Shown here one piece after another: positions 1-64,000 of a stretch of 64,000 bases of DNA. A program made the translations under genes and the position numbers. Position 1 is the first letter of the stretch. Each line of letters opens with the position of its first letter. Origin of the DNA: Membranipora membranacea (lineage: Eukaryota > Bryozoa > Gymnolaemata > Cheilostomatida > Membraniporidae); assembly GCA_914767715.1 (NCBI GenBank), contig OU612065.1, positions 23,064,001-23,128,000 on the forward strand, in the 5' to 3' direction. Below the pieces are notes generated by a model. The model ran no database searches and was not told where the DNA came from. It was given only the letters and a program-made list of their open reading frames with translations.

Positions 1-3000
1 AAAAATAGATTTGCTTTTAACTCACCTCATGAGGAGGAGCAACTCCTGCTTATCTCGAATCTGCAAACCGTTTGGCTCTGTGGCTTTTCATTCTCCGTCA
101 GCGCCCGTTTTAATTAGGGTCACTTTTGCTAAAAACAAACATGCCATACGCCACCGTTCAAAAATAAAAACTCTGTCGAATCTTTATCAAACTCCGACCA
201 GTTCAAGCTCTTATCGGCCTTACTCTAAATCCAGAATATTGGAATCATCGGGTTAATAGGGGAGTAATTAAGCTGACTTTAAATTTGCAAAGTTATACCA
301 AGGGTGGGTATCACGCTTTTTTTTCGCTCGGATCAAAAAATAGATTTGCTTTTAACTCACCTCATGAGGAGGAGCAACTCCCGCTTATCTCGAATCTGCA
401 AACCGTTTGGCTCTGTGGCTTTTCATTCTCCGTCAGCGCCCGTTTTAATTAGGGTCACTTTTGCTAAAAAAAAACATGCCATACGCCACCGTTCAAAAAT
501 AAAAACTCTGTCGAATCTTTATCAAACTCCGACCAGTTCAAGCTCTTATCGGCCTTACTCTAAATCCAGAATATTGGAATCATCGGGTTAATAGGGGGGT
601 AATTAAGCTGACTTTAAATTTGCAAAATTATACCAAGGGTGGGTATCACGCTTTTTCTTCGCTCGGATCAAAAAATAGATTTGCTTTTAACTCACCTCAT
701 GAGGAGGAGCAACTCCTGCTTATCTCGAATCTGCAAACCGTTTGGCTCTGTGGCTTTTCATTCTCCGTCAGCGCCCGTTTTAATTAGGGTCACTTTTGCT
801 AAAAAAAAACATGCCATACGCCACCGTTCAAAAATAAAAACTCTGTCGAATCTTTATCAAACTCCGACCAGTTCAAGCTCTTATCGGCCTTACTCTAAAT
901 CCAGAATATTGGAATCATCGGGTTAATAGGGGAGTAATTAAGCTGACTTTAAATTTGCAAAATTATACCAAGGGTGGGTATCACGCTTTTTTTTCGCTCG
1001 GATCAAAAAATAGATTTGATTTTAACTCACCTCATGAGGAGGAGCAACTCCTGCTTATCTCGAATCTGCAAACCGTTTGGCTCTGTGGCTTTTCATTCTC
1101 CGTCAGCGCCCGTTTTAATTAGGGTCACTTTTGCTAAAAAAAAACATGCCATACGCCACCGTTCAAAAATAAAAACTCTGTCGAATCTTTATCAAACTCC
1201 GACCAGTTCAAGCTCTTATCGGCCTTACTCTAAATCCAGAATATTGGAATCATCGGGTTAATAGGGGGGTAATTAAGCTGACTTTAAATTTGCAAAATTA
1301 TACCAAGGGTGGGTATCACGCTTTTTCTTCGCTCGGATCAAAAAATAGATTTGCTTTTAACTCACCTCATGAGGAGGAGCAACTCCTGCTTATCTCGAAT
1401 CTGCAAACCGTTTGGCTCTGTGGCTTTTCATTCTCCGTCAGCGCCCGTTTTAATTAGGGTCACTTTTGCTAAAAAAAAACATGCCATACGCCACCGTTCA
1501 AAAATAAAAACTCTGTCGAATCTTTATCAAACTCCGACCAGTTCAAGCTCTTATCGGCCTTACTCTAAATCCAGAATATTGGAATCATCGGGTTAATAGG
1601 GGAGTAATTAAGCTGACTTTAAATTTGCAAAGTTATACCAAGGGTGGGTATCACGCTTTTTTTTCGCTCGGATCAAAAAATAGATTTGCTTTTAACTCAC
1701 CTCATGAGGAGGAGCAACTCCCGCTTATCTCGAATCTGCAAACCGTTTGGCTCTGTGGCTTTTCATTCTCCGTCAGCGCCCGTTTTAATTAGGGTCACTT
1801 TTGCTAAAAAAAAACATGCCATACGCCACCGTTCAAAAATAAAAACTCTGTCGAATCTTTATCAAACTCCGACCAGTTCAAGCTCTTATCGGCCTTACTC
1901 TAAATCCAGAATATTGGAATCATCGGGTTAATAGGGGGGTAATTAAGCTGACTTTAAATTTGCAAAATTATACCAAGGGTGGGTATCACGCTTTTTATTC
2001 GCTCGGATCAAAAAATAGATTTGCTTTTAACTCACCTCATGAGGAGGAGCAACTCCTGCTTATCTCGAATCTGCAAACCGTTTGGCTCTGTGGCTTTTCA
2101 TTCTCCGTCAGCGCCCGTTTTAATTAGGGTCACTTTTGCTAAAAAAAAACATGCCATACGCCACCGTTCAAAAATAAAAACTCTGTCGAATCTTTATCAA
2201 ACTCCGACCAGTTCAAGCTCTTATCGGCCTTACTCTAAATCCAGAATATTGGAATCATCGGGTTAATAGGGGAGTAATTAAGCTGACTTTAAATTTGCAA
2301 AGTTATACCAAGGGTGGGTATCACGCTTTTTTTTCGCTCGGATCAAAAAATAGATTTGATTTTAACTCACCTCATGAGGAGGAGCAACTCCTGCTTATCT
2401 CGAATCTGCAAACCGTTTGGCTCTGTGGCTTTTCATTCTCCGTCAGCGCCCGTTTTAATTAGGGTCACTTTTGCTAAAAAAAAACATGCCATACGCCACC
2501 GTTCAAAAATAAAAACTCTGTCGAATCTTTATCAAACTCCGACCAGTTCAAGCTCTTATCGGCCTTACTCTAAATCCAGAATATTGGAATCATCGGGTTA
2601 ATAGGGGGGTAATTAAGCTGACTTTAAATTTGCAAAATTATACCAAGGGTGGGTATCACGCTTTTTCTTCGCTCGGATCAAAAAATAGATTTGCTTTTAA
2701 CTCACCTCATGAGGAGGAGCAACTCCTGCTTATCTCGAATCTGCAAACCGTTTGGCTCTGTGGCTTTTCATTCTCCGTCAGCGCCCGTTTTAATTAGGGT
2801 CACTTTTGCTAAAAAAAAACATGCCATACGCCACCGTTCAAAAATAAAAACTCTGTCGAATCTTTATCAAACTCCGACCAGTTCAAGCTCTTATCGGCCT
2901 TACTCTAAATCCAGAATATTGGAATCATCGGGTTAATAGGGGAGTAATTAAGCTGACTTTAAATTTGCAAAGTTATACCAAGGGTGGGTATCACGCTTTT

Positions 3001-6000
3001 TTTTCGCTCGGATCAAAAAATAGATTTGCTTTTAACTCACCTCATGAGGAGGAGCAACTCCCGCTTATCTCGAATCTGCAAACCGTTTGGCTCTGTGGCT
3101 TTTCATTCTCCGTCAGCGCCCGTTTTAATTAGGGTCACTTTTGCTAAAAAAAAACATGCCATACGCCACCGTTCAAAAATAAAAACTCTGTCGAATCTTT
3201 ATCAAACTCCGACCAGTTCAAGCTCTTATCGGCCTTACTCTAAATCCAGAATATTGGAATCATCGGGTTAATAGGGGGGTAATTAAGCTGACTTTAAATT
3301 TGCAAAATTATACCAAGGGTGGGTATCACGCTTTTTCTTCGCTCGGATCAAAAAATAGATTTGCTTTTAACTCACCTCATGAGGAGGAGCAACTCCTGCT
3401 TATCTCGAATCTGCAAACCGTTTGGCTCTGTGGCTTTTCATTCTCCGTCAGCGCCCGTTTTAATTAGGGTCACTTTTGCTAAAAAAAAACATGCCATACG
3501 CCACCGTTCAAAAATAAAAACTCTGTCGAATCTTTATCAAACTCCGACCAGTTCAAGCTCTTATCGGCCTTACTCTAAATCCAGAATATTGGAATCATCG
3601 GGTTAATAGGGGGGTAATTAAGCTGACTTTAAATTTGCAAAATTATACCAAGGGTGGGTATCACGCTTTTTTTTCGCTCGGATCAAAAAATAGATTTGAT
3701 TTTAACTCACCTCATGAGGAGGAGCAACTCCTGCTTATCTCGAATCTGCAAACCGTTTGGCTCTGTGGCTTTTCATTCTCCGTCAGCGCCCGTTTTAATT
3801 AGGGTCACTTTTGCTAAAAAAAAACATGCCATACGCCACCGTTCAAAAATAAAAACTCTGTCGAATCTTTATCAAACTCCGACCAGTTCAAGCTCTTATC
3901 GGCCTTACTCTAAATCCAGAATATTGGAATCATCGGGTTAATAGGGGGGTAATTAAGCTGACTTTAAATTTGCAAAATTATACCAAGGGTGGGTATCACG
4001 CTTTTTCTTCGCTCGGATCAAAAAATAGATTTGCTTTTAACTCACCTCATGAGGAGGAGCAACTCCTGCTTATCTCGAATCTGCAAACCGTTTGGCTCTG
4101 TGGCTTTTCATTCTCCGTCAGCGCCCGTTTTAATTAGGGTCACTTTTGCTAAAAAAAAACATGCCATACGCCACCGTTCAAAAATAAAAACTCTGTCGAA
4201 TCTTTATCAAACTCCGACCAGTTCAAGCTCTTATCGGCCTTACTCTAAATCCAGAATATTGGAATCATCGGGTTAATAGGGGAGTAATTAAGCTGACTTT
4301 AAATTTGCAAAGTTATACCAAGGGTGGGTATCACGCTTTTTTTTCGCTCGGATCAAAAAATAGATTTGCTTTTAACTCACCTCATGAGGAGGAGCAACTC
4401 CCGCTTATCTCGAATCTGCAAACCGTTTGGCTCTGTGGCTTTTCATTCTCCGTCAGCGCCCGTTTTAATTAGGGTCACTTTTGCTAAAAAAAAACATGCC
4501 ATACGCCACCGTTCAAAAATAAAAACTCTGTCGAATCTTTATCAAACTCCGACCAGTTCAAGCTCTTATCGGCCTTACTCTAAATCCAGAATATTGGAAT
4601 CATCGGGTTAATAGGGGGGTAATTAAGCTGACTTTAAATTTGCAAAATTATACCAAGGGTGGGTATCACGCTTTTTCTTCGCTCGGATCAAAAAATAGAT
4701 TTGCTTTTAACTCACCTCATGAGGAGGAGCAACTCCTGCTTATCTCGAATCTGCAAACCGTTTGGCTCTGTGGCTTTTCATTCTCCGTCAGCGCCCGTTT
4801 TAATTAGGGTCACTTTTGCTAAAAAAAAACATGCCATACGCCACCGTTCAAAAATAAAAACTCTGTCGAATCTTTATCAAACTCCGACCAGTTCAAGCTC
4901 TTATCGGCCTTACTCTAAATCCAGAATATTGGAATCATCGGGTTAATAGGGGAGTAATTAAGCTGACTTTAAATTTGCAAAGTTATACCAAGGGTGGGTA
5001 TCACGCTTTTTTTTCGCTCGGATCAAAAAATAGATTTGCTTTTAACTCACATCATGAGGAGGAGCAACTCCTGCTTATCTCGAATCTGCAAACCGTTTGG
5101 CTCTGTGGCTTTTCATTCTCCGTCAGCGCCCGTTTTAATTAGGGTCACTTTTGCTAAAAAAAAACATGCCATACGCCACCGTTCAAAAATAAAAACTCTG
5201 TCGAATCTTTATCAAACTCCGACCAGTTCAAGCTCTTATCGGCCTTACTCTAAATCCAGAATATTGGAATCATCGGGTTTATAGGGGGGGTAATTTAGCT
5301 GACTTTAAATTTGCAAAATTATACCAAGGGTGGGTATCACGCTTTTTTTTCGCCCGGATCAAAAAATAGATTTGCTTTTAACTCACCTCATGAGGAGGAG
5401 CAACTCCTGCTTATCTCGAATCTGCAAACCGTTTGGCTCTGTGGCTTTTCATTCTCCGTCAGCGCCCGTTTTAATTAGGGTCACTTTTGCTAAAAAAAAA
5501 CATGCCATACGCCACCGTTCAAAAATAAAAACTCTGTCGAATCTTTATCAAACTCCGACCAGTTCAAGCTCTTATCGGCCTTTCTCTAAATCCAGAATAT
5601 TGGAATCATCGGGTTAATAGGGGGGTAATTAAGCTGACTTTAAATTTGCAAAATTATACCAAGGGTGGGTATCACGCTTTTTCTTCGCTCGGATCAAAAA
5701 ATAGATTTGCTTTTAACTCACCTCATGAGGAGGAGCAACTCCTGCTTATCTCGAATCTGCAAACCGTTTGGCTCTGTGGCTTTTCATTCTCCGTCAGCGC
5801 CCGTTTTAATAAGGGTCACTTTTGCTAAAAAAAAACATGCCATACGCCACCGTTCAAAAATAAAAACTCTGTCGAATCTTTATCAAACTCCGACCAGTTC
5901 AAGCTCTTATCGGCCTTACTCTAAATCCAGAATATTGGAATCATCGGGTTAATAGGGGGGTAATTAAGCTGACTTTAAATTTGCAAAATTATACCAAGGG

Positions 6001-9000
6001 TGGGTATCACGCTTTTTTTTCGCTCGGATCAAAAAATAGATTTGCTTTTAACTCACCTCATGAGGAGGAGCAACTCCTGCTTATCTCGAATCTGCAAACC
6101 GTTTGGCTCTGTGGCTTTTCATTCTCCGTCAGCGCCCGTTTTAATTAGGGTCACTTTTGCTAAAAAACAACATGCCATACGCCACCGTTCAAAAATAAAA
6201 ACTCTGTCGAATCTTTATCAAACTCCGACCAGTTCAAGCTCTTATCGGCCTTACTCTAAATCCAGAATATTGGAATCATCGGGTTAATAGGGGAGTAATT
6301 AAGCTGACTTTAAATTTGCAAAGTTATACCAAGGGTGGGTATCACGCTTTTTTTTTCGCTCGGATCAAAAAATAGATTTGCTTTTAACTCACCTCATGAG
6401 GAGGAGCAACTCCCGCTTATCTCGAATCTGCAAACCGTTTGGCTCTGTGGCTTTTCATTCTCCGTCAGCGCCCGTTTTAATTAGGGTCACTTTTGCTAAA
6501 AAAAAACATGCCATACGCCACCGTTCAAAAATAAAAACTCTGTCGAATCTTTATCAAACTCCGACCAGTTCAAGCTCTTATCGGCCTTACTCTAAATCCA
6601 GAATATTGGAATCATCGGGTTAATAGGGGAGTAATTAAGCTGACTTTAAATTTGCAAAGTTATACCAAGGGTGGGTATCACGCTTTTTTTTCGCTCGGAT
6701 CAAAAAATAGATTTGCTTTTAACTCACATCATGAGGAGGAGCAACTCCTGCTTATCTCGAATCTGCAAACCGTTTGGCTCTGTGGCTTTTCATTCTCCGT
6801 CAGCGCCCGTTTTAATTAGGGTCACTTTTGCTAAAAAAAAACATGCCATACGCCACCGTTCAAAAATAAAAACTCTGTCGAATCTTTATCAAACTCCGAC
6901 CAGTTCAAGCTCTTATCGGCCTTACTCTAAATCCAGAATATTGGAATCATCGGGTTAATAGGGGGGGTAATTAAGCTGACTTTAAATTTGCAAAATTATA
7001 CCAAGGGTGGGTATCACGCTTTTTTTTCGCCCGGATCAAAAAATAGATTTGCTTTTAACTCACCTCATGAGGAGGAGCAACTCCTGCTTATCTCGAATCT
7101 GCAAACCGTTTGGCTCTGTGGCTTTTCATTCTCCGTCAGCGCCCGTTTTAATTAGGGTCACTTTTGCTAAAAAAAAACATGCCATACGCCACCGTTCAAA
7201 AATAAAAACTCTGTCGAATCTTTATCAAACTCCGACCAGTTCAAGCTCTTATCGGCCTTACTCTAAATCCAGAATATTGGAATCATCGGGTTAATAGGGG
7301 GGTAATTAAGCTGACTTTAAATTTGCAACATTATACCAAGGGTGGGTATCACGCTTTTTCTTCGCTCGGATCAAAAAATAGATTTGCTTTTAACTCACCT
7401 CATGAGGAGGAGCAACTCCTGCTTATCTCGAATCTGCAAACCGTTTGGCTCTGTGGCTTTTCATTCTCCGTCAGCGCCCGTTTTAATAAGGGTCACTTTT
7501 GCTAAAAAAAAACATGCCATACGCCACCGTTCAAAAATAAAAACTCTGTCGAATCTTTATCAAACTCCGACCAGTTCAAGCTCTTATCGGCCTTACTCTA
7601 AATCCAGAATATTGGAATCATCGGGTTAATAGGGGGGTAATTAAGCTGACTTTAAATTTGCAAAATTATACCAAGGGTGGGTATCACGCTTTTTTTTCGC
7701 TCGGATCAAAAAATAGATTTGATTTTAACTCACCTCATGAGGAGGAGCAACTCCTGCTTATCTCGAATCTGCAAACCGTTTGGCTCTGTGGCTCTTCATT
7801 CTCCGTCAGCGCCCGTTTTAATTAGGGTCACTTTTGCTAAAAAAAACATGCCATACGCCACCGTTCAAAAATAAAAACTCTGTCGAATCTTTATCAAACT
7901 CCGACCAGTTCAAGCTCTTATCGGCCTTACTCTAAGTCCAGAATATTGGAATCATCGGGTTAATAGGGGGGGTAATTAAGCTGACTTTAAATTTGCAAAG
8001 TTATACCAAGGGTGGGTATCACGCTTTTTTTTCGCTCGGATCAAAAAATAGATTTGCTTTTAACTCACATCATGAGGAGGAGCAACTCCTGCTTATCTCG
8101 AATCTGCAAACCGTTTGGCTCTGTGGCTTTTCATTCTCCGTCAGCGCCCGTTTTAATTAGGGTCACTTTTGCTAAAAAAAAACATGCCATACGCCACCGT
8201 TCAAAAATGAAAACTCTGTCGAATCTTTATCAAACTCCGACCAGTTCAAGCTCTTATCGGCCTTACTCTAAATCCAGAATATTGGAATCATCGGGTTAAT
8301 AGGGGGGTAATTAAGCTGACTTTAAATTTGCAAAATTATACCAAGGGTGGGTATCACGCTTTTTTTTCGCTCGGATCAAAAAATAGATTTGCTTTTAACT
8401 CACCTCATGAGGAGGAGCAACTCCTGCTTATCTCGAATCTGCAAACCGTTTGGCTCTGTGGCTTTTCATTCTCCGTCAGCGCCCGTTTTAATTAGGGTCA
8501 CTTTTGCTAAAAACAAACATGCCATACGCCACCGTTCAAAAATAAAAACTCTGTCGAATCTTTATCAAACTCCGACCAGTTCAAGCTCTTATCGGCCTTA
8601 CTCTAAATCCAGAATATTGGAATCATCGGGTTAATAGGGGAGTAATTAAGCTGACTTTAAATTTGCAAAGTTATACCAAGGGTGGGTATCACGCTTTTTT
8701 TTCGCTCGGATCAAAAAATAGATTTGCTTTTAACTCACCTCATGAGGAGGAGCAACTCCCGCTTATCTCGAATCTGCAAACCGTTTGGCTCTGTGGCTTT
8801 TCATTCTCCGTCAGCGCCCGTTTTAATTAGGGTCACTTTTGCTAAAAAAAAACATGCCATACGCCACCGTTCAAAAATAAAAACTCTGTCGAATCTTTAT
8901 CAAACTCCGACCAGTTCAAGCTCTTATCGGCCTTACTCTAAATCCAGAATATTGGAATCATCGGGTTAATAGGGGGGTAATTAAGCTGACTTTAAATTTG

Positions 9001-12000
9001 CAAAATTATACCAAGGGTGGGTATCACGCTTTTTCTTCGCTCGGATCAAAAAATAGATTTGCTTTTAACTCACCTCATGAGGAGGAGCAACTCCTGCTTA
9101 TCTCGAATCTGCAAACCGTTTGGCTCTGTGGCTTTTCATTCTCCGTCAGCGCCCGTTTTAATTAGGGTCACTTTTGCTAAAAAAAAACATGCCATACGCC
9201 ACCGTTCAAAAATAAAAACTCTGTCGAATCTTTATCAAACTCCGACCAGTTCAAGCTCTTATCGGCCTTACTCTAAATCCAGAATATTGGAATCATCGGG
9301 TTAATAGGGGAGTAATTAAGCTGACTTTAAATTTGCAAAATTATACCAAGGGTGGGTATCACGCTTTTTTTTCGCTCGGATCAAAAAATAGATTTGATTT
9401 TAACTCACCTCATGAGGAGGAGCAACTCCTGCTTATCTCGAATCTGCAAACCGTTTGGCTCTGTGGCTTTTCATTCTCCGTCAGCGCCCGTTTTAATTAG
9501 GGTCACTTTTGCTAAAAAAAAACATGCCATACGCCACCGTTCAAAAATAAAAACTCTGTCGAATCTTTATCAAACTCCGACCAGTTCAAGCTCTTATCGG
9601 CCTTACTCTAAATCCAGAATATTGGAATCATCGGGTTAATAGGGGGGTAATTAAGCTGACTTTAAATTTGCAAAATTATACCAAGGGTGGGTATCACGCT
9701 TTTTCTTCGCTCGGATCAAAAAATAGATTTGCTTTTAACTCACCTCATGAGGAGGAGCAACTCCTGCTTATCTCGAATCTGCAAACCGTTTGGCTCTGTG
9801 GCTTTTCATTCTCCGTCAGCGCCCGTTTTAATTAGGGTCACTTTTGCTAAAAAAAAACATGCCATACGCCACCGTTCAAAAATAAAAACTCTGTCGAATC
9901 TTTATCAAACTCCGACCAGTTCAAGCTCTTATCGGCCTTACTCTAAATCCAGAATATTGGAATCATCGGGTTAATAGGGGAGTAATTAAGCTGACTTTAA
10001 ATTTGCAAAGTTATACCAAGGGTGGGTATCACGCTTTTTTTTCGCTCGGATCAAAAAATAGATTTGCTTTTAACTCACCTCATGAGGAGGAGCAACTCCC
10101 GCTTATCTCGAATCTGCAAACCGTTTGGCTCTGTGGCTTTTCATTCTCCGTCAGCGCCCGTTTTAATTAGGGTCACTTTTGCTAAAAAAAAACATGCCAT
10201 ACGCCACCGTTCAAAAATAAAAACTCTGTCGAATCTTTATCAAACTCCGACCAGTTCAAGCTCTTATCGGCCTTACTCTAAATCCAGAATATTGGAATCA
10301 TCGGGTTAATAGGGGGGTAATTAAGCTGACTTTAAATTTGCAAAATTATACCAAGGGTGGGTATCACGCTTTTTCTTCGCTCGGATCAAAAAATAGATTT
10401 GCTTTTAACTCACCTCATGAGGAGGAGCAACTCCTGCTTATCTCGAATCTGCAAACCGTTTGGCTCTGTGGCTTTTCATTCTCCGTCAGCGCCCGTTTTA
10501 ATTAGGGTCACTTTTGCTAAAAAAAAACATGCCATACGCCACCGTTCAAAAATAAAAACTCTGTCGAATCTTTATCAAACTCCGACCAGTTCAAGCTCTT
10601 ATCGGCCTTACTCTAAATCCAGAATATTGGAATCATCGGGTTAATAGGGGAGTAATTAAGCTGACTTTAAATTTGCAAAATTATACCAAGGGTGGGTATC
10701 ACGCTTTTTTTTCGCTCGGATCAAAAAATAGATTTGATTTTAACTCACCTCATGAGGAGGAGCAACTCCTGCTTATCTCGAATCTGCAAACCGTTTGGCT
10801 CTGTGGCTTTTCATTCTCCGTCAGCGCCCGTTTTAATTAGGGTCACTTTTGCTAAAAAAAAACATGCCATACGCCACCGTTCAAAAATAAAAACTCTGTC
10901 GAATCTTTATCAAACTCCGACCAGTTCAAGCTCTTATCGGCCTTACTCTAAATCCAGAATATTGGAATCATCGGGTTAATAGGGGGGTAATTAAGCTGAC
11001 TTTAAATTTGCAAAATTATACCAAGGGTGGGTATCACGCTTTTTCTTCGCTCGGATCAAAAAATAGATTTGCTTTTAACTCACCTCATGAGGAGGAGCAA
11101 CTCCTGCTTATCTCGAATCTGCAAACCGTTTGGCTCTGTGGCTTTTCATTCTCCGTCAGCGCCCGTTTTAATTAGGGTCACTTTTGCTAAAAAAAAACAT
11201 GCCATACGCCACCGTTCAAAAATAAAAACTCTGTCGAATCTTTATCAAACTCCGACCAGTTCAAGCTCTTATCGGCCTTACTCTAAATCCAGAATATTGG
11301 AATCATCGGGTTAATAGGGGAGTAATTAAGCTGACTTTAAATTTGCAAAGTTATACCAAGGGTGGGTATCACGCTTTTTTTTCGCTCGGATCAAAAAATA
11401 GATTTGCTTTTAACTCACCTCATGAGGAGGAGCAACTCCCGCTTATCTCGAATCTGCAAACCGTTTGGCTCTGTGGCTTTTCATTCTCCGTCAGCGCCCG
11501 TTTTAATTAGGGTCACTTTTGCTAAAAAAAAACATGCCATACGCCACCGTTCAAAAATAAAAACTCTGTCGAATCTTTATCAAACTCCGACCAGTTCAAG
11601 CTCTTATCGGCCTTACTCTAAATCCAGAATATTGGAATCATCGGGTTAATAGGGGGGTAATTAAGCTGACTTTAAATTTGCAAAATTATACCAAGGGTGG
11701 GTATCACGCTTTTTCTTCGCTCGGATCAAAAAATAGATTTGCTTTTAACTCACCTCATGAGGAGGAGCAACTCCTGCTTATCTCGAATCTGCAAACCGTT
11801 TGGCTCTGTGGCTTTTCATTCTCCGTCAGCGCCCGTTTTAATTAGGGTCACTTTTGCTAAAAAAAAACATGCCATACGCCACCGTTCAAAAATAAAAACT
11901 CTGTCGAATCTTTATCAAACTCCGACCAGTTCAAGCTCTTATCGGCCTTACTCTAAATCCAGAATATTGGAATCATCGGGTTAATAGGGGAGTAATTAAG

Positions 12001-15000
12001 CTGACTTTAAATTTGCAAAATTATACCAAGGGTGGGTATCACGCTTTTTCTTCGCTCGGATCAAAAAATAGATTTGATTTTAACTCACCTCATGAGGAGG
12101 AGCAACTCCTGCTTATCTCGAATCTGCAAACCGTTTGGCTCTGTGGCTTTTCATTCTCCGTCAGCGCCCGTTTTAATTAGGGTCACTTTTGCTAAAAAAA
12201 AACATGCCATACGCCACCGTTCAAAAATAAAAACTCTGTCGAATCTTTATCAAACTCCGACCAGTTCAAGCTCTTATCGGCCTTACTCTAAATCCAGAAT
12301 ATTGGAATCATCGGGTTAATAGGGGGGTAATTAAGCTGACTTTAAATTTGCAAAATTATACCAAGGGTGGGTATCACGCTTTTTCTTCGCTCGGATCAAA
12401 AAATAGATTTGCTTTTAACTCACCTCATGAGGAGGAGCAACTCCTGCTTATCTCGAATCTGCAAACCGTTTGGCTCTGTGGCTTTTCATTCTCCGTCAGC
12501 GCCCGTTTTAATTAGGGTCACTTTTGCTAAAAAAAAACATGCCATACGCCACCGTTCAAAAATAAAAACTCTGTCGAATCTTTATCAAACTCCGACCAGT
12601 TCAAGCTCTTATCGGCCTTACTCTAAATCCAGAATATTGGAATCATCGGGTTAATAGGGGAGTAATTAAGCTGACTTTAAATTTGCAAAGTTATACCAAG
12701 GGTGGGTATCACGCTTTTTTTTCGCTCGGATCAAAAAATAGATTTGCTTTTAACTCACCTCATGAGGAGGAGCAACTCCCGCTTATCTCGAATCTGCAAA
12801 CCGTTTGGCTCTGTGGCTTTTCATTCTCCGTCAGCGCCCGTTTTAATTAGGGTCACTTTTGCTAAAAAAAAACATGCCATACGCCACCGTTCAAAAATAA
12901 AAACTCTGTCGAATCTTTATCAAACTCCGACCAGTTCAAGCTCTTATCGGCCTTACTCTAAATCCAGAATATTGGAATCATCGGGTTAATAGGGGGGTAA
13001 TTAAGCTGACTTTAAATTTGCAAAATTATACCAAGGGTGGGTATCACGCTTTTTCTTCGCTCGGATCAAAAAATAGATTTGCTTTTAACTCACCTCATGA
13101 GGAGGAGCAACTCCTGCTTATCTCGAATCTGCAAACCGTTTGGCTCTGTGGCTTTTCATTCTCCGTCAGCGCCCGTTTTAATTAGGGTCACTTTTGCTAA
13201 AAAAAAACATGCCATACGCCACCGTTCAAAAATAAAAACTCTGTCGAATCTTTATCAAACTCCGACCAGTTCAAGCTCTTATCGGCCTTACTCTAAATCC
13301 AGAATATTGGAATCATCGGGTTAATAGGGGGGTAATTAAGCTGACTTTAAATTTGCAAAATTATACCAAGGGTGGGTATCACGCTTTTTTTTCGCTCGGA
13401 TCAAAAAATAGATTTGATTTTAACTCACCTCATGAGGAGGAGCAACTCCTGCTTATCTCGAATCTGCAAACCGTTTGGCTCTGTGGCTTTTCATTCTCCG
13501 TCAGCGCCCGTTTTAATTAGGGTCACTTTTGCTAAAAAAAAACATGCCATACGCCACCGTTCAAAAATAAAAACTCTGTCGAATCTTTATCAAACTCCGA
13601 CCAGTTCAAGCTCTTATCGGCCTTACTCTAAATCCAGAATATTGGAATCATCGGGTTAATAGGGGGGTAATTAAGCTGACTTTAAATTTGCAAAATTATA
13701 CCAAGGGTGGGTATCACGCTTTTTCTTCGCTCGGATCAAAAAATAGATTTGCTTTTAACTCACCTCATGAGGAGGAGCAACTCCTGCTTATCTCGAATCT
13801 GCAAACCGTTTGGCTCTGTGGCTTTTCATTCTCCGTCAGCGCCCGTTTTAATTAGGGTCACTTTTGCTAAAAAAAAACATGCCATACGCCACCGTTCAAA
13901 AATAAAAACTCTGTCGAATCTTTATCAAACTCCGACCAGTTCAAGCTCTTATCGGCCTTACTCTAAATCCAGAATATTGGAATCATCGGGTTAATAGGGG
14001 AGTAATTAAGCTGACTTTAAATTTGCAAAGTTATACCAAGGGTGGGTATCACGCTTTTTTTTCGCTCGGATCAAAAAATAGATTTGCTTTTAACTCACCT
14101 CATGAGGAGGAGCAACTCCCGCTTATCTCGAATCTGCAAACCGTTTGGCTCTGTGGCTTTTCATTCTCCGTCAGCGCCCGTTTTAATTAGGGTCACTTTT
14201 GCTAAAAAAAAACATGCCATACGCCACCGTTCAAAAATAAAAACTCTGTCGAATCTTTATCAAACTCCGACCAGTTCAAGCTCTTATCGGCCTTACTCTA
14301 AATCCAGAATATTGGAATCATCGGGTTAATAGGGGGGTAATTAAGCTGACTTTAAATTTGCAAAATTATACCAAGGGTGGGTATCACGCTTTTTCTTCGC
14401 TCGGATCAAAAAATAGATTTGCTTTTAACTCACCTCATGAGGAGGAGCAACTCCTGCTTATCTCGAATCTGCAAACCGTTTGGCTCTGTGGCTTTTCATT
14501 CTCCGTCAGCGCCCGTTTTAATTAGGGTCACTTTTGCTAAAAAAAAACATGCCATACGCCACCGTTCAAAAATAAAAACTCTGTCGAATCTTTATCAAAC
14601 TCCGACCAGTTCAAGCTCTTATCGGCCTTACTCTAAATCCAGAATATTGGAATCATCGGGTTAATAGGGGAGTAATTAAGCTGACTTTAAATTTGCAAAA
14701 TTATACCAAGGGTGGGTATCACGCTTTTTTTTCGCTCGGATCAAAAAATAGATTTGATTTTAACTCACCTCATGAGGAGGAGCAACTCCTGCTTATCTCG
14801 AATCTGCAAACCGTTTGGCTCTGTGGCTTTTCATTCTCCGTCAGCGCCCGTTTTAATTAGGGTCACTTTTGCTAAAAAAAAACATGCCATACGCCACCGT
14901 TCAAAAATAAAAACTCTGTCGAATCTTTATCAAACTCCGACCAGTTCAAGCTCTTATCGGCCTTACTCTAAATCCAGAATATTGGAATCATCGGGTTAAT

Positions 15001-18000
15001 AGGGGGGTAATTAAGCTGACTTTAAATTTGCAAAATTATACCAAGGGTGGGTATCACGCTTTTTCTTCGCTCGGATCAAAAAATAGATTTGCTTTTAACT
15101 CACCTCATGAGGAGGAGCAACTCCTGCTTATCTCGAATCTGCAAACCGTTTGGCTCTGTGGCTTTTCATTCTCCGTCAGCGCCCGTTTTAATTAGGGTCA
15201 CTTTTGCTAAAAAAAAACATGCCATACGCCACCGTTCAAAAATAAAAACTCTGTCGAATCTTTATCAAACTCCGACCAGTTCAAGCTCTTATCGGCCTTA
15301 CTCTAAATCCAGAATATTGGAATCATCGGGTTAATAGGGGAGTAATTAAGCTGACTTTAAATTTGCAAAGTTATACCAAGGGTGGGTATCACGCTTTTTT
15401 TTCGCTCGGATCAAAAAATAGATTTGCTTTTAACTCACCTCATGAGGAGGAGCAACTCCCGCTTATCTCGAATCTGCAAACCGTTTGGCTCTGTGGCTTT
15501 TCATTCTCCGTCAGCGCCCGTTTTAATTAGGGTCACTTTTGCTAAAAAAAAACATGCCATACGCCACCGTTCAAAAATAAAAACTCTGTCGAATCTTTAT
15601 CAAACTCCGACCAGTTCAAGCTCTTATCGGCCTTACTCTAAATCCAGAATATTGGAATCATCGGGTTAATAGGGGGGTAATTAAGCTGACTTTAAATTTG
15701 CAAAATTATACCAAGGGTGGGTATCACGCTTTTTCTTCGCTCGGATCAAAAAATAGATTTGCTTTTAACTCACCTCATGAGGAGGAGCAACTCCTGCTTA
15801 TCTCGAATCTGCAAACCGTTTGGCTCTGTGGCTTTTCATTCTCCGTCAGCGCCCGTTTTAATTAGGGTCACTTTTGCTAAAAAAAAACATGCCATACGCC
15901 ACCGTTCAAAAATAAAAACTCTGTCGAATCTTTATCAAACTCCGACCAGTTCAAGCTCTTATCGGCCTTACTCTAAATCCAGAATATTGGAATCATCGGG
16001 TTAATAGGGGAGTAATTAAGCTGACTTTAAATTTGCAAAATTATACCAAGGGTGGGTATCACGCTTTTTTTTCGCTCGGATCAAAAAATAGATTTGATTT
16101 TAACTCACCTCATGAGGAGGAGCAACTCCTGCTTATCTCGAATCTGCAAACCGTTTGGCTCTGTGGCTTTTCATTCTCCGTCAGCGCCCGTTTTAATTAG
16201 GGTCACTTTTGCTAAAAAAAAACATGCCATACGCCACCGTTCAAAAATAAAAACTCTGTCGAATCTTTATCAAACTCCGACCAGTTCAAGCTCTTATCGG
16301 CCTTACTCTAAATCCAGAATATTGGAATCATCGGGTTAATAGGGGGGTAATTAAGCTGACTTTAAATTTGCAAAATTATACCAAGGGTGGGTATCACGCT
16401 TTTTCTTCGCTCGGATCAAAAAATAGATTTGCTTTTAACTCACCTCATGAGGAGGAGCAACTCCTGCTTATCTCGAATCTGCAAACCGTTTGGCTCTGTG
16501 GCTTTTCATTCTCCGTCAGCGCCCGTTTTAATTAGGGTCACTTTTGCTAAAAAAAAACATGCCATACGCCACCGTTCAAAAATAAAAACTCTGTCGAATC
16601 TTTATCAAACTCCGACCAGTTCAAGCTCTTATCGGCCTTACTCTAAATCCAGAATATTGGAATCATCGGGTTAATAGGGGAGTAATTAAGCTGACTTTAA
16701 ATTTGCAAAGTTATACCAAGGGTGGGTATCACGCTTTTTTTTCGCTCGGATCAAAAAATAGATTTGCTTTTAACTCACCTCATGAGGAGGAGCAACTCCC
16801 GCTTATCTCGAATCTGCAAACCGTTTGGCTCTGTGGCTTTTCATTCTCCGTCAGCGCCCGTTTTAATTAGGGTCACTTTTGCTAAAAAAAAACATGCCAT
16901 ACGCCACCGTTCAAAAATAAAAACTCTGTCGAATCTTTATCAAACTCCGACCAGTTCAAGCTCTTATCGGCCTTACTCTAAATCCAGAATATTGGAATCA
17001 TCGGGTTAATAGGGGGGTAATTAAGCTGACTTTAAATTTGCAAAATTATACCAAGGGTGGGTATCACGCTTTTTCTTCGCTCGGATCAAAAAATAGATTT
17101 GCTTTTAACTCACCTCATGAGGAGGAGCAACTCCTGCTTATCTCGAATCTGCAAACCGTTTGGCTCTGTGGCTTTTCATTCTCCGTCAGCGCCCGTTTTA
17201 ATTAGGGTCACTTTTGCTAAAAAAAAACATGCCATACGCCACCGTTCAAAAATAAAAACTCTGTCGAATCTTTATCAAACTCCGACCAGTTCAAGCTCTT
17301 ATCGGCCTTACTCTAAATCCAGAATATTGGAATCATCGGGTTAATAGGGGAGTAATTAAGCTGACTTTAAATTTGCAAAATTATACCAAGGGTGGGTATC
17401 ACGCTTTTTTTTCGCTCGGATCAAAAAATAGATTTGATTTTAACTCACCTCATGAGGAGGAGCAACTCCTGCTTATCTCGAATCTGCAAACCGTTTGGCT
17501 CTGTGGCTTTTCATTCTCCGTCAGCGCCCGTTTTAATTAGGGTCACTTTTGCTAAAAAAAAACATGCCATACGCCACCGTTCAAAAATAAAAACTCTGTC
17601 GAATCTTTATCAAACTCCGACCAGTTCAAGCTCTTATCGGCCTTACTCTAAATCCAGAATATTGGAATCATCGGGTTAATAGGGGGGTAATTAAGCTGAC
17701 TTTAAATTTGCAAAATTATACCAAGGGTGGGTATCACGCTTTTTCTTCGCTCGGATCAAAAAATAGATTTGCTTTTAACTCACCTCATGAGGAGGAGCAA
17801 CTCCTGCTTATCTCGAATCTGCAAACCGTTTGGCTCTGTGGCTTTTCATTCTCCGTCAGCGCCCGTTTTAATTAGGGTCACTTTTGCTAAAAAAAAACAT
17901 GCCATACGCCACCGTTCAAAAATAAAAACTCTGTCGAATCTTTATCAAACTCCGACCAGTTCAAGCTCTTATCGGCCTTACTCTAAATCCAGAATATTGG

Positions 18001-19429
18001 AATCATCGGGTTAATAGGGGAGTAATTAAGCTGACTTTAAATTTGCAAAGTTATACCAAGGGTGGGTATCACGCTTTTTTTTCGCTCGGATCAAAAAATA
18101 GATTTGCTTTTAACTCACCTCATGAGGAGGAGCAACTCCCGCTTATCTCGAATCTGCAAACCGTTTGGCTCTGTGGCTTTTCATTCTCCGTCAGCGCCCG
18201 TTTTAATTAGGGTCACTTTTGCTAAAAAAAAACATGCCATACGCCACCGTTCAAAAATAAAAACTCTGTCGAATCTTTATCAAACTCCGACCAGTTCAAG
18301 CTCTTATCGGCCTTACTCTAAATCCAGAATATTGGAATCATCGGGTTAATAGGGGGGTAATTAAGCTGACTTTAAATTTGCAAAATTATACCAAGGGTGG
18401 GTATCACGCTTTTTCTTCGCTCGGATCAAAAAATAGATTTGCTTTTAACTCACCTCATGAGGAGGAGCAACTCCTGCTTATCTCGAATCTGCAAACCGTT
18501 TGGCTCTGTGGCTTTTCATTCTCCGTCAGCGCCCGTTTTAATTAGGGTCACTTTTGCTAAAAAAAAACATGCCATACGCCACCGTTCAAAAATAAAAACT
18601 CTGTCGAATCTTTATCAAACTCCGACCAGTTCAAGCTCTTATCGGCCTTACTCTAAATCCAGAATATTGGAATCATCGGGTTAATAGGGGAGTAATTAAG
18701 CTGACTTTAAATTTGCAAAATTATACCAAGGGTGGGTATCACGCTTTTTTTTCGCTCGGATCAAAAAATAGATTTGATTTTAACTCACCTCATGAGGAGG
18801 AGCAACTCCTGCTTATCTCGAATCTGCAAACCGTTTGGCTCTGTGGCTTTTCATTCTCCGTCAGCGCCCGTTTTAATTAGGGTCACTTTTGCTAAAAAAA
18901 AACATGCCATACGCCACCGTTCAAAAATAAAAACTCTGTCGAATCTTTATCAAACTCCGACCAGTTCAAGCTCTTATCGGCCTTACTCTAAATCCAGAAT
19001 ATTGGAATCATCGGGTTAATAGGGGGGTAATTAAGCTGACTTTAAATTTGCAAAATTATACCAAGGGTGGGTATCACGCTTTTTCTTCGCTCGGATCAAA
19101 AAATAGATTTGCTTTTAACTCACCTCATGAGGAGGAGCAACTCCTGCTTATCTCGAATCTGCAAACCGTTTGGCTCTGTGGCTTTTCATTCTCCGTCAGC
19201 GCCCGTTTTAATTAGGGTCACTTTTGCTAAAAAAAAACATGCCATACGCCACCGTTCAAAAATAAAAACTCTGTCGAATCTTTATCAAACTCCGACCAGT
19301 TCAAGCTCTTATCGGCCTTACTCTAAATCCAGAATATTGGAATCATCGGGTTAATAGGGGAGTAATTAAGCTGACTTTAAATTTGCAAAGTTATACCAAG
19401 GGTGGGTATCACGCTTTTTTTTCGCTCGG
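1..19429. repeat. 335-bp satellite array with four-monomer higher-order repeat
   Basis: A head-to-tail array of a 335-bp unit. Taking GTGGGTATCACGC as the phase mark, complete monomers start at 304 and then every 335 bp to 19067, 57 in all, with part-monomers at both ends. Monomers fall into classes set by a few fixed differences: A has CTCCCGCTT; C has TTTGATTTTAAC; B and D have CTTTTTCTTCGC and differ in AAATTATACC or AAAGTTATACC at the 3' boundary. From 8682 to 19401 the order A-B-C-D repeats eight times, a 1340-bp higher-order repeat. A 95-codon open frame recurs in nearly every unit but starts at GTG, and 335 is not a multiple of three, so no long protein is possible. The array runs off the left edge. 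Centromeric or heterochromatic origin is inferred. Confidence 0.97.
4994..8681. repeat. Irregular block inside the satellite array
   Basis: Eleven monomers that break the A-B-C-D order. They carry private variants: ACTCACATCATG at 4994, 6671 and 8012; CGCCCGGATC at 5330 and 7007; AATAAGGGTCAC at 5665 and 7342. Single-base length changes are also seen (336-bp units at 4994 and 6671; a longer T run near 6350; two A bases missing near 7845). The trio at 4994, 5330 and 5665 recurs in the same order five monomers later at 6671, 7007 and 7342, which indicates a nested duplication of about 1.68 kb. Regular A-B-C-D order exists on both sides. Confidence 0.85.
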
Positions 19430-19457
19430 ATTACCTCCGACCAGTTCAAGCTCTTAG
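19430..19457. repeat. Rearranged satellite fragment at the array boundary
   Basis: The last monomer stops after CGCTCGGA. It is followed directly by a short piece (CTCCGACCAGTTCAAGC plus flanking bases) that normally lies about 190 bp further along the monomer. The array therefore ends in an internally deleted monomer, after which no satellite sequence is seen. Confidence 0.8.
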
Positions 19458-19569
19458 AGTCGCTTTATCACCGATACAACCAGTACCTGCAGGGGCGTAT
19501 ATTCTAAAAAATTTCACTCACTGACTTTTCAGAGATGAGCATAATAATCGGGCGCAGAGGGTGTGAGAG

Positions 19570-19585
19570 GGGCGCTTAAGCGCCC
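19570..19585. repeat. 16-bp perfect GC-rich palindrome
   Basis: GGGCGCTTAAGCGCCC is its own reverse complement and sits in unique DNA 113 bp beyond the satellite edge. Flanking purine and pyrimidine bases extend the hairpin slightly with mismatches. No function can be assigned. Confidence 0.7.
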
Positions 19586-19747
19586 TCCCACCACGGAAAT
19601 CTTTGCATATCGGTAGCAAAATGGTGCAAGCAGAGAGGTATTTCAATAGCTCACTGAGCTGTTGGGTACTTTCAGAAAACAACTCAATAGCAGTAGAAGA
19701 TTACGGTAAAAATGCTCCAGTTATAAAGCACCCATTTGAAAAAAAGC

Positions 19748-19832
19748 TGACCTTGATGGGATTCGAACCCACAACCATCTTATTGACAGTAATCATTAGG
19801 CAGACGCTCTACACACTGAGCTATTCAGCCAC
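19748..19832 (-). mobile_element. tRNA-derived SINE or tRNA pseudogene
   Basis: On the minus strand the segment has an A-box-like TAGCTCAGTGTGTAGAGCG and a B-box GGGTTCGAATCCC, the internal RNA polymerase III promoter of tRNA genes, in the right order and at about tRNA spacing. The T-arm pairs well (GTGGG with CCCAT), but the acceptor ends pair poorly and the anticodon arm holds extra bases, so it is not a functional tRNA. A T run follows on the minus strand, as in a pol III terminator. A tRNA-derived SINE head is the best reading. Confidence 0.6.
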
Positions 19833-20399
19833 TCACGGACATAAGTGGGCCGTGAGTGCTAATATACGCCACTGAGTACCTGCTATCTGCCGTGTGGTTT
19901 TCACTCCGCCCCTCTGTTTATAGTCTTCATAAAATTGGAAGTTATATCCTATTGATGAAAAACATATTATTGATTCACTTAATTTTTAGTGCAAATACAC
20001 CTGATAATATTACTGACCCCAGTGCTTTTCCACTGCTCTAGCCTCACTCTTTATCAGTCAGCCTATACTTACCTGTGCTTCTGTCATTTTTGAGGATGGG
20101 TGCAACAAGTTGACCTTGATTAATGTGTGTATTACCATTGGTGTACAATTCTATGCAACATGCTGATTGGTTCACACTTTAAACTGCTTTCACCTAGAAT
20201 TATTGCATGCTTAATTGATAACCCAAGAGATATTATTAGATCTCAATCATCAAGAAAGATAGACAGTTGTTTATGTACATGAGCATTTCAGCCTCACAGG
20301 GAAGTACGGAACATTAACCAGTAACCTATTTATTGACTGTAGATGCTGCAAATACTTTATTATGATTACATTTTACACCAATTCACAAGTCTGTGAGAC

Positions 20400-20640
20400 C
20401 AAGGAGTTAGAGACAATAGCATGAGAATTAATGTGACAATGGTTTTTTCAATATTATGATTATAGTATGACTCTAAAACATGTTTTTCTCTAACTTCTTG
20501 ATGAGACAAACATGCTTTTGTAGCCATACTATAATCATACTGTTGAATAAAAAACCATTTTCACCTTGATTCTTATGCTATTGTTCTGGCTGTCACTATT
20601 ATTAGGGAGTTAGAGACTCCAACTCCAACTCCTTGCTTTG
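20400..20640. repeat. Imperfect inverted repeat (foldback MITE relic)
   Basis: A left arm at about 20413-20483 (ACAATAGCATGAGAATTAA and on, including ATGATTATAGTATG) returns in reverse complement at about 20511-20590 with scattered mismatches. Outer ends (AAGGAGTTAGAGAC on the left, the complement of AACTCCTTG on the right) extend the symmetry. There is no coding potential. It looks like a nonautonomous DNA transposon that can form a hairpin; no clean target duplication was found. Confidence 0.6.
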
Positions 20641-20974
20641 ATCTTTTGCATAGTAACCTAAACCTCCCTGCCTAAACTCATCATCAGTCTCCTCTGTTTC
20701 CACCCTGAGCTGTTAGGTCTCAGCACTCAATATTAGTACTTTTTGAAGCAGATTCTATTATTTTTAACTTGAATGATTACAGTGTATGTAATTGTCTTTA
20801 TTCATTGTATTTTCTGAATTCTGTTAATTGATATTATAGACATGAAGCTTAAAACTCCCAATTCTATAGATGAAGAAGATTCAGTATCTCTCAAAAAAAC
20901 TTTTTATTTATAGTGAAGATTGCAACTTGCATAACATATGCAGGAGGCATGACAGTTTCACAGCTCCCCCCCCC

Positions 20975-21075
20975 AACAGCCGCAGCGTTGGTGGTTAACA
21001 GCTTTTCCAGGTTTGCATTGTTGCCTTACAAGCATAAGATCCTGGCTCGATTACTGGCTGGCGCACAGTTTTACA
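20975..21075 (+). mobile_element. Possible tRNA-derived SINE head
   Basis: The segment contains an A-box-like GTTGGTGGTTAACAGC and, about 60 bp later, a B-box-like TGGCTCGATTAC, the spacing expected in a tRNA-derived SINE. No intact cloverleaf or poly(A)/simple tail is visible, so this rests on two short motifs only. Confidence 0.3.
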
Positions 21076-22296
21076 ATTGGCAGTAAGTGCTAGGGCTATC
21101 ATGGCTTCCAAAGAGTTTTTATTGATCTTCACCAAGTTCAACCAGCTCGGATTATTGAATAACTACATGGAATTACAAGGTACCAACATGCTTCTCTCCT
21201 TGGTGTCCCACTTATAATTTTTGGGTTAATTGACATTACCTTCTTGTTCTCACCAATATCCATCCATCCATCCATCAATGTCTCCAATTACATACTGTAA
21301 ATTTTCAAGGATTGTGGTCCATAACTTCCTAAGAGATAGCCTGCTTTTGTTTATTTGCTTGTGTTGATGGCTCTCTGCAGGTCACATGACACATGACTTA
21401 ATTCACCCTAATGAAAGCATTGGCTGTTGTGATAAAAGCTTTTATAGTAGCGATAAGATAGTTCCGGAAATTAATCTTGAGCTATTCGAATCGCAGAATT
21501 AGGATTTAGTGCTGCCTTCGACATGGAAATTATCGGTAACGATGAGCTTATACACACTATATATTATAGTGCATCTCGCAGAACACTTCGGCTTTTCGAA
21601 TATCTAATCACGTTAATCTATATTTGTTACAAGCTTCAATGTAACTATAAATATTGCGCAGGAGACAATCACAGAATGAATAGCGATCATGAATGACATA
21701 TATGTACATTATTATTAGACATAAGAATATACAGTCAGAAATTAGTGAAATTAGTATTAATTTGACAGAAAAATTTGAGGTGATAGCAACAATTTCATTT
21801 TGATGCCCTATTATTTTCAGCACAACAAAATGAGAGGAGATAAGTCATATACGTCACCTTGGCTGGGCTCCATTTCTTGTAATGCTTCGCCCACCCAGCA
21901 CTCGGGTCTTGGGACACTCAATGCCTCACGTTGGGCTCTGACGCAGCACAGCCTGAACATATTGTGCACCAAGAGCAACTTGACAGGTATTATTATTATT
22001 TAAATATCTTCACACTTAAAGAAATTTGTGATAATAGGTTGAAAACCAGAGATTTTTTTGTTCTCGCTGACAATCTGGTACTAAATGCAGTAAATACTAG
22101 CACAAAGGTGCAAAAATATGGGTAATACTGTACTTATAAACTTTTATAATAGATAGAATATCACCTTCTTGTTTCTAGCGGTTAGATTAGGAAATCTCAA
22201 GATAACCTCCCTGTAGGATGTACACATTTCTTTCTAGGGGTTGCTCAGTTCGCCTGTTATTTCTCTTAGTGGTATAGATTTTTTTTTTTACATTTT

Positions 22297-22523
22297 TATT
22301 GGCAGTCTATTTCATTCCAGTAGCGGAATGTTTTCCGAATAGTGCCGAAAAAAAAGGAAAAGGAAAAGAGAAAAAAAAAGGAAAGCTTGAGACTGAAGAT
22401 GAGTTAAAATGTTTCAGCAGTGAGGTGGAAATAGATAGGATGTCTTTGAGAAGAGAGAAAATAAAAATGTTAAGATATTTTCATTATAGTATTGTGCAGA
22501 GGCAAAACTTGTTGCAGAGATAA
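22297..22523 (+). other. Lys/Glu-rich open segment, possible exon or transposon remnant
   Basis: A 74-codon open frame follows a plausible splice acceptor (a T-rich tract ending TTGGCAG near 22303) and ends in TAA at 22521-22523. It is rich in Lys and Glu and carries a helical stretch (EIDRMSLRREKIKML) that recalls the C-terminal helices of Myb/SANT-like or transposon-encoded proteins. No partner exons were found and it lies beside a dead LINE. Function is unknown and it may not be a gene. Confidence 0.2.
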
Positions 22524-22533
22524 AAAAATAATG

Positions 22534-24400
22534 TTATAAATGAAACAAAAGATATTTGAATACGCCAGATTTAAATGATGTTACTTTGCTCAGTGAGCGT
22601 ATTGACAAAGGAAGATTATTAAAAGATGAAGCAATTGCTTGATTGAGTTTATCATTAGGAGGTAAAATAAGAAAATTATCGCGCTTGGGGTATCTTCGAT
22701 TTCTAGAAAAAAAAAGATCATTAATATAGCTAGGTGTGATGTTATACATTATTCTGTAGGCATAGAGAGAACTAAAATACATAAGAAGACTAGGATGTGG
22801 CAATATTTTTAAAGTACGACATAAAAAAAATGTATTTGATAATTGAACTGGATTGTAATGAATATTTGCAATAATTCTTAGCGCAGCTTTCTGATAAACA
22901 TAAAGTGAATCTAGCTGATATTTTGGACTGATATTCAAGAAAAATTGTATTCCATTTATGATGTGGCAATGTATGAATTGAAAGTAAAACTGTCTGGCTG
23001 ATTGTGTGGTCAAAAATGTTCTGCATAATTGTAACAAATTGGTACTTTTTTGTATTTTAGTTTTTATATATTCAATATGATTATCAAATGACATCGAATC
23101 ACTAATTGTAAATCCGAGTAGTTTAGTGGTAGATGATCGTAACAGGGTGGTATTGGAGAATTTTAAATCAAATTCATGTTTTGCATTGCCAAAAACAAGG
23201 TAATGGGATTTTTTTATATTTATGGTCATCCGATTATTATGGCACCATTCTTGGATGACACCCAAGTCACCCCTACAATGTTGCTCCAGAGACTGTGGAT
23301 CTTTCTGATGGCATATAAATACAGTATCGTCTGCGTACGCATAAGCAGTTGAGGACAGGGGTAAATTTAACATATCATTTATGAACACAAGAAATAAAGT
23401 TGGAGCTAAAATTGAACCCTGTGGGACACCTATGTTAATTGGTTTTTTTTTCTGACGCAATTTGATTATAAAATACATATTGTTGCCGGTCATCAAGAAA
23501 TGATTTTATCTACTTCAATGAGGGACCAATTATTTTATAGGAAGCGAGTTTATTAAACAAGATATCATGGTTTACACAGTCGAAAGCCTTACAGAAGTCC
23601 AAGAACATTCCTATAACACACCTATTTTTTTGCTTTTGGTGGAGCACATCTGACACCACTTTATGTACAGCATCAGAGCAAGAGTAATTACTTCTGAATC
23701 CTGATTGAAGAGGGTGAATAGCTTTTATGTCAGTCAGGAAAGTCATTAAACATTTATTTATATGTTTTTCAAAAATCTTTGACAATATAGGCAGAATCGA
23801 TATAGGTCTGTAATTCGATGGATCATTCGGATCTCCACCCTTAAAAACAGGGGTTACTCTAGCTGTCTTCCAACATTTGGGGAAATCACCCTCAATAAGA
23901 ATCTGATTGAAGATGTCGGTCAATATATTAACGACAAAAGGGAGCGTCTTTTTAAGCATCATAACTGAGATACCATCAGGACCAGTCGATTTCTTATCAG
24001 AAAAAGATTTGAGATATAGGCAAATTGATGCAGGAGTAAATCTTTTAAAGTTAGACAAGAATTTTTCCCGAGAGTTTGTCGGTAGTATTATCTCTGATTT
24101 CAGGGGTATTTTTTGAATGATTTTCCTTTCTAAACCCATGACCTAGTATATCAGCGATTGTTGAGAAATGATTGTTCAGGTCTTTGCTGGTAAGAGTTGA
24201 AGAAGGGCTGGAAGACTTTTTCTTTGTCTTTCCGATGTTGAGGGCATCCCAAATTGGTTTTGTATTATTATTTGCTGAGTTTTTAACCAAACCAGAAAAA
24301 TACGTCTTCTTTTTTTTGTTTATAAGATTTGTAACTAAATTTCTCTGCTTTTTGTAATCATCCCAGTTTTGAGAGTATATAAGTACACACACATAGATAG
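22534..24400 (-). mobile_element. Decayed 5'-truncated non-LTR retrotransposon (LINE, Jockey/CR1/L2-like)
   Basis: Three minus-strand open segments (24467-24051, 24139-23510, 23496-22534) together cover the reverse transcriptase and C-terminal region of a LINE. In order they show STGPDGIS, NYRPISILP, GFRSNYSCSDAV, DFCKAFDCVNH, GVPQGSILAP and the catalytic YADDT (in AYAYADDTVF), followed by the thumb and C-terminal domain. Upstream of QNWDDYKKQR no endonuclease domain is present, so the copy is 5' truncated, normal for target-primed reverse transcription. The frames are shifted around 24050-24140 and near a T run at 23445-23453, and a TAG stop interrupts the frame near 23507. The copy is dead. 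Jockey-superfamily assignment is from motif style, not a tree. Confidence 0.9.
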
Positions 24401-24479
24401 AGGGTTTACTCCTGAGGTAACCATCTTGCAGGATATACACAATATACTGAACCGATTTTAAGATCAACTCAATGTGGAC

Positions 24480-26885
24480 ACTGCATGCAAATCACCACTG
24501 AGCGTGATGATTAGATATAGCTTTGAAAACTCATGAAATAATTCAAATCTGTTTCACAAGTTGTCTTTCCCTTTTATAATGCAAGATTACTCCTCACTTT
24601 ACTGGATCACAGTGAAATTATAATAGAGAAGAGATAAAGCTTTGAAAAGTCAAGGATTAATTTTGTATGCTAAATTTTTACCCAATTCATTATGTTGAAT
24701 CTGTGATACATCAAATTTTACAAATTTTATCAGTGCACCCTATATAAACATTTTATGATCAGAGAATGAGACGAGTACAAAACACACACACATACTTATA
24801 AGTCAATCAGCAAATAAAGTTGATTTTTCGTAAAAAGAATAGTCAGCAAAGAGAAAATAAATAAGTTATGTTAATGTGATGTCAGTGTCAAAACTAAACA
24901 ATCTATACAATTGTATCGATTGATAGGTCACAAAGTGTGGAATGACTTGAGTGAACATTTGGTAGAGCATAGTTAGGGGTAAACCGATCCAGTAGATCAT
25001 CAGATATTTTCATGTCTCTGTATGACATTGAGTGATTCTTCGTCATAGTAGTTTGAATTTATCACTAACACAGCCGCAAGCTGCACACTTGCATTGACTG
25101 AAATGACAGAATTTGTTGCTTTGATTGATCTAGATTATTGTTTGTCAAACATTGTGGAAAAGGGCACATTTATAGCAGGTTTGACTTGGAAGGCAGCAAG
25201 ATATATTTTGGTCTAATTTGGATTACAAGGTAAAGTTTTGCATCAATTACTTGGTAAAAAAATGGGAATTCATGCGCCTCATTTTGTATGCATTTCGAGT
25301 GGTTGGGCAAAGGGCGGGGCTGGTCTGGGAGAGGTACCTTAACACCCTCAAGCAAAGGGAAGTTCATTTCAAATGATTGTCAAATAGGCTATCTGGAATC
25401 TGTAAACTGCAGCTTTAAGTGTCTATGTGGGTAGGACTGATCTTTAGTATCACACATTATATCAGATCTATGCTTCAAGCGATGCTGGAATACGGTTGTG
25501 CAGCATGGCTCGGAAATTCCCTAATATACTAATATATGTATGTACATTAGCTAAAAGTGTGATGCAAATGGCCACGATTTTTAATACAAGAAAAATTTTG
25601 AAAATATTTGTAGAGAGGGTAATGCATACTTGAACACGATGTGTGACAGTGATTGACAGGACGCGAATGTGTAACAGTTTTCCAGACACGCAAGGCTACA
25701 ATGAGGCATCAAAAAATAACCAATCAGGTCGCTGCAGGAAAAAGAAGGCTGCAGGTTGCCCACACCTGTTGTGAATGTTTGGATTGTAAATGACCACCAT
25801 TTCCTAAAGAGCTAGGGGGAAAAAATCTTCAGAACATTGTTTGATAAAATCTCACCATATACTCAAGGTGGTTTTTGATCAGATCAAGCATGGCAAACAT
25901 AATCCACTGTTAATCCCTAAGACAGCACCCTAATCAGCTGCCTGTATATCTGTAGTGTGTTAATCTGAGGACGAACAATTTTGTTCAGTTTCAGCAGACC
26001 AAGGAGTTAAGCTCCTTGAGCAGACACAGCTGAATTTAACAGTGAAAAAATGAGCCTCTTAGAACAGAAAAAAAATCAAAGCTTTGTAAGGATTAACACA
26101 TTTTGAGCAAAAGCGGCCGCAGTATTAAATGAGGAATGGTTTGTTGACGACCTTCGATTATTTTCAATCAGACTTAAGCTTTCAGTTAAAACAATTCACT
26201 GTGTTAGCCAAGCAACGAGCATCACTAGAAATTGTGTCTTGTTCCATGGGTTCCCTACGCTGATGAGGAGCCGAGGCTGTATGGTGTGAATCGAGTTAGG
26301 TGTACTTCATCTTTGTGATTCGCATAGATCTTTGCAACTATCATTGTGCTGATAGTAGCAGGCAACTCAAACAATACTGAACACAGTAGCAAACCATGAG
26401 CAAAATATAAACCTGCATTGGGGTTTACCTCCACCTGCAGATAGGCTGAAATAGAAAAGATCTTCTGAAGTCACCATTCATAAGGTTTCATCATTTTCAA
26501 CATTTTTCTCTGGTATTCCTACTGTGTTGTGTAACTTTTTGAACAAGTTGAGTGGCAGAAAATGCCTATGGTCAGCTCTGAACACTTTATGGACAAGATC
26601 AATTGTGATGGAATCATAGACCTATAATAGTCCCTGGATGGAATACACAATTTAACTTAAGGGGAAGGCCAATTTTGATTATTTCTATTTTTTTTCAAGC
26701 TTTCTCAGTCAACATGATTTTTTTTTAATTCTTATAGGGGGGGAGGGGGGGGTGGTAGGGATACCTCCCTTACTAAATTTAAAAAAAATCAAGCAACAAA
26801 TAATTGCACAAGAATGTTAGTTGCCAACCTTGTTTGAGAAGCAGCTCCTGTATCTCAACTACCTAGTGTAATTTATACATTCAAC
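24480..26885. other. Gene-free AT-rich stretch
   Basis: Only short random open frames are seen on either strand, with no exon flanked by convincing splice sites and no recognisable motif. It includes a G-rich run at 26737-26760. Confidence 0.55.
26737..26760 (+). repeat. G-rich run, potential G-quadruplex
   Basis: The stretch around GGGGGGGAGGGGGGGG followed by TGGTAGGG offers four or more G tracts on the plus strand and could form a quadruplex. It lies in noncoding DNA. Confidence 0.4.
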
Positions 26886-26889
26886 TTAA

Positions 26890-27290
26890 TCACATTGTGA
26901 GAACACTTGAATGTGCCAGGCTTCTGTCCTCCCATGCTGGATATTTGGCTGTTGGCCAATAAAGAATGGGAAAGCAATAAAATAATTTAAGCTTTAAATT
27001 GCGAAATTTGGTAGCTCTCAAACACTTTCTCAACTGCAAAAAGTATTGATCGCTCCCAGCAAATGACTGACAATAAATATCCACAATTCTCATTTATATA
27101 TACATCATGTATATTGACATAAAGTCTTGATGCAAACAAGGTTTCTGTTAATCGATTCGAAAAAACTATTTCCTTTGCTATGTTCACCTTTGAATCCATG
27201 GCCGCGGTAATGAGTATTCAAAAAATTTAAACAGAATGCTTGATGCCGTTTGGTCGCTCTCGGACTGAAAAAATATCCATATCCAATTTA
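26890..27290 (-). pseudogene. Inverted relic of PAN/C-type-lectin gene: promoter and first exon
   Basis: Read on the minus strand, this matches the upstream region and first exon of the intact lectin gene at 32204. Shared blocks include the TATA-box area, GGATATTTATTGTCAGT, GAGCTACCAAATTTCGCAAT, CAACAGCCAAATAT and AGCATGGGAGGAC, then TTCAAGTG. Homology stops near 26896, inside the PAN domain. The signal-peptide region has small insertions and deletions and a stop, so it cannot code for the protein. It is a third, inverted copy of the family in this window. Confidence 0.8.
27093..27100 (-). promoter_or_regulatory. TATA box of the inverted lectin relic
   Basis: TATATAAA on the minus strand, in the same context (ATGATG before, ATG then GAATTGTGG after) as the box at 32093-32100 upstream of the intact gene. 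Its retention in the relic is what marks the upstream region as promoter rather than chance AT-rich DNA. Confidence 0.5.
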
Positions 27291-28118
27291 AAACAAGGTC
27301 AAATGAATAACTGCAGTCTTTAAACGGCAACCATAAATGGGCAGTAAAGAATATGCTAGGCAGCATATGTTTTGTGCATGATGCGGTGCAAAACTCAATG
27401 TAGTTCCTGACTCTAAGTGTAACACTTCAGTTTAGGGGAGGTTCCAAGACATTGCTGTAATAAGCACAGGCTAAATAATAATAGGAACAGGAAGCTGCTC
27501 TGTGGTATTCTATTTTAGCTGAGTTAGAGTACCTGATTGATGAAATGTTTCACGAGAATTCTGGCTGAATAATTATTCGAATTAGATTTTGTCTTTTTCC
27601 CTATGCAGAAAGTGCAATCTGCTATCAATCAATGAGAAGTTGTTTGAAACCCTGGTTGCCCCTTAAATGGAAAATGATATTAAATGGCAGTAAAAGATAC
27701 TCATTGAAAACTGTTTTTGAAGTAAATCCTGCAATGGTCCTAGCTGTGAATCCCAGTATCGCATCTTATCTGCTGCGAAGCAGTGTGGCTAAATTCAATC
27801 AAATATCTTGTGCTAAGAACATTGAGATGGAGCTTTGATGGCACCTGCGATCCCACCTACAGCTATCGTGTAAGGTACAACACCCATATTTGACCAAAGA
27901 CAGGCCTGTTGAACCACTGCTCAAAGAAAATAAACCTTTTAAGGGTTTTCAAGGCTGTTTGAAAGCAAGAGTTGAAAAGTTTTGCCCCCCTCCCCTTGTC
28001 CATATGCTCTCGTCAACAGAGCTTTTCAATACAGCATTACCCCTATTGTGGTGTAATGACCTGAAGGCAATTAATTGTTAATTGTTTGCATTAATTTTTA
28101 AATTCCCATCATCAAATA

Positions 28119-28199
28119 TAGTAGCCCATGTTGATGCTGAGTATGATGATCTGCTGGAGAGTTTTTTTGGCACGATAATAGCTTAATAGAGTTAGAGTA
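28119..28199 (+). pseudogene. Relic of a C-type-lectin last exon
   Basis: The sequence GATGCTGAGTATGATGATC through TTTGGCACGATAATAGCTTA aligns to the final exon of both lectin copies (GATGCTCAATATGATGGTG, TTTGGCACGATCACAGCTCG). The frame is broken, the 5' half of the exon is missing and the 3' half fades after the equivalent of the Ile-Gly-Leu-Glu-Glu stretch. It abuts the first exon of the next copy, so a fourth copy once lay here or a recombination joined a last exon to a first exon. Confidence 0.75.
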
Positions 28200-28204
28200 T
28201 TTAT

Positions 28205-29630
28205 CTCACACTGACGGTGAATGTAAAAGTTACTTTTTGCTGGGGAGAAAAATGGCAATTCAGAACTGTAATAGTTCTGTTGCTTACACAATCTCCTTTG
28301 GCCAACAGCCAAATATCGAGAATGGGAGAAGGGGAGCCTAGATCATTCAGGTGTACTCGCAACGTCACATTTCCGATTGCCGTGTATTCTGATTTGTCCC
28401 TTGGCGATCCAATCAGTTTGTCCAGCTTTGTAAAATGTATGGCGGCTTGTGGTCTAAATGAAATATGCATGGCAACTGGTTTCAACTACAACAACAACAT
28501 GTGCCAGCTGGTATTCTTTGACATCCAGATGATTAACGGGTTGGCCGCATCAGAAAAAGAAAACAACATAGTATGTTCAAAAGGTATGTACCAATAAATG
28601 AAAATATATAACACTGGTTTCCAATTCTGGTTAGAGAAATGTCTGGCAACAAGTTTGGGTGGTCTAAAGATTCAGGTTGTTATCAGGTTATCTTGGAGAA
28701 AACCCGTCACAGTTCTCCTTAGGGTCTAATCAAAATTAATCCTCATTTTCCGGCATAATCTTCTCATAAGATTTGTTTATAACATACTTTTGTTGATTTA
28801 AAAACCACAATAAAAACACATAATAATAATAATGAGAATAATAATAATAAGCTGTTGGATGATGGTGGATGGTCGGCTACTGATAGCGTCTTCATAAACC
28901 TTTAATGGCTCAAGTTAACTTTTCTTATTACAGAATACAGGCCGTGCCAAGAACACCAGTACTTCAATCCGATCCGTAAGAGCTGTGTGGAATTCAAGCA
29001 TAAAATTGACTCACCACATGATGCTTAAAAAACATGTGCAGTACAGCAAAGCAGATTGGTTATGTTGAATTCGGCAAAGACCATAGCTTGGTTCAGAGTA
29101 CTCAAGAAACTGTATGGTAAGTTGGAAAGCTTCCTCTTGTTTAGGGATAAACAAATCTAATCGGGTAACAAAGGTTATTAGATGAAATAATAAAATTTAA
29201 GTCATAACCGATTTATTATCAAGCAATTGATAAAACTTACCCCTGTAAGTTGTCTACTATCAGGTCCATTGCCGATTGTGCTGCCTAAACCACATACCAT
29301 GTTCCTCTCAATGAAGTTTTGTGATCATTTTTTTGTTTCTATTTTTTTTTTCTGGCACTGAGTGCAAAACATTTCCAATGAGATGACATTGGCTTCCAAT
29401 AAAAGTATATAAATATAATTTTAGAATTTCGGCCACCAAGTTATGTATGCATTGTTTGTGCTGAATATGATGTTCTGCTGGAGAGGTTTGTTTGGTACGA
29501 TAACAGCTCGATAGGGCTTGAGGAGTTGTTTTGCGTCGATGGTAATGATTGCGTTCTGATGACCACCAAATTCAATGCCGCAAGCTGTCTAAGCTACTAT
29601 ACTGGATACGCCTGTGAGATTTCGCTCTGA
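28205..29630 (+). pseudogene. PAN/C-type-lectin-like gene copy A, disabled
   Basis: The three-exon layout is the same as the intact paralogue at 32204: first exon to 28583 (end of signal peptide plus PAN/Apple domain with six Cys), second 28934-29116 (start of C-type-lectin fold), third 29425-29630 (end of the fold, stop TGA). Splice sites and phases are conserved. Three faults are visible. The only ATG near the expected start (in GAGAAAAATGGC) is out of frame with the PAN domain because bases are missing from the signal-peptide region. The second exon has an in-frame TAA at 29026-29028 where the paralogue has CAA. The TATA region is replaced by the relic last exon. The PAN and lectin halves are otherwise well kept, so inactivation looks recent, or a truncated secreted PAN protein is still made. 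Confidence 0.8.
28820..28849 (+). repeat. AAT microsatellite
   Basis: An (AAT)n tract with one interruption lies in the first intron of the disabled lectin copy. Confidence 0.8.
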
Positions 29631-29783
29631 AATACTTGACACCTATGAAATCATATTCTGAGATCTAAGTTGTGTCAGGTGGTGTCTGACACTGCCTGGT
29701 TGTGTCACTTAATGAATTGATGCTCGTTGTTTAAACTTATGTTTTCCATTATCTTTCATTTGATGCCACGTAAAACATTCGAA

Positions 29784-29789
29784 AATAAA
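29784..29789 (+). terminator. Polyadenylation signal of lectin copy A
   Basis: AATAAA about 155 bp after the stop. The 3' flanks of the two lectin copies stay similar up to this area (GTTGTGTCAGGTGGTGTC in both), which supports a shared 3' UTR. Confidence 0.5.
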
Positions 29790-29889
29790 TTTTATATAGA
29801 TTTTCCTTTTTTTTCCGAAGCAGATTAAGTCAGGGACTTCTATCCATGAATGGGGATATTTATAGAAATATATAAAAATCATTACAAAT

Positions 29890-30488
29890 GTATATGATTA
29901 CAATTTCTGTGGCTCATATTCTCTAATGTTACAATGACCAAAGTGTTCTCAATTTCAATGTTTCTCTTTTCGTACACAATAATGGTTAGTGCATATTGTT
30001 TTTTTTCCTGTATGACATTCAACTTACAATATATATCTTTGGTGAGCAACATAAGATGACTCTGGAAGAATTCGATAATCAGTGATAGATCTTCTGGATC
30101 CAATGTCTGCATCAAGATGTTGTCAAAAAGTCATCCGTTAAACTACGATAGCCCAAGAGTTATATCTTTTTCCCTTAACCCTTGAACTGCGCCGATTCAA
30201 GGCCCAATCATAAAAATTCTGTGTACCAGAACACACAAATCAGAAAAAAAAAATTTAATTCTCTCCTACTGTAGAATAGTTTGTTTTGACCTGCGTTGAT
30301 GTTGTCTTGCCTCGGTCTCAGTAGGGGAGGTATTGGGAATGGACAAGAATCGGACCTTGTATTGGACCTCTTACACGATAGCTGTAGACAGGACCGCAGG
30401 CGCAATCGAAGCTCCATCTTAGTGCTCTTAGCACAAGGATTTGTATATATGATTTAGTTTTGCCACACCGCTTCGCAACACATAAGAA
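29890..30488. other. Gene-free spacer
   Basis: No exon-like open frame with splice sites and no recognisable repeat is seen between the lectin pseudogene 3' end and the hAT-like element. Confidence 0.5.
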
Positions 30489-30957
30489 TAGGGCTGTGAA
30501 AATATTGCGTTATTTAGAAGATTAACGAAATTAATCCATAATAAGATTAATCTGATTGATTCAAAGATTAATTTTAATCTTAAATTTCACCTTATTGGCT
30601 GTTGAGGCCAATGAGAACATGCGATATCGAGATGAAAAGTATAGGGCTATGCTGATTGCAAGAAAAAGGTTTAAAAGTCTGGTCAGGTTTTCTAAAAACA
30701 AAACTAAAGGTGATTAAATTTACATGTAGCTATGAAATAATGACTCAATCACTCAAAGAAAGTTTCATATTTTGAGAGGAAAGCTCATCATTAGTCCATA
30801 TCTATAAAAAAAGATATTGTTGTGGTTTGAGTTCTGCTTCAGTGAGTGGTCCTGTAATCAACCAGATGGGAAGATTGAAATTAAGAGTAATTGCAGATTA
30901 ACTGAACATGTCACGGTTAAGATTAAGATCAATTTTCTTAAACCTTGCACAGCCCTA
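30489..30957. mobile_element. hAT-like MITE (469 bp)
   Basis: The termini are inverted: TAGGGCTGTG on the left and CACAGCCCTA on the right, close to the AGGGcTGTGCA ends typical of hAT elements. The 8 bp outside are CATAAGAA (30481-30488) and TATAAGAA (30958-30965), a target duplication with one mismatch, which is the hAT length. Subterminal GATTAA/TTAATC motifs recur near both ends. There is no transposase, so it is nonautonomous. Confidence 0.75.
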
Positions 30958-31019
30958 TATAAGAAGGAATATTGGGATTCACAGCTAGGACCCTTGCAGG
31001 ATTTATGTCAAAAGCAGTT

Positions 31020-31610
31020 TTAAAGGCCAAGCCCAATGAAGTTCTAAGTGTTGTCATGTTTTACTTTAGGTGATGAGCTTTCAGATGAGCCATTGGACAA
31101 GATTCTACACCTACCACAACCAGATCTGCTGATGCTCAAAGATGACATCTCCATCAAACAGTCAATAAATTCAGTCACATTGAGAAACCATTTAAATGTC
31201 CTTGACCTTCTGACGTCATAGACAGTGTTGAACATCTGCCACTAATGGTTTTTACTGTTTGTATCATCCATTGTTATTTGATTGTTCCTAGCAAAAATAT
31301 CCAATAAAAATGAAGGTGATTGTAGCCTGATATCTTATTCACTTATTCCAAAGATTTTGAGGGGATCTGTACCATCACTCCCCTAATATTTGGTATCATA
31401 TATCATATATTCGGTATCACAGTAATTTAAGAAAACACTGCTTGTGACGTCATGAGCTGGGACCATGACTGTTTTCATGAAGCATCAGCTTTGAGCATCA
31501 ACAGATCTGCCTGTGGTAGGTGTTGAGTTTTGTCCAATGGCTCAAATGAGAGCGTAGAACCTCATGAAAAACATACAGTAAGTTAGAACTTCATTGGGCT
31601 TGGCCTTTAA
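31020..31610. mobile_element. TTAA-flanked foldback MITE (piggyBac-like)
   Basis: The element at 31024-31606 begins AGGCCAAGCCCAATGAAGTT and ends with its reverse complement. TTAA sits immediately outside each end (31020-31023, 31607-31610), the target duplication of piggyBac-type transposons. The inverted homology continues inward for about 170-200 bp per arm (for example GAGCCATTGGACAA and ATGCTCAAAG on the left, complements on the right). It has no coding capacity and lies between the two lectin copies. Confidence 0.8.
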
Positions 31611-31950
31611 GTGATTATCTTTTACTGCCATTTAATATCATTTTCAAATTAAAAACTTTAAATATGATAGGGATATTATTTCCGCCCAGAGGCGATTGTA
31701 AGAATTTTTCACTTCTAAATCACGCAGTTTAATGATTATCTTTTACTGCTATTTTATATGATCTTCAAATCGGATATGGATATCTTTTCCGACTGAAGGC
31801 GATTGAAAGAATATTTTACATCTAAATCATATGGTAGCATTTTCAAATTGAAAACTGGCAGTTTTGATTTGAAAGTGATTTAAAATGGATATGGATATTT
31901 TCTGGCCAAAGTAAAATTGAAGGAGTTTTGCACTTTCAAATGAAAATTGG
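31611..31950 (+). repeat. Three degenerate ~110-bp tandem units upstream of lectin copy B
   Basis: Units starting near 31611, 31731 and 31830 share the order ATTATCTTTTACTGC (first two), CATTTTCAAATT or ATCTTCAAAT, GGATATGGATAT or GGGATATTATT, and GGCGATTG-AAG with a following A/T-rich block. The motif ACTGCCATTTAATATCATTT also appears inverted at about 27670-27695, near the other copies. They may be promoter-proximal duplications or a minor repeat. Confidence 0.5.
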
Positions 31951-32092
31951 TATCGAGTATTCTGATAACATCCTGTGAAACTCATCACAGCAAAATTGAA
32001 TCCAATGGTGAAATAAGGAAATAAGGTTTTTTCAGATTGATCAACAGGAACCTCGGTTGCACCCAAACTTTATGTCATACATACATGATGAA

Positions 32093-32100
32093 TATATAAA
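32093..32100 (+). promoter_or_regulatory. TATA box of the intact lectin gene
   Basis: TATATAAA lies 104 bp before the ATG at 32204. The box and its surroundings are conserved in the inverted relic at 27093-27100, which supports promoter function. The transcription start would fall near 32125-32130. Confidence 0.55.
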
Positions 32101-32203
32101 TGTGAACTGAGGATATTTATTGTCAGTTATTTGCTGGACATCCAAGGGTGCAAACTGTCACATATCTGTCAAAGTAACGATCAATACTCTTCCCGCGGAG
32201 AAA

Positions 32204-33376
32204 ATGATCGGGAGCTACCAAATTTCGCAATTTAAAGCTCTACTTTTTCTGTTGCTTACGCATTTTCCTTCGACCAACAGCCAAATATTCAGCATGGGAG
32301 GACGGGAGCCCAGCACTTTCAAGTGTAATCACAACGTCGCCTTTCCGGTAGCTGTGCTTTTTGATTTGACTCTTTGTTATCCAATCAGTTTGGCCAGCTT
32401 TGCACAATGTATGGCAGCTTGTGTTCTAAATGAGATGTGCATGGCAGCTGGCTTCAACTACAACAATAAGATGTGCCAGTTAGTATTCTTCGATATCCGG
32501 ATGATTGATGGGTTGGCCTCACCAGAAAAAGAAAACAACACAGTATGCTCAAAAGGTATGTATCTCTAATTTTTGTAAGTTGTTCCCTCAAAAATTCTAT
32601 CGACACTGTGTCATATTAAAACTTTAAATTTGGAAACTTCTCACAGCTTCTTCATAATCTAATTAACAGTAATCCTCGTTTTTTGCCAGCAGATTCTTCT
32701 CCCAAGCTGGATGGAGATATAGAACCGATAAACAATTTTACGCACTCTTCATGACTAAAGTTTAAATTTATTCTTACAGAATACAGGCCTTGTCAAGAAC
32801 ACCAGTACTTCAACCCGATCCGTAAGAGCTGTGTTGAATTCATCCATAGGAAGGACTCGCCCTGGGAGGCTCAACACAAATGCGCTTTGCAGCAAGGCAG
32901 ACTGGTCATGTTAAATTCAGCAAAGGCGTTAGCTTGGTTCAGAGAACTTCAGAGATTGTACTCAGCAGGTTAGTTGGACAGTTATCTTTGTTTACAAAAG
33001 TATTTAGAAAACATAATAAAATGCAATGTATCACTAATCGATTATCATGCAAAACTGCCCCGCTCTGGTTGTGTTTACATTTTACATTCCCCCATTACAT
33101 GTGCTGTAGTAACACGCACACAATGTTTCCCGAAAGGGATATTTTATTTATTTTCTAACAGTTTTAGAGTTCCGATGGAATGAAATAGCCATTGTGGATG
33201 CTCAATATGATGGTGTGTTGGGGAGGTTTGTTTGGCACGATCACAGCTCGATAGGGCTTGAGGAGTTGTCTCACACTAAAGGCAAAGATTGTGTTGTGAT
33301 GACCACCAGCACCAACTTTCACACCATTAGTTGTCTAAGCTACTATTCTAGATATGCTTGTGAGATTTCGCTCTGA
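32204..33376 (+). CDS. Secreted PAN/Apple plus C-type-lectin-like protein (copy B, intact)
   Basis: Three exons, 32204-32555, 32780-32968 and 33162-33376, join in frame to 251 aa; every junction is GT-AG with matching phase 1. Residues 1-27 form a signal peptide (hydrophobic core ALLFLLLTHF), so the product is secreted. Residues about 35-117 form a PAN/Apple-like domain with Cys spacing as in QCMAACVLNEMC and GFNYNNKMC. Residues about 120-251 form a C-type-lectin-like domain: CVEFIHRKDSPWEAQHKC at the start, then FVWHD, a late Cys (KDCVV) and YACEI at the end. The EPN/QPD and WND motifs of calcium-dependent sugar binding are absent, so the ligand is unknown. The first ATG in frame with the signal peptide was chosen. 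Its upstream neighbour at 28205 is a disabled duplicate. An immune or adhesive role is a family-level guess. Confidence 0.85.
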
Positions 33377-33544
33377 GATACTTGACACATATGAAATCAT
33401 ATTATGAAATGTAAGTTGTGTCAGGTGGTGTCCGACACTGCCAGGTCGTGTCACTAAAGAGTTGTTGTTCAGGTTAACTGTGTTGCTGCTTGTTTAGATA
33501 TTTTTTTTGGATTATTTCACATCATGTAAAACATTTGAAAGATG

Positions 33545-33550
33545 AATAAA
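33545..33550 (+). terminator. Polyadenylation signal of lectin copy B
   Basis: AATAAA 169 bp after the stop codon, followed by further AATAAA-like hexamers near 33573-33590, in a 3' flank similar to that of copy A. Confidence 0.5.
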
Positions 33551-33778
33551 CGAAAGAATTAATAGCATAAATGAATAAAGAATGAATAAAAATGTTATAT
33601 ATATATAGATGTTAGAAATGCCCAGATTCTTATGGTTGATATTATTCTCGGTTTGAATATTCCTTCTTTTTGTATTCAACAATAGCGTTTGTATATTGTA
33701 AATGTTTTTGTTTGTCATTCCACTCAAATGAATATCCTTGATATCAACATCGATGACTCTGAGAGAATTAAATAATCA

Positions 33779-33835
33779 GTCTGAACCATAGATTTAAAAA
33801 GATTCAAAAACTGTTTTTAAATCTATGGTCTGAAC
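33779..33835. mobile_element. 41-bp palindromic micro-element with 8-bp target duplication
   Basis: The 33787-33827 core begins CATAGATTTAAAAA and ends TTTTTAAATCTATG, inverted arms of 14 bp around a short spacer. Identical 8-bp GTCTGAAC flanks it (33779-33786, 33828-33835). Same architecture and ends as the element at 46161-46210. Confidence 0.75.
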
Positions 33836-36800
33836 CCAGTGACTGCCTCCAGATGTTAACCAGAGCTCATCCTCTGATCTAAATGATAAAAATTGAAAAG
33901 CATGATCATCACCTCACTTTCCTTGCTAAATTATGCACTATTTTGAATAAGTATTAACACTTAAGTGCATAGTATAAAAGAACATGTTATTCCAAATCAC
34001 TCTTTCTGAAAGGGCTGTGCTACGTCTAAATCAACTTATGGTATGCCCACTGCTTATCTCTGGACGACGGTAAGGCGGTGCTTCAAACCGTTATTTTCAT
34101 ATATGAAAGCTAAAGCTAGACTAAATCATAGTGAAAAACTACAGAAATTGTCTAGGGTCAAAAATTTACTTTGATTAATGTGCCAATTTCCACCTTACTT
34201 TTTAAATGATAGTGCTGCAGACCACATCTGGAATGGTATAATACCAATGAATTATTTCTATATGTCTGAGCGCAGTGGTGAATTGTACGGGTACTACGTC
34301 TATGTTCCCTATTAATTTTATGACGCAACTTATTTTTCATAACCATTCAACTCTGAACTGTATGTTTTTACTATTCATGTGTACATTCTCAAACCAACCG
34401 TCATATGTTACATTCATGGGAAAATTTTAAAGATGAGTTTTTTTATTGAAAAAGCGACTCTTTTGAGGGATAATTATTAGTATGTTGTCTTCTTTTTGTA
34501 CAAGAAAAGACAATCCTAATACTACAAGAATATTCTTAATTAACTAATATTATTCCTATCGGCTGTTGAATGAAAGCCTTCATAAGTCCACTGCATGCAA
34601 CTTGCTAGTGCACTTATCTTCAAGATTTTTAGGGACCAAAAAAGAGTTTGATTTTCTGTCAGGTTTGTTTTCTATTGAGATTTATTGGTATTTGAACTGA
34701 GTGCGGAAAATAGGATTGTCAATATCACCTTCGTAACCCGAACAGGATGTAGAGAGGATATTGGAATGGAAAATTGAACAATTGGGTCAGATACGTCACT
34801 CGTCACAGATAAGAAGACTGAGGACATGGGAACCTTCTAAATTAAGAATGACTGCAGAGCAAAGGTATGTGGAACGTGGAGTGTGGAATATCTTTGCATC
34901 CTTTATACACTGATTAGAGAGAACGCTTTGAAGGAAAAGGTTTTGAAAAGATAATGATCCATAGCAGTCCGAGTATATCCGAGTATTTGTTCATTGGAAC
35001 TGTTGAAGCTAGGTGAGCTTGTTACATAAACATGGCAATGAATAAAGTGTTGCTTTTTTATAACTTTATTTAATGATAAGTTAATTCTGTGAAAATGATT
35101 ATAGTAAATAAATTAGTCCACGTGCAGCCACCTCCTAACTTTCACATCCTAGCTTGCCGAATATGATTTGACTGGTTAAACTGGTAGATTTTTTGAGCTG
35201 ATACATATGGTTATGTTGTATCTTACATTATGTTGCACAGTAAACAGCTAATTGCAAAAAGGGTGCCAGCAAATTAAAAATTATCAAAAATGAATAAGTT
35301 TCATCATAAATGGCTGTAATCCTGGAAAAATAGCAACAATAGCGGCAAAACAAAGAATCAGATCTTTGCGACTATCCAAAGCCAATTATTAAAGCGGAAG
35401 CAAAATGTTACCAGTAGTTTCATAGTTCTATACGGAAGATATATGGGTTAATTACAACCGATGTCGGCTGTTTCTTGGTATAGAAGTGGATAGGCCTGGC
35501 CTATGAACAATTTTCATGTAATTGTATTGTTTTATATACCATCGGAAAGTTTGTCAATATCCCAGAGAACAAATTTTCAAAGACGTCACATGACATAATG
35601 TTATCATTATTCATATAAATCTACTGCTCTAATGAAATCATTCAAGCAAAAGACGCTGGAATTTTCTTTGCATTTCTGATCTCAATGAGCCTAGAATCTT
35701 TGGATAAAAATACAAAGCAATGGCTTTGTCCTCTCCCCAATGTTGTCAAAAGAGTTGTTGATTTTGCGACAAAAAGAACACTTTAAAAATACGCTTTGTA
35801 CCATAAATGTATTTGGGGAGCCTCTTTAATATTATCAAGCTGCTAGCACAAGATATTCTTACTCATATCTATAGGCATCTGAAAAAAACATCTACGGCTC
35901 TCATGACAAAACAGTTGGAGTGGGGCGACACCATAGACTTAATATTGTTTTTTCAGTCCATGGGTAACGCTTCTCTTACTTCTTACTGGCCAATTTCTGC
36001 TTATTCATAATAGCTCCACCCATTTCTACCAAAATATAATGGTCATGACAAGAGTTTATATTTTTGAAAGGACAATGCGTTCGAAAATAGCATCAGGTGT
36101 TGATTGACACTTAATCATTGCACAATTCCATGACACAACTAAATTGAATGTTGGCAGCGCCACTAGGGAGAGTGGGACAATGGTTTTCTTTATTGTCACT
36201 CTGAGGGCTTCGTACCCTTGGAAACCTATATTATTGTGATATTATTTTCTCATTTGTTGGGTGCCTCCTCAAGCAGGTGTCCTCTCCTTCCATATGCCAC
36301 GGGAATTTATCGTTTCATAAGCTCTGTACCAAATATTTTCATATCAATCCATACACCGAACTACCGATTTGTCCGAGATATCCAACCTCCTTCTAGGATA
36401 TTTGAGGTTTTTGAAGTTTGAAGTTTGTTTATTGCTGTTTCTGAGAAATCTTTCCTAATCTCAATCCTATTGAAGTGAAGGCAAAAATACTTATTGCTTC
36501 TAAGGAGCTTAGGTATGCCTCTTGTGGTTGTAGAGGTCACTGCATTTTATGTCAGGCACCCACTAGTTGAAACAGATCTTAAAAAGATGAGCCCATACCT
36601 ATTCAAAAACATAAATAAAAAACACATTTCCTTCACATTTATGGAATCAAAAAAATAATTTTCATCCTAGTCCAGCCAGGATAGCCAGCTGAATATGATG
36701 ACAATGAAATAAATAGAAGAAAAATCTCCTGGAATGATATTGCTGATTGAGGGTTTGAATGATACGATTTATTTCAGGTCCAATGCTATACAGGGCAAAT

Positions 36801-37426
36801 TTTCCATAGAGATATTTTACCATGTTGTATACAGCTACTTCAACATCATGTTATCTTGTGACTGAAAATGTTCTTTGTACAACAACTGCATAAGGACCGA
36901 CCGACAAATATGTCTATATATATTTACCTGACAAATATATCTTATATTCAACTTCTCCCTAATTGTTTCTTCCAGAGGTCACAAAGCCTGTCCAGCGGGT
37001 CATCTTTCTTGTCTGTATCCATCTATCTGCCCACCATTCCAGTTCAATGAAGTAGTTCGATTGATGAGCAGTAGTATCACTTTCAAACATATTCTTCCAA
37101 CGTACAGAACTTGCTTGTTGCTGTTTAATAAGAAACAGAAGATTGGCTGCCTCTAAAGAAGGATGCAAGGTGCCCTAAATCCTCATACTGAGAATGTGAT
37201 ACAAACTAAAAAACTAGAATGCATCCTAGAGGTGAGGCCATAAAAGACCTCTTGAACGCGGGTGTGCAGCGAGCTGCCAAAACTGTACTGGCACTAATCG
37301 ACCATTGGCAGTGACACTTTAATCTTAGCCAATAGGCCGAGAAGCGATCAGAATTTGCTTTTTTATTATAAGCTAGCTTGGAAGATATTACAGCCACAAC
37401 CACAACAATTTTTCTTTTTACACTAG
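33836..37426. other. Gene-free stretch upstream of the GPCR exons
   Basis: The missing TM1-TM2 exon(s) of the GPCR were looked for here and not found. Open frames are short and lack membrane-helix or splice context. No repeat of note was recognised. Confidence 0.5.
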
Positions 37427-37943
37427 CTACGATGGACTGCTGCTACATGTGGCCTAGTGTTCGTTCTAGTTAAAGTCATACAGACATGCAGCTGTTGGTA
37501 CTTTGTGATGGTGACAGTAGAGCGATTTGCTGTGATATACTTCCCTCTCAAGGCAACTATCTTACCCAATAAACATCTACAGCGCCCCTCCCACATCCAT
37601 CCCGCCTGGCCCTACCACTTCAAAACCCATGGATACAGCCCTGCTGAGTAACTATATTGAGAACACATTCGAAACCCATAATCTGAATATATTTGGGCAT
37701 CAATGGAACACTGGTTTTGGTGACTCATAACCTGGAACTATAGAAGCTGCCTTTCTTGATGGAACGCAGCGCCACCATCGCTGTGCAGCAGCGGACGGTC
37801 AATGCAACTAGACTGTAGACTATCCTGCAGGCAAGGAGTCTGTACCTCCCTGCTGCAGGCAGACCTGTTTTCCTGAGTGCTGATAACTACTAAATTACAA
37901 TACAGCCGTCAACAGGATGCAGTTGCACTTGTCCAGTAAGGCT

Positions 37944-39315
37944 TTAAGGTAATGTCAAAGACTGATCCGAATATCAACATATTATATACCGTTGGAAAGC
38001 TGCCGAGCTACTGAAAATGAATGGCTGAACAAAAACTTGATTAGATGACGTTGTGTCATTAAAGGGAGGAAATGAGGCAGAAAACGCTGTTTTTTTCAAA
38101 GCAGATGGAGGAGTCAAATTAATTGCAAGAAATTTCAAAACAGGTGGAATGTATACTTAGAGATTGAGTTCATAGTAAAATTTGATTTTCTTTGATATAT
38201 GACTAGTCTTAATTGACTTTTTACGTCACGCCATACAACGCATTTTTTGTTGTGAAGCCGTGAAAATATGTGAAACTTCAATCATTAATTCAGAACAGAT
38301 CGTAGGCTCGAAACAAAATTAATTATTATTTTCCCTTAGAGTACACTTCAAATGTCATACATATTGACTTTCAACAAATTAGCTTGCATTTTGCGAAAAC
38401 AGTGGACTGTCGAATACACCTGATATTTTTCGCAACTTTTGCATAACGTCAAATGTGCTGTCCAAATGACCATTATTGTGGCCAAACAAAGTTCTTTTGA
38501 AAGTTCTCACATACGAAGCCGCTTTTATTACCCATGGTGCACGCAGGAAATGCCAACAGATTTTTTCACTGCATCTTCGTTTTTCTTGAATTTAACGCAA
38601 AAGAATGGCCAAAAACACCTCAAAAGTCTCAAAAAATAGCTGTTTTTTGGCATTCTTTTGCGTTAAATTCAAGAAAAACGAAGATGCAGGGAAAAAATGT
38701 TTTGGCATTTCCTGTGTGCACCATGGCTAATGAAAGCGGCTTCGTATGTGAGAACTTTCAAAAAAACTTTGTTTGGCCACAATAATGGTCATTTGGACAG
38801 CACATTTGATGTTATGCAAAAGTTGCAAAAAATATCAGCTGTATTCGAGAGTCTACTGTTTTCGCAATATGTAAGCTAATTTGTTGAAAGTTAATAGGTA
38901 TGGCATTTGAAGTGTACTCTAAGGGAAAATCATAATTAATTTTGTTTCGAGCCTATGATCTGTTCTGAATTAATGATTGAAATTTCACATATTTTCACGG
39001 CTTCACAAAAAAAAAATGCATTGTATGGCGTGACGTAAAAAGTCAGTTTAGACTAGTCATATATCAAAGAAAATCAAATTTTACGATGAACGCAATCTCT
39101 AAGTATGCATTCAACCTGGTTTGAAATTTCTTGCATTTAACTTGACTCCCCCATCTGTTTAGGCAAAAACAGCGTTTTCTGCCTCATTTCCTCCCTAAAA
39201 TGACGCAACGTCATTGGATCAAGTTTTTGTTCAGGTATTCATTTTCAGTAGCTCGGCAGCTTTCCAACGGTATATGATATGTTGATATTCGGATCGGTCT
39301 TTGACATTACCTTAA
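37944..39315. mobile_element. 1.36-kb near-perfect palindromic TTAA element
   Basis: The element at 37948-39311 starts GGTAATGTCAAAGAC and ends with its reverse complement GTCTTTGACATTACC. TTAA abuts both ends (37944-37947, 39312-39315). Each arm is about 665 bp and the two match almost base for base as reverse complements, with a spacer of only about 30 bp near 38630. It fills most of the GPCR intron between TM3 and TM4. No transposase frame is present; short open frames occur at mirror positions only because the arms are copies. A piggyBac-type foldback is the best reading. Confidence 0.88.
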
Positions 39316-40119
39316 AAGTACATTTGTGAAGTTAATATTTATTTCTGTTGCAATTTCAGACATTAAACTTCTTCACTTGGAGGAAAGGAGTAGCGGCTTG
39401 TTCAATCATGCCCATACTTGTTACTGCGATCTTTTCATAGGCTGGAACTCTGCAACATCAAGTAGTGACAACAGAGTCTGTCTCCTGTACAGTCGCGAAT
39501 ATTGATCAACCAGCAGGCATTGGTTTTTCCATCACCAATTCGGCACTGACTGTTGTCTTACCTGTCACAATTTTGCTCTTCCTCAACAGGGCAATTATTG
39601 TACGCATAAAACAGATCGTAAACACCGGATACACACCGAATAGCAAGAAAATCTCCAAATTAGATAGTAGTGCTGGCAATCCGTCCTCAAATCATCAGCT
39701 CAATTTAGTGATCAGCAACAGCAGAATCACTTCCAAAATATCCGTCATTCAATGTTCTTGGAATGTTATGAGATGGTGGAGATGGCGGAATGCCGACAGG
39801 TTCCTGATGACTAGGCAAACACCCGCAACATAGAGAAAGCAATGTATGACGTAAGTACTAGTGTATTACATAGTAGAAAGAAATATAGTGTAAATTAGTC
39901 ACTTATGAAATGAACACATTGTGTATATCTCCGTTGCGGAAATAACAAGCTGTTTTCTCAGTCCAACCATCCCAAATCCACACAGGATGAGATTTGGTTA
40001 GATTTTATGTTTATCTATTCATGAATGCTTGGCAGGGCGCCGAGTGTTATTCAGGGAATATTTTTATTAGTGCAATGCCTTTGAACGCCAGTCTTGATTA
40101 AGATCATGCTTGATCCCCT

Positions 40120-40219
40120 TTCACTGGTCAAGCTGCAGGCAAAAAGTTCAGCGGCGTGACCAGTGGAGGTGGAGCAACTCCAGATGCAGGCATAGGAACC
40201 AAACTGGGTCTAGTCTTGA
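40120..40219. mobile_element. Decayed copy of the GCCTGCATTC mini-MITE
   Basis: Shares GCGGCGTGACCAG and the GGAGCAACTCCAGATGCAGG arm with the better copy at 40887-40999. Its ends are eroded (AAGCTGCAGGCAAAAAGTT on the left, GCAGGCATAGGAACCAAACT on the right). It lies in the second GPCR intron. Confidence 0.5.
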
Positions 40220-40706
40220 TTTTTGCTCTAGTTAGGAAAGCTGCTTATATTGCTTTATGTTACAATGAGGAACAAGGTAATTTGAAATGCTGCTTATTTT
40301 GAGGAACGATGATGAATTTACTTTATTCTTCTCCTATAGGAAGGCAACCAGGATGGTGCTGAGTGCTTCTATCGTATTCACTGCATTCATACTGCCCTCA
40401 TCGGGATTATGGGTGTACCGTCGAACAAGCTCTTACAATGTAGAGTGTAAAACAACCATGGTAGTAACTTTTCTAATAACTACTTTACAGTACCTCAACC
40501 ATGCTGTGAACTTATTTGTGTATGTTTTGGCAAACAAAAACCTAACAATATGCAAAAAATCACCATTGGCAGTTATTTTGTAACAGCCATCACTTACTAC
40601 TACAACTACCATCCAGTTAAATACTTTCATAATTTTTATATTATTTTGAGATCTAACTAGCTTTCAGTCAGTGAGGCATATTATACATCTTATCTCATTT
40701 CAAACT

Positions 40707-40712
40707 TTTATT
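40707..40712 (-). terminator. Candidate polyadenylation signal of the zinc-finger gene
   Basis: AATAAA on the minus strand, 438 bp beyond the zinc-finger stop codon. It is the first clear hexamer seen there and lies between that gene and the GPCR 3' end, which are tail to tail. Confidence 0.35.
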
Positions 40713-40886
40713 TGGACAGAACAGACTCATAACAAAAATATCCATTTCATTCATACTTTTCCACTCAAGGATACCAGCATTTTCCATATATTATATCAGG
40801 ACGGTCATTATCAATCAAATTGAATCATATAGGTTACTTCGCAGAAACAAAGACTGACTTAATATGCACATTAGCCTAATCAAGAC

Positions 40887-40999
40887 CAAGTTTTGTCCAT
40901 TTGCCTGCATTCGGAGTTGCTCCCCTCCCTCCACCTCGCCTAATGGCCTGCGGCGTGACCAGAGGAGCACTGGAATGCAGGCAAAGTGTATCAAACTTG
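40887..40999. mobile_element. 113-bp mini-MITE, GCCTGCATTC family
   Basis: The left arm (GTCCATTTGCCTGCATTCGG, then AGTTGCTCC) and right arm (GGAGCAC, then GGAATGCAGGCAAAGTGTA) are imperfect inverted copies of about 35 bp, with outer AAGTTT/AAACTT. Same arms as the copy at 44825-44913. Confidence 0.65.
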
Positions 41000-41149
41000 A
41001 TCTAGCCCAATCTAACATACTTTCACCACCAGAGGTAAATTTAGGTCATAGAGGAAAATATGAGAAGACTGCCAGATCACGCTACATAAGAACAGCACCA
41101 AATGCACCATATACATCAAAGTAACAGCGGCACCTTAGTCAGTGATATC

Positions 41150-44100
41150 TCATTGATTTGAGGTGAAATCATCTAGAATGTTACTGAGATCTGGGTTATC
41201 TTCTATCTGACTAGTGAAGGTATATCTGACTAGCTCCTGATCCGTAGCAGTGACTAGAGTTTGGTCGCCTACCACTACACCCTCCTGTTAAATAATACAG
41301 TAAATAGTTGCTGATTACAAACTCAAAGGAAGGCTGGAGACAAGATAATCCAGATTCCAGTTTGAGAACAACTTTGATGAGATGAAGAATGAAACATTTG
41401 ACTTGTTTGTCAAAAATCAATTGTCTCATTGAGATCAGCCACATGGTTTTACAAAAATGTGAAAGTCATATAATTTGAGAACGGATAATATTAGGGTGCT
41501 GGTCATAGAAATATATAATAAATAATTGCTCTTTGATAACTAAATGTTATGAACACATCCAGATACCATGTGCAATCTTGAAGAATATAGATGAAGCCTT
41601 GAATACAGTTTAGACAGCGCATATTTGTTACTGATACAGAATGGCTACTCAATGAAGCCTGCAATATAAGATATTTCTACAGGTCATCTCACCAGCGGTT
41701 GGTGAGTGGTATTCTACAGAAAGTGAGGCTATCAGCAGAGGAGGGGCGCAACTCCAAATACAGGTAAACCCGACAATAAATGCATTAAAAAAAAGAATTG
41801 ACGTTATGCCTATAACATACCTGATTGACTGTGGTGAGCCATTGATCCAGACTGGTAGTAATAGTACCATCAGCAGATACAATATTAGCTTCACTGGCCA
41901 CCATTGATGCGCTTACGACTACTGAGTTATCGGTGACCTCATCGCCTTCTACCACGCTGCCGTTCACAGACGCTATTGTTTGTGTGGTGGTAACGACATC
42001 GCTGCCAGCAACGGAGTTATATATATCTATAGAACCTGGTATGACTTGAGCTACTGAAGAGGATATCTCCATAGGGGTGGGTATGTGTGCTTCAGAAAAT
42101 AAAGAGCATATAGAGTTTCGGTGGTAATGAAATAAATGTGTTTTAAATAAAGCAAAACACAAATCGCCAAGGCTGTTTTTCTTGTACGGCAAGAAAAGTT
42201 TGAACACCATACAAGCATGTCTCCAATTCACTCAGCAGTATTATTCAAATTAGGTTTCAAGTTTGTATCCAATAGACCCTTCTTGCCAAAACTTCCTCAG
42301 TAAAAACTAATTACAGTATTTAGGATACAGCTATTCACAAATAAACTTACTGGTTGAGAGTGGTAGCATGGCTTGTTCCTTCTGCTGCTGTTGACGCTGT
42401 CGGGCTTTGTGACACATCTCAGAGTTCACTGAACTGTCTGTACGTGCCGAACCCTTCTCCGATCTCTCCTGTACAGGGCTGCTGATGACTCGAGAAGCAG
42501 TGTCAGCTTCGGCAAGCAGAGGAGCGGGTAATATCAGCTCTATATGCTTCTCACCAACTTTGGTATTGACAACTGCATTGTGAGTAAGGTGAAAGTAATG
42601 AGTAAACGGAAGACAGATGACAAATACTGATATGCCATATCATAACGACACAACATTTATATTTAAACACATGTTTGGCTAATTTTATCAATATAAGTAC
42701 ACAATTTCCTTTTCTTAGAACTACCAGCTTTGATTCAAATTACAGAAACCATAGCATGAATAAAATGACCAACACCTGATCTCCCTTGGAGGGTATATCT
42801 ATTAAACAGGTTTAAAACGTTTCTGAGATGTAAAACTCTGTGTTAAGTAAGTTTGATGAATATTATTTTCGTTGATTTCAGTAAGTTCACAATAATAGCT
42901 TATATCAGATTTCAAAATATTTCTAGGCCAATTCGCTAAATTAAAATCCATGAAAATTAGTCATGTATCTTGATATATTTACCTGTAAGACCCTGATGGG
43001 ACTGATTTGGGAGATCAAAGTTCCAGTCTATGGCACCTGTATCAGCTACACTACTTGTGGCTATCACCGTCTCATCCATAATTATGTCCTCCTGTCCCCC
43101 AGCGGCCTCAGCTAGTTCTGAAATAACACATCGCATTCTCTTATACAGTTGGATATCATTTTCCGGTGCTATCTGAAAGCCATACTACAGGTTTTCTGAG
43201 CTCAATTTTGAGCCTATTCTTTGAGTTGCCAAATGGAGATAGGATATTGCCAAGGATAAGCTCAAATTCGAGCTCAGAAAACTGCCTTATTCACTTGTAT
43301 GCACTCTTCAACTGATAATTGAGGGCCATATGCAGTCTAACTTTTCTGCAGTGACTTTTTAATCGTGGAATATAGAAGAGCTCCTTTTGAGATGAAACGA
43401 TAATAGCATGTCTATGTTGTATACAGGAAATATTTGTCTTTCGTGTTTATATTGAAATTCATCGGAATGGAGTAGAAAACTTTTGAACATTTGATAAATT
43501 GCTCATACAGTATCCTTCCGATGTCTCGGAAGTGCTATATTTGCCAATTTCAATGCAGAGTGTTGTTGGAGGTTAAAAGAAATGGTTACTAAAGTCACAA
43601 CAGTGATGGGTAAATGTACAAACCTAGAGAGTACTGCTTTTCCATAACAAGCGGATGGTGGGCGTTTATGTGTTTAATGAGTTGAGGTTTGGTTGAGAAT
43701 TTGGCCTCACAATGTGCGTCTGGACATATGAGCATCACACGGTTAGCTCTCACTGCGTGTCTCTTTAAATGCATCAACAGCGCACTCCTGGTGGGGAAAG
43801 CCATCTTACAACCTGTAATAAGTTGATAAAGAGATGAAAGCAAGGTGATAATTGTTTATCAGCATTGCTGTCGTATTCAAATTGTTTGTTGTTAAACTGC
43901 TGACTGTATTGAATGAAGTTAACACATCAGAGCACTACATGGGAAATCCGATAAAAAGATTTCTTTTTAAATGTAATGCTCTGGCCATAAACAGTAAAAG
44001 TAATTATCCCCTCTCCATGCATGACAAGATAACTCATGATTTTACTGGACTGGTCAAAGTCGATGTAGTTAATTTATATGAAGCACAATGAGGAAATGCA

Positions 44101-47100
44101 ACAGCTGCCAATTATGATAGAGTAACAAGAACGAAAAACCCACAATACCAGGATTACAAATTTACCCACCTTGTTCGGGACATTTGTACGGTTTTTGTCC
44201 ACTGTGCATTGCTAGATGGTTCTTCAAATGGTCAGGTCGATTGAATGACTTTGTGCAAATATCACAGACAAACGCCTTTGATTCAGAATGTCTCTTGGAA
44301 TGTCTGTTGAGGGCTGAGCCAGTGGTGAACGTTGCCGTACAGCCATGAAATTTACATTTGAAAGGCCTATCATCTACAAGACAATGATCGAAAAAATTCA
44401 AGTCATGAAAGATTTGGAAAAGGTACACAGATAATGAGCAGAGATCACAGGACCACAAAAACTTACAAATTAACTGTGGTTCGAGTTTGATGATAGCAGC
44501 GCTGACTTAGTCGCCGATCAACAAATAATGAACAGCCCTTACAAAGATCAATGACCAACATGTTGATGTATAAAAGACCTACCATTATGATTTCGTAGAT
44601 GTATATCATATCGACTTTTCCACTTAAATGTTTTACCGCAGCCTTCAATAGGACATGTTAGAGCCATACTATCTCTCTTTTTATGTCCGAGCATGTGCCT
44701 GGTCAGACCCAGCTTAGAATGGAACTCCTCACCACAGTCCTCCTCCGGACACCTACATAAACCAGAGGAGAGGTAGTTATATGTTTAAGTTATACACGCT
44801 AATGATCGTTCAAACCTAGACAAAGTTTAATCCAGTTTGCCTGCATTCAGAGTTGCTCTCCCACTGATCAGTGAAAGCAGAGCTAACCTGAATGCAGGCA
44901 AGCTGGATCAAACCATAGATATTGTGGGGTCCTGCTTTACCTAATGTCCTATCCTATTTTCTTATATGAGACAGGTGTCGTGACTGACAGCATACATCAG
45001 TGCAATCATTTTGGTAAAGATATGTAAGTAAAGAGAAATGATAACGAGTAATTTCATGTGCTTATCTCATAGATATAAAACTGATTTTATTTCTATGGCT
45101 TATCCACAGGACTATTTTAGATTCAGATATCAGGAGTCAATTTCTGTAATCCAAGCACAGCAAATCTCAGCAATGGAGGTTAAATAAACTCAAAGTGTAT
45201 CAATAGCATTCTGCATACCCTTTCCCCGCAGAGGAGATTATTGTGCACCTGTAGAGGGTTAACACTGTTGCTTACCTGAACTCTTTAGGTTTATCAGGAT
45301 GGACCTCTCTGTAATGTTTGTGTAGTTTAGACTCAGCAGTGAATGTAAGCTCACAGAGTTCACACTCTATAGCCCTGTTCCTATCATTGTGTAACATGTC
45401 CTGGTGTGTACGCAGATTCCAGATAGAGGCGTATCTCTTCCCGCATGAATCACACTACAACGGGCCAGTAAATCATACTATATGACGACTGCACAAGGCA
45501 GGCATTGATCCAGCAGTAAATATGCAGCACTTATAACATTTATAATAATTTGTAAATATTGAACCAAAACGGAGAATTCAGTAGCAAAATCAAAATGTAC
45601 CAAATCAATTTGAGGAATATGGTAATTTCAGAGTGTATTGTACATCTAATTTTGATGCGGCACACCAAAACCCAACATGCTACCCAGCAATGACGGCAAT
45701 TCCGAAGAGTATTGTACTTATCATTGCTGATTTACTGGAGTGAAAAGAAAAACACAACCATGTTTGTCCATCAATGTTATAACAGCTTACAACATGATCT
45801 TTGATCTTCAGGTGACTTCTCTCATGGTTCCTCAGTCGGTAGGCGTCAGTGAACGCCCATTTACACCCTGGTCGTTGACATTTATATGGCTTCTCCACGG
45901 CATGCTTCATCATTTCATGCAGACGTAAGCTGTATGACCTGGGGAATGTTCTCTCACACTGGAGACATCTGTACTTCGGACCATCATTAGTCCCCTATAA
46001 TGAGAAAGATGAGGCATATAATCACAGCCATTCATTCTATATTGCAGGATAAAGGATGGATACTTACAAGTATGCTCAAATATTAAGATGTGATGCTGGG
46101 ATGTTTGATAATTTAACCCGTGTCATCACTGATTTTCTCAAATCAGCCATTTTTTAAAAGGTCTTAGACATAGACCTACTAATAATTATTAGTAGGTCTA
46201 TGGTCTTAGATGAGCTCCCAATGACTGGTGAGATAATATCACACGCCATAGCCAAGACAGTGGGACAGACTGTTAAATTATATACAGTTTCATGGCACAA
46301 GGAAATGTTTAATATTGATGACTTGATGATATTCACAGCTAGCAAACAATCCTGACTGCCAGCTTTGAATACTTATAATTGAGCTAGTGGAACAACAGAG
46401 AAGTTACCCTCTGCTACTACATTGTATACATTTATGTCGTATTTGAAAGAATAACTTAATAACCCAATTAACATCAGCTAACATAGTTTACAATGAGCGT
46501 AATTACTTACCTTGTCAGGAGGTAGCAGCTTTACTTTGGAAACTGGAAGCATCACAAGAGCTGAAAACAAACATTATTCTATCACATCTAGGTGGAACAG
46601 ACAGAGGGATAATTTTTACGACTTGTCACAGGGGCATAAAAGGTCCTAGCCAGTCCGGAAAAACTTATGAGGGGGCACACCCCTCCCAAAACAACAAAAC
46701 TTGCCAAGACAGTCTACCAAGATCTGTACTCAGTAGCCGCCAAGTGTTGACAAGTAGAAGTAGTCTTGTCAGTTATGAAATTCATCAATTTTGAGATGAT
46801 TCCTCTCACACAGAAGATTTCACTTACTTATGGTGGTATCATCATCTGAGGCATTAATAATAACAGGTCTCATCATAGCAGCAGCCTCCCTCAGCTGCCC
46901 TGTGTTCACTTTGAACATCTGAAATAACAAATCGATGATTATCAGCTCAACTATGATTTAAATACTTAGCATTAATGAAAATTGGTACTAAAAAAGTATG
47001 GCACAGTAATATTATGAACAATATTGCTAACAATGAAACTGATGAAATAGGAAGTGGCCACAGACATCAATACACCATCATTTGTTTGTCTTTGACTAAA

Positions 47101-50100
47101 GACAGACCTTGCAATTTAGATCACAAACTCACACCTGCCCAACCTTACCTTTTCACCGTGGCTGGTATGTACAGTTATGGTTGTAAGCTCCTGCCCCTTC
47201 CCACTGAGTATTATAGGTGCGTGGTCAGAGGATAGAGCTGCCATCTGTTCCTCAGTAAGGGGGCTCTCCCTACCGTCCCCAGACAGCTTGATACTGTCAT
47301 TCATGGGGTCAGTAGATGGTGCTGGGGCTAGATTTGGTAACTCTTTTGGTCCAACAGACTGCTCAAACTCTAGACCCTGGTCAGGCATTCTCTCTAGTTC
47401 TTGAGGGGTCATGAGAGTATTACTCCTGTCTAGTTCACTACCACCGGCCACAACACTGACTCCACGAAGAGGTTTAGCTGTCGAGCTTGTGATTGGAACT
47501 GCGTCATCAGTAGAGGTACTAGGCTGATCAATTCTGAAAAAGGTATAAGTAGAAGTAGAGAAACATCGATGGAAGATGAGGTAGACAAACAGAAAAAGAA
47601 CTGACTAGCTACACAAGACCCAAATTTGTGATCTGCACTAGGTCATAATGATTGCAGCTATTTGAGAGGTTGCAGAATATCTCTCAGAACATGAAACGAT
47701 ACAAGATACGATAACTCCTTGGTCCTGCAACCTCTCTTATATGAGAAAACATCCGAAACATACTTATCATGCATCAGGTCAGATTATCCTACTTACATAA
47801 AAGGTGGTGGCCGCTCATCTACCGGCTCTAACCGACTGTCAATGAAGTTGTTAAGAGGAGGAAGGTCCATAACATCACTGAATATATCCAGTATATTCCT
47901 AGAGTTTGTGGGGCTGGATATGTCGACATTACACATGGGTAAGGGTAATGACAGATCCAGAGCTGCCAGAATGCCATGGTCGCCTGGAAAGAAGAGCAGC
48001 TCATTACATCATATCAGAGAAGTTAGAAAATTGTTGAGTGTAATTAACATTATGTGAAGCTCCCCTGGCCGGAAGGCAGTCGGACGATGGAGAAAGGTGT
48101 GTCCAAAGTTAGGGAGCTTAAAAAAGATGCACTCATTCTGATAACCTAACAACCACTGTTGTTTTCCAGGCTCTGAATTGCAAAAAAAGTTACCTTGCCA
48201 AAAGAAGTTTATTGACCATTTTTATTTCAGCTGCTTTGTTTTCCTGTCATAAATGCCATTAGACAAATTTCACACTTTGTTTCCTCTGTATATTTAATGG
48301 TAAAAATTCTTTTGATGAGAACTTTCTATGTATATGGTAGATACCATGCAAGGAAATGCTTGAAAGACAGCTAAAAACTCACTACAAGGGGTCCCATCAA
48401 CGGGCCATGTAAGGCCAACAACCCTAACACGTACGCTCTGTCGCAAAGGGTGGCAATGGTGGAGTGGAATGAGCAATGAGACGAGAGAACACAACTCTGT
48501 GTAGTGAATAGCGGGCACGCTAATTAGCGCCATCGACCCATTCGTTTTTAAGGGGATAGTGAGATGGAGCAATCGGTTAACACGCTTTCTATTCACTGCT
48601 GGGCGATTGGTGCCGCAGAAGTTGTGGGTTCGAACCCCATTGGGAGAGCTTCCAAGGTTGATTGTTCTAGCCCCCTCATGTATACCTCTTCTGGTAGATA
48701 TCAGCAAGAAACAATGCATTCTGAAATCTACCTTTGAGTGTTCTACTCCAGTCAGAGCTGAGTTCAAAGGCCTCCCAGGCTAAGGAGGACAGAGGTACCG
48801 ACTTCTCGATATCATCAACATCATCCAGTACATCAGTCGGGTCATCGACTTCATCACAGTCCTTATCGGATAATCTGTCATCATCATCTTCTTCATCACA
48901 GTCATCTAGAAAACAAAAAAATATGAATTAAGCCTAGGGAAACATTTAAATCAAACCATGTCCAACCAATTTCACTTCTCGCCTCACATTTACCTTGAGA
49001 CAAAGCAATGTTCGAATTAAGCTTTATTGCACAATATATTTATATTTAGTTGCCGTGGTGCAATTGATAAGGAATGGATCTTTCAACCGAGAGACCCCGT
49101 GTCCGATTCCCAGCGGATCACGGTGGTGCCAGGAAGGGCATCCAACCTCAAATTCTCCTGTGCCACAATAGTACAGTCTGTAAACCCTTGCTCATACAGA
49201 AAAAAAACAACTGACATCCAGGTTTCACACTATGTATCACAGGGTAGCAAGACTGAGAAAAACAAACCACAGTTTTTATATGTATTTATTTCATAAAATA
49301 GGTTCAAGGATCACACTATACCGATATAGTTACCTGGCAAGTCGGCACTTATAACAGGGAGTCCTTTGTGTTCCAGCTGTGGCGTTGGTGAGTCTACATC
49401 TCGGATTATAAGAAGACTTTTATCAGTCGCTGAAACACTGACCACCTGCTTCTAGAAATAGTAAGAGACAAATATTTTGAGATTAATTACTGGGCAAAAT
49501 CAAACAAATCCTGGGGATCTTTAATTAGAATATGCTATGCTATTACCATGGCGCACAAAATCATCGCTCATTCGATCCTTCAATTAGACAAATACGTTCT
49601 CTAACCATTCACTCAAACTGCATATAGTCCCATACATGAGTTACAGGGGAAACCATTGTTCTGTCAATGAGTGAGGGAACGAGACCCGTGCAAGTCTATG
49701 GGTCACTCATGTCATATGCATGGATGGATTGCTACTCTAATAATGCTGCAAGTTCCTTTCGATTCCAATTTTCATCATTGTGTGGTGGATGTTTCAAAAT
49801 CCTCAAACACCCCCAGCCAACGAATCTGGGGGGTCTTTCAATTAGAAACAGCCAAAATCGCAATATTATCGCTCACTCACTGAGTGAGCGATACCTGCTA
49901 GGGGTCTCGCTTTCAGATCGCTCAGTCACTTGATGGAACTGTATACATTCTGAGTGAGCGGTTTGGGAGCGCTTTTCTCTAATTGAAACACCAAGAGAGT
50001 GATAATTTTGAGCGATGTGATAGTGATGTGATAGTGATGTGATAGTGATAACTTGCTTTAGTAAAAGATCACTCTTTCTAATGGAAAGACCCCCCAGATT

Positions 50101-50615
50101 CGTTGGCTGTGGTGTTATTATTCCCCCAACCACACACACACACATACAATACATGCATACTTACATAGTATAGTAGTGGCAGTCATCATTGTCAACATTC
50201 AACAGTGAGTGACTTGAGTAAGCATGTCTTGATTATTAAGGGTTTGAAGCTTATTTAATTGGAGAGGACACCAAATAACCATATGCATATATACACTATA
50301 TATGAACAGTTAGTTACAATAATAAATATTATATACATATATAATATTAATCATATATATAATAATATTATTTACAAAAAGGCAGTCTCCCTCTACTTTT
50401 GGTTGGTGATAGACTTATTAACAGCAGGGACTCTCATTGAAATTCATAGCTTGTGTTTAAAGTTTGCAAGGCAATTTATTTGAGGCAAAAGTAGTGGAAG
50501 CTCAGACAGAAAAGTCTACAAACTTGGCCAGCTGAAGATCAGTGTCTGGAACCCCTACATCCAGCCAAAAGATACTTTAAATCTCTTTGTTTTCTTTATT
50601 GCATACCTGATTCAT
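41150..50615 (-). CDS. Ten-finger C2H2 zinc-finger protein, ZXD-like
   Basis: Coding exons, 5' to 3' on the minus strand: 50607-50615 (within 50607-50743), 49334-49451, 48732-48905, 47797-47983, 47149-47533, 46828-46918, 46511-46560, 45791-45994, 45276-45454, 44583-44752, 44170-44373, 43624-43812, 42983-43117, 42351-42572, 41821-42089, 41150-41284. All junctions are GT-AG and phases agree throughout, giving 906 aa from the ATG at 50613-50615. An acidic run (DDCDEEDDDD) lies near residue 45. Ten fingers span about 348-640: 1, 3, 4 and 8 are CX2C, the other six CX4C (for example CKWAFTDAYRLRNH, CTKSFNRPDHLKNH). Finger layout and long acidic and Gln/Ser-rich flanks recall the ZXDA/B/C family, from memory rather than alignment. 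Likely a nuclear transcription regulator. Exon 50607-50743 stays open upstream of this ATG, so about 42 more residues from a further 5' exon are possible. Confidence 0.85.
43187..43286. mobile_element. 100-bp foldback, TTTTCTGAGCTC family
   Basis: TTTTCTGAGCTCAATTTTGA on the left and TCAAATTCGAGCTCAGAAAA on the right are inverted copies, with a short middle that itself partly pairs. The ends match those of the larger element at 58187-58719. It lies in an intron of the zinc-finger gene. Confidence 0.6.
44825..44913. mobile_element. 89-bp mini-MITE, GCCTGCATTC family
   Basis: GTTTAATCCAGTTTGCCTGC, then ATTCAGAGTTGCTCT, mirrors AGAGCTAACCTGAATGCAGG, then CAAGCTGGATCAAAC. Arms of about 35 bp pair with few mismatches around a 19-bp centre. 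It lies in a zinc-finger gene intron. Confidence 0.7.
46161..46210. mobile_element. 34-bp perfect palindrome with exact 8-bp target duplication
   Basis: The core at 46169-46202 reads CATAGACCTACTAATAA followed at once by its exact reverse complement. It is bounded by identical GTCTTAGA on both sides (46161-46168, 46203-46210). An 8-bp duplication is the mark of hAT-type integration, yet there is no room for anything but two termini. It lies in the intron between the exons at 45791 and 46511 of the zinc-finger gene. Confidence 0.85.
48556..48650 (+). mobile_element. tRNA-derived SINE in a zinc-finger gene intron
   Basis: An A-box-like TGGAGCAATCGGTTAACACG and a B-box GGGTTCGAACCCC lie in tRNA order on the plus strand, antisense to the host gene. 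The anticodon region is expanded, so it is not a tRNA. Confidence 0.6.
49051..49215 (+). mobile_element. tRNA-derived SINE with conserved body
   Basis: The head has an A-box-like GTGGTGCAATTGATAAGGA and a B-box GTGTCCGATTCCC. The body (GCCAGGAAGGGCATCCAACC) resembles the post-tRNA region of several animal SINE families, followed by an A-rich tail near 49200. It lies in the intron between the exons at 48732 and 49334 of the zinc-finger gene. Confidence 0.65.
49806..50116. mobile_element. Foldback element with CAGCCAACGAATCTGGGGGG arms
   Basis: The left end (AACACC, then CAGCCAACGAATCTGGGGGG and TCTTTCAATTAGAAA) returns inverted at 50064-50116. Inside are a 25-bp hairpin with arms ATCGCTCACTCA and TGAGTGAGCGAT, and three tandem copies of GATGTGATAGT near 50015-50049. 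It lies in the first zinc-finger intron, about 500 bp from that gene's start. Confidence 0.7.
50290..50370. repeat. AT-rich simple sequence
   Basis: Irregular TA/TAT repeats with short self-complementary stretches, no coding content, between the foldback element and the zinc-finger 5' exon. Confidence 0.6.
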
Positions 50616-50771
50616 TTTCTCATGCCAGTTGACCCAACCTTCCCATGATGCATTGCTTACTGAAGACTTCCTGTTAGTTTGAAAAGTTGTAGTAGTAAAA
50701 TCAGGGAACCGGATGATTCCTTCATAAAATATTCTTCTTTTGGCTGCAAATAGGATTAATATAAGCTCACA
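50616..50771. promoter_or_regulatory. Candidate bidirectional promoter between zinc-finger and SUN genes
   Basis: Only 156 bp separate the first in-frame ATG of the minus-strand zinc-finger gene (50613-50615) from the ATG of the plus-strand SUN gene (50772-50774). Either the two share one short promoter, or, if the splice acceptor visible at 50744 on the minus strand is used, the zinc-finger 5' exon lies inside the SUN gene and the two overlap. No TATA box is evident. Confidence 0.45.
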
Positions 50772-53700
50772 ATGTCAACAAGGCGTTCAACAAGAACAAC
50801 TGTGGTTACTTCAACAGTGTAAGTTCCTAACTAAGCATATTATCTATCAATCCTATAAGAGAAACACCAGAAACAGTGGAGTGTTATAGTTAGTAAGTAT
50901 GTAGTCATAATTAATCAAAGAAGAAGAACAATAGACTAGTTATTTATAGAATGGATTGAATGACTCCATTCATCAATATAGTCATGATTTAATGATGTTG
51001 GCAATCAACTCAACTGTAGTAAGCCGTAAGTAAGCTACACCAACTGTTTCTGTAAGAAGGGAGGAAGGTGACAGTCACAAGACAAGTTATTACTATTAGG
51101 TACAAGGACTGAGTAAAAAAGAGGATCATTTAATAAATGTCAATCAGTCATATTAATCTGCAGTTGAATTGTTTCCTTATATTGCAGTAATCCATCAACT
51201 GAAGTGACTATCGACTTTGCTCTTCTGAGAGATGATGATTTTGAGAAGTAAGTCTTATTTTGGCGAGAAGTGGATCAATTGTTTTATGTAGGTGTATGGG
51301 TTTTTCAAAGTCATGAGAGATATTTAGACACATTGTCAATGGTTTGGGCTGTTTACATGGCAGCCTAACATCGATGATTGGCTGCAAACGAGTCTTTACG
51401 CAAGCCAAACTGGCAAAGGGGCCTACACAATAAGACATGCTAAAAATCTTAGCTTTAGCTCCGCATTAAAATCATGGACATTTGTTATTCGTCAAAGCAT
51501 GAGCAGTTCATGTATTGCCTCAGATCTACTATTTCTTCATGATCATATGCATGAAGGTAGAAATGGCAATAACGGCTGCATGGGGCTATGCTAAATGAAT
51601 TTATGTTCCCTGTTACTAGTACTCAAATTTGCACTCTTCAAGTCCTACTTGAATGTATGTGATTGGTTTTGTTCCAGAAGGCCAAAGACTGATTACACGT
51701 ATTCACGAAGGTAAGGCCCTGGCTTAGCTCCAGTGGCACGGTGTGGTGACTTCTAATATTATAATATACTTAGCTTGACTAATACCATCTCTATAAGATA
51801 CAATAAACATTTCACATTCATTGTATCCACAAAATTCTTGCACGCTTCATGACTGATTGGATTAGGTGTTTGTGATAGCATCAGCGACGCATTTCTATCA
51901 TTTGGGTATATAGTATATTTTCAATGTATCATTTCTCCCTATCGGTGCTTTACCTGTGTATAAGTTCTAGCAAACCTTCATTCATGTTGTGTACCATTTT
52001 GATGCTACCAAGAGTCGCGGCTAGCACAAGAAGTTGTAAGACATTGCAATGTTGGTGGTTTTCATATAAAATACAGGTGTCAATGTGGTATCATTCCTGC
52101 ATCAGATTGGAATTATTTGTGGTATAGCGGAGTCAAAGTACAAAAGTACTGTGCATGCAACGAGTCTAAATCCTTTGTCCGCTCATAATTCCTGTATGCG
52201 TCACTAGCTAGATCCAAGCAAGGAGATCCTAGCCACCCGCATTCATTTGTTTTGAACTCTTGACACAAGATGACAGTGCCCTTGGTTGGCATAAATGTGT
52301 CTGGGAAAGAAGCTGTTCAAAGGTGCTTAGTAGGAGCAAGCTACCCTCATGGAATATCCTGCATTCCATTTGCATGGACATCACAGTCGTTATTGTGATA
52401 TTTCAGTCCTCATTCATGCTGTTTCTGTAGCATTTCATTTCAGGTAGCAGCATATTCCATCCTTCGTATCCTCATCCCACATTAGTAGAACTAGACTTTT
52501 CATTGTTTTTTTAATTCATGTAACGCTCTATACATCCTAGCATAGTTTGTTTGTTTTAACACATTGCTGCAGACTATTATTTGTGCCCTAACATAAAACT
52601 GCGCTCTAGCTTGAGCTAAGCCCATTTATTTTCCATATAATACATTGCATTATATTTTGTTTGATTGCTGCTGTGTGTTGTTTGCTAAGATTGATACTTT
52701 TGTTTGCAGTGCTACATACTCTTCTAAGTATGTAGACGGGAAGGTAATCAGTCCTAACTTGTCTCGACGCAGACTGTACACTGACGAAATGCTCCGCGAT
52801 CAGCAGGCATCTAGGTTTGTACTGACTAACACCAGTAGTTCATTTTGTGGTGTTGTATCCTTTTTATGTAATATTTAATGTACTATTGTGTAATTAATCT
52901 GCTTAGCTTGTGGCAAACATATTTATAGCCTGTCTGAATTACCTACTAGACATAACAGCTTTGTCAATTCCTGTATATTGATGTTTCACCTGCTCTAAAA
53001 TTTAGAGTGAGTTTGTCACAACCCCATGTCTACAATCAATGACTAGTATTTATAATCTTTGCTATGTCAAACGCAATGGGCCTTTCATATTTTTGGTCAT
53101 TTGACAAGAAGGTGCAACTTTCTTTGTGATAGATGTGTCTGTATGCTTTGTACTTATTCATCCATTAGCATTATACCTGGCTACAGATGATCCAGTTGAT
53201 TATGGGATAATAAGGTTCATCTAAGTCTGTAATTAGCGTTACTTCACGCCTCACATCAGTCATACAAGATTAGGTGTCCGCTGAATGATCTGTTGATTAA
53301 CAAAACAGCCCACACAACAAAAATGCACAGGTCACTGGTTGCATATGATTGGATTGAGCAGGACCATTAATTCCGGCAGTTATTTTCTCACTTTCCAGTA
53401 CAAGTACTCAAGATAGATGTGAACTCAGCCCAAAGAGAAATTCCTTGCTTAGAATATGATTCTCCTCGTATTTCAATAGGTCCAACTAACAAGTAAATGG
53501 AAAATGATTATTATTATATCTTTTGTCAGTTCCTTGATGAGGCAGCAACAGCAAAAGGCCTCTACAGGGGTGAAGACAGCATCCTCACATGTCCGTGTGT
53601 ACGGAGGTCGCAGTACACGTAGCAGCCTCCTAGCAGCAAACAACCAGTCTTCATATAACTCAACTAATTTTTCATCAAACAATGTTAACAATAACTCTAC

Positions 53701-56700
53701 TGCCGCTGCCGAAGCAGCTCTGAATGGAAGCTATGTTGCTGCTAACTCATCATCATATAGTAGAAATGCTCTCAACTCATATAGTGGCAATGCTGCCAAC
53801 TCATACAGTAGAAATGATGCCGACAGCAGTAATATGCAGTCACGAGTCAGGGAGAACGTTGTACAACATACAGTGTATACTACTAGAAACAGTAATCAGA
53901 CCTCCAACAATACAGACACAAGCTCAACAATGCATCAACAAAACAATAATAACAGCGGTGAGTAACACTTATGTATGATATACAATGGGAGGATGCACTG
54001 AGTCACAAGTAGTAAGCAGCAAGTAATCATTGATAACATCTTAATTGATTCAGAGTCATATTTTGCATGGTGTGTGTATGTTGCACTGCAACACCTGCCA
54101 TAGTAAAAAACTGGTAAGAATGTTATGAATACCTCTCTATACTTTATAAAAGATGTAGAATCGAAGTGTTCACTGTAATTGAAGGTGATAGGACTTTGAT
54201 ACTCTCAGTCTCTAGATAGAATGAAAACAAGTTACTATGCTAAAGGTCTATCACTTGTTCTATAGCTTTGTACTTATGATTTCAGAGGCAATTTTCTCAG
54301 AGGATGAAGCAGACTCGAGTATAATGGGCCGCGGTTCTACCACTAAGCGTAAAACAACAAGGCGGGCCAGTAGCCGGTCCCGCTCACCTGGTCGTAATGT
54401 AAGAGGAGCTGGATCTACTCGTAAACGCTCCGGTAAGCTTCAGGATGATGACTCAGAGTATAGCTTAGAGTCAGCAGTCGGAAGCGGTGGCAGCAGAAAG
54501 TCAGCGAGTTATGCTCTGTCGACTGGGCTCGATAGTGATACAGGTATGTTTTGTATGATTTTCTGGCACTTGGTGAAGTTTGAAGTAATAGTTATCATTG
54601 CAGTGACCATAAATGTACACACTTTCTGCGTTGTGAGTCTCTGTCTGAGGTGTTGGATCTAGATATTGTAAGGTTAATCCTTTATAGTAAGGTCCCATAC
54701 CCTGCAATTCTTATAACTGTCAAAATTTCACTTTTCAATTCTTGCTTATCAAATAATGTTATTGGCTTCAGAGGAGAATAGCCTGGTGCGGTTAACCAAT
54801 CAAAACACCAGATATAACGCTGAGAGGCAGCAGGCCAAATTTGATGCCGAAGGTAATAAAAGTCGTCACCTTCATGATACTTTGATGACACTGGATCATG
54901 ATATCATTTGCTTATTTCTATCACATTATGAAATAATGCTTGAAGCATCAATACATCAGCTTCTAACCTGCTAAGTGAGCTCCTATCTTTTACATATTCA
55001 CAGTAATTGCATGAGATTGATGTGAATGTACCCATGCATAGCATGAGTGGAATCTACCACATGTGTGAGTCGAGCTGAAGATGAGCATGTATCTCGTTGT
55101 CAATTGTTGAATGTGAATAAGGCTCTTGCTTTGTTTGTAGATTTGGTGACAGAGAGATCAAGCACAATTATAGACACAGTAGCTACAGGGACACCAATTA
55201 CAGCCAAGATCATGGGTTGTGTCCTCTTTGTTTATGGCTGCACATGTGAGTATTACCTAGCCTTGGGTATAGTAGGTCTGTGATCACATTTTTATTGAAA
55301 TTAGGGCTTACCTATCAGATACCAATTTGCCAACCAGGCTGTATAAATAAGTGCATGAGAAGACTATGCTAGAAGTGATTACAATTTTGCACTGTCAGTT
55401 TAGAAATTTGGTAAAAGCTAATAACTAAGATATCTGGTGCAAGGAATACCAGTACCAAATAATTTAAAAGAAAGCGAACAAATAATATGTTTTAAATTAT
55501 AGTCAAAAAACAATCTTCCCTGTTCTTTCTAACTGAGGGCTGCTGTTGACGTCACTTCGTTTGTGCACTCAATGATATCAATGTGGCTGTGGTGGCCATA
55601 TCTTGAGGACAATTTTGTTGTAATGGTAGTTACAAAGTGCATCTCAGACATAATAATATTTGGAACTATAACGGATATTGATGTTTATATCGACAGGTAT
55701 ATTCATGAACAGAGTATGGTACAGTTTTGGACATCCTGTTTATGCCACATTACAAAGATATCTACTATTGGACACTTGGATCTTATCTCAAGCAGCTACT
55801 CGGAAATGTCGAGGATTGTTTCTAGGACTATTATTTCTACTTTTACCTATACTTCTATTGTTGGGAGCAGCATGCAGTATTCACGCGTTGGGCTTTGTCA
55901 ATGTGCAGTCATGCGGACCTCTCACCGGAGTGTACTATGTTTCTAAGCCGGTATGTGTTTCATGTTTTCATGAATATTATAGTTTTTTGAAAACCTACAA
56001 CCTACAACAGTTGTGTACTCTCTGAACCTTGCACTCAATGAGTGGGCAACTCCTGACAGGCAAGTAATTGTCTCTGATTACCATTTCCAAGGAGTAACAG
56101 CGAATGTTACTGTTACTCCTTGCTATTTCTAACTGACACATTATTGCTAATGTATATCGGTACAATGTTTACGACTCGATGTTGTGTTACAGTCTGATTT
56201 GAATGCGCCTGGTATAGGAGCAAACATTAAAAAGACACTTACAGAATTGTTCACATGGAGTGATACGCAGCAGGCTAAGGTTCATATCCCTGCTGACATG
56301 CCGAGATCCGAAGTAAACTGGGAATCTGTGATAGATGCTCGGATAGCTGATCTTAGATCAACCATTGATCAAAACTCAAACAAAGTGGTGAGTTTTTTTT
56401 CTATGAAATTGTACCGGACATATAACATCATTGCCAGCAATGACTATCCAGCAATGAAAATACAAGGCATAAAATTCATGATGATCAGGTGTTTGCTGTG
56501 CCCGCTTAATACCTCTTTCCTCAAAAACACCGTCTTTTGTGCACATATAACTTATTTCAGCTGTATCAGCTGTATTAGCATTAGTATCCAGTATATGGTA
56601 TTCATATTTCACTTTAGGTTTCTGAACAGAGGCAGAAGAACACAGAATTAGAGGCAGCAGTCAGCACACTGAATAGTGATCTAATCAAAGTTAATACACA

Positions 56701-59700
56701 ACTATCATCTATAACCACAATCATAAGTGATCTCAGCAACCTTAAAATAAAAGTGGCTCAGCTACAGACTGACATAGGTAATTATATATAAGCCGATATA
56801 ATTGTGGACCATCTTTGCACTCTCTCCAACCTCCACAATCATACCCTGTCATATTTTCACAGGTTTTTAAGATTTGATATTTCGCTATTTCAGAATTATT
56901 TTGATATTAATTAATCTTTATATATTTTTCCAAATTTTCCAATGATAGCTTACATAAATTGATATTTTAATCAAAATTCGCTATTATTTTAACCTCTGAA
57001 CATTTTCTTCCTGAAGGGTATTTAGAATGTATCTAGGTCATGATGAGTATCTAGAAAGTCTATTGTTATCTCTACACACACCTATTTTTAGGAAATATAC
57101 CTGATCATAGTGATGCCATATCTCAGCTGCAGAGAGATATTATAAGATTACAGACTAAGCTCGGTGAGGTGGATCTGGGAGATCAGCAGCAGCATGGAGA
57201 GGCTGGTGTACTCATGTATATCATCAACGAAATCAACAATGTGAGTGTCATCATCATAATCATTATCTTCATCATGGATACAATCATGTATCATATGACT
57301 TTTTATGGGAAGTCAAGGCAAGTTATAACTCGCTGCACAATTCGGGTGTTTGTGGCTTTTCATTATGAATCACACCTTTGCTGTGCTCGATCATGCAATG
57401 CCAGAAAATGTTGTTTGGAAATATTTGCGCCCTTCAATTCCACCTATATACTTTCTACATCAGAGTCTGCGCTTCCAGATTCTTATTAGATAAGGTTGTA
57501 CATTTGCTGTGTGAACATTTACTTTAGCTTGCCTCCATCTCCAAATACGTGCTGGGAATCACTGATGAACAGCCTAAGGTATGAAGGAATTCAATTACCA
57601 AAAGCTGTTACTGTTGAGCATAATTATTACTAACACTCTTGATTCTCATTGCGACCAGCATGTTCAACAGACTACTGATACTGTGGTTCTCTCAGTCTAT
57701 CCCTCAATGTATCCTTATTTATTTACAGCTGAAATCGTCAGTGACAAACTCTCAACAGGCAACTACCCCGACACCGATCCCGATGCCCTGCCCTGGGTCT
57801 AGCTGTGTATGTGAGAGTGACTTGGCTCTTAGACTGAGAAACCTACACGAGAAGATCATATCTGAGTTTGAATCTAAGGGTGGGTCAGGAGGAACCACAC
57901 TGTTTGTTAGCTCTGAGAACTCGACAGGTATAAGTGAACAGGTATGTAGTATACATTATACTATTGGATATGATACTTGTTTATAGCCTGCATATCTCAT
58001 GAGATGGGAGGTTACAGATATCATCAAGTCTTTTTGATCTAAGATAAACCTATCTGTCCTTGGACACAATTATGTAGTGCTGATGCCAGCGGCTCAAACT
58101 AGAACAGTATTTCATGTTTTTGTGGAACCTCATATCCCACGCATATTTTGTCATAACGATTGGAACACTTGACAACTGTCTATGAGACAGTTTTCTGAGT
58201 TCGGATTTATGCCTCAATTTGGAGTTGTCCTCCTCTCTCCAGGTTGGTACTTTTAACCCACGCCGCATAGGAAAAACATGCTGAAAGAGGGTTTTCTTGA
58301 AAACCGCTTATGTTAGGATAAAAAGGATTTTTGATTCAGAATCTGCACCATTGAAAACTGATAGGGACATAGTTTGGGAAACCCTGCGAGACAGGGTTTC
58401 CAAATCATTGGAGGCTTGAATGATGATAAATCTTAATTTTAGTGACGAAATTCAAGAAAGATTCTGCCAAATGGTCCGCAAAACTGGCAGAAATTGATAT
58501 AATTGACTAACCGGATACCAAAAATATTTCCCAAACTATGTCCCTAACAGTTTTCAATGGTGCAGATTCTGAATCAAAAATCCTTTTTATCCTACTATAA
58601 GCAGATTTCAAGATAACCCTCTTCTCAGCACGTTTTTCCTATGTGGCGTGGGTTAAAAGTACCAAACTGGAGAGAGGACAACTCCGAATAGAGGCCTAAA
58701 TCAGAGCTCAGAAAACTGTCTATAGAGTCTGATCATCTGCAATAAAATTTGCAACTTATTCAATACTACAATGTTTTTTTTAGATGGTAAGAAAGATGAT
58801 ACAGGACGAATTAGATATATTTGCAGAGGACCACACAGGCATGCCTGACTTTGCTCTTCAGTCTATGGGTATGTTTTAATATATCATCTGAAATATACCA
58901 TACATACATTGAGCAAACTATCTACCTGTTCTTTTTACAAAATCTTGACTGCTTGCTTATGCTGTATGAAGTTCATTGTTCACTGACCTTGACGCAGACA
59001 GGACGTGACCGTGAAGCCCTTCATTTCCACTCCATTTCATTTAAACACGCATGATGATATTGTATGATGATTGTATACGTTCAGGGGGACAAATAGTGAG
59101 CACAAGGAGTTCAGAGACATATTATCAAGAACACGGTATCATGACCTTCCTAGGCCTACCCTTGTACCATCTTTATAAGGATCCCCATGTTGTCATTCAG
59201 GTAATGGGCAGCATGGCTAGGGCTCATCTCTATCTATGTTGTTATATCTCAGTGACTGAACCCTCTATGGTTAGACAATCAACCGATCGTGTTATAAAAA
59301 GGGGAGACAATTCCAAAACTCTAAATAAATTGACCAAAAATCCACAAAAAAATTGATTGTCGTTATTTTATATTATGATCATACCGAGAGATAATAGTTG
59401 GTTGATTGTCTATCTTTGTCTAGCTAACCCCCCCTCGACTATTATTTGGGAAGATTCAGTACACTGAGGTTGACATGGTCGTTGTCGGTATTTTTGTTGA
59501 TTCTGGTGACGGTAACCTTAGCAATGATTCTATGACTACTATATATACAGGCGCTCAGGTGGTGAGCACTAGATGCTCACAGACCTTCTATCAGGAGACT
59601 GGTATAATGACCTTCCTAGGTCTACCTTTATACCACCTTCATAAAGAACCCAGTGTAGTCATTCAGGTAGCTATACCCGTCATGTGAATGCCGCCTTGTT

Positions 59701-61081
59701 AATGCTTGCGCTTCGGTTCACATCATGCTTATAGCTTTAGACTCCTAGTCAGTTTTCCTGTTACTGTTTCCATCAGATATATGGGTTCTGTTTTACGGGA
59801 GATTTTCAATTATTGGTCAGTTTTAGTTAAGAAATAAGTTAACTTCCTTTGCTATCTCACCCGATATTTGTTTACCTGCATAGGCACGCTTTTACGCTAT
59901 TTCGTATTATGTTGTTGTGTGTTGTACATTATAACCTGGAATAGTTAGAGCTGTGATAATGAGTGTAAGGATTAATGGATGTAATAAATTGGCCAAGGTA
60001 ACCTCCTCAGTCTGCATTAACCATATAGAATATTAGGAGTGTTAATGGCATGGTAGTTTTTTATCTATTCATGAATGGTGCAGGTAAGTGTTTCCATAGT
60101 GATTTAACACTTTCATCAACCTTGTATGTCTGGTTTACATTTCTTAGCCTGGAGTGATCCCTGGGGAGTGCTGGTGTTTCCATGGACAAGCCGGTACTTT
60201 GGTAGTAGAAATGGCTGACAATGTGAAATTCAACTCATTCTCCATAGAACACATATCTGCTAAACAGTCTGTAACAGGAGAAATCAGCAGTGCTCCAAAA
60301 GAACTAGAGATATATGTGAGTTTGTTTGTTTTATGTTTTATACCCATGGAATGACAACTGCTCCTGAGGCCTTTTGTAATATGATATTTATATGAGAGCA
60401 ACTTGGCGCCAAATATGGTGGTGGCAACTTTATTTCTCAGTATTCGAGCTGAGACAAAGACTTGTATATATAACCAATATTTTAACAAACATGTATAATC
60501 TTATACTGTATAATCTTATAAACTGTATAATCTTAGAGCATTACCATTATCAACATTAACAACACTATTTTTTTGAAGGGTCTGAATTCTGAACTAGACA
60601 CTAATGGACAGAAGCTAGGAGGTGGCGTATACGACAACAAGGGATCAAGACTCCAGTTCTTCCCTGTGGAGGTGAGTCAAGTTAATTTTCTTTCTACACA
60701 TACCCTGTCCTCTCCATAGACATTATATTATGAATATCGTATTATATATGACTATGTTGAAACCTTAGTTGACATCAGAATCATCAGAATCTTGAAAAGT
60801 CAGTTTTTTGTTGAATGCTGGTTTAGAAGCTTGGTCCTAGCATAATCACGTTACAAATCAGTCGTTTAAGCTAGGGTATTGACCATGTATTGATATTCAA
60901 TGTGGAATACCCTCCTTCTTCCTATATATATTTTATGTTAACAGCTATCAATGTTTTATTTTAGGATACATCACTACCGGCTTACCCTCTTGTGGAGCTG
61001 AGAGTTCTCAGTAACCATGGAAAGGAAGAGTTCACCTGTCTCTACAGATTCAGAGTACATGGGAAGCTGGCTCCTAAATAA
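50772..61081 (+). CDS. SUN1/SUN2-like: SUN domain protein of the inner nuclear membrane (SUN1/2-like)
   Basis: Nineteen exon positions give 905 aa with consistent phases: 50772-50818, 51188-51247, 51678-51710, 52710-52814, 53530-53957, 54286-54543, 54772-54852, 55141-55245, 55697-55950, 56193-56387, 56618-56777, 57092-57240, 57528-57578, 57729-57941, 58784-58868, 59085-59200 or 59551-59666, 60148-60315, 60579-60671, 60965-61081. Residues 1-337 are nucleoplasmic, with an Asn/Ser-rich part (about 95-200) and an Arg/Ser basic part (about 245-285). A hydrophobic stretch near 359-375 precedes the transmembrane helix at about 411-433 (GLFLGLLFLLLPILLLLGAA). Coiled coil follows (about 495-640). The SUN domain is about 735-905, ending CLYRFRVHGK. 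Cys in GECWCF and FTCLYR match the pair that closes the cation loop in human SUN2. It should trimerise and bind KASH proteins across the nuclear envelope. Confidence 0.95.
58187..58719. mobile_element. 533-bp foldback, TTTTCTGAGCTC family, in the SUN intron
   Basis: The left arm from ACAGTTTTCTGAG at 58187 through TTTGATTCAGAATCTGCACC and the following 40 bp returns inverted, ending CTCAGAAAACTGT at 58719. Arms are about 200 bp with scattered mismatches around a roughly 140-bp centre. It lies in the intron two upstream of alternative exon A. No clean target duplication is visible; CTATGAG and CTATAGAG are adjacent but differ. Confidence 0.75.
59085..59200 (+). CDS. SUN gene alternative exon A (Ser form of KASH-lid exon)
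   Basis: A 116-nt exon with TTCAG acceptor and CAG/GTAATG donor, entering at phase 1 and leaving at phase 0. It encodes the start of the SUN domain and the lid that covers a bound KASH peptide. The motif is STRSSETYYQ; the AGT codon at 59108-59110 puts Ser where SUN proteins normally have Cys. It shares 30 of 39 residues with exon B. Confidence 0.9.
59551..59666 (+). CDS. SUN gene alternative exon B (Cys form of KASH-lid exon)
   Basis: Same length and phases as exon A, with a TATACAG acceptor and CAG/GTAGCT donor. The motif is STRCSQTFYQ, with TGC at 59574-59576 giving the standard Cys. The lid core GIMTFLGLPLYHL is identical to exon A; differences lie at the edges (His/Thr, Tyr/His, Asp/Glu, His/Ser). 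If spliced after exon A it is read GCG CTC AGG TGG TGA and stops at once. Confidence 0.9.
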
Positions 61082-62097
61082 ATAGTCCTCCAACAGTATC
61101 TTAAAGCCTCAATGTGCCTCTAGTATGATGGTAAAAAGGATGCTATATGTCAAATTGGGCTATAACGTGATACAACATAACGCTTGCATAGTAAGATGTG
61201 ACAAATTTTGAAAGTTGGTTGGGGAGAATTTGAACGGTCATCAGTGCCATCGGACAATACTCTGCTTGTGCTAGCTGAAGCACTGAATTTTTCACTCTGA
61301 GATTATCATACTCTTAACTGATCTCCTTTTTAAGCTGCAATGTACAGATATTATTCTTAAACCAGCCTCTGACTAACGGGTATGTAAGATAGTTTCACGT
61401 ATACACTATCCGCTTTCCTATATGAGATTACACCTACCACCAATTTACCCAATGAGCTTTTATCTGCCTAGTTGCTGTGATACTACAAAACTATTAAATA
61501 TTTGTATATACTTCAAATACACCATGAAATCAACCTGGATGGTTATTTCCCGATGATTTGGAATCTAGATCTGTAGTGGATTAGATTAGTTTGTAATATA
61601 TACCGGTATCTGATTATAATATATACAGTATCCAAGAGCATAAGATTCATATACTCCAGAGACATGTAATAATGATAATAATGAAAAAAAAACTTTTAAG
61701 GAATACTTGCATATAGCGTACTGTATTATATTTTTGTCTTATTTATGTTGATTTGGTGTAAAGTTTCTGGCATTTCCTTTTTCTCATAGTTTCAGTAGAC
61801 CTTGCTTATTCTTGCATCATGTGTCTACCTGGAGTTGCTTTTTCATTCTTGCAGAGGTAGTAACTCCAAAATAGGGCTAAGTGTTTCTCTGGTGAATGAA
61901 TTAATTTTATTGTAAAGTTTATTGCTATTCTTTTTATACATTAGAAGTATGTATATGTCGCTTGGAATCAAAATATTTACCACCCGTGTTTTTTCTTATG
62001 GGTTACATTGACTGTAGTATAGTAATGTGCGTGTGTGTACATGTCAATAGTGCGTTAGTTTAACATTAATTCATGCATTCATTTTCCTACATGACAA

Positions 62098-62103
62098 AAT
62101 AAA
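62098..62103 (+). terminator. Candidate polyadenylation signal of the SUN gene
   Basis: AATAAA about 1.0 kb after the SUN stop codon, the first canonical plus-strand hexamer noticed. The intervening DNA has no coding potential and would be 3' UTR. Confidence 0.4.
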
Positions 62104-62845
62104 GGAGGAATAAAACTCAACCGGAATTTAAAATTCAAAGAAACTTCGGATGCGTAGTTCAAAAGAAATATTACAATGTACAATTAACCTAACTGGCAAA
62201 GTGAGTTGCCTGTAATAAATTGCATTTGTTACAATACAGAATTTAGAATTGACATTTCGGCAGGCATGCAGTTAGCTGACTATGACTACCACTGTCAATT
62301 TTTGACCAGTAATTTATATATGCAGCCTGGTATTCATTGTCATAGTTTTTCTTAGAATAACCAGAATTGTGTTTTAAAAGTAACTCAACCTGTGTCCTTA
62401 GATATATATATTATATATATAACCAACCACTGATTTGTAATCCTTGTGTGATAATCCTCAGTGGTAATGACTATAACAGTTGACCCCAGATAATTTGCCT
62501 TCAGTGTCCCGTGTAGACAAGACTTGATTGAGAGAAGCAGGAAATCATTGATATACTTTGATAATCATAAATCTTAATGACATTGGTCACCATACCACAA
62601 TTATTTTACTGAATGAAGAGCTTTTCTATCCAGCAGACAGAAAAACAAGGCCTGGATTCCCTTACTAGAATCATTTGTGTTTTATTGAAAGTTATCCAAA
62701 ATTTTAGGGAGAAGGAGTCGGCTGGTCCTGGTCCTGGCTGGTCACTTAGTCTATGCCTTTACCTCACCAACCATTGTAATTCTATTAACGACCAACAATT
62801 CTTGCACAGCCAAATAAACTTTGACAAATTATTTCAATTAAATAA

Positions 62846-62851
62846 TTTATT
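62846..62851 (-). terminator. Possible polyadenylation signal of the right-edge gene
   Basis: AATAAA on the minus strand about 980 bp after the stop of the terminal exon at 63831. Nearer sites were not recognised; weak. Confidence 0.25.
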
Positions 62852-63830
62852 ACACCTTGAATAATAAATACAACTCAGCACAAATAACAAAAATTTGAGT
62901 ACATAACATAATAATAAAGAAGATAGGTTAGAATTGTGCCCGCAGGTTGAGCACCATGTCAAAATAATACGAAAAAATAAACAACAAAACATTTTAGCTT
63001 ACTAAAGATCTGCTGCAGACATTGCCGCCGTGAGTTCCAGCTCAATGCTGCAACAGACTGAAGTTTTGTCAAAGTGTTAATTTGACCAGCAATCAGACCA
63101 AATTAAATGAATGCGTATAGAGCCATACCTATACAATATGGATATTGATCGAGCCCCATGATTGCCTTATAATACTGATGATATAGTACTCAGTTGGTCA
63201 TTGTCGTATAACACCAGAAAAGTCGTGCAGTGTACACCCAACTCATAAATCCGTTATAGCCACTGATATGTTATAAATACAATAAAGTTTCACTTGGCAT
63301 CATAAAAGATGGAGAAGACAGCAATGAGAACAACAACTAAAGCTAAAGACTAGGATGGAAATTCGGTATTTGGTAGTATAAGTGTTCAAACTTTGCCTGG
63401 GACGCAAGTAGTAGTGGCATTCCGTTATCGATGATAATTGAATGCTACTACCGGTAACCCCAGCAAAGTCTGAACATGTAAACTACGTAGGTGGTGGTTA
63501 TCTGTCACTGTACTGGTACCAAACCGTACCAAACTGCCATGTTATCAGGGTGTAAAATCCCTGACATAGCACTGTATAGTGGCAGCCAGCATGAAATGAG
63601 AGCATAAGGATCGGACTAGACACTGCGATGCGACGCACACAAATTAATTACACATGGTTGACCAGACAGATTTGGTTATCCATTGCACAACGGAACTTAA
63701 TTCTGGATCTAATACTAAACGTTAATAAGGCATAATCATCGATGATTGGAAATGTTTTCTGCTTCGTTGTATCATCAGACATAATTAATCTGTACCAGTA
63801 CTACATTATTATTCTACAGTCGTCTTCTCT

Positions 63831-63970
63831 CTACCCTGCCCTCAGGGTTTCCGTAGATACAGACTGATTCCCCTCTTTAGCCCCGTTCACTTCTATAAGG
63901 GGTGATGGTGGAATTGGCTTTTTATTCCAGTGGAAGTTATTCTCACATTTGAGAAGATCTGCATCAATAC
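63831..63970 (-). CDS. Last coding exon of an unidentified minus-strand gene (partial)
   Basis: On the minus strand a T-rich tract ending TTTTCAAG precedes an open exon of 140 nt that begins at phase 1 (two bases complete a codon) and ends in TAG at 63831-63833. It encodes 45 residues, including LLKCENNFHWNKKPIPPSPL and a polar tail ending TLRAG. Length, phase and acceptor are those of a genuine terminal exon. The rest of the gene lies beyond the right edge and the family is not recognised. Confidence 0.55.
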
Positions 63971-64000
63971 CTTGAAAATAAAATCCGAAACATATTGTGG

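Follow-up and report, generated by a model that had tools for sequence, protein, structure and literature searches.

The SUN1/2-type gene of the bryozoan Membranipora membranacea carries a predicted alternative exon that is tandemly duplicated, lies over the KASH lid of the SUN domain, and is constrained by the reading frame to one copy per transcript. The two copies, exons 16A and 16B, encode the same stretch of protein in different versions, and the most telling difference between them appears to be the one at the position of human SUN2 Cys563, where B encodes Cys and A encodes Ser. It is probable that the copies form a mutually exclusive pair by which the protein is switched between LINC complexes with a covalent lock and LINC complexes held non-covalently, a reading in which we infer the splicing, the decay of misjoined transcripts, the disulfide and the force. 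The weight of this disulfide in living cells is a live question for LINC complexes, and the Cys/Ser difference turns an unusual exon pair into a specific and testable claim about LINC mechanics that public RNA reads can check; reads of M. membranacea are named in the genome report as ERR6464929 (PMC10290214).

Positions given here are those of the window, the whole stretch of 64,000 nucleotides that was analysed. The gene lies on chromosome 1, on the + strand of the window between 50772 and 61081, and runs from an ATG at 50772 to a TAA at 61081 through exons 1–15, then 16A or 16B, then 17–19, encoding 904 residues (Table 1). The exons were joined by eye and verified by script, with GT-AG introns and a single open frame. 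For exon 3, one of two possible AGs was taken as the acceptor; the coding start was set at ATG 50772, and the 5′ untranslated part was left undefined. The membrane segments and the coiled coil in exons 1–15 were named by eye from their likeness to SUN proteins. A C-terminal SUN domain is present according to the PF07738 profile, against which the B protein reaches 119.2 bits and the A fragment 121.9 bits at a cut-off of 22, and this match begins at residue 771, that is, it takes in just the last 9 of the 39 residues of the alternative exon. The cysteine pair within the domain (SUN2 601/705) is also present, with both members in constant exons (PGECWCF and FTCLYRF).

Table 1. Features of the SUN1/2-type gene around the alternative exon, in window positions.
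Feature	Position	Strand	Basis
Exons 1–15, spliced: N-terminal region, membrane segments, coiled-coil region	50772..58868	+	script-checked chaining
Exon 15, constant, precedes the choice; phase 1 end (ATG G)	58784..58868	+	
Exon 16A, Ser at the SUN2 Cys563 position (STRSSETYYQEHG...), residues 741–779	59085..59200	+	
A–B intron, 350 nt, with a perfect 13-bp inverted repeat	59201..59550	+	
Exon 16B, conserved Cys (STRCSQTFYQETG...), residues 741–779	59551..59666	+	
Exon 17, constant, follows 16A or 16B; first part of the SUN beta-core; Cys equal to SUN2 Cys601 (PGECWCF)	60148..60315	+	PF07738 exon match
Exon 18, SUN beta-core	60579..60671	+	
Exon 19, end of the SUN domain; Cys equal to SUN2 Cys705 (FTCLYRFRVHG); stop TAA	60965..61081	+	

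Among the best 120 of 1392 matches to the protein, the top-ranked relatives are SUN1/2 proteins, and the two best full-length ones come from the bryozoans Watersipora subatra (P0122, 71%) and Bugula neritina (P0123, 58%). The SUN proteins of all three species share the N-terminal motif KYVDGxVISPNLSRRxLY. In the Membranipora genome itself, PF07738 at E <= 0.001 is found in the SUN1/2-type gene and at only one further locus (L003, G000:C7:3823586-3826708, 27 bits), whose exons resemble what we take to be the SUCO/mid-SUN type, and thus the gene described here may be the sole SUN1/2-type gene of this genome.

The original prediction described two neighbouring 116-nt exons with 30 of 39 residues alike, and its coordinates, lengths and residue count were reproduced. 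The two exons are adjacent in the same gene, of 116 nt each, and identical at 86 nucleotides and at 30 of 39 residues when the codon that straddles the junction with the upstream exon is counted. Both are entered in phase 1 and left in phase 0 and both have intact AG and GT splice sites, again as predicted. Local alignment of A with B scores 93, a value reached by none of 300 single-base shuffles, the maximum of which is 25. The four intron comparisons, on the other hand, score 21, 23, 17, and 21 and are matched by 65, 58, 280, and 31 of 300 shuffles, so the exons are 74% identical inside flanking introns that show no similarity above shuffles, as had been noticed by eye. The 13-residue core of the lid, GIMTFLGLPLYHL, which had been called perfectly kept, is indeed the same in A and B.

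The reading frame is what would restrict the use of the two copies. A length of 116 nt does not divide by three, and each copy is entered in phase 1 and left in phase 0; an in-frame transcript therefore contains exactly one of them. When exon 15, ending in ATGG/gtatgt at 58868, is joined through A alone or through B alone to exon 17, beginning with ttag/CCTGG at 60148, the spliced-frame check returns 904 residues and the identical stop in both cases. A joined to B reads ALRW and then a stop, which is the fifth codon of B and so agrees with the stop within five codons that had been foreseen. Skipping of both exons leads to a stop after 23 codons, 97 nt upstream of the exon 17–18 junction; here the premature stop predicted earlier stands, and its distance of about 25 codons is corrected to 23. 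By the usual rule in animals, early stops ahead of later exon junctions lead to nonsense-mediated decay. Transcripts with one copy would therefore stay in frame, and those with both or neither would be stopped early and degraded. The claim that the frame permits a single copy only is borne out by these joins, and at the DNA level the mutually exclusive reading of the pair is well supported.

As for how exclusivity would be enforced, incompatible spliceosome types and crowding are not obvious candidates, given GT-AG splice sites and an A–B intron of 350 nt. A scan for inverted repeats and a fold of the A–B intron revealed nothing exceptional in the way of an RNA-pairing device (z -1.55; 7 of 100 shuffles as good), and Rfam over the exon region gave no match above the gathering score, its single match (E 0.31) being far below. 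The acceptors of A and B each have 9 pyrimidines of 17, which is not distinctive since 3 of 17 other acceptors are equally low. Frame together with decay would be the enforcing device visible here. The A–B intron also contains a perfect 13-bp inverted repeat at 59272-59284 and 59400-59412 (TAGACAATCAACC / GGTTGATTGTCTA), which may represent a small element or form a hairpin with a part in splicing.

Purifying selection on both copies, which the original prediction had only suggested, can now be given in numbers. Between A and B there are 18.5 silent differences in 26.2 sites and 11.5 replacement differences in 90.8 sites (binomial p 1e-5). The dN between the copies is 0.14 by three methods, and the dS is 2.14 (NG86), 1.45 (LWL85), 1.33 (ML), or 0.57 at fourfold sites alone, of which 6 of 15 differ, with a resulting ratio of about 0.06 to 0.25 depending on the dS method. 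Constraint on the exon pair is thus clear under every dS estimate, and the contrast of a dN of 0.14 with a dS of 0.6–2.1 indicates that both copies have been shaped by selection. Because so few fourfold sites differ, the age of the duplication and the higher dS values are uncertain. When 30 differences were simulated on one unconstrained copy (n=20,000), the mean identity was 20 of 39 residues and the maximum 28, and not one simulation reached the observed 30. The open frame by itself is weak evidence, since 34% of the unconstrained simulations remain free of stops. Neutral change produces about 3.5 replacement changes for each silent one, which caps the neutral share of the 30 differences at about one half.

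The alternative exon can be placed on SUN domains of solved structure. HMMER aligned isoform B without gaps through the exon to the solved SUN1 and SUN2 domains (best E 1.8e-53), and isoform A likewise to the solved SUN1 domain in the one alignment shown (best E 5.6e-53). Anchored on Cys563, the exon is equal to human SUN2 555-593 and thereby contains Cys563 and the whole KASH lid, which PMC6527376 places at SUN2 567-587. The core identical in A and B is equal to SUN2 572-584, and all nine differences fall outside it, one at position 563 and the other eight at 556, 558, 565, 567, 571, 585, 587, and 589. The Cys/Ser difference at 563 had escaped the original prediction. A structure model of the Watersipora protein, built from a 13-row alignment, reached a mean pLDDT of 51 and a pTM of 0.31 with a fair beta-core; most of its lid (residues 638-670) stayed below 50, and thus the model was dropped for claims about the lid.

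Cysteine is the usual residue at the SUN2-563 position. We collected 240 homology matches, namely the best 120 from a set of 133 and the best 120 from a set of 1392, and many of these matches are isoforms of one species. Of the 240, 205 cover the position, 4 of these with a gap, and 35 do not cover it. The residue is Cys in 165 of 201 cases, Thr in 25, Asp in 5, Ser in 4, and Asn and Gly in 1 each. Within these best matches, 19 of the 25 Thr cases are named SUN3 or SUN3-like, and one of the 5 Asp cases is a termite protein named SUN2. All 13 SUN1/2-type proteins that we selected for alignment have Cys. One of the 4 Ser cases stands in an unambiguous STRS motif, namely P0002 (STRSTETY), a SUN1/2-like domain with 48% identity, so exon A is not the only natural case in which the disulfide cysteine is missing.

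According to published work on this cysteine, SUN2 Cys563 bonds Cys -23 of the KASH domain, and the bond is dispensable for binding in pulldowns and needed for maximal force transmission; in worms and fibroblasts, nuclei were no longer positioned properly when the cysteine of either SUN or KASH was mutated (PMC6527376). The cysteines of SUN2 are also reported to rearrange in LINC assembly (PMC10193101), and the mammalian germ-cell proteins SUN3–5 are described as lacking the cysteine (PMC5371868). Accounts of the disulfide in cells differ: a 2017 review gives it as undetected, another account as shown in HeLa cells, and later work links the cysteines to force transmission and assembly (PMC5371868, PMC6527376, PMC10193101).

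On this background, the choice of exon would swap the stretch that matches SUN2 555-593 and so exchange the entire KASH lid together with the cysteine in front of it. The B protein would form the SUN-KASH disulfide and bear high force, and the A protein with its Ser would still bind KASH by way of the shared lid core but lack the covalent lock, so that the nucleus would be tethered more weakly or in a way that is easier to remodel. We infer that B most likely serves as a lockable bridge and A as a releasable one. The broader proposition, that one animal gene splices its SUN protein with or without the cysteine of the covalent lock and so provides a single-gene counterpart of SUN1/2 versus SUN3–5, is put forward tentatively, at a little under even confidence. 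If true, the covalent lock would be an evolutionary setting and not a fixed part, both states being obtained from one exon choice in a colonial animal, and the two isoforms would offer a natural matched pair, in effect a cysteine-swap experiment, for LINC mechanics.

The KASH side was searched in the same genome. Exon by exon, the KASH profile PF10541 gave no match at the cut-off and two sub-threshold ones (C1, C5); a search of this kind is insensitive for a 58-residue domain, and 14 control genomes also gave none. A strict pattern for the KASH tail, which an intron-split or diverged tail would escape, had 0 matches in the genome and 1 in the reversed control. Thus neither the exon-wise profile nor the strict pattern yielded a KASH partner that carries Cys -23. 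The C5 match has a membrane stretch followed by DYYEC, but it lies amid exons that we read as a DEAD-box helicase, with no KASH-like PPP tail nearby, and the frame of the C1 match likewise ends without a PPP tail; both matches were judged to be due to chance and rejected.

A B-like version of the exon is seen in the protein records of Bugula (GAQVLSTRCSQTYYQDTG, P0123), Watersipora (GAQVVSTRCSQTYYEPHG, P0122), and a close relative, P0006 (GAQIVSTRCSHTYSQESG). As each protein record shows a single version, exon A may exist unseen in these relatives; the Watersipora SUN record is named isoform X2 and belongs to a cluster of two sequences. In P0006 the B-like exon runs directly into exon 17, with an intron-like reading on both outer sides, and either the B–17 intron was lost in this lineage, in which case this exon choice would be impossible there, or the record represents part-spliced RNA. 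Another record, P0079, is 89% identical over exon 17, with intron-like sequence before it and no exon 16 shown. A homology search with the exon A frame returned no candidates. This outcome is doubtful, given that P0006 has more than three 5-residue words in common with that frame, and we do not count it against the presence of exon A in relatives.

A tree of the 39 residues does not settle the age of the duplication. Among bryozoan-type sequences the motif IMTFLG is common to A and B only and missing from Bugula, Watersipora, and P0006, which favours a duplication on the Membranipora lineage. Exon A keeps GG and SET states that are seen in other animals, and the copies differ at 19 of 50 nt in their 5′ part and at 11 of 66 nt in the remainder; from this, an older duplication followed by partial gene conversion is possible.

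The cysteine may not be the difference on which selection acted, because the two exons are also unlike at eight further residues. The pair could be exclusive and functional while these eight residues tune KASH affinity or the choice of partner, or while the switch sets dosage through decay, and we give this account a clearly smaller chance than the covalent switch. It fits the placement of all nine differences outside the identical lid core and the outcome of the search for a KASH protein with Cys -23, and it also fits the UNC-83-type short KASH domains, described in PMC6527376 as having no Cys -23, by which the SUN cysteine would matter for some partners only. What weighs for the covalent switch is that, in the literature cited here, the cysteine is the only differing position with a published covalent role, and that all 13 SUN1/2-type proteins of our selection have it.

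It is rather unlikely that exon A is a relic or is rarely used, with B doing the work and A being hardly spliced or leading only to decay. The B-like sequences in the P0122, P0123, and P0006 records and the less common Ser of A would agree with this, and the moderate fourfold divergence leaves A less time for decay than the higher dS values imply; yet in A the frame and the phase are preserved, the two splice sites are intact and the lid core is complete, the neutral share of the 30 differences is limited to about half, and over the exon A matches Watersipora at 25 of 39 residues compared with 28 for B. An artefact of assembly or haplotype would mean that two alleles or a false duplication were set side by side, and HiFi reads of usual length would span the 582-nt doublet. 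We consider this extremely improbable because the copies are 26% apart inside dissimilar introns and the assembly is reported to be built on 66-fold HiFi reads; it is a general possibility only, in that 17 haplotypic duplications were removed during curation of the assembly (PMC10290214).

A search of open-licence papers gave no description of a mutually exclusive exon in a SUN gene, in line with the original prediction, which knew of no such KASH-lid exon in a SUN protein. Broader searches on the splicing of SUN and LINC genes showed no such exon among the titles and abstract beginnings of the matches listed, and a search for mutually exclusive exons in Bryozoa surfaced a single paper, which by its abstract deals with trout kidney disease. 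The exclusive exons of Dscam, tropomyosin, and muscle myosin resemble the present pair in being tandem homologous exons of equal length and phases, with a length that is not a multiple of three. Dscam-type clusters possess RNA-pairing devices, and tropomyosin and muscle myosin have simple two-exon pairs. In Membranipora, by contrast, the gene is a SUN gene, the SUN-KASH contact would be affected, no docking or selector pairing was found, and the use of one copy per transcript is a prediction.

The mammalian division into SUN1/SUN2 with the cysteine and SUN3–SUN5 without it involves the same position, the same cysteine loss and two SUN forms, but SUN3–SUN5 are described as separate genes with shorter coiled coils and largely germ-cell expression, whereas Membranipora would use one gene and one exon (PMC5371868). 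Human SUN1 is likewise alternatively spliced, although the variants described have lost sequence immediately before the transmembrane domain (between exons 6 and 9) and thus outside the SUN domain (PMC5371868). The same cysteine has been removed in the laboratory in unc-84(C953A) and in SUN2 cysteine mutants, where the bond is reported as dispensable for KASH binding and needed for maximal force (PMC6527376; PMC10193101). Compared with these engineered mutants, exon A looks natural and optional, has Ser and not Ala, and carries eight further changes.

Several repeats were observed elsewhere in the window. A satellite array extends from its left edge (1-19431) with 58 copies of a 335-bp unit at 98% matches, for which Rfam gave no match above the gathering score, and just past it on the minus strand (19748-19830) lies a weak tRNA-like Rfam match of 31 bits where ARAGORN reports none. 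The intron before exon 15 holds a long inverted repeat (58185-58721) whose arms, about 200 nt long and divided into three blocks, are 90–94% complementary, and this repeat looks like a foldback or MITE-type element. In coding exon 5, a 24-bp tandem repeat of 2.9 copies (53753-53821) encodes a repeated Ser/Tyr/Asn-rich stretch.
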